From the NCBI GenBank assembly GCA_037042185.1, contig JAXQJY010000029.1, positions 1,054,001 through 1,118,000 of the forward strand: a DNA stretch of 64,000 nucleotides, written 5' to 3'. Under the pieces are notes generated by a model, which saw nothing but the letters and a program-made list of their open reading frames with translations, was not told the DNA's origin and searched no databases. The stretch comes from Sordariomycetes sp. S80-01Y (Eukaryota; Ascomycota; Sordariomycetes). The position numbers and the translations under genes were made by a program. Below, piece after piece: positions 1 to 64,000 of this stretch. The first letter of the stretch is position 1. Every line of letters starts with the position of its first letter.

Positions 1-3000
1 GAGCTGCCCTGCGTTGATAATGGCGTGGCTGAGGATCCGGACAAGGAGCTTCGGGACGAGCTGGTAGAGCTTTGTGGACCCAAATGGGCAGAAGGGCCGG
101 TTTGCTGTGAACTTGAACAGGTATGTGAGACTCGCTACGGTGCGTAGACGGCTTCTAACAACGCACAGGTCAAAGAGCTCAAGTCGCAACTTGGTACTCC
201 AAATACGATCCTCGGATCATGTCCTGCCTGCAAGGACAACTTCTTCAACATGTTCTGTACATTCACCTGCTCTCCCGATCAGTCAACCTTCGTCAACATC
301 ACCAAGGCGGCCGAGAAGGGCGATAAGTTGTTGGTCACCGAACTCGACCAGCTCATCTCCGACACATATGGATCTGGATTTTACGACAGTTGCAAGGAAG
401 TTAAATTCGGCGGCGCCAACAGCAAGGCCATGGATTTGATTGGCGGTGGAGCGAAGAATTACACCGAGATGCTCAAGTTCCTCGGCGACAAGAAGCCCTT
501 CGTTGGGTCGCCTTTCCAGATCAACTTTCCCGAAGAGTATCCGGATAAGTACATGGCACCAGTCGATATGAAGCCAAAGAAGTGCAACGACGAGGATCCC
601 AACTTTCGATGCGTCTGCGTGGACTGCCCCGAAGTCTGCCCTGAACTACCCGATGTTAAAGAGGCACGCTCTTGCCATGTTGGCCTTCTGCCTTGTCTCT
701 CATTTGCATCCATCTTCACTTACAGCATACTTCTATTCGCGCTTCTGTTCTTACTCTTCGGACACGTTGCTTGGAGGCGATATATTCAACGCCGCACGGA
801 GCGTACCAGGTTGCTGCACCAATCGGTACACAGCGACGACGAGGATGAAGGCGGCCCTGTCCAAACCGAGGCAATGCGCGATCGTCCTACCAAGCGCTAT
901 CGAATTAACGATCGCTGCGACAAAGCTTTCTACCAGCTCGGTCATTCAGCCTCGCGGTTCCCAGGAATTACAATCTGCGCTAGTTTGATCGTGGTGGCCG
1001 TTCTCAGTGCCGGTTGGTTTAGGTTCGACATCGAGCAGTCGCCTGCTCGTCTTTGGGTCAGCCCAACCTCGGCCGCTGCCCAGGAGAAGGCGTACTTTGA
1101 CTCCAACTTCGGACCTTTCTATCGCGCTGAGAAAGTCTTCTTAGTAAACGACACGCTTCCTTCTGGACCCGGCCCTGTTTTGAGCTACGATACCCTCGAA
1201 TGGTGGTTTGAGGTAGAGAAGAGCATCGAGAACCTCGAAAGCCCCGTCTACGGAAAGTACCTGAAAGATGTCTGCTTCAAGCCGACAGGCGATGCCTGCG
1301 TCGTCCAGTCTATAAGCGCATACTGGTATTCCAGGGGTGGTCTTGACCGTGATTATTGGCAAGATGATCTGAAGGCATGCACCAAGTCACCGGTTGACTG
1401 TCGTCCCGCCTTTGGCCAGCCTATTGACCCCAGCATGGTGCTTGGCGGCTATGACGATGACGTTCTCGAGGCGGAAGCCATCACGGTGACATGGGTCGTC
1501 AAAAATGCTCAAGAGGGCACTGGCACCATTGCTCGAGCCATTGATTTCGAGAACGCTCTGCGTGACAGATTCCTCGAAGTCCAGGAAGAGGCCAAGCAAC
1601 GTGGTCTTCGTTTGTCTTTCAATACCGAGATCAGCCTTGAGCAGGAGCTCAACAAGACAACCAACACCGATGCTAAGATTGTTGTTATCAGCTACATCGT
1701 CATGTTTATCTACGCTTGCATGGCGCTTGGAACTCCCCTCAAGCATGTCTTCCGCAACCCTGCCGTCCTCTTGGTTGAATCCAAGGTCACACTAGGCTTG
1801 GTTGGCATCCTGATTGTGCTGATGTCGATTGCTGCTTCCATCGGGTTCTTCTCGTGGGTTGGCTTGAAGGCTACGCTCATTATCGTCGAAGTTATCCCGT
1901 TCATCGTACTGGCTGTCGGTGTCGACAACATCTTCCTCATTGTCCACGAGCTTGAGAGAGTCAATGCAAGCTGCCCTGACAAAATGGTCGAAGAGCGCGT
2001 GGCTCGCGCTATGGGTCGCATGGGCCCCTCAATCCTGTTCTCGGCTCTCACAGAAACAGTTGCTTTCGCGATTGGCACAGCCGTCGGCATGCCCGCTGTC
2101 CGCAACTTTGCAGCCTACGCTGCTGGGGCCGTTTTCATCAATGCGCTTCTTCAGATGACTATGTTTGTATCTTTTCTTTCGTTGAATCAGATGCGTGTCG
2201 AAGACCACCGGTGCGAGCTCTGGCCGTGGTGGCAGATAAAGAAGGCCCGCATCCACTTGAATGGATCGAACGGCTACGTTGGAGGGGGAAGGTCCAAGGA
2301 TGTCGAAGAGGAAAGCTTCTTGCAGATCTTCATCAAGAACCACTATGCTCCGAGCTTGCTCGGAAAGAAGGTCAAGGTGATTGTTGTCACAGTCTTCCTC
2401 GGCCTATTTGCTGCGGCAGTCGCACTGTTGCCCGGTATTGAGCTAGGTCTCGATCAGCGTCTGGCCATCCCAGATGGATCATACCTGATCCCATACTTCA
2501 ACGACCTTTATCAGTACCTTGAGACTGGACCTCCAGTGTACTTTGTCACCCGCGAAGTTGACGCTTCACAGCGGCAAGAGCAGCAGGAGATCTGTTCCAG
2601 ATTCACCTCATGCGAGCAGCTCTCACTGACCAACACTCTTGAGCTGGAGAGGCAAAGATCAGAAATCTCATATATCTCCTCTCCCGCTGCGAGCTGGATC
2701 GACGACTTCTTTATGTGGCTCAACCCGATATACGAGCAATGCTGTATCGAGGATGGTGAGACGTGCTTCGCGAATCGCGACCCGCCTTGGAATACCACTC
2801 TCTACGGGATGCCAGAAAATGAGGAATTTATCCATTACCTCGAGAAGTTCTTGACCACGCCGGCCGACGACGAATGTCCCCTGGGCGGCATGTCTGCCTA
2901 CGGTGATTCCGTCATACTGAAGGAAGACTACTCTGGAGTCAAGGCTACCAACTTCAGAAGTGCTCATACGCCCTTGAGGAGCCAAAATGACTTCATCAGT

Positions 3001-3726
3001 GCCTACGCTGCCGCCCGTCGTATCGCCGACGACATCAGCGAGCGCACCGGTGCGGACGTGTTCCCCTACAGCGTCTTCTATATCTTCTTCCACCAGTATC
3101 TCGATATTGTCAGTCTCACAGCGGGGTTGCTATGTGCTGTGGTCGCCATCATTTTCGTTGTCGCCTCCATCCTTCTCGGATCAGCGCTTACATCTGCGGT
3201 TGTCACCGTGACAGTCATCATGAGCGTTATCGACATCATGGGCGCCATGTCTGTGTTCGGCGTCTCTTTGAACGCTGTCTCTCTGGTTAACCTGATTATT
3301 TGCGTGGGCATTTCAGTCGAATTTTGTGCCCACATCGCTCGTGCTTTCATGTTCCCGTCAAGAACTGTTATGCAAAGTAACAACAACGGGTTCCGTGGCC
3401 GCGATGCGCGTGCATGGACTGCGCTGGTGAACGTTGGCGGTTCCGTGTTCTCTGGTATCACTATCACCAAGCTGCTCGGCGTCTTTGTCCTGGCATTCAC
3501 ACGATCGAAGATCTTTGAGGTCTACTACTTCCGTGTTTGGCTTGCGCTGGTCATTTTCGCTGCTCTCCACGCTCTGGTCTTTTTGCCCGTAGCCCTCAGT
3601 CTTGCTGGCGGTCACGGATACGTAGACCCTGAGAGTGAAGGCACAGCAGCGCAGGATTTGACCGACCGCAGGTGGCGGGCTCTTCAGATCAACGAACACG
3701 ACGATTCGGACGACGAGGAATTTTAG
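1..3726 (+). CDS. NCR1: Niemann-Pick type C1 (NPC1/Ncr1) sterol transporter, 5' end outside window
   Basis: Exons <1..120 and 169..3726; the 48-nt intron has donor GTATGT and branch CTAAC. About 1225 residues are visible, and only a short N-terminus including the signal peptide should be missing (yeast Ncr1 is about 1170 aa). The visible start (ELPCVDNG, CGPKW, GPVCC) is the Cys-rich luminal sterol-binding NPC1 N-domain. Then come a TM segment near base 690-770, a luminal loop, a sterol-sensing domain of five TM helices (about bases 1770-2190, with the motif GVDNIFLIVHELERV), a second large Cys-containing luminal loop, and a last RND-type bundle of TM helices (about 3090-3610). By family knowledge it moves sterol out of the vacuole/lysosome lumen through the limiting membrane. 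The acidic C-tail (DDSDDEEF) is typical of fungal copies. The identification is secure; the true start is not visible. Confidence 0.96.
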
Positions 3727-3791
3727 AAAAATCAATCAGAGACAACGAAGAACTTGAATGAACAGGAAGAACATGCACCGTGAGCTCTTAA

Positions 3792-4445
3792 ATGCAGGCT
3801 ACGCTACAGGCACTCACTGATCATTGTCGTAGGTTCCAGAAGGACTATTTCAGACGGAGGTACACAGTAAACCTTATTTATCGAGGCCCATCAGGTCCCA
3901 TGTACAGAAAGCCGCCTTTCCAGGTTAGGCGATATGGTATTGGTCGGCCCTCACATCGTTCTGTAACTGAAGCTTCGGCGCCCGCATCAACTTGGAAAGA
4001 CGCTAGGTCTCGGACGACGGCATTAATATGTTGCGACGAGACCAATATCGCAAGAGGTTTTAACGACGACGAACCTCACCGGAAGTCGCTCAATACTTTC
4101 GTCGAAGAGCTGCATGATGACTTTGGGCTCATGGAGCCTGCGAGCCGCCATCTTTTCCGGCCTTTGAATGAGAGGGATGGGACGGCATATTTGACACCAC
4201 CAATCTCGCCACTAGATTTGTCCGCCAAGCCTGAGCAAGGGCCAGTAAATGCGCTAACGACTGATATTCCAAAGACGCTTGAAGTAGGTGACGGCCCGCC
4301 CATCAGGTCTGCTTCGAAGTCTAAGTCACTCGACTGTCTGCAGTCTACGGTTGGACATGGGAAGCTTCGTTTGAGCATTCCTCCACACCAGAAGGGCAGC
4401 GATATGATGTCGGCAGTGGTCAAAGCCTTCCAAGGATGCGGCTAA
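3792..4445 (+). CDS. Weak hypothetical ORF, 217 aa
   Basis: An open ATG-to-stop frame of 218 codons begins only 65 nt after the NPC1 stop codon. I recognise no domain. The product is polar and low in hydrophobic segments, and contains YLTPPISPLD, a proline/serine stretch seen in many disordered fungal proteins. No other long frame competes for this stretch, and a frame of this length is fairly unlikely by chance, but the close spacing to NPC1 could also make it 3' UTR of that gene. It could equally be one exon of a spliced gene. I infer no function. Confidence 0.35.
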   Translation: MQATLQALTDHCRRFQKDYFRRRYTVNLIYRGPSGPMYRKPPFQVRRYGIGRPSHRSVTEASAPASTWKDARSRTTALICCDETNIARGFNDDEPHRKSLNTFVEELHDDFGLMEPASRHLFRPLNERDGTAYLTPPISPLDLSAKPEQGPVNALTTDIPKTLEVGDGPPIRSASKSKSLDCLQSTVGHGKLRLSIPPHQKGSDMMSAVVKAFQGCG

Positions 4446-4780
4446 AGAAGGCGACATTTCCCACACAAGATGTGAAACCACCCCTTGGTGCGGACGATAG
4501 CCAGTCGTTGGTTTCGTGCTCTTGGAGGGCCACTCCGCGCATTTCACGCGACTACCTTATGTTGGATACACAAGGTCCATGAACTTGCGAGGAGGACGCA
4601 TTGTCGCTATAAAACCTGGGAGTGGAAGAACAGCTGATGAAAGGCACGAATCAAAAGGCGCATTGGGGCTTTGGGTGCGAGCGGGAATGGGTATATCATG
4701 TATTGGATTTGTACATATCAGCGAAGCACACACAGCGTTGTAGATACCGTGGCGAAGCAAAGCTCACTTATGATAGCTCA
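4446..4780. other. Intergenic stretch, nothing recognised
   Basis: This lies between the weak ORF and the 3' end of the Zn2Cys6 gene on the other strand. It holds an isolated TATAAAA at about 4609, but no convincing gene follows it. It probably carries 3' UTRs of the two flanking genes. Confidence 0.5.
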
Positions 4781-6813
4781 CTACGAGCCTTCGACAACTT
4801 GTCCAAAATTCGTGTCGCCGATTGACTCAAGAAGACATTCAGCTCCAGAGAAGCCATAGGGCCAGCCGCCCGACAGTTGGAGCCAAATGGACTGCACGCT
4901 GATCGACTTTGCTGAAGTATCTCCTGTCGCAAACTTAACGCTGGCTTGTAGATTTGGCAGCGATATCACAGATGGATAGCCATCCCCGGGCTGAGGGCGG
5001 AAGTCACCTCCATCTTCTTCCTCGTCCCCATCGCCGTCATCTCTCGAGACGCCCGGATTGCTCGCGCCCTCGAGGATATGGTTGTTAATCTCCCCTAGAT
5101 AGGCCGCCTTGTACAGGTCGTGCATGACTCCCAATGCAATAAGCCACTGCCTCGCCGCCTTCCAGGTCGACGACCAAGACGCCATGAGTTCTCGCACAAG
5201 ATCGAAATAGCGCTTCGCCCTGTCCCGATTGACTTCGTTCGAGAAGTCCGCGTCTCCAGCATACTGCAGCCATAAAAATGTGTTGGCCGCAATAAGCATC
5301 GAGGAGGAGACCCATATGCTTTGCAAGCACGCGTCCTCGCCCCCGTCCACGAGGAACTCCAGCATCGAGCCAATCTCCAGGGCGGCTGAGACGCAGGTCC
5401 CAATGATGGATGCGTCTCGGTGAAGGTACGACCACCCGGCCGCGTCTACCATGTCGACCATTCTGGTGTACGCCGTCAAGTGTGGCAGATAACACTGGTG
5501 CGCAGCACAGGATGCGCTCTGCAACAGCAGATGGATCGCGACAAACGCCCTCTGCTGGCCTAAGGCCTTCTGGTTCCTGAAGTTGTCCGTACTCCAACGC
5601 AGACCCGACGGCAGAGCGTCGCACCAAGTCTTCAGTGCTTGGTGGTTTGTAAAGAGATTACTCCTGGGGTCGACGGGCGGATACCAATCCAGCCTCCGTC
5701 TTGAATAAACCGCGAAGTCAGCCATCTCACTCCACAAAACTACGCTCTTGATCAAATAAGGTCCTAGACCCAGATCACTGGCTCTCCTTTGGTCTGCTAG
5801 ATTCTCAAGGGTGACGCCCCTCGTCTCATCTTGATAGACCAAGCTTGCGTCACTGTCGGGCAGCGCAATGCCTACTGTGTCGATGGAAATGGTGCGGTGC
5901 TTCGCCAAGAGGTAGGCGAGCATCCGGTCGAGTAGGAGACAGGCCCAGTACACGCGGCGGCGGATCTCCTGGTGTCGCAAGGAGTGGGATTGGTGGAAGT
6001 CCTTGTTCAGGCGCATGATCTCGGCCATGCGGATCGCGGACCCGACGAAGAGATAGTGTCGGGCGCCGGAGTTGGAAAGGAGCTCTGCTGTAGCGAGGAT
6101 GAGGTTTGCTTGGATGTTGATGACTTTGAAATTAGCCCAAATGGTCAAGATGGCGGACCAAACAGGGGAGAATGCTTACCACTAGGCTGATCCGACTTTG
6201 CTTTAGCCAACAGGCGAGCTTTCTGGGTATAGCGTCTCGTCACATCTCTGGCAGAAGCCAAGCCAAAATAGGTCTGGCAGTCATGGAGATCCAGGTACCG
6301 CCCACACAGCGCTACGATGGCAGAAGACAGGGCCCCGTTCTGTTTACAGTCCTGCTCAAACTCAGGACGGTAGGCGAACGAGCAGAAGTCGGTCACGAAG
6401 TGTCTTTCGAAGAACAACCCAAGACATATTTGAAATCCGCGCTCGTTATGCTCATCACTGACAGTTGCAGGCGACGGAGTTTGTGAGCCAGTAGTAGTAA
6501 CGATGTCCGGAAAGGGGTGTTCCGGTGTTGTAGGAGCCTGAGGACTGAGCAGCTGAGGCTCATGGGATGGGTTGGGACCAGGCCAGCTGCAGGAGGCGCG
6601 GCGGTTGGTGCAGTGGCCGCATCGGGGACGCTGGCCGTCGCATTTGGTTTTGCGGGCTCGACTGGAAGCGTCAGTCACACTTCGACTGATTTAGAGGCGA
6701 ATGCATGCACGTTTTGGAGAGGAGGCCCCGACACATCTGCGTCGGAAAAGGGGGCGTGAGTCCACATACCACGTGTTGCAAGCAAGTGGGGTCCTCGCGA
6801 ACCCTCGCCGCAT
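4781..6813 (-). CDS. Zn(II)2Cys6 fungal transcription factor, probable cluster regulator
   Basis: Exons in transcript order are 6813..6770, 6661..6180 and 6123..4781 (622 aa). The zinc binuclear cluster is split by the first intron: exon 1 ends ..ACNT plus TG, and exon 2 supplies T to complete the second Cys. All six Cys are present with spacing C-X2-C-X6-C-X6-C-X2-C-X6-C (C12, C15, C22, C29, C32, C39). The long third exon has the fungal-specific TF middle homology region (for example RRRVYWACLLLDRMLA), followed by an acidic Asp/Glu-rich patch near the C-terminus. It is a nuclear DNA-binding regulator by family. It is divergently transcribed from the glucosamine-6-P deaminase gene, and the shared 687-nt promoter has two CGG-N5-CCGA sites, so I infer it controls the amino-sugar cluster and itself. 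The start was chosen as the nearest in-frame ATG to the Zn cluster. Confidence 0.88.
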
Positions 6814-6914
6814 GGTCAATCCGTTGCACTGGTACTCCTCCGTACTCGGTAGATTATTGCAGGCACCGGCCGAAGCGAGAGGATGGGTCGGGATGGTGAT
6901 GAGGGGGAGGTCGA

Positions 6915-6926
6915 CGGAAGAGCCGA
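6915..6926 (+). promoter_or_regulatory. CGG-N5-CCGA site 1
   Basis: Sequence CGGAAGAGCCGA. Inverted CGG half-sites with a 5-nt spacer, in the regulator/deaminase promoter. One of seven such sites in the cluster promoters; binding by the local Zn2Cys6 protein is inferred. Confidence 0.6.
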
Positions 6927-6958
6927 CGTCGGGGGCGGGCGGCTTGATTTATATGGAG

Positions 6959-6970
6959 CGGTAAAGCCGA
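6959..6970 (+). promoter_or_regulatory. CGG-N5-CCGA site 2
   Basis: Sequence CGGTAAAGCCGA, 44 nt from site 1 in the same divergent promoter. The spacer is purine-rich like those of sites 1 and 4. Confidence 0.6.
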
Positions 6971-7500
6971 CACTCCAGCCGAAGGGGCGTGCCGGGTGAG
7001 CCGATGGCTGGCCCCTAACACAGGTCATGAAGCGCTCTCCGCATTCCAATGCCGCCGTCAGCTTTCACAACAGCATCAAGCCGCTGTTGGCTTTGTTTGA
7101 TTGGTGTCTGCTATCATCTGGGCGTGGGAGTGGGTTGTTGATACCAGAGTGGGCCATATCGCTGGAGCCGCTTATTGAGGCTTAATCTTGAACGTCAAGG
7201 CGAGCAAGGGGGCTACTCTCATCGGATAATGCGACGCGATTATCTGATATTCTATAGGCTGGAGCTTTCTCCAGAAGGATGCGACCAATTATTGCGTATA
7301 TCTGATCCTGGAATGGAGTATCATAGGTTGTTAAAGGCTTCCGAAGAGTTAGTTGTTAGCTTCGGAAGGCTTCTTAGAATTTCACAAACTCAACGACGCA
7401 CAAGTATCTATCACTTCTGTTTCTCTTCTTCTTACTCCAGGCTCAAGAGATTTGATTACACTGCTGTTAACCGGCTTGTTGGCCCCGGGAAACTTTAACC

Positions 7501-8709
7501 ATGAGATTAGTAGTTCGAGATGAGGCTGCCTCTGCGGCCCAGTATGTCGCAGATTACATCCTGAAAAGACTGCGTGAGTTTAAGCCGACCGCAGAACGAC
7601 CATTCGTCCTTGGCTTGCCTACAGGTAGCAGCCCCGTTGGTGTCTACAAGATCTTGGTCGAGAAGTACAAGTCTGGCGAGGTATGGTGCCCTCCACGCCC
7701 ACTGACTTCCATATCGACCAGGGGTTGACATCGCACTTAGGTGTCCTTTGAAAATGTCGTGACTTTCAACATGGTACGGGATTTCATCTTCACAGAAGCG
7801 CAAGAGAAGACTGATCAGATACCGATCAGGACGAATATGTCGGCATACCACGAGACCACCCGGAAAGCTACCACTCCTTCATGTGGCGACATTTCTTCTC
7901 ACATGTAAACGTCAGGCCCGAGAACGTGCATATCCTGAATGGAAATGCATCAGATCTGGACATCGAATGCGCACGGTACGAATCTGCCATCCAGGACGTA
8001 GGTGGCATTGATCTCTTCCTCGCCGGCATCGGGGAAGATGGACATATTGCCTTCAACGAGCCTGGATCAAGCCTTGCCAGCCGAACCAGAGTTAAGACTT
8101 TGGCGTACGACACCATCCTAGCCAACTCGCGCTTCTTCAACGACGACGTGAATCAAGTGCCCAAGATGGCCTTGACCGTCGGCGTTCAGACCGTGCTGGA
8201 TGCACGAGAAGTTGTCACCATAGTTCTCGGAGCAAAGAAAGCCGTTGCGCTGCAGAGATGTGTCGAGGGCGGCGTCAATCACATGTGGACCTTGTCGGGC
8301 CTGCAGCTTCATCAACATTCGATGATTGTTGCAGACGAGGATGCGACCCTGGAGCTTCAGGTGAAGACAGTCAAGGTTCGTACCGAAGCTGACCCAAACT
8401 TAGAATTCTTTTAGGCAGTCTGCTGACTTTTTGCAGTACTTTAAATCAATTGAGAAGATAGCACTTCAGCAAGGATTCGAGCAGTCATTGCCCAGAGACC
8501 TTAGGACTCGACAGGCTCCGAAAGATGAAGAGGTGTCAATCAACATTCAACAAGTACATTCACCTGTGGCGCAGAAACCTGCTACCAACCCAATGTATCT
8601 CATGCAGTCGAACAACCCGGTGGTTGCGGAACCGGCATCGAGGGGCGTCACTCCTGAACCTATGTTGGACAGCATGGGATCTCGCATTCAGCAGGCTGTG
8701 ACCGCATGA
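7501..8709 (+). CDS. nagB: Glucosamine-6-phosphate deaminase (NagB type)
   Basis: Exons 7501..7680, 7741..7773 (33 nt), 7830..8375 and 8437..8709 give 343 aa, a normal length for fungal enzymes. It converts glucosamine-6-P to fructose-6-P plus ammonia in the cytosol, the last step of amino-sugar breakdown. The substrate loop [10 protein letters not shown] is near residue 37. The catalytic set falls at the same numbers as in E. coli NagB: D72 (in NMDEYVG), D141, H143 and E148 (in [12 protein letters not shown]). A poorly conserved tail after about residue 265 is usual in fungi. It lies head to head with the Zn2Cys6 regulator and convergent with the transporter gene. The first donor is an ordinary GTATGG and the last is GTTCGT, a weaker form. 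The family assignment is secure. Confidence 0.95.
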
Positions 8710-9070
8710 GCTTTATGTGGGGGATTGTATGTATATAATTTCGATTTATGAGAATTTCCATATTCAATACCTGAAACTCTTTTCTGGTTACGGCTGCAAA
8801 TACAAGGCGCAATCGACATAGCCTGAATGATTCGCGTAGGTCCAATGATATTGTGTGTTGACGAAATGAGTGTGTTTCAAGTAACCAGTCCGCGAAATTA
8901 ACACTATCCTTACTGAAGAAGAGCCGGATCTGAAAAGTGCTCTCTCAACCAAAAATTACGTTGGGAAGAATACTAGCCAAGCTATAGCTAACAGACTGTG
9001 ATTGTAATTATTTTCCCAATATCCGAAGATGATACACAGATGTAAGCCGGGGCCACACCTTTCAAGATCT
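8710..9070. other. Convergent 3' intergenic stretch
   Basis: A3'-to-3' gap between the deaminase and transporter genes. It is AT-rich with several TATA/AATAA-like stretches that would suit polyadenylation of both genes. No gene or site is recognised. Confidence 0.5.
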
Positions 9071-11062
9071 TCAATCTTCGACCTTCCTCGTGTCCTTCGA
9101 GACCGCGAGCTCATGAACCTCTTGGGCATCATCCAGCTTTGCCTCAGCATCATATTGCACAGCAACCATCCTCTCGGTCCGCTTGTCCTGCCACCAAACC
9201 ACGCATACCCAAAACGCAAGTGCAACACTAACCACTATCATGGTAATAGTGCCTTTGCGGAAGCCCTGCAGAATGTATATTAGTCTCCTCATCGTGGAAC
9301 ACGGAAAGCTTCTGGCACTTACAGTTGCCGCGTCAGTAGCTGGGTAGAAGGCGATGCCCCAGAAGGCGTAAAGTACGGACGACGCGCCTAGGTCAGTCAG
9401 CATCATGTTTGGCCAGGGGAATATCAGGACTGACCATTCATTGAATATAGTGTAATGGCTCGAGCGGCATCGTCGCCATCGCGTGCGAGGATTTTGTTTG
9501 CCCATACGAATACCACCGGTTGAATCAAATACGCGGTTCCGGCCATGACTATTGCAGGTTGTTAGACGAATCAAGCGACGGATCGCTGCAGAAGTACTTA
9601 CAAAAAGCGGCCATCTTGGCTCCCGCGCCAACCATATCCCAGCACATTAGGACGATACACGCCACGAGCTGAACCCCGCAGGCAAAGAAGCCAAAGGGAG
9701 CATGCATCTTTGTGGCGTCGATGGCGACCGAAGTGGCAAGAGTGAGAACAATACCTTGCGGGTGTCAGAATATAGAGCAGTAGATCGTTTGTAGGGACTC
9801 GTACCGATGGCTGTGATTCCTAGCGGATAAGTGTTGTTCTGCGGAACAGAGAACAGACCAGACGCCTTCATCCACAGTACCATGCACGTCTGCGTGGAGT
9901 AGGCCTCCAATGCACCGCCCAGCATCCAGAAAATGTTGAATATCCAACTGTAGGAATCGTTAGCTGGGTGTCCTTTTGAACGCTGGGGTGGCTTACAAGT
10001 TAAGTGTGAACAGCACGCGCTTCACGAGAGACGGGCCGATGTTGTGACCTTCTGGGTTCTTGGGTGGCAGCCGGCTCAAGGCAAGTTCTCGCTCGGCGGG
10101 CTTCAAGTAGAAGGCCTTGGTAGACTCAGGGAGGTCGGGAAAGAAGACGAAGCCGAACACCGCAACCGGTAGTGTGATGACACCGTTGATAATGAATGAC
10201 TGCAAACCGACAGATGTTAGTCTTAGCTCATCGAGGGTGATTTGACGTTTACTGACCCATTTCCAACCAGGGAGCCCCCCGAGCCCATTCATCGTGTTCC
10301 AGATGGCGGTCATCATGATGCCGGCAAACATGGTGCCCACCATGCCAGAAGCTTGGAAGAGGCCGATGCGCTTCCCGGCCTCAGACCCCTTGTACCAACT
10401 TCCGATGATATACTGTGTGCCGCTATACGTCGAAGCCTCGGCAATTCCCTGCAGGAAACGGACAGCTGCGAGCTGAGAATAACTGTTGCACGCCGCGCAC
10501 ACCATGGTGAGAGCAGCCCAGACAACGGTCATGAGCGGGAACCAAATTCGAGGTGCAATCTTCTGGATGACAAGTCCATGCGGTACCTGACCGACAATAT
10601 CTAAGGCAGTCAGCATCTTCATCATAATGCTTTCAAGAGTAGGGTCCCTACAGCCGACGGCCAAACAAGTGACAAGAATGTTATACTGGTTGCCCGTGAT
10701 GCCAATATCCTCCTTCATACCCGATACGTACGCATTGGCAAGTACGGCGCGGTCTTTGGCCCTGTTAATCCCCCATGTTCTGGTTCTCTGTTTCGGAAGA
10801 TGATCTCAAGGACATACCTAGGTAGTTGAAGAAGAAGGCAACACAGCAGTAGGTCTTGGGAGCGCTGTCAGTTTGTCGTAGATAGACCCGCTCAGGAGAA
10901 AATTGCATACCAAGATAAAGAAATCAATCTTACGAAGGAGCTGTTCCGTGCGTCAGTGAAGCTCTGCACTATCAAGCGAGAAAGCCGTACCTTGCGCTCC
11001 TCGGGAGACTCCGGTGCCTCTCCCCACACGGCCACGCGAAATTTATGAGCCCTGGCACCCAT
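9071..11062 (-). CDS. MFS transporter, Dal5/allantoate-permease (ACS) family
   Basis: Eleven exons in transcript order: 11062..10991, 10940..10911, 10854..10818, 10753..10652, 10600..10257, 10199..9997, 9947..9805, 9754..9602, 9548..9435, 9387..9323 and 9265..9071. They give 485 aa and, by family, about 12 TM helices. Family hallmarks are KIDFFILTYCCVAFFFNYLDR before and in TM1, NAYVSGMKED after it, and FLQGIAEASTYSGTQYIIGSWY in the TM4-5 region. Members are plasma-membrane symporters for organic anions such as allantoate, nicotinate, pantothenate and ureidosuccinate. The gene is head to head with MurQ and flanked by amino-sugar genes, so I infer that it imports an acidic amino sugar such as (anhydro-)MurNAc. 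The start is the only in-frame ATG before exon 2. The 30- and 37-nt exons make this gene easy to mis-annotate. Confidence 0.9.
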
Positions 11063-11515
11063 TGCGATATCTCGGCACGGATTCAAGGTGAGGGAGAAGA
11101 ATTCTAGCTGTGAATTGTGTCTTTCGAAACAGCCTGGAGGGTGACAGTGGACAAGGAGAGCGGCTGTAGTCTCTTCACAGCTTTAAGAAGGACGACCAAG
11201 GCAGTCAGAAGGTTAAAAGGTCCAGCTAGCGGCTCTGATACGCGAATGATAGGCTTCTCCGCATTCTGGGAGACCAAGACCCTAGATACCCCTTATCTCT
11301 CTCCACAAGGCTATTGGGGCGGCCGGGATGAAGGTCGTGGAAGGGACAAGGAACAGAGGGGGCAGCTATGGAGATGTGGTGCCACAGCCGCTATCGTGGC
11401 TACTGTGAGCGATATTGCTGTCCAGACGCGGCCACAAGTCAAAGTGTTGACAACTAGAGCCAAGGAGGCGCTACCGATAATCGCAGTGGAAGTTCCCTTG
11501 TCCAGGTGACCAGAA

Positions 11516-11527
11516 CGGGATATCCGA
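11516..11527 (+). promoter_or_regulatory. CGG-N5-CCGA site 3
   Basis: Sequence CGGGATATCCGA in the transporter/MurQ promoter. The identical 12-mer recurs at site 5 in the AnmK/NagA promoter. Confidence 0.65.
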
Positions 11528-11596
11528 TCGGCCCCGCAGTCATCGCCGAGGTGGATCTACATCTCGGCCGGATGTGGGACTATCTACGGGGCTGTC

Positions 11597-11608
11597 CGGA
11601 GAAGCCGA
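11597..11608 (+). promoter_or_regulatory. CGG-N5-CCGA site 4
   Basis: Sequence CGGAGAAGCCGA, 81 nt from site 3 in the transporter/MurQ promoter. Confidence 0.6.
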
Positions 11609-12054
11609 CGTTGCACCAGCAGCTGCCGTACGAGCACCCGTCTGCCTATCGGGTGTCGTGATTTGAGGGACATCGCGATGGCAAGAGACTGCATGTCTTC
11701 TCCATCTTTGCTGCCTTCCAAGCTATCGAGTTGCTCTAGCAGTGTGTCAAGTCCGGGGTCCGAGGCTTTGCTTTGCTCCTTGCCACCTTGCATCGGCCCT
11801 TTACTGTTGCATCCGGAGGTCCCATAACGGATTATTTCCCAGTGAACAGAGCTGGCGGATGTGTCTACGGGTTGTTTAGATTGCTCGGATCTTTAAACTC
11901 GCGCTTGGATCTGAGGCACATCACTTTGCGTACATCGTTTCCACGGGGTCTCACTGCGAACCGGGAATTGCAAATTATCGACGCAGTCCTCGCGGTATTC
12001 GAAGCGCTTCACAAGGAGTTGTTACTATCGCGCTCAGAGATTTGGCGTTCGAAA

Positions 12055-13294
12055 ATGCCGGCCTCTATATCGCTTGCGTCCTCGACGGACAGTCTTGGCA
12101 GCCTTCAGACGGAGCAGCGCAACCCAAAGACCGAAAGAATCGACAAGATCTCCTCGCTCGAGCTTTGCAGTAAGTACCATTTTCTCATAGCCTCGAATTC
12201 AAAGTACTCAAGGAGATATTTCCAGAAATTATCAATGATGAAGATGCTTCTGTTTCAAAAGCCGTCAAAGCCTGCCTACCGGAGATCGCAAAAGCTATCG
12301 ACGCAATTGTTCCAAGAATCAGGAAAGGAGGTAGAGTCGTGTACATGGGAGCAGGTACCAGCGGAAGGTATGGGATTGCCCTTTGGCAAGAAAGTTAAGC
12401 ATTAGCTAATCTTCTCTGGAGACTCGGGATTTTGGATGCCTCGGAAATGTAGGTGACCCGATGCAGTGATATCTGATAAGAAGTGCTGACGATACGCAGC
12501 CCTCCCACGTTTTCAGCTCCATCAGGGCAATTCATTGGTCTCATAGCAGGGGGTGACTATGCCATCCGTCATGCCGTCGAAGGCGCTGAGGACTCAGAAA
12601 AGGCTGGCGAGGCTGATCTGACGATCTTGGAGCCGCCACTAGGCCCAAACGATGTCGTCGTGGGGATCGCCTCCTCTGGCCGGACGCCGTATGTGCTTGG
12701 GGGATTGGTGTACGCCCGGGCTGCGCGGGCAGTCACTGTTGGCCTTGCATGCGTGAAGCCGAGTCTTCTCGACGGTCATTGCGACATCCTTATAGAATGC
12801 GTTACAGGACCAGAGGTCGTAACGGGAAGTACAAGGATGAAGGCTGGAACGGCAACTAAGATGGTATGGAGCTTGGTGTATTCATGGAAATTCAGCTAAT
12901 GGCGACAGGTTCTTAATATGATCTCCACTGGATCTCAGGTCGGCGCTGGAAAGACGTACGGGAATCTTGTGAGTACTAGCGCTCCCTATGGTGTTGTGGC
13001 AGTAGATCTGACCGACTATCGTAGATGGTGGACCTCAAAATGTCGAATGAAAAGCTCAGAGATCGAGCCCGGCGGGTCATTCGCGCTGCCGTTCCGTCCA
13101 CAGCAGCACTTGACGTGGCAGACGATGACGCGTTGGACGAAATATTGGCCCAGTGTGATGGAAGGGTTAAGCTCGGCATCTTAATCACGATTTTAGGCTG
13201 CTCACCGAGTGAGGGCGAGGCCATACTAGAAGCCGCAGAGGGCTCTTTGAGGCTGGCGCTGGAATTAGAAGAGTCATTAAAGTTGGCAGTATAG
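12055..13294 (+). CDS. murQ: N-acetylmuramic acid 6-phosphate etherase (MurQ)
   Basis: Exons 12055..12169, 12226..12367, 12422..12448 (27 nt), 12500..12863, 12909..12968 and 13025..13294 give 325 aa, against about 300 in bacteria. It cleaves the lactyl ether of MurNAc-6-P to give GlcNAc-6-P and D-lactate. Visible family signs are TEQRNP near residue 19, the SIS-domain phosphosugar loop [15 protein letters not shown] (residues 80-94), and EGAED (122-126). E94 and E125 have the same 31-residue spacing as catalytic Glu83 and Glu114 of E. coli Mur[14 protein letters not shown] and the C-terminal helical segment [18 protein letters not shown] complete the family pattern. The start was chosen because upstream codons in frame lack ATG. 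Five spliceosomal introns show it is a resident fungal gene and not contamination. The alternative, a GKRP-like regulatory SIS protein, is less likely given both Glu residues and the neighbours. Confidence 0.93.
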
Positions 13295-13541
13295 ATAATA
13301 GACTCAGGAAGCCATCCAAGGAGTATTTGCATCTCGGAGCTTTTAGGAATAACAAACGATTTACAAACGACTTATCTGGGTTGACTTTTACATCAGTGAT
13401 CTCGTAACGCTCCTTTCAAAGACTTCACAAAAATAACCTGTTCACAAAGGCGCAAACGAGGTGACCAATTTTGAGACAGGTTCATGTTGATCAAGGTAGT
13501 CCTTATGTGATAATGATTCCGCGTTAAACTGCGTACGAAAG

Positions 13542-14963
13542 CTACATTTTCACAAACCCGAGAACCTTGCTCTCTCCAAACCCAGCGTCACCTGCAACCT
13601 TCTTCAGAACACTGTGGTAATTCTCACCAGGGGTGACCAACCCCATAATAGCCGGCTCCTGGGATTCCGCATCCGCCGGTAGCGGAACACGCCACCCCAT
13701 AACGCACAGGAAACCCAAAAGCGCGAACATGACAGCCTCTTTCGCACTTGGGTCCATCTTAATCGGTGCTTCGTCCAGCTTCAGGACCCGGCTATGAGGG
13801 AACCTCGCCTGCAGATGCTTGAGAATGTTGGGATTGTGAGCACCTCCCCCACAAATATAGATCTCTGCGATGTCGCTGTTCAGCTGAGGCAGCACGTGTT
13901 GCTCGTATGCCCTGGCGATAGACTCCGCGGTGATCCGGGTTATAGTGGCTATTATCGCCTCATTCGACTTGCCGCTGGCTTGAAGCTTCTTGACCAGCTC
14001 ACGCGCGACATCGTCAGAAAACAGCTCGCGGCCGGTTGTCTTCGGCGGCTTGATTTTGAAATATAGCTCCGAATTGAGGAATTCGTCCACAAAGGTCTCG
14101 TCAATCTGGGACTCCCCTTGTAGGCCGAGACCACCGTCGCGGTCGAAGTGCTGCTCACCGTTTGTCAGAATGCGCATAGCAGCGTCAATGAAGACATTGC
14201 CAGGACCGGTGTCAAAAGCCAAGTATCCCCAGTCCAAGTCTTCGTTGCTGAACCTGCCGGTTGCCGGGAGAACAGATGCATTCCCTACTGGCTGTGAGAA
14301 CATGGCAGAAATCTGTATTGGGATGCATACCTATCCCTCCTATATTTTGGCTTATCCGAGTCATGGATGCATGGCACAGAAGAGCATACTCAAAGAATCC
14401 AGATAAAGGAGCTCCTTGACGTCCCGCTGCCAACTCTGCTACTCGAAATCCGCTCGTGACAGTTCTGGTATAACGTCAGCCGGTGCCCTGATTATGCTTT
14501 AATATCTACCAACTTCTTTGTGGCGTGAGCCATCACGGCAGGCTCCGCCATCTGCAGTGTTGACTTTTGCTCCCCTATAGGCTGATGCCACAGTGTCTGG
14601 CCGTGACTGGCAATGAGATCAACATCGTCCAGACTAACCCCCGATTCCAAAATGGCGCGCGAGAACTCTCTCCCCAGCGCAAAGTTCAGGTCACAGACCT
14701 CTGCCATGGAGGTGCTAGCATCTTTCTGATTTGGCCGACATAGGCGCAAGACCTGCGCACGGATTTGCGCAGAGACGGGGACCTCTGTGTAAGAAAGCAG
14801 CTCAATCTTCACATCACTAGAGCCTTCAAGTGTTGAAATGCGGCAATGTGCAACATCAATACCTGCCCTATTGTGTAAGTAGAGAATACGCAGTCTGTAA
14901 TCAAAGTTGCTCACCGTCAACACTCGTACCACAGTTCAGGCCGAGGACGTTTAACGTTACCAT
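13542..14963 (-). CDS. anmK: Anhydro-N-acetylmuramic acid kinase family (AnmK)
   Basis: Exons in transcript order are 14963..14915, 14862..14514, 14464..14331 and 14284..13542 (424 aa). AnmK hydrolyses and phosphorylates 1,6-anhydro-MurNAc to MurNAc-6-P, the substrate of MurQ. Motifs are GLNCGTSVDGIDVAHC (near residue 8; nucleotide loop, bacterial GLMSGTSxDGID), ASHGQTLWHQP, RVAELAAGRQGAPLSGFFE, NIGGIGNASVLP, and AFDTGPGN with D202 at the place of the E. coli catalytic Asp182; ICGGGAHN lies near the C-terminus. Its 3' end faces MurQ and its 5' end faces NagA. The second intron uses an unusual GTTGGT donor, chosen because it alone restores the frame to TVTSGFRVAE. The family also contains yeast levoglucosan kinase, a real alternative; adjacency to MurQ favours the anhydro-MurNAc role. 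Confidence 0.9.
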
Positions 14964-15241
14964 TCTCCTGACGTTCGATTGAGACTTTTAAGGCGTAGAG
15001 ATTCATCCAAGAGTGTGGCTTTCGTTCAGGACAGATGGTCAATGGTGCAAGGCTGGACGTGGTGTGGCATCAATTTGAGCCATTGGTGTCCATCAAAACG
15101 GGACGCAAAATGATTGAACAGGCAATGTCGTTTGCGATCGCGCTTGCAGCTGTCAAACCAACATCTGCACCTGAAACTGGACACGATCATCCCCACACGC
15201 CTGGTAGCTGACTCGCTCCCTGAGCCCACACCGCAGACGCC

Positions 15242-15253
15242 CGGGATATCCGA
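15242..15253 (+). promoter_or_regulatory. CGG-N5-CCGA site 5
   Basis: Sequence CGGGATATCCGA, identical over 12 nt to site 3, in the AnmK/NagA promoter. Confidence 0.65.
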
Positions 15254-15365
15254 CACCGGAGCATTGACGAACTGCCACCCTCTTCCACTAGGGTAGTTTT
15301 AAGCCCAGACCTAGATCTGGACCGCCCGTGCGTGAACGCCAAGCTTCTCTTCTTCGGGGGCTTTA

Positions 15366-15377
15366 CGGGATTGCCGA
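15366..15377 (+). promoter_or_regulatory. CGG-N5-CCGA site 6
   Basis: Sequence CGGGATTGCCGA, 124 nt from site 5. Confidence 0.6.
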
Positions 15378-15687
15378 TGCTGTGAAGCGCGATGGGGCAT
15401 TGATTGGGAATTCCTATCGGTTAGAGCTAACACGTGGGGAGCACATTTGCGTAGTTGAAGTTGCCCGAGTTCGAAAAGAAGCTCCTCATGCTTGGTACAA
15501 GTCTCTAAAAGTGAATGATGAAAGAACCGAGACAAATTAGCTTTGGAATGCAAACTGATAACCAACCCAGAAAGTCCAGTCACGAAATCTCAATTCTGGT
15601 CAGTAGTCGAAGATTGAGGTCGATTATCTTGTCCTTTGCCTCTACCATCCGTTAAAAGGGAGCCTCCGTCCTGCTGCAGAAGACAAC

Positions 15688-17166
15688 ATGCCTGGCGTCA
15701 TTGCGTCAAGTAACTCGTCGACGATCACCAAGTTCACCAACTGCCGGCTATTTCGCCAGGACCAGCTTGTCAACGAAGATCTCTGGGTCAGTTCCCTGAC
15801 CGGGAAGATTCTATCAAGCCAGGCAACCTTCTTCGATGGCGGCATCGTTCCTGACTGTGTCATTGACCTTGGGGGTCGCATTATATCACCTGGGCTGATA
15901 GATGTTCAACTCAATGGGGCCTATGGCTTCAATTTCTCAAGCTACCCAGATACAGAGGACGAGTATGTAAAGGCCGTCGGAGACTTGAACAGACGACTTG
16001 TTGAGACTGGAGTAACATCTTACATGCCTACACTCACAAGTCAAAACAGTGATCTGTACCAGAAGGTGAGGCTTTCCACCCTACCAATTCACCGATCTCT
16101 ATGAATACTAACCGCAGAAGGTGCTACCTTTACTCTCTCCACGAGGCGTGAGAAAGGCTGAAGATGGGGCTGAATCACTAGGTGCCCATGTTGAGGGACC
16201 CTTCTTGAGTCCCGAAAAGAATGGCTGCCACGACCGGACAGTCATTCGAAAGGCCGAGACTCTCAAAGACATCGAGGGTTGCTACGGAACCGGAAATCTC
16301 GGGCCAAAAGTGAGCTCAACAAGTGGTCTGGGATGTCCCTTGATTCGCAAGATCACTGTCGCCCCTGAACAAGGACGTATGATGGAGCTCATCCCAGAGC
16401 TAACGTCGCGAGGAATTATCGTCTCGATAGGTCATTCCGATGCTACGTACGAAGAGGCTTATCAAGCTGTTTCATCGGGCGCCACTATGATCACCCACCT
16501 CTTCAATGCAATGAAGCCGCTCCATCATCGCAACCCTGGCATATTCGGACTTCTCGGTACAGTTGAACCAATCTTGCCCAGGCCTTACTTCGGGATGATT
16601 GCCGACGGAATCCATGTTCACCCGACTGCGGTCAAGCTTGCTTACAACGCTCATCCGGAAGGCTTCATCTTGGTTACGGACGCAATGCATCTTGTGGGGC
16701 TTCCAGATGGGCCCTACACTTGGACAAATGGCGATTCGCCCAGTACGATTGTGAAGAGTGGCCCAGTATTGTGCCTTGAAGGCACCGACAGGATAGCGGG
16801 AAGGTGAGTTAACCGCTTGAAAACGTCCAGGGGATCTGCTAAAGATCTTCAAATAGTTCTATAACTCTCATTGAGTGCGTCAACAATTTCATTCAATGGT
16901 CCAGCGAGCCGATAGCCAAGGCCTTGAGGTCTGTGACTGCCACACCGGCCGCTCTGTTGGGTATTGGTCATCAGAAGGGCTGCCTGGATGCCGGCGCAGA
17001 CGCTGATATCGTAATCATTTCAGAGGAAGGAGCAGAGGCTGGTAGAACACAACTTCTCGTGGACGAGGTTTGGAAATTTGGCGTTCGGGTTCATAAACGG
17101 GAAGAGGTTGACAGGTCCGGGGCAGGGTCTCTGGTGGCGCCACGCCATGAGACAGACATGAATTAA
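15688..17166 (+). CDS. nagA: N-acetylglucosamine-6-phosphate deacetylase (NagA/Dac1)
   Basis: Exons 15688..16065, 16118..16803 and 16857..17166 give 457 aa. It removes acetate from GlcNAc-6-P to give glucosamine-6-P, linking MurQ to the deaminase. It is an amidohydrolase-superfamily metal enzyme. Visible elements are ISPGLIDVQLNG at the first strand, GAHVEGPFLSPEKNGCH with the metal-ligand Glu, IGHSDATYEEA and THLFNAMKPLHHRNPG with the metal His residues, GMIADGIHVHP, and VTDAMHL with the catalytic Asp. The C-terminal IAGSSITLIECV and LDAGADADIVI are typical. A stretch near bases 16300-16350 (PKVSSTSGLGCP) does not match the family well but stays in frame. It is head to head with AnmK. Confidence 0.94.
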
Positions 17167-17532
17167 ACATGTCGTATAGATAGGAGAACCATCAAGAAGA
17201 TGGGAAGTGAAGGCAGAGCCGAGCATCGATGTCCACATTCCCAAATCTAGACAACGCGTCTCAGTTTTGGGACGACGCAATGGCGCCTCTTGCCTTCGCC
17301 AACGTTAAGCACTGCTAGTCTTGGGACTATAGAAGCGTGGAAGATATTATATCAATGTAATTTGTAGGCTAAATTTCTTTGCAATACTTCAAGCTCTTAG
17401 AAAAGTAGGGGAGAAACCTGACCCGTATCTAGATCACCGAGCCCTAGGTGCAATACAGCTTTCAGAGGCTTGACTAGACCAACTGTATGTAAGCTCAGAG
17501 ATAAAGACAGGACTTCGAGCACCTGTTATCAA
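17167..17532. other. Convergent 3' intergenic stretch
   Basis: The gap between the 3' ends of the deacetylase and the serine hydrolase. It is AT-rich around 17340-17400 and suited to 3' UTRs. No gene is recognised. Confidence 0.5.
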
Positions 17533-18813
17533 TCATCCTGGAAACTCAACGTCCCGGCCCAAAGCCTTCGCTACCCAGTATCCTGCTGCCCTTCTGGCTG
17601 GATTGTTTGATCCAAAGTACCTGCTTGGGTGGACACGGTTGCTGAAATGCAACCAGAATGTATCGCTAGGGCGGTCAATAGCGAGAGTCGTACCAGTAAA
17701 CCCTGAATGACTCGCCGTTTGCAGGCTCTGCATGCTACCTTGCGTATAAGATTGGTTGAGCGCGAAGCCAGCGCCGTAGTTGTTGCCCGGGAAGTCCCCG
17801 TTGAAATCGGTGAAGATGAGATCGACCGATTCCTTCGACAGAACGCGCTGACCGTTGTAAGTGCCATTGTTGAGAATCATTTGACAGAAGATCGCGACGT
17901 CTGAAACAGTCGAGAACACGCCTGCATGACCGGAAACGCCGTCAAGCGCCCATGTGTTCTCATCGTGAACAGTCCCGCGAACTGGCTGGGGCCTTTGAGG
18001 CTCTTCAGGTCCCTGAGCCTCAATCTCGAACTCGGTGGGTGCAGTCCGAGAGTAGTAAGGGTTCAGAGGGCCCTCAAGGTTTCCCCTATTGAAAAAGGTT
18101 GTCTTCATACCCATGGGGATTGTGAAGGAATAAATGAGCATGTCGTGGCTCATCCCTGTCACACGTTCCAGCAAATAGCGCAAGGTCATGAAACCAATAT
18201 CGGAGTAGATGAACTCGGTATTTGGAGGACTCTGAGGCTCAAGGGTTAGGAGGGCGTCGGCTCTCTCATCGATGGACGAGTAGGTTGAGTTCCAGAGGTT
18301 GGGGATGGGATCCGGGAAAAGCCCACTTGTATGTGTAAGACAGTCGATAATGGTGATGTCTTCTTTACCGTTGGCCGCAAACTCGGGGAGATGCGACGCA
18401 ACAGTGTCGTTCAGAGAAATAACGCCTGCGTCGACTTGCCGAAGGACAGACACAGCGGTAAACAGCTTCGAGAGACTGGCCAGGTCGTAAATTGTATCCT
18501 GAGTGGCGTCCTCTTGATCGGCTTCATCCAGATAAGTGCCATTGGCATCCGCGTACAAATTCCTCTTGCCCGCAGCGAAGTGACTGACGATGACTCCATG
18601 ACGGGCAACCAGATTGACAGATCCGGGTTCCAGCGGAAAGTCATCATCCTTAGCTTCAGTATATGCCGTTAGATTGTGTACCATCTGCTCCAGCGGTTCG
18701 GCCAGCAAGTCAACCGATTCGGGCGACCCATTTTTGAGCTTCCGATCACATGAAGCTTGAGAAATAACCGCGAGGGTTGACAACCCCCAGTATACATGTG
18801 TTTTGTAGTGCAT
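17533..18813 (-). CDS. Secreted serine hydrolase of the class C beta-lactamase fold, AmiE/YbbE-like
   Basis: A single exon of 426 aa with a probable signal peptide (residues 1 to about 22). The three motifs of penicillin-recognising serine hydrolases are present: S113-L-S-K116, Y203-S-D205 and H369-S-G371 (in HSGFTGTTLAID). VHDENTWALDGVSGHAG and FSNRVHPSRY match, from memory, the subgroup containing Bacillus YbbE/AmiE, a secreted MurNAc-L-Ala amidase encoded beside murQ and nagZ. I infer that this protein may strip peptides from muropeptides outside the cell before uptake of the sugar. D-aminopeptidase, esterase or general beta-lactamase-like activity remain possible. It is the last gene of the cluster and has its own CGG-N5-CCG site 236 nt upstream of the start. 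Several N-x-S/T sequons fit secretion. Confidence 0.85.
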   Translation of the reverse strand: MHYKTHVYWGLSTLAVISQASCDRKLKNGSPESVDLLAEPLEQMVHNLTAYTEAKDDDFPLEPGSVNLVARHGVIVSHFAAGKRNLYADANGTYLDEADQEDATQDTIYDLASLSKLFTAVSVLRQVDAGVISLNDTVASHLPEFAANGKEDITIIDCLTHTSGLFPDPIPNLWNSTYSSIDERADALLTLEPQSPPNTEFIYSDIGFMTLRYLLERVTGMSHDMLIYSFTIPMGMKTTFFNRGNLEGPLNPYYSRTAPTEFEIEAQGPEEPQRPQPVRGTVHDENTWALDGVSGHAGVFSTVSDVAIFCQMILNNGTYNGQRVLSKESVDLIFTDFNGDFPGNNYGAGFALNQSYTQGSMQSLQTASHSGFTGTTLAIDRPSDTFWLHFSNRVHPSRYFGSNNPARRAAGYWVAKALGRDVEFPG

Positions 18814-19536
18814 GTTTGGTGGTGTATTTGATAGTTGGGGAAATTAGTATGGATGCGTGATGGAGCGACTCGGGTCCTTTATTGGAACACAGGATGAGAT
18901 AGGTAATGCTGGTTCTACGCTACTGAGTAGATGTGAGGTTGCATTGCGGAGATGAACTGCATACAGGCCCATCAGCCGACTGAGAGCCCAACGTATCATT
19001 GCCGTTCTCAGCTATAGGCAGTCATTCCCCAACCACACTCCGAGATATCGGGTTTTCCGCGTGTTGATCCCGGTTCCGGGTTCTCCTCATAACCATGCAC
19101 ATAACCGAAGTCAGTAAAGCCTCTTCCTAGACTGCAAGCGTGATGGCCACTCAATCCAATGATGCACTCTTTCCGCTTACACATCTCTCTTGTCGTCGCA
19201 TCCGCAACCTGTGTCGTCTATTTCCTAGCCTGCAGATATGCAGAATGTCATAGCTAAACGATATAAGAGAAGCAAGCAGTTAAGGAGCCATTGCATGCTG
19301 TCGGCCTGGGCAGAGCCTGCGATTTATCGGAGTTACATATCGAGGTCTAAGTTACAGCACCTGCTTAGGCTTCGTAAACTTCTGTTGGTCAAAGCGGACA
19401 AGAGAATATCGCGGATTAATACTTTCAGGGGCACCAATGTCGCTTAGAGGTAGTCGCACAAGAGTGAGCACCTTGATATCCTCTGTCAAGGGTGCTAGCT
19501 GCTATTCTCAATCGCTTCATGCCTATGCAGCCATTT
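18814..19536. promoter_or_regulatory. Upstream region of the serine hydrolase gene
   Basis: 723 nt between the hydrolase start and the 3' end of the SDR gene. It holds a CGG-N5-CCG at 19049 next to CCGAGATATCGG, an everted arrangement. No gene is seen. Confidence 0.5.
19049..19060 (+). promoter_or_regulatory. CGG-N5-CCG site 7
   Basis: Sequence CGGGTTTTCCGC upstream of the serine hydrolase. It is the only one of the seven sites lacking the final A, so it is the weakest. Confidence 0.45.
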
Positions 19537-20376
19537 TCAATACATTGCCCACCCTCCACTTGCAGACAAGGACTGGCCTGTAACCCAACGACTCTCCTCA
19601 GAAGCCAACCACGCCACTATTTGGGCCACATCGTCCACCGTACCCAACCGCCTTTCAACAGGCGTTTGTTTCTTCTGCATACTGACAATATCCTGGGGGA
19701 TATTATCCAACATTTCGCTTTGCACCGGCCCGGGATTGACCGTGTTGACGGTGTGTCCCTCATCTCCCAGCTCGGCCGCCCAGCATCTCGTCATGCCCTC
19801 CAGGGCCGCTTTTGAGGAGCAGTAGAGGGACAGATCTTTGAATCCCGCCCGTGCGCCCACTGATGCTATGTTGACAATTCGACCCGGCGCTCGCAGATAG
19901 GGCTTTACCGCTTGGAGTAGGAGCAAAGGAGCCCGCACGTTCAGATGGTAGACTGAGTCGAAGTCTTCAACTGTGAGCTCAGTCGCGGGCTTGACGATTT
20001 CGCAGCCTGCGTTGTTGACGAGGATGTCAATGTGTGAACCAAAGGCAGCGGTCGCTCGTCGGACGATTTCAGTTGGTGTCGAAGGGTCTCGCAGGTCGGC
20101 TCTGACGCCGATGCACCTTGAGGGCTTGCTCAAGGATGCGATCTTCTCTGATAGCTCCAGAACTTTCTTTTCGCTTTGAGGCGAAGTATATGTTGCGACA
20201 ATCTGCCACACTTAGCGGGATTCTCCCAAAGCCAGTCTACAATGCTGACTGACCTTTGCTCCTCTGCGGGCCAGCTCGAAGGCGAAACCAAGTCCCAGTC
20301 CCCTAGAAGCACCCGTCACTATTGCGACCTTCCCTTCAAGGGTCTGAAAGTCGCTGTTGTTCTGCAGCCTGTCCAT
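19537..20376 (-). CDS. Short-chain dehydrogenase/reductase, 262 aa
   Basis: Exons 20376..20254 and 20202..19537, with a 51-nt intron. It is a classical SDR: cofactor loop TGASRGLGLG near residue 21, NNAG, catalytic Ser in NIASVGARAG and Y-x-x-x-K in LYCSSKAALEG, then the usual PG motif (NPGPVQSEM). The C-terminus SRWVTGQSLSASGGWAMY is typical of FabG/glucose dehydrogenase-like members that form tetramers. An NAD(P)-dependent oxidoreductase of unknown substrate. The start is the first ATG of the open frame. Although it sits beside the amino-sugar cluster, its upstream region has no CGG-N5-CCG, so membership is doubtful. Confidence 0.92.
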
Positions 20377-20828
20377 CTCAAAGGCTCGGATGCGGTCACG
20401 AACAGTCTTGTCAAAGGGGTCGATGATGAATTGCCGGTCAGTCTGGAGGCCGCAACGCTTTGGCTCTTTTATGTCCGAGTCTCGAACAGGTGTACGGCTC
20501 TGCCGTGCGAGACTGACACGATGCTCTAACACCGAAGGCGAAGCGCATGATGATTCGGCGTTAAGGGTGGACCTTGACGATCCGCATGTTTCGGCGATTA
20601 GGGGCAATTGGTCTGGGCTTCGGTTTTTAGAAGTCCAGCGCAAGTACGCCGTAGGTCGATCCAGAAAACACAATGGTAGACTGAGGCTTACGCTCCATAC
20701 ACAATGGGAGAAATTGATACGTGCAGCTGAGTCAAATTCCCGATTCACCAAAGACCATTAAACCATTCCACCGAAGAAGAAAATCCATCAGTGACCCAGC
20801 ACTGCAGGCGTTCCACCGACGCATTCCC
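20377..20828. other. Upstream region of SDR gene, with repeated TTCGGCG
   Basis: 452 nt between the SDR start and the 3' end of the large gene. It carries TTCGGCGTTAAGGG at 20554-20567 and a further TTCGGCG at 20590-20596. The 14-mer recurs upstream of the second SDR gene at 29185-29198. Confidence 0.45.
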
Positions 20829-23800
20829 TCAATTCACCGTGACAGACTCCGTAAACCCTCCAGTGTAGTAATGAAGCGACCAACTCTGCTCCGTCTCATT
20901 CGTCTTCGCCTGTTCCTCCGACAGTTCACCGCTCACAGTTCCCGAAATCTCAGCCAACCACCTCAAAACAGGTACACTCTTACCTCCGATCTCGCCTCCC
21001 AACTTCCAAGCATTCATGACCTCACTTCCCTTCTTGTTGGACACCTTGAATTCCTCAGTGAAGGCAGTCACCGTGGCCGTGGCAACATTCGCCTTCTCGA
21101 AGACAGATCTAGGGATCTGTATCATGATGCCCTTGGAGGTTTGGAGTCCTTTTCCAGTGACGACTTCCAAAGCAGGCACATTCGTGCCCATAAGCCGGCC
21201 TTCGAGATGGAAGTTGTACGTCTCCGCCGTGTTCTCGTCAAATGGGAACGACATGAGGATACGGCCGTCTGCGTAGAGCAGCTCGACCTTGCTTTGGGCG
21301 AGGATCTTGTCCACATTCACGAATGGCTGCTCTTCATTCGGTTTCATCGGAGGCTGAACTGGCGTCTCGATGATTTGAGACTGTGTGAGATTCCACTTCC
21401 AGAACCCTTGAAGAGGCAGCCCTCCATAGCCTATGAGACGGACAACCAGGCCGCGTTGTTTGGGTGCAGGCGGCTTCGGCTTTACGCCTTTAGTGTTGCC
21501 GATGGCATTCTGAACGTTCTGCTTCTTCTGGTTCTGGGTGATGTTACCCTTCTTGGCGTTGTCCTCCACCATTTTGATGACTTCCTTGGTCTCTTTGACG
21601 GTTTGCTCCGACTCCGTAGGAGCTGCGGGCTGCACGCCATTTGTCTGGGCCGCGCTCTCATTGATGTGCTGCCTGCCGTCCTCCTTGGTCATCAGATCGC
21701 TGTCAACCGCCTTCTTGACCGACGCAATCTTCTTGTCCAGATCATTGGTTGCCTGCTGCTTGTTGGCCATCTCGGCAATCTTGACAGCTGCCGCTGTCCC
21801 TCCGAACGTAGTAGCGAGAGCGGCGGCAGTTTCCAAGCCCTTGGCCGCGAGACCTTGTGTTCCTGCAAGCCCAGCCATATCGCGGAACGCGTTCCCATTT
21901 TGAACCGCGCCTAGAACGCCGCCGAGACCCTGTGGTGCGGGCGCAGGCATGGCGTTTTGAAGGTTGATGAGCGTTTCCGGCATTTTTGAAGGCTCGAGCT
22001 CGCCTGGATCGGCGCGTCTGGACATCAAAAGGCTAGGATCGATCATTCCAAGTTCAGGATCAGGGTCGTTGAGGGCCCAATCGGTATTGCCATAGTGATC
22101 TTCTAGAGCACCACATTCGTCCATGATGGTCTGGGCGTAGAGACCGTCGGTAGGCAGACTGATATGCATGGGATCTGATTTTGGTCCCTTAGGCTTGTAC
22201 CATGCATCAAGAGCCTCTGAGGTGTCGAGAGCCGCATTGCCAATCGCAGTCCCAATGAAACACCCTGCGGACACGCGGAAGATGAGACTGTTCCCTGCAA
22301 CTCCAATGGGGTTCCGCTCCACGACAGATGCCACGCTGGTCTCGGGCTTCACTCCAGGGACATAAAAGCCGTCCAGAAGCATGAAAAGTCGGTCCCGATC
22401 CATGGTCCACCAGATCATGCGATGGTAGTGCTCAATATTCTCGTTCAAGTGCTGCAGAAGTTCCACAACTTCGTAGACGAGCTCTGCCCGCAGATTCTGG
22501 AGATCATACTGGGTCAGCGGTTGCTGAATAAAGGCACCATTGGTATCGATGTCTCCAGTGGAAGGATGCACCAGGTCTCCAATACCCTGGCTAGCAGACA
22601 TGCTCCGTGTCTCATAATCGGTCTGGTATGTGTATGTAAGGCTTCGAAGGTGAGCAACCGACCCGGGAGCCAAGGTCTCTCCCGCCCTCACCATAATCGT
22701 GGTTAGCATCGACCGGTTGAGCGATCCGGGGTTAGCGACCTGGAAGTCAATCCTAACAGTCCTGTTAAAGCTGTATGTGGAAGCGAGAGTGAAGTCCGCA
22801 TCAATCTTAGTGCCGTTCGCTGCGTAAAGTTCTAGGCTGTTGCACCATTTTGCGGCGATTCCAGGTGCGAAACGGCGCTGGAACTCGAATTCACGCATGC
22901 CCTCCACTGTCCCAAGCTGAGACCAGATACCGAATGCAGGAAATCCCAGAAGGCGATTGATTCGATCCCATGCTTGGAAATTGAACTCGCCCTTGGTCAG
23001 GTCACCAGGCCTGGACACACCGAGTTCGATGTACACGGAGCCATATAGGGACCGCATCTGGTGGACAGCCCGTGTCTTCGGGGGGATCTTGGAGAATCTG
23101 AAGGACGTAAGGACATCCTTGAGGTGTCGCATCGTTTTGACAAAGCGCCTAGAATTCAATTCGTTTAGCGCACAGTGGCTCTCAAGAAAAAGGCAGACTG
23201 ACCGATCCAGAAGCGATCTCTGAATACTTTCCCTCCACCGATATGCCCGAGGCATCGTCCAAACTTTCATCGCAAAGGGCACAAAAAGACACTCCCTTGC
23301 GCCGCCAAACTCTGTGTCAACCCTGTAGTGGCGCAGGATGTTGTGGTATATCACAGTGAGGCTGTGAGCGTAGTTGACATTGCGAATGACTTCCACCGTC
23401 CCGGTCACGTTCTCGGTCTGACGAATCTCTTCGACGACCGTGCTTTCGAATTTTCGCAAATCATCACCATGTCTTCGAAGGGCATCACGCCACTGGCTCT
23501 CTTCCTTGGCGGTTGTTGCACGGCCTCCCTCCTGTTGAGATTTGGAGCTGGAGGAAGAGTGAGCTACACCTCCGCCGATGGCTACAGGCCCGAGGATGGC
23601 ACCCGCCCCAGCGGCAGCGGAGGTCACTTTGCTGCTAGAACTGCCACGAGCCCATTCATTCAGGTTAGCAGCGACTGCATCTTGATAAGAAGTCTCTCGT
23701 GTTGAAGAATCGTTCACGTTCCCAGATGAGATCTGGTCTTCATCGCGAGCGGCCCTTTCTGAGCGAGACCATTCAATCTTCTGGATGCCTGTGGGGTTCA

Positions 23801-25616
23801 ATTATTAGTTTCAAAGGCACCAAGCGGTGACAGACTTACGTTTCGTTTGACGAGGTGCCAGTGTCAAAGTCTTCGAAACCCCACCCAGGCTGTACCCATT
23901 ACTGCGCGTCCGGATACGGAATTCAAGAATATGTCCGCGAGCGATGGTGGTCGCCTGATAGCGAATGCTCTCGGCATCCCACTGAACAGGATTTGCAGAA
24001 TCCATATTCTTTCGACCCCTATTCAGCGTCTGGAAAATCTCGAGGATACTGCGTGGCATATCTTCCTTGAAGACGCTCAGTCCCGCATTGACCTTGGAGC
24101 GCCAGATGTTGCCTGCGACCAGATTATCGAACGATGCTGCCTGCACTCCAAGTATCGGACCGTCTCGCAACATGCTGAACGTCCTGACTGAGGGGTCTTG
24201 AAGTGTACCATCAATCCCATCGAGCATTTCATCAGGCGGGTCAAAGTCGATCTGCGCTGGCTCTCGGAGGCTAATAGTCGCTTCGGCTGAGATCACCGGC
24301 ATCTCAGTTCGCACTATAGAATGAAAGGACCGTTCCGAAAGGATACGTGCTGGGTTGCTGAATGGCTTGCAGAAGCTGCCCGGATCTTCGGTGAAGATAT
24401 CTGGATTGGCTGCCATTTCTGCCTCCGAGGCGACAGGAGGCGGACGTTTCCCATGGCATTGGCAGTCATCTTTGTCTTCCTCGCCCGCTTCCCCTGTGCC
24501 ATTGGCGTTCTCAGGTTCACCATCGTTGCCCGGAGTGCTTTGAGTTGGTGCAGGGAGGAAGACGGAACGAACGCGGCCGATTGATGTCCCGAGACGCTCA
24601 ACGACAACTCCAACCATTGGCGACGTCAGTGTCGACCCAGAAAGGAGCCAGGCCCAGGCGCTCCAGGCACCTTTGGGCAATACGGGAAAAGCAACCTCGA
24701 AATGGGCGTCGACTGCCACATGAACCACTGACCAGTCCAGACCCAAGAACGCGGGCGGAAGGGGTTTAGTTACGATAGCAGCCGCGGTGGACGGCTTTTC
24801 GGTCCCCGGGAGTAGCTCCTGGAATCCCAGGCCCCGCCAAGTATGGTCATTGTCGAAAATGAGAGGGGCGACTTGCAATTGCACCTGCGTGAAGTCAATG
24901 GGCGGAGAGGACGGGATGAGCGACACAAACGCGGCAGGCCTGGAGATTGTCCCGAGGACGGCTTCTGGCAGCTCCTCTGTCGCAGTCAAAGATTTGACGT
25001 CGGCTTCCGATAATTCGAATGTAAATTCCACCCGAACAGCACTGCTGCTTGGGCTTGAGCTGACTGGCGGAGCGGGTATAGTGCGTTTCTGCACCAGCAC
25101 GGCACGTCCATCGATACCAAGGAAGTTCAGAGCGACGGTTGAGGACGGAACGGACTCAGTCAGAATGGCTTGTCCATTGAAGTCCTCATCCAATGTAAAG
25201 CGAAGACTATCCTGGATCTGATTCGGGCCACTATTGTTGGCAGAAGTATCTGTAGATGGCCCAGTACCTGGTGTTAAGGTTGAGGTCGGCTGGGACGGAA
25301 GTATGTAGCGCGAGAAGACGACGTCAACAGTCACCCGTCGGCCAGGTGTTGCAACGCCCGCAGCAGGCTTGACTATCAAAGAGGCATCGAATGAGGCAAG
25401 AGGAGTGCTCGCCATTTTGTCAAGCTCACTTAGAGCAAGCCCACCTCGAGTTTGAATCGTATGGTTGTGATACCGGAGAGCTAGTGCGCGTCCAATTCCA
25501 CCAGGTCGCCCGTTCCTAGAGCACTTTCTTATAAAGGAAAAGAGCGTATTTTTGGTGGGATCGTCCCGTCTGAACGGAAGTCTCTGTTCAAAGGCGACAT
25601 TCCACGAGCTGAACAT
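20829..25616 (-). CDS. Large unrecognised protein, 1578 aa
   Basis: Exons 25616..23840 and 23788..20829; the 51-nt intron joins ..APRQTK to IQKIEWSRSERAARDED through a split Arg codon. I recognise no named domain. Residues 65-350 look beta-rich. A Ser/Gly/Ala-rich stretch with a small hydrophobic core (AGAGAILGPVAIGGG) sits near 650. An Ala/Lys/Gln-rich, probably helical segment covers about 1200-1340, and the C-terminal 200 residues again look like beta strands. There is no clear signal peptide; a start at a later Met (MASTPLASFD) is possible. The short CQCHGKR near residue 383 is notable. The style of the sequence reminds me of large bacterial proteins of unknown function, but this is impression only. 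Confidence 0.8.
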
Positions 25617-26994
25617 GTCGACACCGTCCTGTGGTCCGAGTGGTCAGCCGCACAAACGCCAAAACGGGGCTGAAAAGACACCGAGGTGATCGCCTGGGAC
25701 CTCAAAAGCCGGAACGTGGTCTGGGCCTTCCCCCATAGACTAGAAAGGAGATGCGATTGGTTGCAAATAAGAGCAGGGAAGATGTTTAGGGTCGGCTACA
25801 TCCGCACGTGTGAGCTCCATGCTCTCAACTGCTGTAAGGCACCATCTAAGTCACTTACTGGGATTCGCACAAATTACAGTACAGATACTTTGCCTCTGGT
25901 GCATCTACTCTAAATGCCCGAGAAACATAAATCTACAATGCGTCACGTTAGAAAGACTCTATTGGCTGACCTTCTATAATCGCATTACATGCTGCCTGTA
26001 CAAACTCCGATCACGAAGCCTTCTCATTACCAGGCTATCATTTCACGCTAATCCACGGTATGATAGGTCGCATCAACCTGAATGCCTGCCGTCCTACATG
26101 TGGCGTGGTCTAGATTTCCCTTCCCAGCCAACCAAAGGGACTGCAACGGATTACGGTACTAGGGTAGGTTTAAAAGTATCTCCCCTCAACACGGCTTCGC
26201 GCTATGTACCCCAGCACCTGAGACAATGGACGTAAGTGTCTTGGCCTTCTACAAGACGAAGGGTTTGCGCAGCCAGTGGCCGACCTTCAAGCCGGAGCAT
26301 AGGAGCCGTGCTACAGCCTGGGACTACAGACTATCTCCATCTACTTACCTTCATTTCTCTCTTCCATTCTATAAGATTAGCATTCAGATATTGGTAGCTA
26401 GTACCCCATCCGTTAACTGATATATGAAACAACTCCCAGAACGCAATAAGGATGCTAGGTCTGCAAAACACTGCCAAATACGAGCCCGCATAGATCCTGG
26501 AACGGGAGCGGCAAGACCAGCCTGCAGAAGCTTACTTTAATTGGATACCGAAGTTTAAACTTAAGCATAACCAAGAATAAAGCGATGCGAGAACGGGGTA
26601 TGGTCTATAACACTAAGTATATCGCGGCGGAGAGCCCGGTGGATTGTCCTCAAGACCAAACCAACCCACCCACAGAAAGGTACCATCAGCCTTTCCCTGC
26701 AAATGTCGCTGGGCCTTGGCTCTACGTACGAACCGCAGAAAACCTCGAGTTCTGCCTGCTGTAGTGTTTGGATACGACATGAGGCCCGCTGTTCTGAACT
26801 AGCAGGAGATAGGCGAGACGTTTGAGAACAGTTGTTGCATTGTTGACCCGAGTCTCTGTATTCTGGCGCCGCACCTAATCTAGTCGGGGTTCCACACCGC
26901 GACGGCGTTAGCCCCTCTCTCGATTCAGCCCTATACGATCCCCTCGTTTTTGAGATGACTTTAACTGAAGTCCATGTCACGCAGCAGGTAACAA
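25617..26994. other. Intergenic region, nothing recognised
   Basis: 1.38 kb between two divergent genes. It carries only short frames in all six readings. AT-rich patches (about 25880-26060 and 26380-26600) could be remnants of repeats or promoter DNA; I see no terminal repeats or coding remnants that would prove a mobile element. Confidence 0.4.
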
Positions 26995-29083
26995 ATGACG
27001 TCCTCGTTTGAAGCTCCTGGGGTCGCAGGCCCGTGGGTTGCAGGCTCGTCTTCGTCAAAGCCCTGCAGAGCCTGCCAGCACCCTCGAGATGGCGAGCGCC
27101 GGATGACTGCGGCCAGCACCACATTCAGTGCTTTGCAAGAGGGGTCGCATAAGGGATGTGTCACCTGCTACATCTTTTCTGCTGCAATTGCACAAGCTGT
27201 CAGACATTCTGGGTCGAGTCTTGAGGACGATTGGGATTCTTGGGTGACATTTCAGTTCCAAATGAGTTATCTGGGGGACGCTTTGGCACTCTATGCCATT
27301 GGCTTGGAGCTGCACATTTCCTTCTTCGCCACTACCCGTGAGTTGAGACTATGAATCGCATTATCAGACGAGTATTGAACTCTTAGCAGATACCCCCTGG
27401 CTTCACTCGACGCTTCCGGACCTACCCCTAGGACGTTCCGTTCCAGCCAGCGCTTCCTCTAATGCCAGTGTGAAATGGGCCAGGCAACAACTTCAGCTCT
27501 GTGCTAATTCACATTCATCCTGCCAGTCGCAAACGTCGAAAGATACTCAATTTCCACGCCGCTTGCTCGACATTCGTCAGCGGGAGAAAGGCCAAATACG
27601 GCTCTTCGAGCCTCAAACCACGGAGATCTATGCCTGTCTGAGCTATTGTTGGGGGCGGGTACCCTTTCTGCGGACTCTGAAAAGCAACGTTTCCGAACAT
27701 CTCCGACGTATAAACTTGGGCGACCTGCCTAGAGCGTTTGTCGATGCTATATCATATGCAAGAAGACTTGATGTTGACTACCTCTGGATCGACAGTTTGT
27801 GCATCATTCAAGACGACACTGAAGACTGGAAGCAAGAGTCTTCGCGGATGGCATCTATATACCAGAACGCAAGCATTGTTCTCTCGGCATCCAGCCTTCC
27901 CAACCCTCATGAGTCCCTTTTCCCGCGTATGAAGTCAGACTTTGAGGCCCACAGACTTGCTGTGCAGACATCAGCGGGACGGAAAGAAGAAGTCTGGTTC
28001 CGCCGCTCGCTCGCGCACATGCCCTCTGCCCTTCACAGTGCCGAGAGGTACGCCAGTCTCCCCACTCTGAGCAGGGCATGGATATTTCAGGAGCGGCTGC
28101 TCGCGACCCGTGTGCTACACTTTGGCCCTCAAGAGCTTCTGTGGGAGTGCCTCGCTCAATCAGCGTGTCAGTGCACTACAGAGCCTGCAGTCTCTGCTGG
28201 CAACACCGCGGCGCCCACGTTGTCGCGCCTGTCCCTGAGTGGGGGCGAAGTTCAGCTCAAGAGCTCCTTCAACCTCCAAAGCTGGGCATCTTGGGATGAG
28301 TCGGTCCTTTCCCAGTGCTGGCACAAGCTCGTTGAGCAATACACAAAACTCAATCTGACCCACGAGTCAGATATATTCCCCGCATTCTCTGGAGTTGCGA
28401 AGAAGATGCAGAATGCCTTGAATTCCGAGTATCTGGCAGGTATGTGGGCAAAAACCTTGCTGAAGGACCTGCTGTGGCATGCGGAGAGCTCCTTCGACAA
28501 CTCGAGGGGGTTGTGGGAGCGGCCCAGCCAGTGGAGGGCGCCCACCTGGTCTTGGGCTTCTGTACGCTGCCCTATCGCATTCGTCGATACTTATAACGGT
28601 CTGGACGCGGTCTGTTCGGTCAAAGAAGCTCATTGCGTTCATGCAGGTGTCGATGCCACCGGCGAGATTGTTGGTGCTCACCTCGTGCTGCAGGGCAATC
28701 TCATATCGACCCGGATTGAGTACGTCGCAGCTGGCGTGAATGATGCAACCCCAATGGGTTCTCGACAGAAGCTCTCACCTTCACGCTCATACTCTTTGAG
28801 CGAGGTGGGCAGGCGAGTGCACAATATATGGGCTGACACAGATAACTCTCTTGAGGGGAAGGGCTACGTAGCCCCCAGCTCAGAGGTGTACATTCTGCCT
28901 ATAGGTGTGAGAACGATCTCAAAAGCCGTCGAATGCCTGATTCTGAAGCGTCTGGACAAAGATGGCGAGCATGACGCCTTCTCATACGAGCGCATCGGTC
29001 TGTTGGAAATGCCACGAGCACCTCTTGATGGCTTAGATGAGTGGATGCAACCTCTAAGAACACAAACGATCCAAATTATCTGA
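26995..29083 (+). CDS. HET-domain (heterokaryon incompatibility) protein, 679 aa
   Basis: Exons 26995..27337 and 27387..29083; the 49-nt intron splits a Pro codon. The HET domain lies at about residues 160-310 and shows IYACLSYCWG, NLGDLPRAFVDAI, the hallmark YLWIDSLCIIQDD, and MASIYQNASIVLSAS. A later LSRAWIFQERLLATRVLHFG is the usual end of the domain. The N-terminus has a Cys-x-x-Cys (KPCRACQH) and a second pair (GCVTC). HET proteins trigger cell death on contact with a non-self partner or act in related immune-like signalling. The C-terminal half (WRAPTWSWASV) is the common HET-associated tail. There is no NACHT or STAND partner gene next to it. Confidence 0.92.
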
Positions 29084-29583
29084 ATCCGAAGATTTTTAAT
29101 GAATTGATAATTGCACGCGGATATAGCTTAATTCCATCAGCAATTGAGGACCAGCTATGACCGAAACATGGTCGATGATGATGTTTCGGCGTTAAGGGCT
29201 CCCATCTTGCATCAGATGCGCACGCCGATACATTTACCCCACACTATCGCCGAACGCACTGCTTTCGGCGATAAGACAAGTACTCAATTGGGAAACACGA
29301 TGCTATTGGTAACTCCTATTGACGGTTGATCTTAGGGATCTCCGAGACCTTCCAGAACGCTGCCGTTCGGCCATAAGAGCTCTGGAATTGGTTGAGCCGA
29401 GAACGCAAACCTATAAGTATTGACGAACGGTACTGTGAAATGAATTTATACAACGACAGTCCCAAAGTCTTCCACATCAAAGCCCACAGTACTTCACCAC
29501 GATCGCCTCGTTGAAGCATCGACACGACAACATCGACAGCACCCTTCAAGAATTCACCCCCAACTACAAATTCCACAACCACA
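29084..29583. other. Upstream region of second SDR gene
   Basis: 500 nt without a gene. It contains TTCGGCGTTAAGGG (29185-29198) and a perfect 10-nt inverted repeat of TATCGCCGAA (29245-29273). The last 150 nt before the ATG are CA-rich like a fungal 5' UTR. Confidence 0.45.
29245..29273. repeat. Perfect inverted repeat, 10-nt arms, 9-nt spacer
   Basis: TATCGCCGAA at 29245-29254 pairs with TTCGGCGATA at 29264-29273. It could be a dimeric protein-binding site or a short hairpin. The heptamer TTCGGCG within it recurs at 29185 and at 20554 and 20590. Confidence 0.6.
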
Positions 29584-30459
29584 ATGGCACCTGTCTGGTT
29601 CATTCCCGCCGCATCATCCGGCTTCGGCCGCGAAACAGCTCTCCTCGCCCTTGCCCGTGGCGACACCGTCATCGCTACCGCCCGCAATGCCGCCAAGCTC
29701 CAAGATCTCAAGGACGCCGGGGCTGATACACTATCGTTCGACGTCACTTCTCCCCTTGCCGAGCTTGAAGCCACGGCCGCCCAGGTCTTCGCCAAGCACG
29801 GCCGAGTCGACTACCTCGTCAACGCCGCCGGCTACATCCTCGAAGGAGCGCTCGAGGAAACCTCCCCAAAGGAGGACTACGACATCTTCAACACCAACGT
29901 CTTTGGCATCATGAACGTCTTCAAGGCCTTCCTGCCGCACATGAGGAAACAGGAGCTCGGACCTGACGGCGTCCGCGCGACGATTGCAGCCTACGGAAGT
30001 CTTGGTAGTTGGGAAGGTGGTGCCTCTTTTGCGACCTACGCCATGACCAAGGCCTCCGTATCCATGCTCATGGAGTGCATGTACTATGAGCTCGCCCCGT
30101 ACAAGATTGTCGCGACCTGTGTTGAGCCCGGGTACTTCCGCACCAACCTCCTCGGCGGCGGAGCCTTTGTTCAGAGCGCGAAGCGCATCGACGCTTACGA
30201 GGACCCGAGCACCCCGGCCGGTCAGGTTCGAGCTGTGCTCCCGAAGGTGAACGGCAACCAGCCTGGTGACCCCGTGAAGGGCGCCAAGGTGGCCTTCGAC
30301 ATCATAACCAAGACTGGGGTTGCTGAGGGCAAAGACATTCCCATCCGGATCATCTTGGGCACGGACTGTGTGGAGGTGGTGAAGAAGGAATGCAGAGAAG
30401 TCATGAAGAGCTTGACTGAGTGGGAGGATGTTTTCACCAGCACCGACTTCAAGCAGTAA
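29584..30459 (+). CDS. Short-chain dehydrogenase/reductase, 291 aa
   Basis: A single exon. It is a classical SDR with a variant cofactor loop (PAASSGFGRETAL in place of TGxSxGxG), NAAGYILEGALEE, and the catalytic Y-A-M-T-K (ATYAMTKASVSML), preceded by the Ser of AAYGSLGSW. The loop VEPGYFRTNLL after the active site is typical of fungal SDRs of the NADP-retinol dehydrogenase-like group. It is probably cytosolic and the substrate is unknown. Codon use is strongly C-ending, more biased than its HET neighbour, which suggests high expression. Confidence 0.92.
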   Translation: MAPVWFIPAASSGFGRETALLALARGDTVIATARNAAKLQDLKDAGADTLSFDVTSPLAELEATAAQVFAKHGRVDYLVNAAGYILEGALEETSPKEDYDIFNTNVFGIMNVFKAFLPHMRKQELGPDGVRATIAAYGSLGSWEGGASFATYAMTKASVSMLMECMYYELAPYKIVATCVEPGYFRTNLLGGGAFVQSAKRIDAYEDPSTPAGQVRAVLPKVNGNQPGDPVKGAKVAFDIITKTGVAEGKDIPIRIILGTDCVEVVKKECREVMKSLTEWEDVFTSTDFKQ

Positions 30460-31083
30460 ATGCATGGTTTTCGACGGCGGTGTCAAGGTCTCCTTTGTCT
30501 ATGGGACACCCCACGGTGGTCTCAAATTGATGATAGTATCGCTTAATAGTAATGGAGCCTGAAATTCTTCTCATATCTTGGTTTGCGTTAGGAATACTAG
30601 ATTTTGGGCCATTCAATGGATGTGATTAAATCTAGTGCCTAGACAACTTAACATCGTCTAAAGTAGCATTGATTGAGAGTCCGAGAATCTCCTTGTATTT
30701 GTATTTTCCACACATTATGCTTAGCTTATCACAAAAATGTAGGCTTGATAATGCCACTAGTCACTATCGGCTGTCTGCTGCATCTGGTAACCTTGAGTCA
30801 CACCAATGTGATACTACGGGGAATTCTTTGACCCCTGTTCTAAACGACAGACGTTACTGAATTTTGAGCCTTTATATTGAGTGTGTGCGCTAGAGGGAGT
30901 CTTTATGTCTTGATCTATGCAAGATGGTCTAGACTAAGAGAGCCATATAGGCACGGCGCTGACTGTGATGAACAGACACTGCTTCCCACCACAAACCGAC
31001 TGGAGTAAACGAGCCACTGTACACTAGTGATGCCCTCGTCGACTAATCTCATTCAAATCACGCTTTGCCTTGGAGTTTCCGAG
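30460..31083. other. Intergenic region, nothing recognised
   Basis: 624 nt, rather AT-rich at 30530-30760, between the 3' ends of the SDR and the small Cys-rich ORF. No gene, RNA or repeat is seen. Confidence 0.4.
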
Positions 31084-31371
31084 CTACGATCGGCTTCTAG
31101 ATTCATTCTTCCCAAGGGCCGCCCTGTGCGCCACCGCCATCCACATGTCTGCGGTCATGGATACACGCGGACATCCATGCCCTGTCCGCCCTTCTCGCCG
31201 CCTACATTCATCGCAAATACGATTATGCTGGTGGTGGCGCCACTCGTTTCTGACGACTTGGATCCCATAGCACGGATCCTGCTCGTCGTCTGCTCTCTTC
31301 TTGGAACAGCGCTCGCGCAGCTGAGCCTTCAGGTGGCCGCAGTCGTAGCTGTAAGCGTTCCAGTTACACAT
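31084..31371 (-). CDS. Small Cys/His-rich fungal protein, 95 aa
   Basis: The frame from ATG at 31371 begins MCNWNAYSYDCGHLKAQ. This start with an early CGH matches a loose class of small fungal proteins I have seen beginning MCxW..F.CGH. Further Cys/His pairs follow (RCSKK, DPCYGI, HNRICDEC, GHGC), so a small zinc-binding fold is plausible. There is no signal peptide. The frame stays open upstream, but those codons look like 5' UTR. The function is unknown. Confidence 0.55.
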   Translation of the reverse strand: MCNWNAYSYDCGHLKAQLRERCSKKRADDEQDPCYGIQVVRNEWRHHQHNRICDECRRREGRTGHGCPRVSMTADMWMAVAHRAALGKNESRSRS

Positions 31372-32786
31372 TTTCCTTTGGAAGAAAGTAGTTCTAATGT
31401 TCGCAAGAAACTTCTGATCAGTGGCGGGGGGGAAATAGAGGTATAAAATTGCCGAAGTAGAACAGGTCGCGGGACGACAATTTGGTGATGATTTGCTGCC
31501 ACCGGCCTGGATGGCCTTGCTGATGATCTTCGGTGTCAAAAGAGGGCTCTATGCGAAGAATAGTAGTATTCTTCAGATTTTCTTCTGCAGTGGAGGAATA
31601 GTTCGCTTCAAAGATCGCGACCAAACAGCATTTATAAAGACATCAGCTCCACGGGGCGTTCGAAGAGGCCTTTCGTAACGGCGCACCACCACGCATTCAT
31701 GCTTGCACACTTGCAATATCGTTCTCGTAGAGTCACCTTATCACATCTACACGCGAAACAAGCCTCCATAGCACGGTGTTCCCAAGACCGTGTCCCCCTT
31801 CTTCCCCTTTCTGAGTACTAAAGCGAATCACAGTGATCTGCGTGAGCGCCAGAGGCCCCCATATACCGAGACAACTGTGAGGCTCAGAGTCAAATGTGCC
31901 AGTGTTCGGTGGAAAGTCCGTGGAAGTTGATCTATGATAGGCTCATGCTGAAGCTCAGAGCACCCATGATGACTGGAGCAGCTCGGCGGTGACCGAGGTG
32001 GGTCAGGCCGTAGGACATGTTTGCCTGCATCAAAGATTGACGGCAACCTGAATCATGTTCACAAAGTCCAGAAGTATATGGTCATAATTCGTATTTCTCA
32101 TTTCGACCAGACTTGATTATATCACGTACGGGTCGTCATGGTCCAAATCTTGGGCGGCAGCTCGAACGGCTGATTCAGAGACACTCCCTGGTTGGAGAGC
32201 GACATCGCCCTAATTTGACACTAGAACGGCCTTTAATAAGCCCCGCGAAGTATCTGGTGGTTATAAGGTTAGAAAGAGTGTCCTTCCCTGGTTCCCTGCG
32301 TAGTCATGACCGGTAATCCGCCATACCACCCCTATCGGCACTCGCATGTCGGCACGACCCGTTCACATCATCTTACGCCATCTTCCATCGGCAGAGGCCG
32401 TTCCAATCACATCAACTACGCCGAATACTACAATACTTTGAGCACACACCCCATTCGAACCAGCTTGAAACGGACAGCCGCCACCCCGGCATCCCCTCCC
32501 CCGCAAAACCGACCCCCTGGTTCCACCAATCGGGGTATATTACCGCGAGGCATTGTCAGTAAGGAGCTGCTGGTTTCACTCAGATGGGTTGCAAGCCGAT
32601 GGGGTTTCTAAAACGAAATGCCACGGAGGATGACCTTTTTACATCTCGTTTAGGACATCCATTTGTTCGTAGGTGGAGGAGGGCCTATATAGCCGCCCGG
32701 TCCCTGGTACCATGCCAGTCTTTAGAGCTCCAAGTCTTGGTGCTTCTCTGTTTATAACCAACCTCAGTGATTTATAGAGATCTGCA
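31372..32786. other. Intergenic region with pectate-lyase promoter
   Basis: 1.4 kb with short frames only. The last 100 nt hold a TATATA box for the lyase gene. C-rich strings around 32490-32515 could include CreA-type sites, but I cannot support any single one. Confidence 0.45.
32686..32691 (+). promoter_or_regulatory. TATA box of the pectate lyase gene
   Basis: TATATA lies about 95 nt before the ATG at 32787 in a GC-rich setting, the usual spacing for a fungal TATA box followed by a short leader. Confidence 0.5.
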
Positions 32787-34088
32787 ATGAAACTTACAAC
32801 TTCCCTGATCGCCCTCGCGGGCAGCGCTACCGCCCAAGTTGCCTTCCCCGGCGCCGAGGGCATGGGCCAGAACGCCGAGGGCGGCCGTTTTGGCGAAGTC
32901 TACAAGGTCACCAACCTGAACGACTCGGGCGAGGGCTCCCTGCGCGACGCCGTCTCTTCTCCCAACAGGATCGTCGTCTTCGAGGTCGGCGGCGTGATCG
33001 AGATTTCCGACAGGATCGTCGTGGAGAGCAACATCTACATTGCCGGACAGACTGCGCCGGGAGATGTAAGTCTTTCCTCGGGTTGCACGAAGAGTGTAGA
33101 AGGGGGTGAGACTAATGGGTGACAGGGCATTACTGTGTACGGCGACGGCTGGTCCTGGTCCGACGCGGACGACTCCATCGTCCGCTACATTCGCATCCGC
33201 ATGGGTCGCGGCGGCACGTCAGGCAAAGACGCCATCACCATCGCCTCGGGCAGCCGCATGATCTTCGACCACGTGTCCGTGTCCTGGGGCCGGGACGAGA
33301 CCTTCTCCATCAGCGGCGACGCGCAGGACATAACGGTGCAGGACAGCATCATCGCGCAGGGGCTCGAGACGCACTCGTGCGGCGGGCTGATGGAGACGGA
33401 CGGCGGCATCTCCCTGTTCCGCAACCTGTACGTGGACAACAACACGCGCAACCCCAAGGTCAAGGGAGTCAACGACTTCCAGAACAACGTCGTCTACAAC
33501 TGGGGCCGCGGCGGCGGCTACATCGCCGGCGACTCGAGCGGCCAGAGCTACGCCAACGTCGTCAACAACTACTACATCTCGGGGCAGGACACGAGCGCCA
33601 CGGCCTTCACCCGCGGCAACGCCAACTTCCACGCCTACGTGCGCGACAACTTCTACGACTCGAACCGCGACGGCGTGCTGGACGGGAGCGCACTGTGCGA
33701 GGAGGCGACCTGCTACTCGGACATCGACTTCCAGGATGCGCCGTACGACTACCCCGGGCCCGCGACCCTGTACAGCCCCGAGGAGGTCGTCGAGGTCGTC
33801 CTAAACGGCGTCGGCGCTTCGCTTGCTCGCGACGGTATCGACTCCGAGCTGGTCGCCCAGGTGAGGTCCTGGGGCACGGAGGGAAGGCTGATCTCGGACG
33901 AGGAGGAGATGGGCGGGCCGGGGCAGATCGCCGGTGGCGACGCACCTGTTGACTCTGATGGCGATGGCATCCCCGACGACTGGGAGACAGCCAACGGTCT
34001 GAACCCCAACGATGCTGGTGATGGGATGAGGATCGCGGACAATGGGTACGCCAACTTGGAGAACTATGTCAACTCCTTAGTCGCGTAG
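32787..34088 (+). CDS. Secreted PL1-family pectate lyase, with Ca-binding repeat tail
   Basis: Exons 32787..33065 and 33126..34088 (413 aa); the 60-nt intron lies between PGD and GITVYGDG. The signal peptide is residues 1 to about 17 (cleavage after ATAQ). The parallel beta-helix core shows AFPGAEGMGQ, VTNLNDSGEGSLRDAV, VFEVGG, IAGQTAPG, RYIRIRMG, MIFDHVSVSWGRDE and NNVVYNWG, as in the pectate (trisaccharide-)lyase branch of polysaccharide lyase family 1. It would cut de-esterified pectin by beta-elimination outside the cell. The C-terminus carries DSDGDGIPDDWE, a thrombospondin-3/dockerin-like Ca-binding motif that is common in bacterial relatives. Very high GC at third positions opens long false frames in the overlapping readings. 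Confidence 0.93.
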
Positions 34089-34336
34089 CGGACGATGGGA
34101 ACATGTTTAGGCACAGCTGGGACATATCCCACCCCTTCCTCATATACCACCTCAGAATAATGATCGCATGACATGCATAACACTTAAGATTTTGCATTGT
34201 GCGCCAGCAGAAGTATCCAACCGTAAACGTAAAAGCCAAAATGATATCATCTATATGTTGTTTCCAAACAAACCATCCCGCGCTCAAGATTATATTATAG
34301 ACTGATCCGTGGTATACCAAAACAGGACGCCGTCGC

Positions 34337-36824
34337 TCATGAATCCCTCTTGGAAAGTTTCCTGGCCGCACCCGCCTTCTCCCCACCCCGCTTCTCCTGC
34401 TCGGCTTCTGGGCTGGGCGCCTTGTGCAGGTACCTTGTCCCGGATTCTGTGCCGGGATCGTAGCTGCTCGCCTTGCTCAAGCCCGAAGTAGGCGAGTTGT
34501 CGTCTTTATTAGAGTTGCTCCGCTTCTGCTCAACCATCCTCATCGCATCGCCGGTCAGCTCCTGGCGGGTCATTAATTGCCACACATCCTTCTTCCTAGT
34601 CTTGCGATCCCCGACTGCGATGACGATGCCAGAGGTGACGTTGCAAGTGATACTGACACAGAGGATGACGGTGGTCAGGGCGAATGGCCGCGTCCTGTAA
34701 TCAATACCCCAGGTACAAGCACCGAGTGAGATCTGCAGGAGGGAGTGGCAATCGCAAAGAATGATGATGGCAATCAGGTATCCAAGCGGGAAGGCGAAGT
34801 GCGTGCCGGTTTCATGGGGCTTGTAGTAAGTGTGCGACTTGGCCAGCTTGGTCTGGTGGTGATGCAGCTTCTGCTGCTGCTTGTAAGTCAGAGGGGTATC
34901 TTCATATGCCTCGATGCCCGACTTGGTATCGTCGGCATCAACAATGTTATTTCGCATCGTGTGAGGGTCGTTGGACGGTTGGCTTTCCAGCTCTGCGCCA
35001 TCCGCCTCCTCGGGTCGCCGCAAGGGCTCCTCGGGCTCTGTACTGTTGGCAATGGCCCTCGCGACGTCGACGCTCTCGCGGATTTCAGGCGGAGGGGTCT
35101 TGAGCAATCTCGAGCGAGCGCGTTTGCCCTTGTTCTTGACAATGCGGGCGTAATGAATGATGAAAATCATGTGGTACGTGTCAACGGCTCGGAAGGGCGC
35201 CAGACCGTCACCCATGATGGCAAACAGGGCAACAAGCACACTGTCAATGATGTGGATCACGTACACCTGCTTGTCGCCCACATAGATCCAGCCGATGAGG
35301 AACAGAACCCACGCCAGACCGAAGAGGGTGATGAGAGTGGCGTACAGGGTGACGAGGAAACCCAGAGGTCGTCGGACGTACTGTCCGAAGCCCTTCATTG
35401 TACGCTTGAATTTGGATCTTCGGGAGTGAAGCATGTGACGGACGTGATCGTCCAACTCCTCCTTCTCCTCTCGACTCCAACCCTCCAACGTGGCACCATG
35501 GGGAAGGGCAGCATAGTGAGACTCGGTCAAACGCGAAGTAATGGTGCTAGTTCGCTCAATTGGGGGTCGTTGACCGGCTGGGCCAGCTTCTTCCTGGTCT
35601 GCCATTTCTTCTTGAGCCCTGTGCTCGGCGATGCCAGCCATCCGTTCACCCCCAGCTGATGGCGGAGGTGGAGGAGCACGCTTGGGGGGCAGGCGCCGAA
35701 TGTCGTGGTCGGACAATGTGTACGTGGGCCGGCGGTTTAGCCAACTGCCGAGATCGGGGACGAACAGAGAGTTCTGGACGTTGGTGAGAGTTGAGAGAGT
35801 CTGTACCTCGGGGTCTGTCCGCAGTTAGAACAATGCTTACTGAAACAAGCTCGGACGTGTGTATCTTACCAACTGTATCGAGGTAGTCAACAAGCCTCTC
35901 GTCGTACTCATCTTGTCGCTGGATCTCTTCGTCCGTCCGTGTATCTGGTTCGGATGCATTCGAGGATTGGTCACCACGTCGAGGCCAGAAGAACCTGCTA
36001 ACATTACGCATTCGTTGAAGCCGAGGCGGGCCATCCGAGGGTCCTGGCGCGGTCTGATTGCGGCTCAGTTCTAGTCTGTCGTCAGGTAGTGACTGCGGAG
36101 ACCGAGATCGGGGGTCAAGTCCCAATTCGTCCATGGTAGGTCGTGAGCCTTCTTCCGTCAACCGCGGCATGGCAACTGGCACCTGCGTCCTCTGGGAGCG
36201 CCGAGAAATACGACTGGTATCTTGCGGTGGGATGTACGCCTGGTCGGGTTGGGAGACGCTCCTAGGACGACGGCCCGACCCAGAGCTAGAGCCAAAGCCA
36301 GAGGCTTGGTTCCCGGCAGCATCGCTGCTGCCAGCGTCGGACAAGTTTGCAGAATTTCGGCTCGACCCAGGCCTCCATGACGATCTCGAACGCTGCGAGG
36401 ACGAACGTCTCCTAATCCTGATACTCGGTGTTCGCGTCAGAGTAGGCGCCGACCCATCCAAAGACCCGGAAGCACCGCTCCTCGCGCTCAAAGATCTCGG
36501 TCTGTTGGAAGAAACATTGCTCGTCGAGTGCGGCCGTCCCTGCGGCAGGCTGAGGTTGGACGGCTGGGCGGATAGCGAGGGAGCGTCGGAGTCGAGCGTA
36601 GGGAAGTATTCGGTCTCGGACTCGCCTTCGACAACGGGCGTGGGAGGTTGGACCTGGGATCGGCGGTTGGGCGAAGGGCTCGCATTCCTCTGAGGATGGT
36701 GAGGTGCTCCTGGATTGGAGGCAGTAGCAGCGAGGTTGCCGGTCGACGCGGCGGGGCCGGTGGGAACGGGAGGCGACGAAAGATGGTCCGCGTCGTCTGG
36801 GCGTCGTCGCTGGTTGGGATCCAT
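34337..36824 (-). CDS. DUF2985-type integral membrane protein, 810 aa
   Basis: Exons 36824..35870 and 35814..34337; the 55-nt intron splits an Asp codon. Residues 1 to about 310 are Ser/Pro/Arg-rich and disordered. A conserved linker (EVQTLSTLTNVQNSLFVPDL) spans the splice site. The second half has a helical pre-domain (EEKEELDDHVRHMLHSRRSKFKR) followed by TM segments near LGFLVTLYATLITLFGLAWVL, VIHIIDSVLVALFAIMGDGL, FPLGYLIAIIILCDCHSLLQ and FALTTVILCVSITCNVTSGI. The last 80 residues are charged. This is the layout I know for fungal DUF2985 proteins, whose role is unknown. Confidence 0.88.
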
Positions 36825-38673
36825 GGGAGCGGCGGTTGAGCAGCCTTAGAGCTGCGGCTCGCCGATGGAGGTTGCAATGGTTGATGCGGCAGCGCAGAGC
36901 AAAGGTAAGGGTAACGGCTATGCGGAAGTCGAGGATGGGATGGGATGGGATGGGATGGGGAGCAGAGGTTTCAGGAATGTTTGTTGTCTGGGCTGCCAGT
37001 TGCGTGCGTGCAGTGCCAGTGCAGTGCAGCACAGCGCTCTGCCCACTGGGTGCGGAAAGGAAATTGGGCGGGTTCAAGGTTGAGCCTGAGGTGTGCCAAG
37101 ACCCGCAGCTCGAAAGCGCAGGCACTGGCAGGGGCTAACAAGTAGCGTCCCCTGTTCTCGCCTGATTGATTGTTTCGGGCGGAGCCTGTGCGCTGCCTTC
37201 ATTGGCCGGTTTAAATCTTGACAAGGTTTATGTCGCGATGCAGAGTCTCCCTCGCCTGACGTCACAGCTCTGCGGTACCACACGGGCCTCGCCATGAATT
37301 GTCGGGCCCACGACCACTCAGCGCGTCTTGTATGCATCGTGATCCGGTTCATCAGACACGCCGTGCAGCGACCCAATGTTTCATCCGTAGATCTGCGTTT
37401 AACTATCGTCATGTTGCCGTTCTGCCCCTTGTGATCCCTTGTGGGCAGCGTCAGTCGCGGCACTTGGAACTCGACTCTCCCCAGCCCGTCGCTCAGCCCT
37501 ACCTACATCCTGTCGTCGACGCAGTGTTGCCCTCAGGCTGCCACACCCCGAGAAACCTTTGTGTCAGACACGTTTTAACTTTGCAAACGGTCAGCGCACG
37601 CGGCTAGCAGGCCCATCATTCCCTTCGGTGTGCTCTGTCTCACAGCATCAATTCTAGAGTTGCCGCAGTGACGTTGGACGTTGCAGGCGCCATGGGAACC
37701 GCTCAACACTGCCTGAGATAGCACCAGGTGCTAACACGCACTATTACCAAGTCAAGTTTACGACGAAAAAGCACCTAGAAGATCACCATCTGCCGCAGCG
37801 GGTCAATCTTCTGCACCGACGTTGACAAAACCTTCCCCATCGCGCGGCGCCGTGGAATAAGCCGTTGCGGGCGACCCTTGAACCCCTTCTTCCCGAAATC
37901 GATATCTCTGGCCTTTCGGAGACCGAGAGCCCGGGCTGCGGCCCCACCTCATCTTCCGCCCGATCAGTCCGAAGTCTGTGCCCGGATGTCTCGGCTACAA
38001 AGATGGTAAGACGCTCCCCAAAACCACCCCAGATCTGACAAATACCGGAGCAACTCCGATATGTTATGTTCTGGGGGCTGCAGCTCTCCAGGAGGGTCTC
38101 TCGCTCGATCGCCTTCACGGCCGAAAGCCCACTGTCTGCCTCCAGTCCCTACCCAGGTGCCACTTCGCCCCTAGTAACAGCGAACTGTTGGCAACAAGAG
38201 ATCATCAACAGACTAGTGACTTATCTTTCATTAGTCAGGCAGGTCTGCGTTCGTAGTAAGCTGGCGCATGCATCCCGTTGAGAAAGCCAGCTTCGGTTAA
38301 TTAGAAAGCATGGCTGACGGACAACTCTCCCACCCTGTACAACAGCGAACTCCATCTAAGAGATCTAGCCTTGCTTCCCCAAAATCTCTGAACAAGCCGA
38401 TAAGCATATTCTAAGCGATGCTACTCGATTGAAAGAACCGGCCTTAAACTTACTGCATTTGTTGATACGAGAAGTGCAAGTGGAAGGATGAAAAATGGAC
38501 AGGGCGATGCTTGTTCTAGACCCCAACGTCTACTCCGCCCTTTCAAACAACCTTCAAGACAAGCCTTCATAGCATCAGTCTCAGAAATCGGAAACGTGAA
38601 TTCCTTTTGCTAGCACGTAGTATCTATATAACAAATTGACCATAATTTCATCTCTCGTAATGCAAACTGCTCC
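36825..38673. other. Intergenic region, no gene recognised
   Basis: 1.85 kb between the DUF2985 start and the VPS13 3' end. It has a pentanucleotide microsatellite at 36934, GC-rich promoter DNA to about 37150, then mixed sequence with only short frames. The last 300 nt are AT-rich and probably VPS13 3' UTR. Confidence 0.45.
36934..36960. repeat. GATGG(G/n) pentanucleotide microsatellite
   Basis: About five tandem copies of GGATG/GATGG about 110-135 nt upstream of the DUF2985 start codon, in its likely 5' UTR or promoter. Confidence 0.8.
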
Positions 38674-41600
38674 TCACTCTCCACCCCTGAACCTCCTATT
38701 AAACTCTTCAACTGCCACACCGAGCATCTTGTACAAGAATCCCCTCTCACTTCCCCCACCCACTGGAATAAAGGGCCCGTTAGCGCCTCCCCTCAATGTC
38801 ATGCTAACACCCGTCCTCTCCTTTGCAATAGTTTGGACGTCCTTGAGCGGGATGTCCCACTCACTGGCCAGTCTGCGGCTCCTGATCAACAAGACCCTGG
38901 CAAAAGTGACCATGACCACCATGTCCTCCTTAGGAAGCTCGAGATGGCCGATGTACTCCTCGTCGAAATACTTGCCATTGTCGACCTGCTTGAGCCAGTA
39001 CTGACCGAGGGCTTCCCGAGGGTTGTAAGGACGGACGATACCGTCATTGGGAATGAACCGTGGATAACGGGAGCGGTCTAGCTCCTGTCCGTCAAAGACT
39101 GTGGTTGTGTTACGGATGCCTTCGCTGACGTTGCTGGCCATGTCAAGGACGCCGACGGCGGGCTTGGTGGCGAGACCGAGGAAGCCCTTGCCTACGCCCT
39201 TGAAGAAGCCCACCGCACCCTCTTGCTCTGCGCCTTCGAGGGGTTTCCGGGCCAAACCCCCAACGCCAGACGCTACGCTGGTGAAGAGGCTGTTTGCGCC
39301 AGCTGTGACGCCGTACAGAGCATGTTTGGGTCTGTTGCGCGCACGGGTGATACGACGGCGGTCTTGGAATTGCTTGTCTAGCGAAGCAGCGGCTAACCCC
39401 TTGGACAGACTGCCCGTGAATTTCGAGAAACTGTCGCTGAAGCCGAATACGGTCTTCTTTGCGAATGAAGCAGCGCCCTTGGCGATACCGAGGCCGAATT
39501 CTTCCGGTTTATCGGAGAGAATGAGACCTTGGTATGGTTCATAGAAGATATCAGTGACACCAGACGAGATGTTGTTGAATAAGCCGACCGGATTACCGAG
39601 GAAATCCGCTGACCCCAGAATCTTATGGATTTGGTACATGACCTCTTGGCTGTAATGGTTTGAAATGTTCTGCAAGAGGACTTGCGTCGAGACACGAACA
39701 TTGTCCAGCATGAGGGCGTTGAATCGAACCGGCGCGTCGTTGACGTTTCCAATGGCCATAGTCATGACGTTCAAGAAGAACATGATCGGGTTACGGGTGG
39801 ACGTCTTGTCTTCGGCATTGATGCGCTCTGTGCGCATGAAGCTTAGGTCGATTTGCATGGGCTGGATGTTGAGGACCTCAAAGTACATGTCTTGGCCAGT
39901 CTGTTGCTGCGTCGGCTGCGGGATGTCAAGGTCGTCATCACAGAGCCTGCCTTCCTCTTCAATCGTCCATCGGGCGCCAGGGACGTTAGAGAAGTCAAGC
40001 AATGCAAAGACAAAGTCTTCGTCCAGGTCAACCGTCATCTGCTGGAGGAGTATGGTGGCGTATTTGATGTACAGCACACCATATGAGTCGTCCTTGACGC
40101 GACTGACCATTGCGTGCAGCGAGGGGTGAGCGTCCACCTCATTCGCCTTCTTCGGCACCACGCTGGGATACAGAATCATAGGGAACAGACCGCCGTAGAG
40201 CTGGTTGTCAATCTGGATCCATTTGATAGCCAAGGAGAAGGTCTGGATAAGCGGTGAGTCGCTGTATCGCAGGGAGAGATCCTTGCACGAAATGTAGGCC
40301 AGTTCCTTGAGCTGTGCATTGACCAGCGAGATTCCAATACCGGAAAGCTTGAGCTGCGCAAGGAATGTGGCCCCAGTATCCTGATCTTTGACTTCAAATG
40401 CCTCGAGACCAGTCTTGGTCCTCTCCAAGGTCTTGGGCTTGTACATACTCTTGCTAGCACGGAAGTTGCTCAGAATAAGCGACTGTGTAGGGCCGTCCGC
40501 CGCCACGTTGATGTCAATGATTTTCTGCTGGCCATTCGAGTTGACAAACTTCATGGGCACCTGGTTTCCGATCTCGGCCAATTTGACGTGACGCTCTTTA
40601 CTGTTCGCTGAAATGATGACCTCGCGGAACTTAGCCGCCGGGAAGTCCCAAGCATACGGCATGATGCTCCTCGGCGGAAGACGGTAGCGAATCGGTTTCC
40701 AACCGCTGCGATCTTCAACGCCATCTTCGTCGACATTGGGGTTGGCTTGGTAGAAAGTAAACTCCGTATCACTCTCATTGCGCATTGAGAATGGCCAGTT
40801 CTTGGTCTCGATGCTGAAGTTGAGGAAGACGGTCGAGTCCTCTATCAGAATCTCGACTCGGATCAACCGCTGACTCTGGCCGGCCTTGGCAAGCTTGACG
40901 TGGGTTGTGCCTATGTCGGCAATGTTGAATGGAGAGCTCCATTGGTTGTTGACTCCTGGATAGCACAGGCAAAGCTGCTTGACCGCTGACTTCTGCATGA
41001 AGTGTAGTGGTTGGACAGTGCCTGGCGTTAGAGTCATGTATCCCGACGAGCTTGATTCTCGGATGAGAATTTCCTCTCCCAGCTTGTTCTGGAGAACAAA
41101 CCGAGGCGCGAGTGTGACGACCTTGGTCATTTTGTACTTGCCATCACCGGATTCGACCGTTATACCGAGGTGAATTTCTTTGTTCTTACCGCCGGTAGAG
41201 TTGAGAATGACCTCTGACGTGCTGCCAATGGCGTCGAAACTTTGTGCTTTACTCCACTCAGAACCAGCAACCTGCAGGAGCGCTCTGTTGCGATTGTCAT
41301 CGTTGCCATAGGAGAACATAAAGGGCAGCGCCTTTGGTCTGTCTTCATCGGACCTGTCGATCATAGGATGCTGGCCAGCTGCTGGTCTTGCGTTTTGCAT
41401 AAAGCTCTTCGCACGCACAGTCAAATCCAGCCCCGTCTTGTTGAGCACAACGTAGGGGCTGTAAACTGTAACCTTGAACGCACCGCCGCTGTTGGGTATT
41501 TTGAAGTACTGCAGCTTGAGATGCAGTGGAAGACCTTGATCATCCTTTACGACAATCTTGTTCTCTTTGCGGAAGTCCTCGTTAGCTCCAGAGTTGATGA

Positions 41601-44600
41601 TGGCGAACTCGCTAGGCTTAAACACGGTATCCTGCATGTCAACGCTGAGCAGCAGCAGGTGCGATAGCTCGACAACATGCACAGGGCTGACGCCCCCCTT
41701 GCGTAGGAAGTTGGACCAGTCCTTCTTGGTGTTCTTGTCGTAGATGCGGTACTTGAAGTCATACGGCAGCAGGTTCTCAAGCGTGACTGGTGCCGAAAGC
41801 TTGATTTTCATGTGCGGGTATACCCTGGAGTTGTCAGTAGTCAGTCTCACTTTACACAATCGTGGATACTTACTTGGTCATAGGGTTCGCTCTATTGAAG
41901 CGAGCGTTGACCTGGAAATAGAACGGGTCACCATTCTCTGCTTTGCAAACAACCTGCTTCGTTGGACGTTTCAAGAGATCACGCCACCAGAGCTGCTCGC
42001 CGCTCCATTCGTACCCAAAGCCTGCATCTGGCCGGATCAGAGCTCGCTTCTCGTAGGCTGCTCCGACTGGTGCAGGACGGGCCTCGCCAGGAGCGATTTT
42101 CTCAATCTTCAGCAGATGTCCGTCTTGCGCGTCATAGACACCAAGCTCAACCGGGATCTCCGTCGCATTTTCGATTAACAAAGGTGATCGCAACACGACG
42201 TACTTGACGTTATCGGAGCCAAGACTGACTTCCACGCAAATCCTGTGAAGGACCTCGTCGGTCTTAGGCTTCAGGGCATAAAGGAATTCGCCCTCGCGGT
42301 TGAGACGCACGTTCTTGACGGGGTCAAAGCCGCTTCCCTCCAAGGTGACGCTAACATCGTTCTGGTTGGATTCAGTGAGTAAGTTCTCGCGCATCTTTTC
42401 CCAGTGCTCAAAACTCCAAGGCGCCTCACTGCCATCTTCAAGTCGAACACTGATAGGCTCCTCGCTAGTCGGACTCTTTGAGTTCACAACGACATCGAAG
42501 CCCGTGTAGTTTCGGATGCGGTAAGGTGCCTCGTGCTTCCGAGGCTTGTCCAAGACGTCTTGTTCCGTGGTCAGGAAGTCAAAGGATTTTGAGGCCAGGG
42601 CAATGGATGCCGTTGTGACGGTGATATCGAATGTTTTCTTTGAGGTGACATCAACTGACATAAGACCAGACGTTGGGTCTTTTGCCACCCCAAGACCGAC
42701 CTGCCAAGGTTCCAGCAAGGGCTCCCAGCTGGATTTGGAGAAATTGTAGACGTTCGAGTACAGATCAATGGCAGCTTCAGCCTTGAGGTTGGACGACCAA
42801 TTTAGAGCCGACGCGGTGAAGTCTTTGATGCCAATATCCAGGATCGGCAGTTCGTGGAGGTCGCCGATCAAGACCACGCGAATACCCTCGATGGTGGCAG
42901 AGAGCTCTTCATGTCTCTTGGGGCCAGGTTTTCCGGCGGACGTTGGAGGCCGGTCGTGGGGCGCCACAGACTTGGAGGCCTTCGTTTTCGCAATTGTGGA
43001 CTGGCCACGTCCACTGCCTGACTTCGTCTTGATGCCAGCGCTGCGCAATTCCCTTGCCTTTTGCTCGGCTGGTGTCTCTTTGGGCTCTTTCTGTTGACTG
43101 TCGGACAGCTCACCAGCTTTGCTGACGATCTGCAGGGCGAGCAAGATGTCTCGTAGGGACAGCCGAAGGATGAGAGGCTCGACTTCGACGTGGATGTTAG
43201 TCTTCAAAGCTTGGGAAGAATCCATGCTCATCTGGATGGAGAAGTCATCGATGATCCTCAGGCGGGAAGTCTCAAACTTATCCATACGGCACAGGAACAT
43301 CCCGATCTGCGAGACCTGGAAGGTCAGAGCGTGCTGTTGCGACAGCAACATTTGGCGAATCGTGAGCACAATGGCCTCTGAATTTGCCGCGAGAGGATTG
43401 GCGATCAAAATCACTTGAGCGTCGACAAGGTTGACGCGGAAGGCAATATTCATCTTGGCTGGCTCTTCCTTCTCGGCATCGGTCATGCCTCTGCTGTCAA
43501 CACTCGCCTGCCGAGACATTTGAGATCTCGAAACTTCTGACCTTGGTCGACTATAAGTGACAGCAAGTGAGTCTGTGTCAGACTCTTCGGGAGTTCCACC
43601 CAGGCTCTCATCATCCACAGGCATCGGCTCCTCTTCGGCGAGGCCTTCAACGGCGAACTTCTGGATAGCGAACAGGTAGTCCAGAGCGAAAATGACCCGA
43701 GGGCTGTCAATGGTACACATGGCAATCAGGCTTCGTTCCTTGCCTCCTGACATAGTGACCGATGCCATCAGCTGCTGAACATCCTTGTTCGCAGAAGTCA
43801 TGATGCGACGGAACCGGTTAGATTCTCTCGGTCGACTATCATGAATGGTGAAGGAGTGAATTAGCAGCTCTGCTTCCAACGAGCTGTCTGAAAGCATTCT
43901 TGTTTTGACCTTCGTGTCATCCAACGAGAAGCGGGACAAGCTGGAAGAAGCAACGTCGCCAACGGGCTCGTCTTCTTGGGCCATGATAAGTTCGAGGCCA
44001 ATGGTGTGTACTTTGAACACAAGATCAAGCTTTGTCCAGGTCTTGTCTAGGGAGCCAAGCTCGGGACCCAGGTCCACTAAGGGCTGGTTGTCCTGGGTCT
44101 CGAGCGTTCTTGCGCGTTTGAGTGTCTCCTGGTCAACCGCTCTTGCAGCCTCCTCGTCCCCATCTGTTCCCTCGCCAGCGAAAGCCGCAGGGACAGACTT
44201 GGATATGGCCATGAGAGACTTGAGCTGGTACTGTGTGATACGCAAGTTGAAGTCGGACATTGTTCCCTCGATCTCTGTGTCAGGTCGCTTCATGCCGGGC
44301 TTATGCTCCGCATGGGTGATATTGAATCCCAAGTCAACGTGGTCAATCATCTCCAGCTCCTCGGATTTGTCCTCGGGATAATGGAAATCTGATGTGAGCC
44401 TGATATTTCTGATACCAGCCGAAATCTTCATTGAAATCTCAGAGTTCTCGCTGTCGTCGATAGGGGCGAACTTGTTCTGGGCGTACAGCTCTCCAAGGTA
44501 GGCAGTGATGAGATCGCGCTTTGGACGTCCAGGGATGACCATGCGCGGGAAGACAACGATAGGTGTCTTGATGATGACATCGAACTTGATTCGGCTGGGA

Positions 44601-47600
44601 CTTTGCTGGATTTGGTTGGCCTGGTTGGCGGCAGCTTGACGCGCGGCATTGTACAATGCCTGCATCTTGCCAAACTTGACAAGGAAGTCTACAATCTTGC
44701 GGAAAGGCTCCTCAACAAAGTTCAATTTGATCGAACCTGCACGTAGGAAGATGGAGCTATCATAACCGGGGTAGGCTTTGGGGTTGCTCGAGTCGAAGGT
44801 CTCATACCGGAAGTCAGCGAGTTCGTCACCTTCAATGGTGACAAGCCTGCGAAGGTTGGAGTCCTCTGAGACACCCTGGTTGACATCATCTACAAGAGAT
44901 AAGTTTCCCAGTTTCGATGATATCCTCATTGTCTTGCCGCGCAAGAAGATGCCTGTATCTGCTTGGTTCAAAGACAGAGTGGCGAGTCGAATGCCGTCGT
45001 TGTTGAGAATGAGGCGGATGGTCTTGAGCTCAACCTTCACACGGATAGAAGCCGTATTGGCCTTGGGCTTCGCGGCATCGATAATCGTCTCTTCGCTCTT
45101 GGCGTCATCGTCGTCTGAGTCTGCAATCGCTTTTTGGTTTTGCTGGTCGTCATTGCCACCCGCGAAGGTGACCAGGATGAAATCGAGTAAGGTCAACAAG
45201 GTCTTCCTGGTAACTATCAGGTTGATAGTAGATACAGCCGCTGTGACGTTCGTCTCCACGCCCTCGTAAACCGGCATGAATTCCGGCGAGAGAGGGTTGA
45301 CCTTGACAAACTTGACATGAACCAAGCTCCGGCCTTCTTTCAGATCCTCGCTATCGCCAGATGAAACGATTGACTTGAACTCGCTAGAAGGGTTGTCCAC
45401 GAAGTCATCCACGGTCACCGAACCCAGTGACACCTCAGCCGCAATGTCGTACGGCCGAGTGTAGAACTCGAGGTCGAAGCGCTCGGCAACTAGCTCTACA
45501 AGTAGCGAGTCTGGCTTTCGCCGATCAGGATCGCTCTTGTACAGTGAACCCTTCAGGGTATCAACCTTGAATTTGAACTCGAAGCTCCGCTGCTGCACCT
45601 TAAGGTGCTCGTTTTCCGCGCCGTCCGTAGCATCTTCGAAGTCGTCGTCGTTATCATCGTCCATGTCGTTCAGAATGACAGCAGTGTGCGGCTGCATGAA
45701 CCCGAATGCATCAGACGCCGCACGCTCCCGCCCGGACTTCCGTCGCCCCTTGCCCGAAGCGCTTGTCGAGGGTCGCGGGTGAGCTGGTTCCTCGTCCTTG
45801 CCCTCTTTGAGCTGTTTCCGTTGCGGTTGTTCATGGAACTTGGGAATTGCAAGCTCAATGATCTTCATCAAGTTCTTGTATTTCGTGTCCGAAACTGCAG
45901 CATGGAGCATCGGTAGGTGCCCATGAACCTTGAGCTTCGTCAAATTAGGGGCCTTCGGCATGATGGAGGTCTCCACGACGAAGTCGACATTGATCTTATC
46001 GACGACGTGCAATCGCGATTCCTCGTCCTTCTCGACTAATTGTGCCTTCGTCTCTTCTATCGATGGTCCGATGAGAACTTGCGTCGATGTGAGCTTGACA
46101 AGGAATTTGTCGTACATGACAGACTCGAGTCTCTTAAAATCCTCTTCGCTGTAAGACTGTCTTTGTTTCGCCTGTATGTCCTTCATGACACTCTGATCAA
46201 CCAACTCACTGTTGACGTGGATATGACCCGCATCGACAATCAGGCAGGTAGAGTCCTCGGTCGTGATGCTCACCGGTACGATGATGAGTGGCGCCTGGAG
46301 GTCTAGCTCAGCGTTGATTGTCTTGTGTTCCTCCAAAGCAAACTCCAGACCAGCTCGAGTCTGTTCACGCAGGCCTTCGACCGTGGCCCCAGCGCTTTCC
46401 ATGAGCGCTGCGATAGACTCCATATGTCGCTCGGGTGGCCTGAAAAAGTCGGCTACTCCAACCACAAAGTTGGGGTTCCATACTACTTCGAGGGGCTTCA
46501 TCGAGCCAACAACGGCAATGTCTCCCCTCCGCTCGATGGGGTTTTTCTCAAACTCAAACTGGAAGAAGGGGTCCTCGTTCGGCTGGTCCAGCTCTGCCAA
46601 GGACAGCCTCTTCCGCTTCTTTGCTTCTGGGGCGTCCTTGACTCGGACGATCTCAGGATAAAGACTGTCCGGCGTAGTACCGTCGTTGACACGGAGACCA
46701 CCGAGACTGACATTTGCAAGCATGGAGTCCTTCCGTTGCAGGGCCTTAGCCTTAAAAACGTCGAAGTGCAAACTCAGAAGATCCATAGGGTTGTGGTGTG
46801 GGCTCTTCTTCAGGGTGAAGCTACCTGTGCTCAAGGAAGCCTCGAGCTGTAATTTGATTGCTTCTCGAGGGACGTCGACCGAGTCAGCCAGCGCCGTTTT
46901 TTCATCCCAGTCGATAGCATCGTACAGCTCCTTGCGCTGCTCCTCTGTGATCTGTGTATTCTCTTCGTTCTCCTCGATGTTCTCTTGAGGTTTCGATCCC
47001 CATAGCCAGGAAACCCAGCCTTGTTGTTCCTGTTGCTGTGGTTGTCTCTTCAAAGCCTCTGCATTCTCTTTCTTCAGCTGGTTGCGAGCAAGCGAGCGCC
47101 AAAAGCGTAAATCTTCATAGCCAAGATTCCACTCCAGCCGGGACAGGTCATCATTTTCTTCAGCAGAAAGCTGCTGCTGCTGCTTGCGTTTTTTGAAGAG
47201 CTCGATGTACCGCTTGCGGTTGTCTCTGCGCTCCTTAAAGTAGTCCCATGTCCAACGGCGATTCCTCTCTTGGATCTTCCCAAGGACAGCGTTACCGGCG
47301 AAGAGAAACCACGCGCGCGGGTCTTCCTTGGCAGTGACGCCCTTGGGCTGGAGCTTCTTGTACTCTTGGTGCCGGATGAAGTAGTGGAACAGATCTACCA
47401 TCATCAGACCATCCCGGTATTGGTCGTCATCCAAAACCAGACCAATTTCTTCGAAAAGCAGGTTGGCCTTGAATTTGGGTTTCCGGATGTCGCCCGTTTT
47501 GTCCAACTCAATCTTCGCTTGTCCGCTGACAGGTTTCAGAATGAACTGTTGGTTAAGACCGGAATCCTCGTGCTTTATCATCTTCTTGAACTGCACAACC

Positions 47601-48322
47601 ATGTCTTCGTATGCCATCACCTCATCAGAAGAGGCCGTCTCCCGTCCGGTGCCCATTAGATCAGTGTCCGTATTCCAGTACACGGCCAAGGCGCCCAACG
47701 TGGCAAGCTTGTTGGTCACATCGCCCGAGTCTTGAATGAAGGTAGGCTTCCACTGGCCATCCGTACTGACAGCGCTGAACTCCTCCAAGGTGACACCGAG
47801 CGCGAAGGGATGTCCAGGTGCAGATATCGAGTCTTCGTATCGAATGTGGATGTTCTTGACCGTGACCTGCAAATTGTCGACAATTTTGGTGACAAGGCTC
47901 TGAGTGAAGCTCTGGTTCTTTTTCTGTTCTTCCTGGCTCAGACCCTCCATGTTCCTTTCCTTGAGCAGCTCGGCGCTGTCCAGCTTCTCCATCTTGAGAC
48001 GCTGCTTACGGCGCTCCTCTTCCTCTTCGTCGTATTCAGCCTCCTCTTTCGGACTCGCGAGCAGAAAGACATCTTCAACGAAGACCTTAACGGGTGCGCC
48101 TCGCAAGTTTGACCAAGGGATGACAAGGGTAAGTTCGCCGACGTGGCCTTCGATGACGTTGACTGGCAACTTGAGCTGGTCAAGGGCTTCGCGTCGAAGC
48201 TTCAGATTTCGCAGCTTGACGTCTCCAGACCAAATGCCGACTTTGAGCTGCGTTGGATCAAAGTTCTTGACGTACATGCCCAGGAAGCGGTTAAGCAACC
48301 CGGCAACGAGCCCCTCCAACAT
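38674..48322 (-). CDS. VPS13: VPS13 bridge-like lipid transfer protein, 3199 aa
   Basis: Exons 48322..41874 and 41824..38674; the 49-nt intron splits a Lys codon (..NPMTK VYPHMKIKLS..). Its length fits yeast Vps13 (3144 aa). The chorein N-domain opens MLEGLVAGLLNRFLGMYVKNF with QLKVGIWSGDVKLRNLKLRREAL. A long series of beta-rich groove repeats follows to about residue 1900. The VAB adaptor-binding repeats run over the splice junction (IRNYTGFDVVV, LIENATEIPVELGVYD, LENLLPYDFKYRIYD, LQNKLGEEILIRE). The APT1/ATG2-C-like helical region ([33 protein letters not shown]) and a C-terminal PH-like fold (YFDEEYIGHLELPKEDMVVM) end the protein. By family it moves phospholipids in bulk between organelles at contact sites. 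The gene fills 9.6 kb with one intron. Confidence 0.97.
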
Positions 48323-49461
48323 GGCGGCGGGCTTGAATAGCCGTGACCCGGGCCGGGAGATGGACGGTCAGGCTGCTTGATCTCGGGATCAGGTTGGCGA
48401 CATTTGCCAAGTTCACGAATGGGGCGTCGCGCCCGTGTGCTCGGAGAATTGGTTGCGTCGCTCGGGCTGGCGAGGTCGAATGTTAAGGGCGTAGTCGTGT
48501 CGCCTGCGGTGGGGGGGTTCGTACAATGATGATGAGCCTTGGTGACGGGGGCTCTGTGGTTGCACTGTGTGCTATTCTGCTCTGGTTAGGACTGCTGGCC
48601 GTAAATGATGTGCGAAGTCGCCTCACAAGCCAAAGGAACGTCGAGGATGGAATTCGTGACAGATTGCTGAGGTCGAGGATCAGGTTCGGTTCAGTCCAGG
48701 CCAGGAATTGGGCGGTGGGTGCCAATTGTCGCCAATCAGAGGCCCACAAGCTGGAGGTCGATGCCCAGATTTCGATCCTCGCAGCGCCAGGCACTATGAC
48801 GCCGTCACTAACAATTTAGCACCACCGCCGAGGGGCTGAGCAGCGGCGACCAGTCAGCGCCAAAGCTGTGTCTGAGGCGCGCCAATTCGGCAGGACGAGA
48901 CGGGGATGAGGGGATCGAGCGTCGGCGTGTCTAATGCGTACTCTCTCATTACTCCCATCTACCAACAGAGTCAGTACTGAGGTAGACTAGTATCCATGCA
49001 AGACCCTAGATCACAAGCCCGGCCTATCGCCGGCGTTGTTGACGGCAACCAGACCCCGGAGCAACTGGTCCTCATGCTTAAATGACGTCAACGTCAACCA
49101 GGGCAGCTCCAGCTCCACCCCAGCTCCAGTCGTGACCTCACTGTAGTCAGGGCAGCTTTCAAGCTCGACCAACGCGTCTCCAAGTCGATGCCACCCGATC
49201 CGGTCGCCTCCATCACCATGATGTATGACAAAATACAGAAATTTTGAATGGGGGGTCCTCCATCAATTGACGTCTTGAGGCTCGGCATGGCTCTGCCGCG
49301 CAATAATAATCGTAGCCCCTGCCCTGAATTGACTTTCACCACTTGCCCTGCCGTCGGACACGGACCTTGCTAGACATTGACCTCACTGCTATCCTTCTGT
49401 CAATCTGGAGCTCTTGTCGCTGCCTTGATCACATACACACCTTTTCACATTCGTCGCAATC
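48323..49461. promoter_or_regulatory. Divergent promoter region of VPS13 and the DUF3429 gene
   Basis: 1.14 kb, GC-rich near VPS13. No gene is recognised: the frame at 48526-48819 has a hydrophobic start but no family resemblance. TGACGTCA-like stretches (ATGACGTCAACGTCA near 49082 and TTGACGTC near 49267) could be bZIP/CRE sites. Confidence 0.45.
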
Positions 49462-50693
49462 ATGTTCCGGGTCACGCGACCGCTCGTCCATCACCTCCGA
49501 TCCGCCCCTACACCCAAAGCCTCCCTCGCGATCCACCTACGCAATCAGAAGCCGTTCGCGATATCTCAGTCTGCACGTTTTGCCAGCGGTGGGAAGAAGG
49601 ATGATCAGCCCCCTCCGCCCAAGAAAGAAATCGACTACGAAGCCGAGCGCAAGGTTGGCGAGCAGAAGCTGCAGTCAGATCCGTCTTCGGTATCGATAGA
49701 GAGCTCTACGCGCGCCAACTGGGACAAGGGCCCCATCACGTCGGCCACCAAAGATGAGAGTGTTCAGGTGGGCTTGAAGCACGATGTTGTAAGCTGCGCT
49801 TCGATTGATCTTGTGCCTGCGAGATGATCTAACAGCCGCCCCAGAATATTGCTAAGGAGGCGTTCCGCCTGAACAAGATTCCTAAAGAGTCCCACGTTTT
49901 AGGCCTCGCCGGCACCATCCCTTACTTTGGAACCTCGCTATCTACGCTGTACCTTGCCTGGGATTTATCGAAGGAGGTCCCTACTGGCAGCGCTCTCCTC
50001 GACAGTCTCTTCATCGACCACGATACTGCGCGCTACCTGCTCAACCTCCTTGAGCCTCTTCAGCTTGGTTACGGAGCCGTCATTATTTCCTTCCTAGGAG
50101 CTGTTCATTGGGGTCTTGAGTACGCCGAGAAGACACCTGACTTTGCTCGTACCCGTTTCCGTTATGGAATGGGTGTTGCTGCCTCGGTCGCTGCTTGGCC
50201 GACCCTTCTCTTGCCCATTGAGTATGGCTTGACTACTCAGTTCATGGCCTTTGTAGCGCTCTATTTCGCCGATGCTCGCGCAACGACCAGAGGGTGGGCC
50301 CCAAAATGGTACGGCCAGTATCGCTTCATGCTTACAGCTATGGTCGGTCTAGCCATGTTTGTTTCTCTCGTCGGACGCTCGCAGATTGAGAAATCCGAGC
50401 GTCTCAGCAGCGGGCATCTTCGTGGAAGCATGAACAGGAGCGGGATCGCCGATACTACCACTGACTGGGCCAAGGTAGAGGCCGAGGAGAAGAAGAAGAT
50501 CAAGGAGGAGGAAGAGAAGAAGAAGAAGGAAGAGGAAAAGAAGGCGAAGCAAAAGAAGAAGGATGGCGAGGGCAAGGGCAAGCAAGGTGAGAAGAAGGCC
50601 AAGTCGGAGGACAAGGAGAAGAAGGACACCGACAAGCAGGAGAAGAAGGATGGTGAACAGAAGGACAGCGATGATGAGAAGAAGAGCGAGTAA
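49462..50693 (+). CDS. DUF3429/TMEM69-like mitochondrial inner-membrane protein, 391 aa
   Basis: Exons 49462..49788 and 49845..50693; the 56-nt intron has donor GTAAGC and branch CTAAC. The N-terminus (MFRVTRPLVHHLRSAPTPKA, to about residue 45) is Arg-rich without acids, a good mitochondrial presequence. The membrane part shows IPKESHVLGLAGTIPYFGTS, GAVIISFLGAVHWGLEYAE, RYGMGVAASVAAWPTLLLP, FMAFVALYFADARATTRGW and PKWYGQYRFMLTAMVGLAM, the standard DUF3429 pattern. The last 75 residues are almost only Lys, Glu and Asp, a solenoid-free charged tail or single alpha helix. A downstream AG six codons' worth earlier would give two or three extra residues (PPQ) and is the main splice doubt. The role is unknown. 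Confidence 0.9.
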
Positions 50694-51001
50694 AGAGCCC
50701 AGGCTGGTGTTCTAGGAGTTTTGCATCATTAATGACAATCCAATGGCGTTTTGGGCTATTCCTTAAATCCACGGGCCGTTCCCGAGCTTCCTGCAGCCAC
50801 AAGGTGCTTTTGCGATGATCACACGGCTCAGGTCTCACTCATACGAGCGGACACCCGAACCTTGTCTGTGCATTTGACTTTTGTAAACACCAACAGTCTC
50901 ACATCAGGAGCAAAGTCGTCAGCTCCCGCACTCACCCCTCATCGACGAGACCTCGACATTCATCACGGCCACCAGCAAAAGTCGCTCCCAGTATCAGCAA
51001 C
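50694..51001. other. Short intergenic gap
   Basis: 308 nt holding the 3' UTR of the DUF3429 gene and the leader of the next gene. No site is recognised. Confidence 0.5.
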
Positions 51002-51457
51002 ATGGCCTTCACGCTGACCAAGTCGCACATCCACCAATCCTTCTCTCCTCTCCTTTCTACCAATGCGACCGATCGTTCCAAGTTCTTCCAGGAAGTCTGC
51101 CGGCCAGACATTACATGGACCATCACGGGCCGCCACGCTCTCTCGGGCACCCGCCACGACATCCCCTCGCACGTGGCCGCGTCCTTCAACCGTCTGCTGC
51201 CCAAGCTCACGCACCCTATAATCTTCCGCATCATCAGGATCATGCTCGATGGAGACGTCAACGAGGATGGATGCAGATGGGCCTGCGTCGAGACCAAGGG
51301 GGAGGCTTGGACCAAAAGCGGAGAGGAGTATTTCAATGAATACGTATGGTTGACGAGGTGGGACGCGGAAGGCCGTATTGTGGAGATCAGGAGTTACTTT
51401 GATAGCGCCATGGCGGAGTACATCTTGCATCTTGAGGTCCCGGGGGGAGATCACTGA
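51002..51457 (+). CDS. NTF2-like / SnoaL-like domain protein, 151 aa
   Basis: A single exon. The pattern of an N-terminal helix, then DITWTITGRHALSGTRHDI, a helix with a basic run, and paired strands (WACVETKGEAWTKSGEEYFNEYVWLTRWDAEGRIVEIRSYFDS) is that of SnoaL-like NTF2-fold proteins. The final strand with RIVEIRSYFD is the most family-typical piece. Such proteins may be small isomerases or hydrolases or merely bind ligands; no catalytic residue can be assigned. There is no signal peptide. Confidence 0.85.
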   Translation: MAFTLTKSHIHQSFSPLLSTNATDRSKFFQEVCRPDITWTITGRHALSGTRHDIPSHVAASFNRLLPKLTHPIIFRIIRIMLDGDVNEDGCRWACVETKGEAWTKSGEEYFNEYVWLTRWDAEGRIVEIRSYFDSAMAEYILHLEVPGGDH

Positions 51458-51775
51458 GGTTGACTTGGCGTTGTACCTCTCGAGAGAACACAGCAGAAAT
51501 CGATCCTGAAGCACGCACGAGGAATAGATTAGCAAAGAACCTCGGCCGGCTCGTCCATTAGCCATATATGCCTTCATGAGCAACCGCATGCCTGAGGCCG
51601 GGCGTACAATTGAATCCGCATGATATCACAAGTCTCAAACACTAGGGGGTATGCGTCCAACGCCCAGAAATGCACCCAGATAACTGGCCGATAAGGCCTA
51701 AAGCAACCCCTTTCCTGCCTCATGCCCTAGGATCAACCTCCCTCTGCCATTATCTCTCTCCACTCAACTACTCCT
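51458..51775. other. Convergent 3' intergenic gap
   Basis: 318 nt between the 3' ends of the NTF2-like gene and STU2. Nothing is recognised. Confidence 0.5.
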
Positions 51776-54520
51776 TCATGGTCTTTGGAATCCCTGCTTG
51801 GCCTGCTAGCTATTAGTGACGGATCCCACTGCAAGCGGTGGCTTGACCTACCTTCATCTGCTCGATGCGTGCCTTCAGCTGGCTCGTCACCTCAGCTGCA
51901 CGCTTCCAACTCTCCTGTCCGTTCCCACTAGGCTGCGGCAGACCAGACGTTGGTCGCTCGCGGTAGGAAGCTGGAGGATTGGAACCAGCATCGCTGCCGT
52001 CATCTCGTGCTGAAGGAATGCTTCTGAAGTTCCTGGCTGGAGATCCTCGTCCTGAAGACGCTGAGCTCCCAGCAAACATATCGGGGCTAAGAGCCTTGTG
52101 CCTGGGGTTGAAAGCCTCGCCATTTTCCTTCTCTTCCGACAAGTTACTTGTGAAGCTCATTCTGTTCTTCTGCGAAGAGGCGGCGCCCGAGTCACGGTAA
52201 ATTCCCGCTTCGTCGTGTGTTGGCGAGGTCAGGCCTGGACTCGCGGTACCCTGGCCCCCGAGGCCTTCAGCTCTACTGAGCGCCCTCTTCAGGCGTTCCA
52301 GTTCCCGCCTTAGGCGCTCGTTCGTTGATTCCGTGGCCTCGCAATCGCTGCGTGCCCGTACTAGCTGTGTTTCTTTTGCCTTTATGCTCAAAACATCACG
52401 TGTGTGGTCTTCGATTAAGCCAGCGTTAGAGTTCTTGAGCTCCTGGATTTCGGTCATGAACTTGCTCCTCTCCTGTCGCATATCCTCTACCTGGCGCGCT
52501 AAGCGCTCGTTGGACGCACGAAGCTCTTCGAGTTCGGCACGCTCAACAGCTGCAAGTCCGCTAGCTGGCGGGGGCGACTCGGGAGGCATTTGCGGCGGTG
52601 CGGCGGTAGGCTTCGCCAGCGATCGTCCGGCCAGGCCACGGGTCAACCCACTTCTGGGTTGGGGCGGAGGCGCGTCATCATCAGGCATAACAGGAGGACC
52701 GCCAGGCGCTCGGCGAGGTGAGGCAGGCGCTCCGATAGTCCGCTTCTGGGGAGCTTTCAGTCCCGCAAGACCAGATGATTTGGGCATTCCCAACTTGCTG
52801 CCTGCAGGCTTCGGCGCAGGCGCTGCGGCTGGCGGATCATCTGCTGGGGGGGCGGCAGCAGCAGGTGCAGGCTTCTTCGCCATCGGCTTCTTCGCGACGG
52901 CCTTCTTCGTAGGAGGAGCTGTTCTAGCTTTAGGGGGGGCAGGTGCGGGCTTCGGCTTGTCCTTGGCTTTGACCTCTGCTATGTCAAAGAACTCCTTGAC
53001 CTTTGTCTTGCGAATATCGTCTAATCCATCCAAATGAGGCGTCATGGCACGTTCGCCAATGATCTTCATGATGGTTCCTAGGATCTCGGCACCACCATCT
53101 CGCAGGGCTGGACTCGACTCAGAAAGAAGCTTCTTTCCAGACTCCACAATCGAAGCAATCTCAGGCTTAGGCGGCACATCTCTTGTAGTTCTCAAGCAGC
53201 GAATCAGAAACTTCATCGTGCCCTCCTTGACCTGCGGGTTCTTATTGCTGAGGTAGGCAGTGATGTCTTCCAGGCATTCAGACAAGCTGGTGGCCTGGAA
53301 TACAGCATCTAGAGCGTTACCTAGCGCATCCGCTACCGAGGCCTTCTTCTCCTTCAATCGATCCATGATGGGCTGTTGCACAACGGGCCTGTACTTGGCG
53401 AAGGCTTTCCGTAGACCTTTGGCAAGGACTTCGATACATTGAGCCGCTTGAGTGACAACCGCCACGTTGGCGTCCTTCATGCACTTCGCCAATCCGCGGT
53501 TAATTTCATGGAAGTCTCCGTCCTTGATCCGGGGCACGTCCAATGCCTTGTAGAGGCCTTCGACAGCCTCTTTCCTGTCCTTCCATTTCGAGGATGCCAG
53601 CTGGTCGTGAAAGTTGGGAGGCACCGATTTGAGAACATCTTGGGGCTCAGCCAGATCGAAAGCGTCCATCTCGGCGGCCTCCTCGGGTTCGTCTCCGACC
53701 TCCTCAGCTTCGTCGCCCCCAGCAGGTGCGGACTCGGCGGCAGCTTGTTGCGATCGAAGTAGGCGTTCTTGCTTTGGCGCTGGCTCTGCCTTGATTTTCT
53801 CGAATTGCGCCTCTAGGTCGGTCTGTTGGGTGGGCTTCAGGTCGCCCCAGAACATGGGCTTCATTGCCTCCCGCAACCACCGATACAACTCAACGGTAAG
53901 ATTCGTCGCCTCTGCACGAACGTTCTTATCGGCAGCACCAAACACCTTCGGCAGGCACTTCAATATTGGCTTTGGGTCGACGATCTTGCATCCAAAGTTG
54001 TGAACGATTTGTGTGAGCGCGTTGAGGGTGGCCGCGACGTTCTTTGGCACCTTGTTGGAAAGACCGGGTAGCATATCTTCGACAATGGGCCCAGCAGCGT
54101 CCATCTCGATATACAGGAGTAAAGCCTCAAGGGCGTTTTGCTTGGTCGCTGGTCTAGTCGAAGACAGACATTTCTCGACAATCGGCGTAACGGTGTATCC
54201 GCGCGTTCTTGTGCAGCAGTCTCGGCCTCCATATTTCAGGAAAGCGCATAGCGCTGTGACACCCTCTGACTGTGCAGCAACGTTGGAGTCGAGCACAGCG
54301 CCCTTCCAAAGACTGGGGTCGCTCGTGAATGTTCGAAAGCAAGGGTCGTCCTCATCCGGCGATACTGAGAACTGTTTGGCAGCATCTTCGTAGGCGGCTT
54401 TTCTAACTTTCCAGACCTGCAGAGGTCAGTTATCGTCTTCCAGTACGCGCGTGACACTACCTTGTGCGTGAAGCGGTCTGGCAAAGGGAGAGAGCTGAAA
54501 TCCTCCTCTCCGTCAGCCAT
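51776..54520 (-). CDS. STU2: XMAP215/Dis1-family microtubule polymerase (STU2/Alp14), 883 aa
   Basis: Exons 54520..54461, 54416..51852 and 51802..51776. The first exon gives MADGEEDFSSLPLPDRFTHK, joined to VWKVRKAAYEDAAKQF; the 44-nt intron is very short. The last exon is only nine codons including the stop (KARIEQMK then AKQGFQRP). TOG1 spans about residues 1-240 and TOG2 about 270-500 (PPNFHDQLASSKWKDRKEAV). A basic Ala/Pro/Lys linker rich in PAPKA-type runs (about 510-640) should bind the microtubule lattice, and a coiled coil at about 645-735 (LEELRASNERLARQVEDM) dimerises it. Yeast Stu2 has 888 aa and the same order. It adds tubulin at plus ends and works at spindle poles and kinetochores. 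Reading on through the last donor would instead end QMKVGQATACSGIRH. Confidence 0.95.
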
Positions 54521-56051
54521 GGTGTGGTATCTAGGGCGTTTTCGTCGGGTTCTCGCTTCGTCGAAGTGGTACTCGGTCGAGGTCGAGCGGGGGTATCTCT
54601 GTCTTTTCTGTAGTCGCGTCAGCCGCTGCGTTGCCTGGCTAATGAAGTCTCGAAGCGACGAATGGCGCTTTCGACTGCTAGTGTTGAGCATGGTGGCTCG
54701 TAGAGAAGAGCGGCAAGGCAATGCGCTCGATCAACGCAGCCGGGTCGCGCGCCCTCGTCTCGTTGAGAACAGCTGAGGCACGTACCTCTTAGGAACAGGA
54801 TCGCAAAAGCAGGAGCAATGCCGGAGACAATGGGAAAGGCTCTTCGTCGTAGACTTGATCTATTAAACGGCAAGTATCAGGTCGTGCTATCTGTGTCTAG
54901 CGAGTTAGCAGGTCTGGTGTCAAGTTTGCGGCAGGGACCTCCGATGTTCGTTGTCGAGTCAACCAGTGGCAGGGCCGATAGGCGCGGAGTGATTGTCGCT
55001 GGCGAAAGATGACATGAAGGATCGATTTCGATGACTCACCCGAATTATTCAACTAGAAAGCGTTATGGTAAATGAAGAACAAAGAAGCGCGGTCGTTGTT
55101 GCCGGTGTAGTTGCAGGTGCGATCTCGAAATCGGAGGGGAAGGTAAATGTCAACAAACCCCGGTGTCCACCGCCCACTCTTGGGCTGTCAGGCACGTCAC
55201 CTGATTCGCTCATGCGTTGGGCGTCAACACCGACACCGTTAGAGGTGCCGAGACTTTTCCTCGGGAAAATACAATTGCTGATGTCTATGTTGGAAGTTAC
55301 ATATGTAAGATGTAGGTAGTAATACCGCAGTACTATAGCTAAGCTATTTACTCGCAGCCGGTTTACTATAGTAGCCGTAGAAGAGCAAGCTTTCGGAAAC
55401 CAAGCTGGGCTGCCAGGCTGGACCCCGAATCCGCTCGACCAAACAGAAACGACTACGGAGTATCGCCCGAGCATGGAGTAAGGTACCTTACCTTAGCAAG
55501 CATAGGACCCTTAGATAATTTACTGAGGATGATATAGTGATGCCCATTATGATTCCTCCCTTTTACTACTGAATTTCCACTTTTAAACTACGGAGGCGTC
55601 ATCTTCTTGGGCATGTTTCTGATTTCGGCAAACCCAAACTTACAATACTCCCACGGCGTCGGTCAGACTAACCAAGAATGCCTGGGAAGGGTCAATGGAG
55701 CCCACTCTATAGAATAACAGCCATCAATGTATTCGTGGTTCTCTTCTTATCGTTTCTAAATTTCCGTGCTTTCGCACCCGAGAATAGCGTTGCCGATGAA
55801 AGATTCAGGGTAGGTTAGTGACGGTCACGTGTGCTTATAGCCATGACGATGCATGGATTCTTTTAGCGTCGTCGCGAACTCTTTGGTTCGAGATGCAACA
55901 AAACCCACAGTACCGAGCCTCACCAACTTGCTTGTTGCCCGAAAGGACTGCGTTGATCATGCGCCCACGTTGAAAGCACAAGGACGAGGGACGTTCTTGA
56001 TTCTTGTTTTTTGCGATCTTTGAAGCCCTCGGCTTCGAACAATCACCTGCT
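54521..56051. promoter_or_regulatory. Divergent region between STU2 and the G-patch gene
   Basis: 1.53 kb with no gene recognised; an apparent frame at 54818-55012 is short and featureless. It holds a near-palindromic TAAGGTACCTTACCTTA around 55479-55496 and an AT-rich patch at 55310-55380 with a small palindrome (ATAGCTAAGCTAT). Confidence 0.4.
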
Positions 56052-58382
56052 ATGGACAGCTCCTCGCGCCACCCGTTTGCGCCGCCGCAACTCAACAAGC
56101 AGACAGCTGCCGATTACTCTTCCTCAGCATCCGAATCCGAAGACGAGTACCTTGAGCCTGGGGTAGAGAATGACTTCGGCGACTTCAATCCAAGGAAGCG
56201 CCGCAAGCTAGGAGGCAACAACAAGGAACGAGCGGCCTTGGGCATCTTTGGCTCGGATAGCGAGGATGACGGCCCGGGAAAGAAATGGAAGAGCAAAAAT
56301 TTGCGACGCAAAGGCATGGAATTCGTTCCTAATGCAAGCGAGCGGAACGACAAAAGTGCCGACGACGACAGACCGGTTCTCGGCCAAGACGACAAGATGG
56401 ATGAAGATGAAGCAGAGGACGAAGACGAACAGGATAGCGCTGGTGTCGGGCTCGGCTTCGGCAGGGGAATGGACAGGCTGAGACAGAGGCTTAACGGGTG
56501 GAAAAGAGAAGGTGATTCACCGGAGAAAGAGCTTAAATCAGAGGCAAAGACCTCGTTCGATGGCTCAAGCGTGCTAGGTAAAGCCTGGGTACCCTCGTCC
56601 GCAGCCGAACCAGTCCTTAACGATACCGCACTGGCAAACGACAAAACGCCCATCAACAAGCCGCAAGTCAGCTCTTTCGGTAAGAAAGGCAAGATGGGAT
56701 TCGGAGCAAAGATGATGGCCAAGATGGGCTACGTAGAAGGAGGTGGTCTAGGAAAGGAAGGGCAGGGCCGAAACGTTATTGTCGAAGCAAACCTCCGTCC
56801 CCAAGGTATAGGTTTGGGTGCTGTTAAAGAAAAAACCGAGGCCGAGCGCCAGGAGGAGAAGAGGCAGGCCAAGATGCGCGGTGAAACAGTCGTTGATTCT
56901 GACGAGGAAGAAAAGAAGCGGAAGAGGAAGTCAAAGGCGAAGAAGACCATCGGAAGCGCTTTTGACAGCGCATCTGGCACACCGAGGAGGCAGAAAACCA
57001 AATACCTCACAGCGGATGAGCTGAAGGCATCTGCCCCTGGGCTTCATATCCCAGATTCATTCACCCCTATACTGGATATGACTGGCCCTGGTGGTAAAAA
57101 GATTACATCGGGCAGTGGCATCATGACACCAACTTCAGGAGTGCCGGAGTCAGCTGAGGTCATTGAAGCCAGGAAGCTGGTCAAGCGAGCGCAAGCCGAC
57201 CTCATGGCCTTTTCTGAGGAGTGGCGTGCTTTGGAAGAGAGAAAGAAATGGGTGGATTTGGAACTCAATGAGAGGGAGTCCGAGGTTGATGTCCTCAAGT
57301 CAGACTTCAACAGGCTACAAGTCGTTTCAAAGCTCGTATCGGAAGACCTGGTTTCTGCGACGGAATGGGACCAGGTCATTTCATGCCTACAGAAGGCGGT
57401 CGAGCAGGGTGCACCCAGTGCCGAGGTGACCGACATTGCGGTTGCAGCTCTTCACCCTCTTATCCGGGATCTGGATTGGGATCCAGTGAATGAGCCTGGC
57501 AAATTTGCAGCAGATTTGAAAGGCTTGTCGGGCTTACTTATGAGGAACCCAAACGAAGCCAGATCAGTTAGCAAGTGGGACTCTACAGCCATCGACCAGG
57601 ATGACATTTACCGGACACATCACAAGGCCACGACACCATATGAGAGCATGATGTACAAGAACTGGCTTCCGAAAGTTCTGTCCGCTGTCCGCTCATGGGA
57701 TGTGCTGGACCCAACGCCTATGCTCAGTCTCATGGAACACTGGTCGCCATTGCTCCCTCCTTTTATCCGGGCGCAGCTCACCGACAACATTGTTCGCAAG
57801 CTCGAGGCAGCCTTATCAGACTGGAATCCCAAGAAAAAGCGTCAGATCCACCATCTCCCTCATACTTGGCTCTTCCCTTGGCTACAATACCTACCGCCGT
57901 ACCACCTCGACCCCAGAGGTACCGGTCTGGTATCCGAGGTCAAGCGCAAGTTTCGCACGCTCATCGATGTTTGGGAGTTCGAGCGTGGCGTTGTCCCAGG
58001 CCTGACGCAATGGGAGACTATACTGGCAGATCAGTGGCGCCCCCTAATCATGTCACACGTTCTACCATCAATGGGCCGGTATCTACGACGCCATTTCCGC
58101 GTCGACCCCGCTGACCAAGAACCATACCTACCTGTGCTCATGGGCGTCTTCAGATGGAACGACATCTTAGGCACTTCAGTCCTCGCTGAGGTTCTAGTTC
58201 AAAGCATGCTGCCCATGTGGAATGCGAAACTGGAAGAATGGCTCGCTTTGGAAGAAGCTGACCTGGCAGAGGTCGCGGAGTGGTATGCATGGTGGCGAGG
58301 AACGCTGCTCAAGGACTACATTGGATCTAAGGGTATTTGCGAAGAGCTGGACAAAGGGTTGAGAACGATGAACATGGTATAG
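56052..58382 (+). CDS. TFIP11/NTR1-type spliceosome disassembly factor (G-patch, GCFC)
   Basis: A single exon of 776 aa. I chose the ATG at 56052 (MDSSSRHPFAPPQLNKQ) over one 16 codons upstream because the intervening codons look like leader. An acidic N-terminal TIP region with the basic patch PRKRRKLG is followed by a G-patch at about 213-260 (MGFGAKMMAKMGYVEGGGLGK). A charged helix with EKKRKRKSKAKK comes next, then the GCFC helical domain (WLPKVLSAVRSWDVLDPTPML, LLPPFIRAQLTDNIVRKLEAAL, HTWLFPWLQYLPPYHLDP). In yeast the G-patch of Ntr1/Spp382 activates Prp43 helicase to take apart the intron-lariat spliceosome; the human match is TFIP11. Confidence 0.95.
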   Translation: MDSSSRHPFAPPQLNKQTAADYSSSASESEDEYLEPGVENDFGDFNPRKRRKLGGNNKERAALGIFGSDSEDDGPGKKWKSKNLRRKGMEFVPNASERNDKSADDDRPVLGQDDKMDEDEAEDEDEQDSAGVGLGFGRGMDRLRQRLNGWKREGDSPEKELKSEAKTSFDGSSVLGKAWVPSSAAEPVLNDTALANDKTPINKPQVSSFGKKGKMGFGAKMMAKMGYVEGGGLGKEGQGRNVIVEANLRPQGIGLGAVKEKTEAERQEEKRQAKMRGETVVDSDEEEKKRKRKSKAKKTIGSAFDSASGTPRRQKTKYLTADELKASAPGLHIPDSFTPILDMTGPGGKKITSGSGIMTPTSGVPESAEVIEARKLVKRAQADLMAFSEEWRALEERKKWVDLELNERESEVDVLKSDFNRLQVVSKLVSEDLVSATEWDQVISCLQKAVEQGAPSAEVTDIAVAALHPLIRDLDWDPVNEPGKFAADLKGLSGLLMRNPNEARSVSKWDSTAIDQDDIYRTHHKATTPYESMMYKNWLPKVLSAVRSWDVLDPTPMLSLMEHWSPLLPPFIRAQLTDNIVRKLEAALSDWNPKKKRQIHHLPHTWLFPWLQYLPPYHLDPRGTGLVSEVKRKFRTLIDVWEFERGVVPGLTQWETILADQWRPLIMSHVLPSMGRYLRRHFRVDPADQEPYLPVLMGVFRWNDILGTSVLAEVLVQSMLPMWNAKLEEWLALEEADLAEVAEWYAWWRGTLLKDYIGSKGICEELDKGLRTMNMV

Positions 58383-58886
58383 ACGGGCTTGCGCCTTCGC
58401 GCGTCCAGACATACTACTACGACAATGACATAGTCTCGTCATCGTCAGACTTTGCGCGGCGAGTCTTGGCATTTTATGAATGTGTCTAAACCGCATAGAC
58501 TCGAAGTCCTCACTGATTCGATTATCCGGGAAATTAATGTGTTTTCATTGGACCGTAACCAGGTGGCCTTGGTACTTGGGATACAGACGAGCTCCTCTAA
58601 ACCCGAAAGGGACTATACTAATGCAAGCGACCACGAAGCGCCCAATCGCATAAACACTGGAAGATGAAAACGCCCATATCGTTAGACGCGTCCCGCACTA
58701 GCTACACCTGGACAAGGAGTCATCCAGCCAGCATGGGTCAGCTCACGGATGCTCGCCCATCCGGCACCCACCTGCTAAGACACCCCAATGCACGTATCAC
58801 GACATAAGCTGAACTACTAAAATCTTGTTTCACCCCATGTTCCTGGACTCTATACACTTCCCAAAAAGATATCAAGAGCTGCCGCC
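58383..58886. other. Intergenic gap, nothing recognised
   Basis: 504 nt between two genes on the same strand, containing the 3' UTR of the first and the promoter of the FAD oxidase. No clear site is seen. Confidence 0.45.
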
Positions 58887-60466
58887 ATGAGACTGTCCGT
58901 CCTCCTGAATTCTGCTGCTGTGTGCGGCACTGGGTGGGCAAAAGAATCGGCATCTGTCGAGAGCCACTACGGCAAGTGTCAAAACGCTGTAGATAAAGCT
59001 CCTCCAAAAAAACCACCCCAATCTAATTGTACTTTCAGTGTAAAATACTCTCGCATCTTCTCTCCGACGAGTCCCAAGTCGCATACCCTAACTCAACGGG
59101 CTACACGACCTCGAATAACTACTGGTCTCAACGTCAGTCCGAAATACAACCCTCCTGCTTCGTCACTCCTAAGTCCACGAAAGACGTCTCAACCATTCTC
59201 GTGGCTCTCAAAGACACTAGGAGCCCTTTCACCGTCAAAGGTGGTGGCCACACCGCGTTCCCGAAAGGCTCTAGTATCGCCGGGGGGGTGACCATTGACC
59301 TGGCTCATCTCAACGAGGTCACCGTTGCCGATGACAGGGAAAGTGTCATCGTTGGTCCGGGAGCTAGATGGGGAAATGTTTCTTCTGTGCTTGATCTGGA
59401 AGAATTAGCTGTCGTTGGCGGGAGGGTGACTGACGTTGGTGTTAGTGGACTAATCCTAGGGGGTGGACTCAGCTATTTCTCCGGGAAAAGAGGTTGGGCT
59501 TGTGATAATGTGCGGAGTTTCGAGGTCGTTGTTTCATCTGGTGAGATTCTGACAGTCTCGCCCGAAAGCGAGCCGGATCTGTATTGGGCACTTCGTGGCG
59601 GCGGAGGGTCAAGCTTCGGAATAGTGACACGCTTCGAGCTCGACGCTTTTCCCCAAGGAAAGCTGTGGTCCGGCTCCCTTATACACACTCAGACCGTTGC
59701 ACGAGATCAACTCCTCCCTCTACTGCCTGGACTCATCAACGATGGCCTCGAGAACAATCCCGATGCCCACATGTTCGCCGTCTACACTTATCAACCCACC
59801 GCAGGCGGCTACGTTGCCTTCACGTCCACTTATCACGCCACACCCTCCAGAACGAATCCCAAAGAAGTGCCGTCAGTCTTCCAGCCCTTGTACCGTCTGC
59901 CATCTCTGTCGAATACTACCATGCTCAGCACAGTCACCGAGTTGAGCTCGGCCGTGGCAGAACCTTACGGCATCCGCGCAACGTGGTGGGACACGAGCAT
60001 CGGTGCCTCCTCACCGACGTCCCTTTTCCAATCCATCCTGCAGGTCTTCGAGGAGTTTGTGGCTGAGGTGATGGAAAAGGGGGAAATCACTCCATTTTTG
60101 GTGTTCCAACCTGTTACGAAAGGCACGGTAGTGCAGATGGAGAAGAAGGGCGGAAACGCATTAGGACTCGAGGTTGAGGAAGGGGGGCTGTGGATTGTTC
60201 AAGTCTCTGTAAGGTGGTCTAGCAAGGAGCTGGATGGCTTAATAGAAGAGGGGGCCAAAAAGGCTATCAAGAAGATTGAGGGAATGGCGAGGAAGCAGGA
60301 CCAGCTAAGAGGGTTCAAATACATGAACTACGCTGGCAGCGAGCAGGATGTCATTGCGAGTTACGGGGAAAGGAGTGCCGGCAGATTGAAGAAGGTTGCA
60401 AGGAAATATGATCCCGAACGTTTACTAGCAGAGCTATGGGATGGATACTTTCAGGTCGAAGCATAG
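58887..60466 (+). CDS. Secreted FAD-linked oxidase (PCMH/VAO type, BBE C-terminus), 509 aa
   Basis: Exons 58887..58988 and 59039..60466; the 50-nt intron (donor GTAGAT, branch TCTAAT) joins YGKCQNA to CKILSHLLSD. A weak signal peptide ends near residue 20. The FAD domain shows SCFVTPKSTKDVS, PFTVKGGGHTAFP (His as probable covalent FAD ligand), VIVGPGARWGNV, GLILGGGLSYFSGKRGWACDNV and LRGGGGSSFGIVTRFEL. The end YDPERLLAELWDGYF is the berberine-bridge (BBE) signature in degenerate form. Relatives oxidise carbohydrates or act in secondary metabolism; the substrate here is unknown. The second, Cys-type covalent FAD anchor seen in bicovalent enzymes is not obvious. Confidence 0.92.
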
Positions 60467-61955
60467 GACACTTGATGTCAGCAACCAGGACAACCTTGGA
60501 AGTGAAGAGACAGCGTTGGACAGGCAAGAACAGGGTGTTGCATGATGGTGTGGAGGGCTCATTTCATTGCCCGACGAGAATGTGCCAGGGCCAAGTGAGG
60601 AAACAAGAAGCAGGGCGCTCAGCTAGTTCGATAGGCCGAATCCCTGTTGATGGTAGGATTCATTTGCGAATTAGTTGATGTAGTGGCAAGATCTGGTATA
60701 TGTTATTTCCTAACACTACTAGTAGATTTGCGTATTCAAGTACGTTTGATAGATTTCCTACTGTAGCTATACTGTCGGCGTCGAGCAGACTCGGGCAGGA
60801 TCTGGCAACACGCAATCTAAAAGCCAGCCTGAGAGCCTGGACGTGGGGGCGCCAAAACGTGGCCGCCAGGGGTTGAAACAATCACACGCGCCACGTTTCA
60901 GCGGGCCGAGAGGGAGGGCATCACCAGTCGTCATCACGAGGGCGATAGAAGCTAATCCCGCTCTCTAGAAACATTGCAAAGTGGGCGATCTGATGGCGTG
61001 GTGTCATGCCTGGATTTACTGGGGGTTTCTCATTGCCTTACGAGATAAGGCACAAAGCTGACTGTAAAAGAGCAGATTGATCGTTGGCCAGGCGTAAACC
61101 CGCGTTAAAGCCTGGCTCCCTAGAGGCGGCGACGAATCTGATAATGAACTTAACAACCAAGGAGCTAACTCCCTACCTGAGATTCCGTTGGAAGTGAAGC
61201 AAAGGGCGTCCATGATAGACTTAACATGAAGACTACTACGAATACAATCCACCGGCTCCTTGGTAGCACAGCACTGTCGAGGCCAGTCGGGCATCGACAA
61301 ATAAGATTACCTACCCTGGACCGCGGCTCGGGCTCTGAATTTAGCGGGGCGGCTTCGGGTCTGGTGTCCGCCTTGGTCTTGCCCTCTCTGGTCTCTGGCT
61401 GCCAGGGCTGCCAGGGCCGCCAGGGCACCACCACATCCTGCCGCAACCAACTCCATCTCACGACGACTCCCAACGGCCCGCGTGCCATCGAAGCCGAGGC
61501 CGCATCCCATCACCACATTCCATCTGGCGTCGTTGATGATCTAAGCACCGTCGCACGACACACGACACTCCGACTCTGCGACCCGCTTGCTTCCCCTCAG
61601 CTCGCGGCGCGCCGTCAGCCATTCGTCACCCAAGCTCCAGTCACAGGCAGCGCTGCGACCCCTAATTCTCTGCCTCGTCACATCCACATCGACGCTGCCA
61701 GTGGCCTTGCGACGTGACTAATCTTCTCCGCTTGCACCATCCAAGGCGACTACCGACGACCCTGAGCCACCACCGAATCGACCCCATCCGCTCATTTCCA
61801 TCGCATCACAACCCTCAACGAACCTTTGCCTACCGATTACTCGGCCGACACCGCACCGACTAGTCCATGCTGACTTGATAAGCTCAACACTTCCCGCTCC
61901 CCCACCGGTGCTGGTGCCCTCTCGCCCAGCGCCGTGACACAACAGAGCCGTCACG
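60467..61955. other. Intergenic region and long leader of the SAPS gene
   Basis: 1.49 kb. The last 500 nt are C-rich with CACC/CATCC runs and few purine tracts, typical of a long fungal 5' UTR. No gene is recognised, and frames here are short or featureless. Confidence 0.45.
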
Positions 61956-64000
61956 ATGTTCTGGAGATTTGGCGGTTACGCCAACATCTCGACTATCGAC
62001 ACCATCCTCGACAAGGAGAATTTTACCCTCGAAGAGCTTCTTGACGAGAGCGACTTGATCCAAGAGCTCAAGCAGCACAACACCAAATTGATTGAGTATC
62101 TGCGCGAGGACAACATCCTCGAAAAGCTCCTCGACTATGCCGTCGCCCCTCGACTAGAAGTCTTCGAGACGCCCGACGACTCCGCCGACGACGAAGCAAG
62201 TGGCACCAAGGGCAAAGGTCGCATACTCTCCTTCGGCCGGCCCCGCGCCTCTTCGCGCGCGACCGACACTACCGAGCCCGACGATGATGAACAGGACAAG
62301 AAGCGCAATCGCTATGCCTTTGTAGCGTGCGAGGTTTTGAGCTCCGATACTTGGTCTATCTACGAGGCCCTTACCGAGAATCGCCAACTGGTCAAGGACT
62401 TCTGGGGCTTTCTGTCGCGCGAGTCCCCTCTCGACCCACTACAGGCGAGCTACTTCACCAAGATTAACGAGTCACTGTTTGAGAAAAAGACGGATGAGAT
62501 GATGGAATTGCTTAAAAGCCTGCCTGACGCTGTTTCGGATCTGCTCAGGCACGTGGAGTGTCCGATGATCATGGATCTGCTGCTCAAGATCATCGCCTTG
62601 GACCGTAGCGAAGGGGGTCAGGGTGTTGTAGAGGTATGCCCCAAGACTAATCACGGTGTCTTCTCCCGCTAACGTCTCTTACAGTGGTTATATTCTAAGG
62701 ACATCATTCCGACTTTACTCTCTTTCCTCGGCCCAGAGCACAGCTGGGTCGTCCAAACCGCTGCGGGTGACTTCATCAAGGCCATCATTACCATCTCTGC
62801 CAATGCATCTCAGAACGAGCAGCAATGCATTGGCCCCAACGAGCTCACGCGACAGCTGGTATCGCGGCCTTGCGTGGAGCAGCTCATTGGGTACATGCTC
62901 GGTGGCGGTAACCCTCTTACTGTGGGTGTAGGCATTGTCATCGAAGTCATCCGGAAGAATAACTCTGACTACGACCCTGATGTCGGTACCGGCGCCAACA
63001 CTGTCCCATGCGCCCATGACCCTATCTATCTCGGACACCTTCTACGCTTGTTCGCAGAAAACGTTCCCAAGTTCATGAGCCTGATCATGGGTACTTCGGC
63101 GCAGAAGGATGGAGTCAACTCAACGTTTGGAGAAAGGCTCGAGCCTCTTGGGTTTGACCGCTTCAAGACTTGCGAGCTGATGGCCGAGCTTCTGCATTGT
63201 AGCAACATGGGTCTGCTTAATGAGCTCGGCTCTGAGGAACTGATCTCTGCGAGGGACGCAGAACGCCGCAAACTTCGCACCGAGGGCAAGCTGCACCCAC
63301 GCAAGGAGGAAGATAACTCAGCCGACGAATTGACGATGCGCTCGTCTCAACCACCGCCGCAAGAGGAGAGTCGCAAGTTGGAGGTTACCAACGCAGACGA
63401 TGATGGTTTTGAGGAGGTTGAGCCCAGCAAAGAGATGAGCGAAGATACGTCTCATGAGTTCGTCAAGGCTGAGGATGATATCCCAACAGACAAGTCATCC
63501 TCCTTCCTTGACAAGGACGGAGACGACTTCGTTGACGAGCCGCTCAGCTCACCGCGCTTAGCTGTCGGTGCTGACAAGGTGAATGAGCAAAAGTTTGAGG
63601 ACCCTAGCGCAGTTGTTGCGCCATTGTCCCCTTCCAAACCCAAGGCAGCTGAGCCCTCAACCGCGTCGGAAGAGTCAACCACAGCCCAGCAGGAGCAAGA
63701 GTCCCAGCAACCCAAGGACACTTCCATCGACCCGTCCGCCGCGGATGACAAGGGACTTTCACTTCCAGTCGTCGGCTCAAAGAACACGGAATCGAAAACT
63801 GAGCCTGAGCGTGTCTTGTCTCCTCACCCCGAAGATACGCCTGCTCCCCTGTTCTCAGCACCTCCGGCCCCAGAGTCCGGCGCCGAGAAGCCACCACAAC
63901 TTCCAGAGAGAAGGAAAGAGAGCCAAGACACCCCGGAGCAGGGCATCTCTACCTTGGCCTCGATCGCGAACGCTGATGCAGCAGCTGACACTAACTCTAA
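61956..64000 (+). CDS. SAPS-domain protein (Sit4/PP6 phosphatase regulatory subunit), 3' end outside window
   Basis: Exons 61956..62633 and 62685..>64000 (about 664 residues visible); the 51-nt intron has donor GTATGC and branch CTAAC. The start MFWRFGGYANISTIDTILDK, ENFTLEELLDESDLIQELKQ and IEYLREDNILEKLLDY are the canonical SAPS opening, followed by FWGFLSRESPLDPLQASYFTKINE and RFKTCELMAELLHCSNMGLLN. Yeast SAP155/185/190 bind the Sit4 phosphatase and act in TOR signalling and the G1/S step. After about residue 440 the protein becomes acidic, Pro/Ser-rich and disordered, and it is open at the window end. Confidence 0.95.

Follow-up and report, generated by a model that had tools for sequence, protein, structure and literature searches.

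Muramic acid is diagnostic of bacteria, and what is known of its breakdown comes mostly from bacterial species. Whether a fungal chromosome can carry genes dedicated to such catabolism is the question raised by seven neighbouring genes that lie within 14 kb of a chromosome of Sordariomycetes sp. S80-01Y. They are located in the window, that is, the whole 64,000-nt stretch of DNA analysed here, as follows.

4781..6813, minus strand: Zn2Cys6 (Gal4-type) regulator; 3 exons (6813-6770, 6661-6180 and 6123 to about 4781), 622 aa; Zn_clus and Fungal_trans
7501..8709, plus strand: NagB, glucosamine-6-phosphate deaminase; 4 exons, 343 aa; TIGR00502
9071..11062, minus strand: MFS transporter; 11 exons, 485 aa; best family match, D-galactonate transporter subfamily
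12055..13294, plus strand: MurQ, MurNAc-6-phosphate etherase; 6 exons, 325 aa; TIGR00274
13542..14963, minus strand: AnmK/levoglucosan-kinase family kinase; 4 exons, 424 aa; PF03702
15688..17166, plus strand: NagA, GlcNAc-6-phosphate deacetylase; 3 exons; TIGR00221
17533..18813, minus strand: beta-lactamase-fold hydrolase, YfeW/PBP4B-related; single exon, 426 aa

The gene models are fungal and were assembled from GT-AG introns, and families were assigned using the curated equivalog cut-offs of NCBIfam (TIGR models) and the Pfam cut-offs; models and family matches together confirmed the seven-gene cluster that a preliminary description had placed here. Six of the seven genes contain introns, the hydrolase gene alone being a single exon, and the genes flanking the cluster are eukaryotic (NPC1, VPS13 and Stu2), which argues against a bacterial contaminant. 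A search for relatives of MurQ and the kinase in viral contigs returned none.

MurQ, NagA and NagB all scored above their equivalog cut-offs, with 353 bits against TIGR00274 (cut-off 302), 247.9 bits against TIGR00221 (cut-off 225.65) and 399 bits against TIGR00502 (cut-off 236.9), respectively, and as judged by these curated thresholds the three proteins are genuine. The MurQ protein shares 48% identity with its E. coli counterpart and retains 50 of the 55 columns that are at least 90% conserved among 25 prokaryotic MurQs; it deviates at two columns that are invariant in those 25 (Asn167 to Val and Met213 to Gln). The catalytic residues Glu83 and Glu114 are present in the window protein and in all 25 prokaryotic sequences. 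NagA, whose length of 456-457 aa is set by the acceptor chosen, retains 7/7 metal-binding or catalytic residues (E131, H143, H195, H216, N219, H251 and D273), and NagB retains the catalytic residues D72, D141, H143 and E148. Compared with E. coli NagB, which entered the comparison minus its first 37 residues, the window NagB differs at three of the 11 positions shown (43, 138 and 184).

The kinase matched the Pfam AnmK family PF03702 with 230 bits (cut-off 24), a match that cannot tell AnmK from levoglucosan kinase, and with none of the 14 NCBIfam AnmK models listed did its score reach the cut-off (342 bits against a required 387 for the best of them). Among solved proteins it comes closest to levoglucosan kinase (344 bits versus 144 for AnmK), that of Lipomyces starkeyi (chain 4yh5), with which it shares 45% identity and the GRQGAPL and NGEQ stretches. 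It was also placed as sister to levoglucosan kinase with a support of 100/100, in a tree that holds a single levoglucosan kinase sequence and 15 rows of unlike composition and whose bootstrap had not settled; the same tree singled out no bacterial neighbour as donor of the kinase. The name AnmK, given without qualification in the preliminary description, could thus not be upheld. By contrast, two AnmK residues lost in levoglucosan kinase are kept in the window protein: H100 as H109 (present in 58/58 bacterial AnmK-family proteins) and Q109 as Q120 (57/58). The Leu119 and Thr133 that replace this His and Gln in levoglucosan kinase are absent from it. Across 60 conserved AnmK columns, the window kinase retains 50 and levoglucosan kinase 51.

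Two other positions of the kinase have changed. Asp132 of AnmK, present in 58/58 bacterial proteins, is Glu143 here, and the Asp of the DFR motif is Gly, so that the earlier statement that catalytic residues are in place holds for MurQ, NagA and NagB and only partly for the kinase. That the change in DFR marks a dead kinase was considered and rejected, because this position varies in bacteria (D in 39, N in 7, Q in 2 and H in 1 of the 49 among 58 proteins with a readable motif pattern) and because the Asp of FDxGPGN (182 in AnmK, where it has a functional role; 212 in levoglucosan kinase) is kept.

The hydrolase matched the Pfam Beta-lactamase family with 183.5 bits (cut-off 27), all three motifs SLSK, YSD and HSG were found, and its N-terminus, judged by eye, resembles a signal peptide. 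By alignment it is related to YfeW, with 31% identity to the E. coli protein over 415 aligned columns, and its score against the PBP4B/YfeW model PRK03642 (143 bits) is far under the equivalog cut-off of 385. In the annotated E. coli record, yfeW sits directly after murQ-murP, making it the product of a murQ-linked gene. The transporter scored 123 bits against MFS_1 (cut-off 33.4) and 121 bits against the galactonate model TIGR00893, far under the cut-off of 395; of the solved structures, that of the D-galactonate transporter comes closest to it (chain 6e9n; 42 bits, residues 27-215), a kinship that fits an acidic sugar as substrate.

The promoter regions of the cluster contain a common element, an inverted CGG-N5-CCG site, at the following positions.

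6814..7500: divergent regulator/NagB promoter; sites at 6915, 6959 and 6993
11063..12054: divergent transporter/MurQ promoter; sites at 11516 and 11597
14964..15687: divergent kinase/NagA promoter; sites at 15242 and 15366
18814..19520: hydrolase upstream region, its far boundary being our choice; one site at 19049

The element is present in 4/4 cluster promoters, which hold 8 of its 20 copies in the window although they make up 4.9% of it (3,110 of 64,000 bases). After correction for the 75 patterns tried, at least eight copies with all four promoters matched arose in 0.27% of 1,500 Markov shuffles (4/1,500) and in 2.3% of 5,000 relocated interval sets; the uncorrected estimate for CGG-N5-CCG, 1 in 10,000 relocations, ignores the number of patterns. 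A match of any of the 75 patterns to all four promoters at any count was common (10% of shuffles and 24% of relocations). The extended form CGGN5CCGA occurs on one strand at 8/8 cluster sites versus 4/12 elsewhere (p 0.004, post hoc); across the whole window it is not enriched (12 found versus 9.7 expected). A tighter consensus, CGGGATATCCGA, with at most two mismatches had nine sites in the window, just three of them in cluster promoters, and no exact word of 9-12 bases was common to three or more cluster promoters. Being common to the four promoters, the element, which goes beyond the preliminary description and is new here, suggests that the cluster genes are co-regulated through it, with the Zn2Cys6 protein as the probable controller of all seven by way of these sites.

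From these assignments a route can be proposed. Outside the cell, the putatively secreted serine hydrolase of YfeW/AmiE type would free small muropeptides of their stem peptide, and the MFS protein, of anion-symporter type, would take up the carboxylate-bearing sugar, MurNAc or anhydro-MurNAc. The AnmK-family kinase may then open the 1,6-anhydro bond to yield MurNAc-6-phosphate, which is the weakest step. MurQ is predicted, from a strong family assignment, to convert MurNAc-6-phosphate to GlcNAc-6-phosphate and D-lactate, and NagA and NagB, likewise from strong assignments, to take GlcNAc-6-phosphate on to fructose-6-phosphate with release of acetate and ammonia. A scan of 26 proteins and frames found no muramidase, NagZ, lytic transglycosylase or hexokinase. 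The predicted route is complete just from intracellular anhydro-MurNAc to fructose-6-phosphate, and because the scan returned no upstream wall-cleaving enzyme, the cluster does not deserve to be called a complete salvage cluster, as it had been. Moreover, bacterial AnmK requires anhydro-MurNAc, so that MurNAc freed by the amidase would be without a kinase here. The earlier proposal that the fungus feeds on bacterial wall sugars thus survives in part: MurQ, NagA and NagB, the kinship to YfeW and the common promoter element speak for it, whereas completeness and an unqualified AnmK drop out. Judged from sequence, we give a probability of about 0.7 to the reading that the cluster would serve a dedicated, co-regulated fungal pathway that breaks down the muramic-acid sugars of bacterial peptidoglycan.

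Other readings were weighed against it. The kinase could be a levoglucosan kinase and the cluster a composite, in which genes for anhydroglucose use and for amino sugars are neighbours and peptidoglycan plays no part. The relationships of the kinase given above agree with this, and so do reports on its fungal namesakes: in PMC9476349, which names the Lipomyces starkeyi levoglucosan kinase, AnmK-named fungal proteins were tested in yeast as levoglucosan kinases (of six proteins assayed, four bore that name, and only the R. toruloides protein was clearly above the empty-vector control); in A. nidulans an AnmK-named gene adjoins one for an MFS protein (PMC8762651), and in Zymoseptoria such a gene has both a regulator and an MFS gene in its vicinity (PMC7317419). 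However, the window kinase retains the His and Gln that levoglucosan kinase has lost, levoglucosan use requires no MurQ, NagA or NagB, and the kinase and NagA have a common divergent promoter with CGG-N5-CCG sites; we therefore consider a composite cluster unlikely.

The locus would be an ordinary cluster for the use of GlcNAc from chitin if MurQ and the kinase were accessory or decaying passengers. Fungal GlcNAc catabolic genes, which include hexokinase, Ngt1 and Ron1, have the NagA and NagB steps in common with the window cluster; PMC12584764 describes a DacA deacetylase and a NagA deaminase in A. fumigatus. Yet neither hexokinase nor an Ndt80-type regulator such as Ron1 is among the seven genes, whose regulator is of Zn2Cys6 type, and MurQ, the AnmK-family kinase and the hydrolase are extra. 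Since MurQ is open across six exons with both Glu residues retained, and kinship ties the hydrolase to a murQ-linked protein, this reading is quite improbable. Still harder to credit is that MurQ, instead of being an enzyme, senses sugar phosphates as a regulator in the manner of the animal glucokinase regulatory protein (GKRP). GKRP descends from MurQ, and in Pfam the window protein scores highest against the GKRP N-terminal SIS model (82 bits), but the protein is one MurQ-length unit with an equivalog-level MurQ score and its two Glu residues, and MurQ chains (262-277 bits) outscored GKRP chains (at most 82 bits) by far.

A muramic-acid cluster, our preferred reading, can be compared with the bacterial systems. 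The E. coli genes murR-murQ-murP-yfeW, anmK and nagBA match the cluster in MurQ, a YfeW-related hydrolase, an AnmK-family kinase, NagA and NagB, but there the genes lie at three places and uptake is by the PTS protein MurP (from the annotation), whereas here one intron-bearing eukaryotic cluster holds them, with an MFS transporter and a Zn2Cys6 regulator. Muropeptide rescue in Bacillus subtilis involves NagZ, AmiE, MurP, MurR and MurQ; a secreted beta-lactamase-fold amidase is linked to MurQ there, which by description resembles the putatively secreted hydrolase here. Unlike in B. subtilis, NagZ/NamZ was not found in the scanned proteins and frames, and a kinase replaces PTS phosphorylation. 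Among the literature matches listed, no paper dealt with fungal MurNAc catabolism by its title or the start of its abstract, and the excerpted text of a Fusarium graminearum peptidoglycan-exposure study (PMC4889655) contained no mention of an etherase.

As to how the cluster arose, we lean slightly towards the view that a eukaryote assembled a single co-regulated cluster for peptidoglycan muramic acid (a hydrolase trimming peptides outside the cell, acidic-sugar symporter, kinase, MurQ, NagA and NagB) from genes of bacterial descent, the kinase belonging to the levoglucosan-kinase clade with a kept or regained AnmK-like pocket, and gave it a Zn2Cys6 regulator of its own, with CGG-N5-CCG as operator. 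The pairing of MurQ and an AnmK-family kinase as neighbours, together with this operator, would provide a marker to look for in other fungi, and the cluster would help clarify the functional relation of fungal levoglucosan kinases to AnmK. If the muramic-acid reading is true, the fungus could use bacterial wall debris as a source of carbon and nitrogen, and feeding on bacterial walls would become a genetic, testable trait.

Seven gene models, built from GT-AG introns, make up three divergent gene pairs and a hydrolase gene. Their order across approximately 4.8-18.8 kb and their surroundings are as follows.

Minus strand: Zn2Cys6 regulator
Plus strand: NagB
Minus strand: MFS transporter
Plus strand: MurQ
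Minus strand: AnmK-family kinase
Plus strand: NagA
Minus strand: beta-lactamase-fold hydrolase
Left end of the window: NPC1
Right of the cluster: HET-domain gene, VPS13, Stu2/XMAP215 and a G-patch/GCFC protein
19537-20400, minus: short-chain dehydrogenase gene, adjoining the hydrolase gene on its far side
20829-25643, minus: adjacent long open frames of 990 and 610 aa, without any Pfam family match
33123-34088, plus: frame resembling a pectate-lyase-type protein by eye, without a Pfam match as an open frame

Introns interrupt six of the seven cluster genes, with six exons in the MurQ gene and 11 in the transporter gene, which argues strongly against a bacterial contaminant as the source of the cluster. 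The HET-domain gene to its right points to a filamentous ascomycete as the likely source.

The preliminary description had named MurQ, NagA and NagB with their catalytic residues, and these assignments held. MurQ scored 353 bits against TIGR00274 (cut-off, 302), was 48% identical to E. coli MurQ and retained Glu83 and Glu114. Solved MurQ chains matched it at 262-277 bits, compared with at most 82 bits for glucokinase regulatory protein chains. When compared with 25 prokaryotic sequences (E. coli MurQ and 24 database sequences, one labelled as an archaeal MAG, leaving out locus L025, which was too short, and L035, which duplicates L023), it retained 50 of the 55 columns conserved in at least 90%. 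Two of the five columns lost, Asn167 (Val in the window protein) and Met213 (Gln; numbered as in E. coli), are invariant in the full set. The MurQs of 25 database loci, whose titles span many phyla, were 37-52% identical to the window protein; relatives of the kinase occurred in two of these loci (L001 and L023) and relatives of the hydrolase in two (L008 and L014), with flank length varying among loci. In the Elusimicrobiota MAG locus L023 (2840-4820), murQ and an AnmK-family gene on one strand have stop-to-stop frames that overlap, which gives this pairing a bacterial example. NagA exceeded the TIGR00221 cut-off (247.9 versus 225.65 bits), was identical to the E. coli protein in 122 of 370 columns and retained all seven residues checked. 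NagB, which scored 399 bits against TIGR00502 (cut-off, 236.9), was identical in 144 of 229 columns to E. coli NagB taken without its first 37 residues and retained all four positions that we take to be catalytic.

The same description had named the kinase AnmK. It matched Pfam AnmK, but its nearest solved chain was levoglucosan kinase (344 bits, versus 144 for P. aeruginosa AnmK). When 60 sequences, including a single levoglucosan kinase, were placed in a tree, the two came out as sisters with 100/100 support in a bootstrap that had not settled. In a published study, six proteins, four of them fungal and named AnmK, were assayed in yeast for levoglucosan kinase activity, and only the R. toruloides protein clearly exceeded the empty-vector control (PMC9476349). 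Since the AnmK name alone thus proves nothing, we compared the kinase with 58 bacterial sequences labelled by family membership only: P. aeruginosa AnmK and 57 distinct sequences from 59 loci, excluding L038 (a different region), L044-L046 (matches below the cut-off) and L059 (a fragment). In one search 74 of 80 genomes matched, and loci were drawn from 30 of the 74. Among 60 columns conserved in at least 85%, the window kinase retained 50 and levoglucosan kinase 51, so the total does not tell them apart. The window kinase retained four columns that levoglucosan kinase has lost, His100 (58/58), Gln109 (57/58), one Pro (88%) and one Leu (90%); conversely, levoglucosan kinase retained five that the window kinase has lost, including the invariant Asp132 (Glu in the window kinase). 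Gly137 is Arg in both. The Asp of FDxGPGN, presumably the catalytic base, is present, but the DFR Asp is replaced by Gly, so that the proposed set of catalytic residues is only partly intact. On our reading, the kinase belongs to the fungal levoglucosan-kinase clade but has a pocket like that of AnmK; of all the steps in the proposed pathway, the one that depends on its substrate is the least secure.

The hydrolase carries SLSK, YSD and HSG motifs. Its best NCBIfam match was PBP4B (143 bits, under the cut-off of 385), and it shared 31% identity with E. coli YfeW across 415 aligned columns. The genes murQ, murP and yfeW follow one another directly in E. coli K-12; the fungal cluster likewise contains MurQ and a YfeW-related hydrolase. 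The transporter best matched the D-galactonate transporter subfamily (121 bits, under the cut-off of 395) and gave 42 bits across 189 residues with the solved D-galactonate transporter chain 6e9n. Because MurNAc, unlike GlcNAc, has a carboxylate, a transporter of the acid-sugar type would fit MurNAc uptake.

All four cluster promoters, whose limits come from the gene models apart from an outer limit past the hydrolase that we set ourselves, contain the inverted repeat CGG-N5-CCG. Eight of the 20 copies in the window lie within these promoters, which occupy 4.9% of its length. Corrected for the 75 arrangements of Zn2Cys6-type repeats tried, occupation of all four with at least eight copies occurred in 0.27% of 1,500 Markov shuffles and 2.3% of 5,000 relocated interval sets; occupation of all four at any copy number was not rare (10% and 24%, respectively). 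The form CGGN5CCGA on one strand accounted for 8/8 promoter copies versus 4/12 elsewhere (Fisher p 0.004, post hoc), was not enriched across the whole window (12 observed, 9.7 expected), and a tighter consensus placed three of nine window matches in the promoters. A copy lacking the CCGA form lies at 20495, near the short-chain dehydrogenase start. The repeats are fair evidence that the seven genes form one regulon, probably controlled by the linked Zn2Cys6 regulator.

In the literature searched, which included few subscription papers, we found no account of fungal MurNAc catabolism; an earlier description is possible. Term searches in papers that deal with how Trichoderma reesei and Aspergillus fumigatus use GlcNAc returned no mention of muramic acid (PMC12176254, PMC12584764). 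Parts of the cluster are not unique to Sordariomycetes sp. S80-01Y, since single annotations have been published elsewhere: murQ in Monascus purpureus (PMC9159588), and AnmK-named genes in three other fungi. The one in A. nidulans adjoins an MFS gene (PMC8762651), the one in Zymoseptoria has both an MFS gene and a regulator nearby (PMC7317419), and the one in Ophiostoma novo-ulmi is induced in mycelium (PMC4632067). In Aspergillus and Zymoseptoria, these neighbourhoods may just as well represent levoglucosan clusters.

The salvage route had been called complete; the predicted pathway is so only from intracellular anhydro-MurNAc onwards. A Pfam scan of 26 proteins and frames, which included several long frames without a family match and left out further short ones, revealed no NagZ, NamZ, muramidase, transglycosylase or hexokinase. 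If the external hydrolase yields MurNAc and not anhydro-MurNAc, a MurNAc-competent kinase would be required, a capacity that is hypothetical for the cluster kinase. The best reading of the sequences is that the cluster serves to break down muramic-acid sugars derived from the walls of bacteria: a sugar would be imported and phosphorylated, MurQ would remove D-lactate, and NagA and then NagB would lead to fructose-6-phosphate. The fungal gene cluster is real and unusual, and it arranges a known bacterial pathway in a new way.
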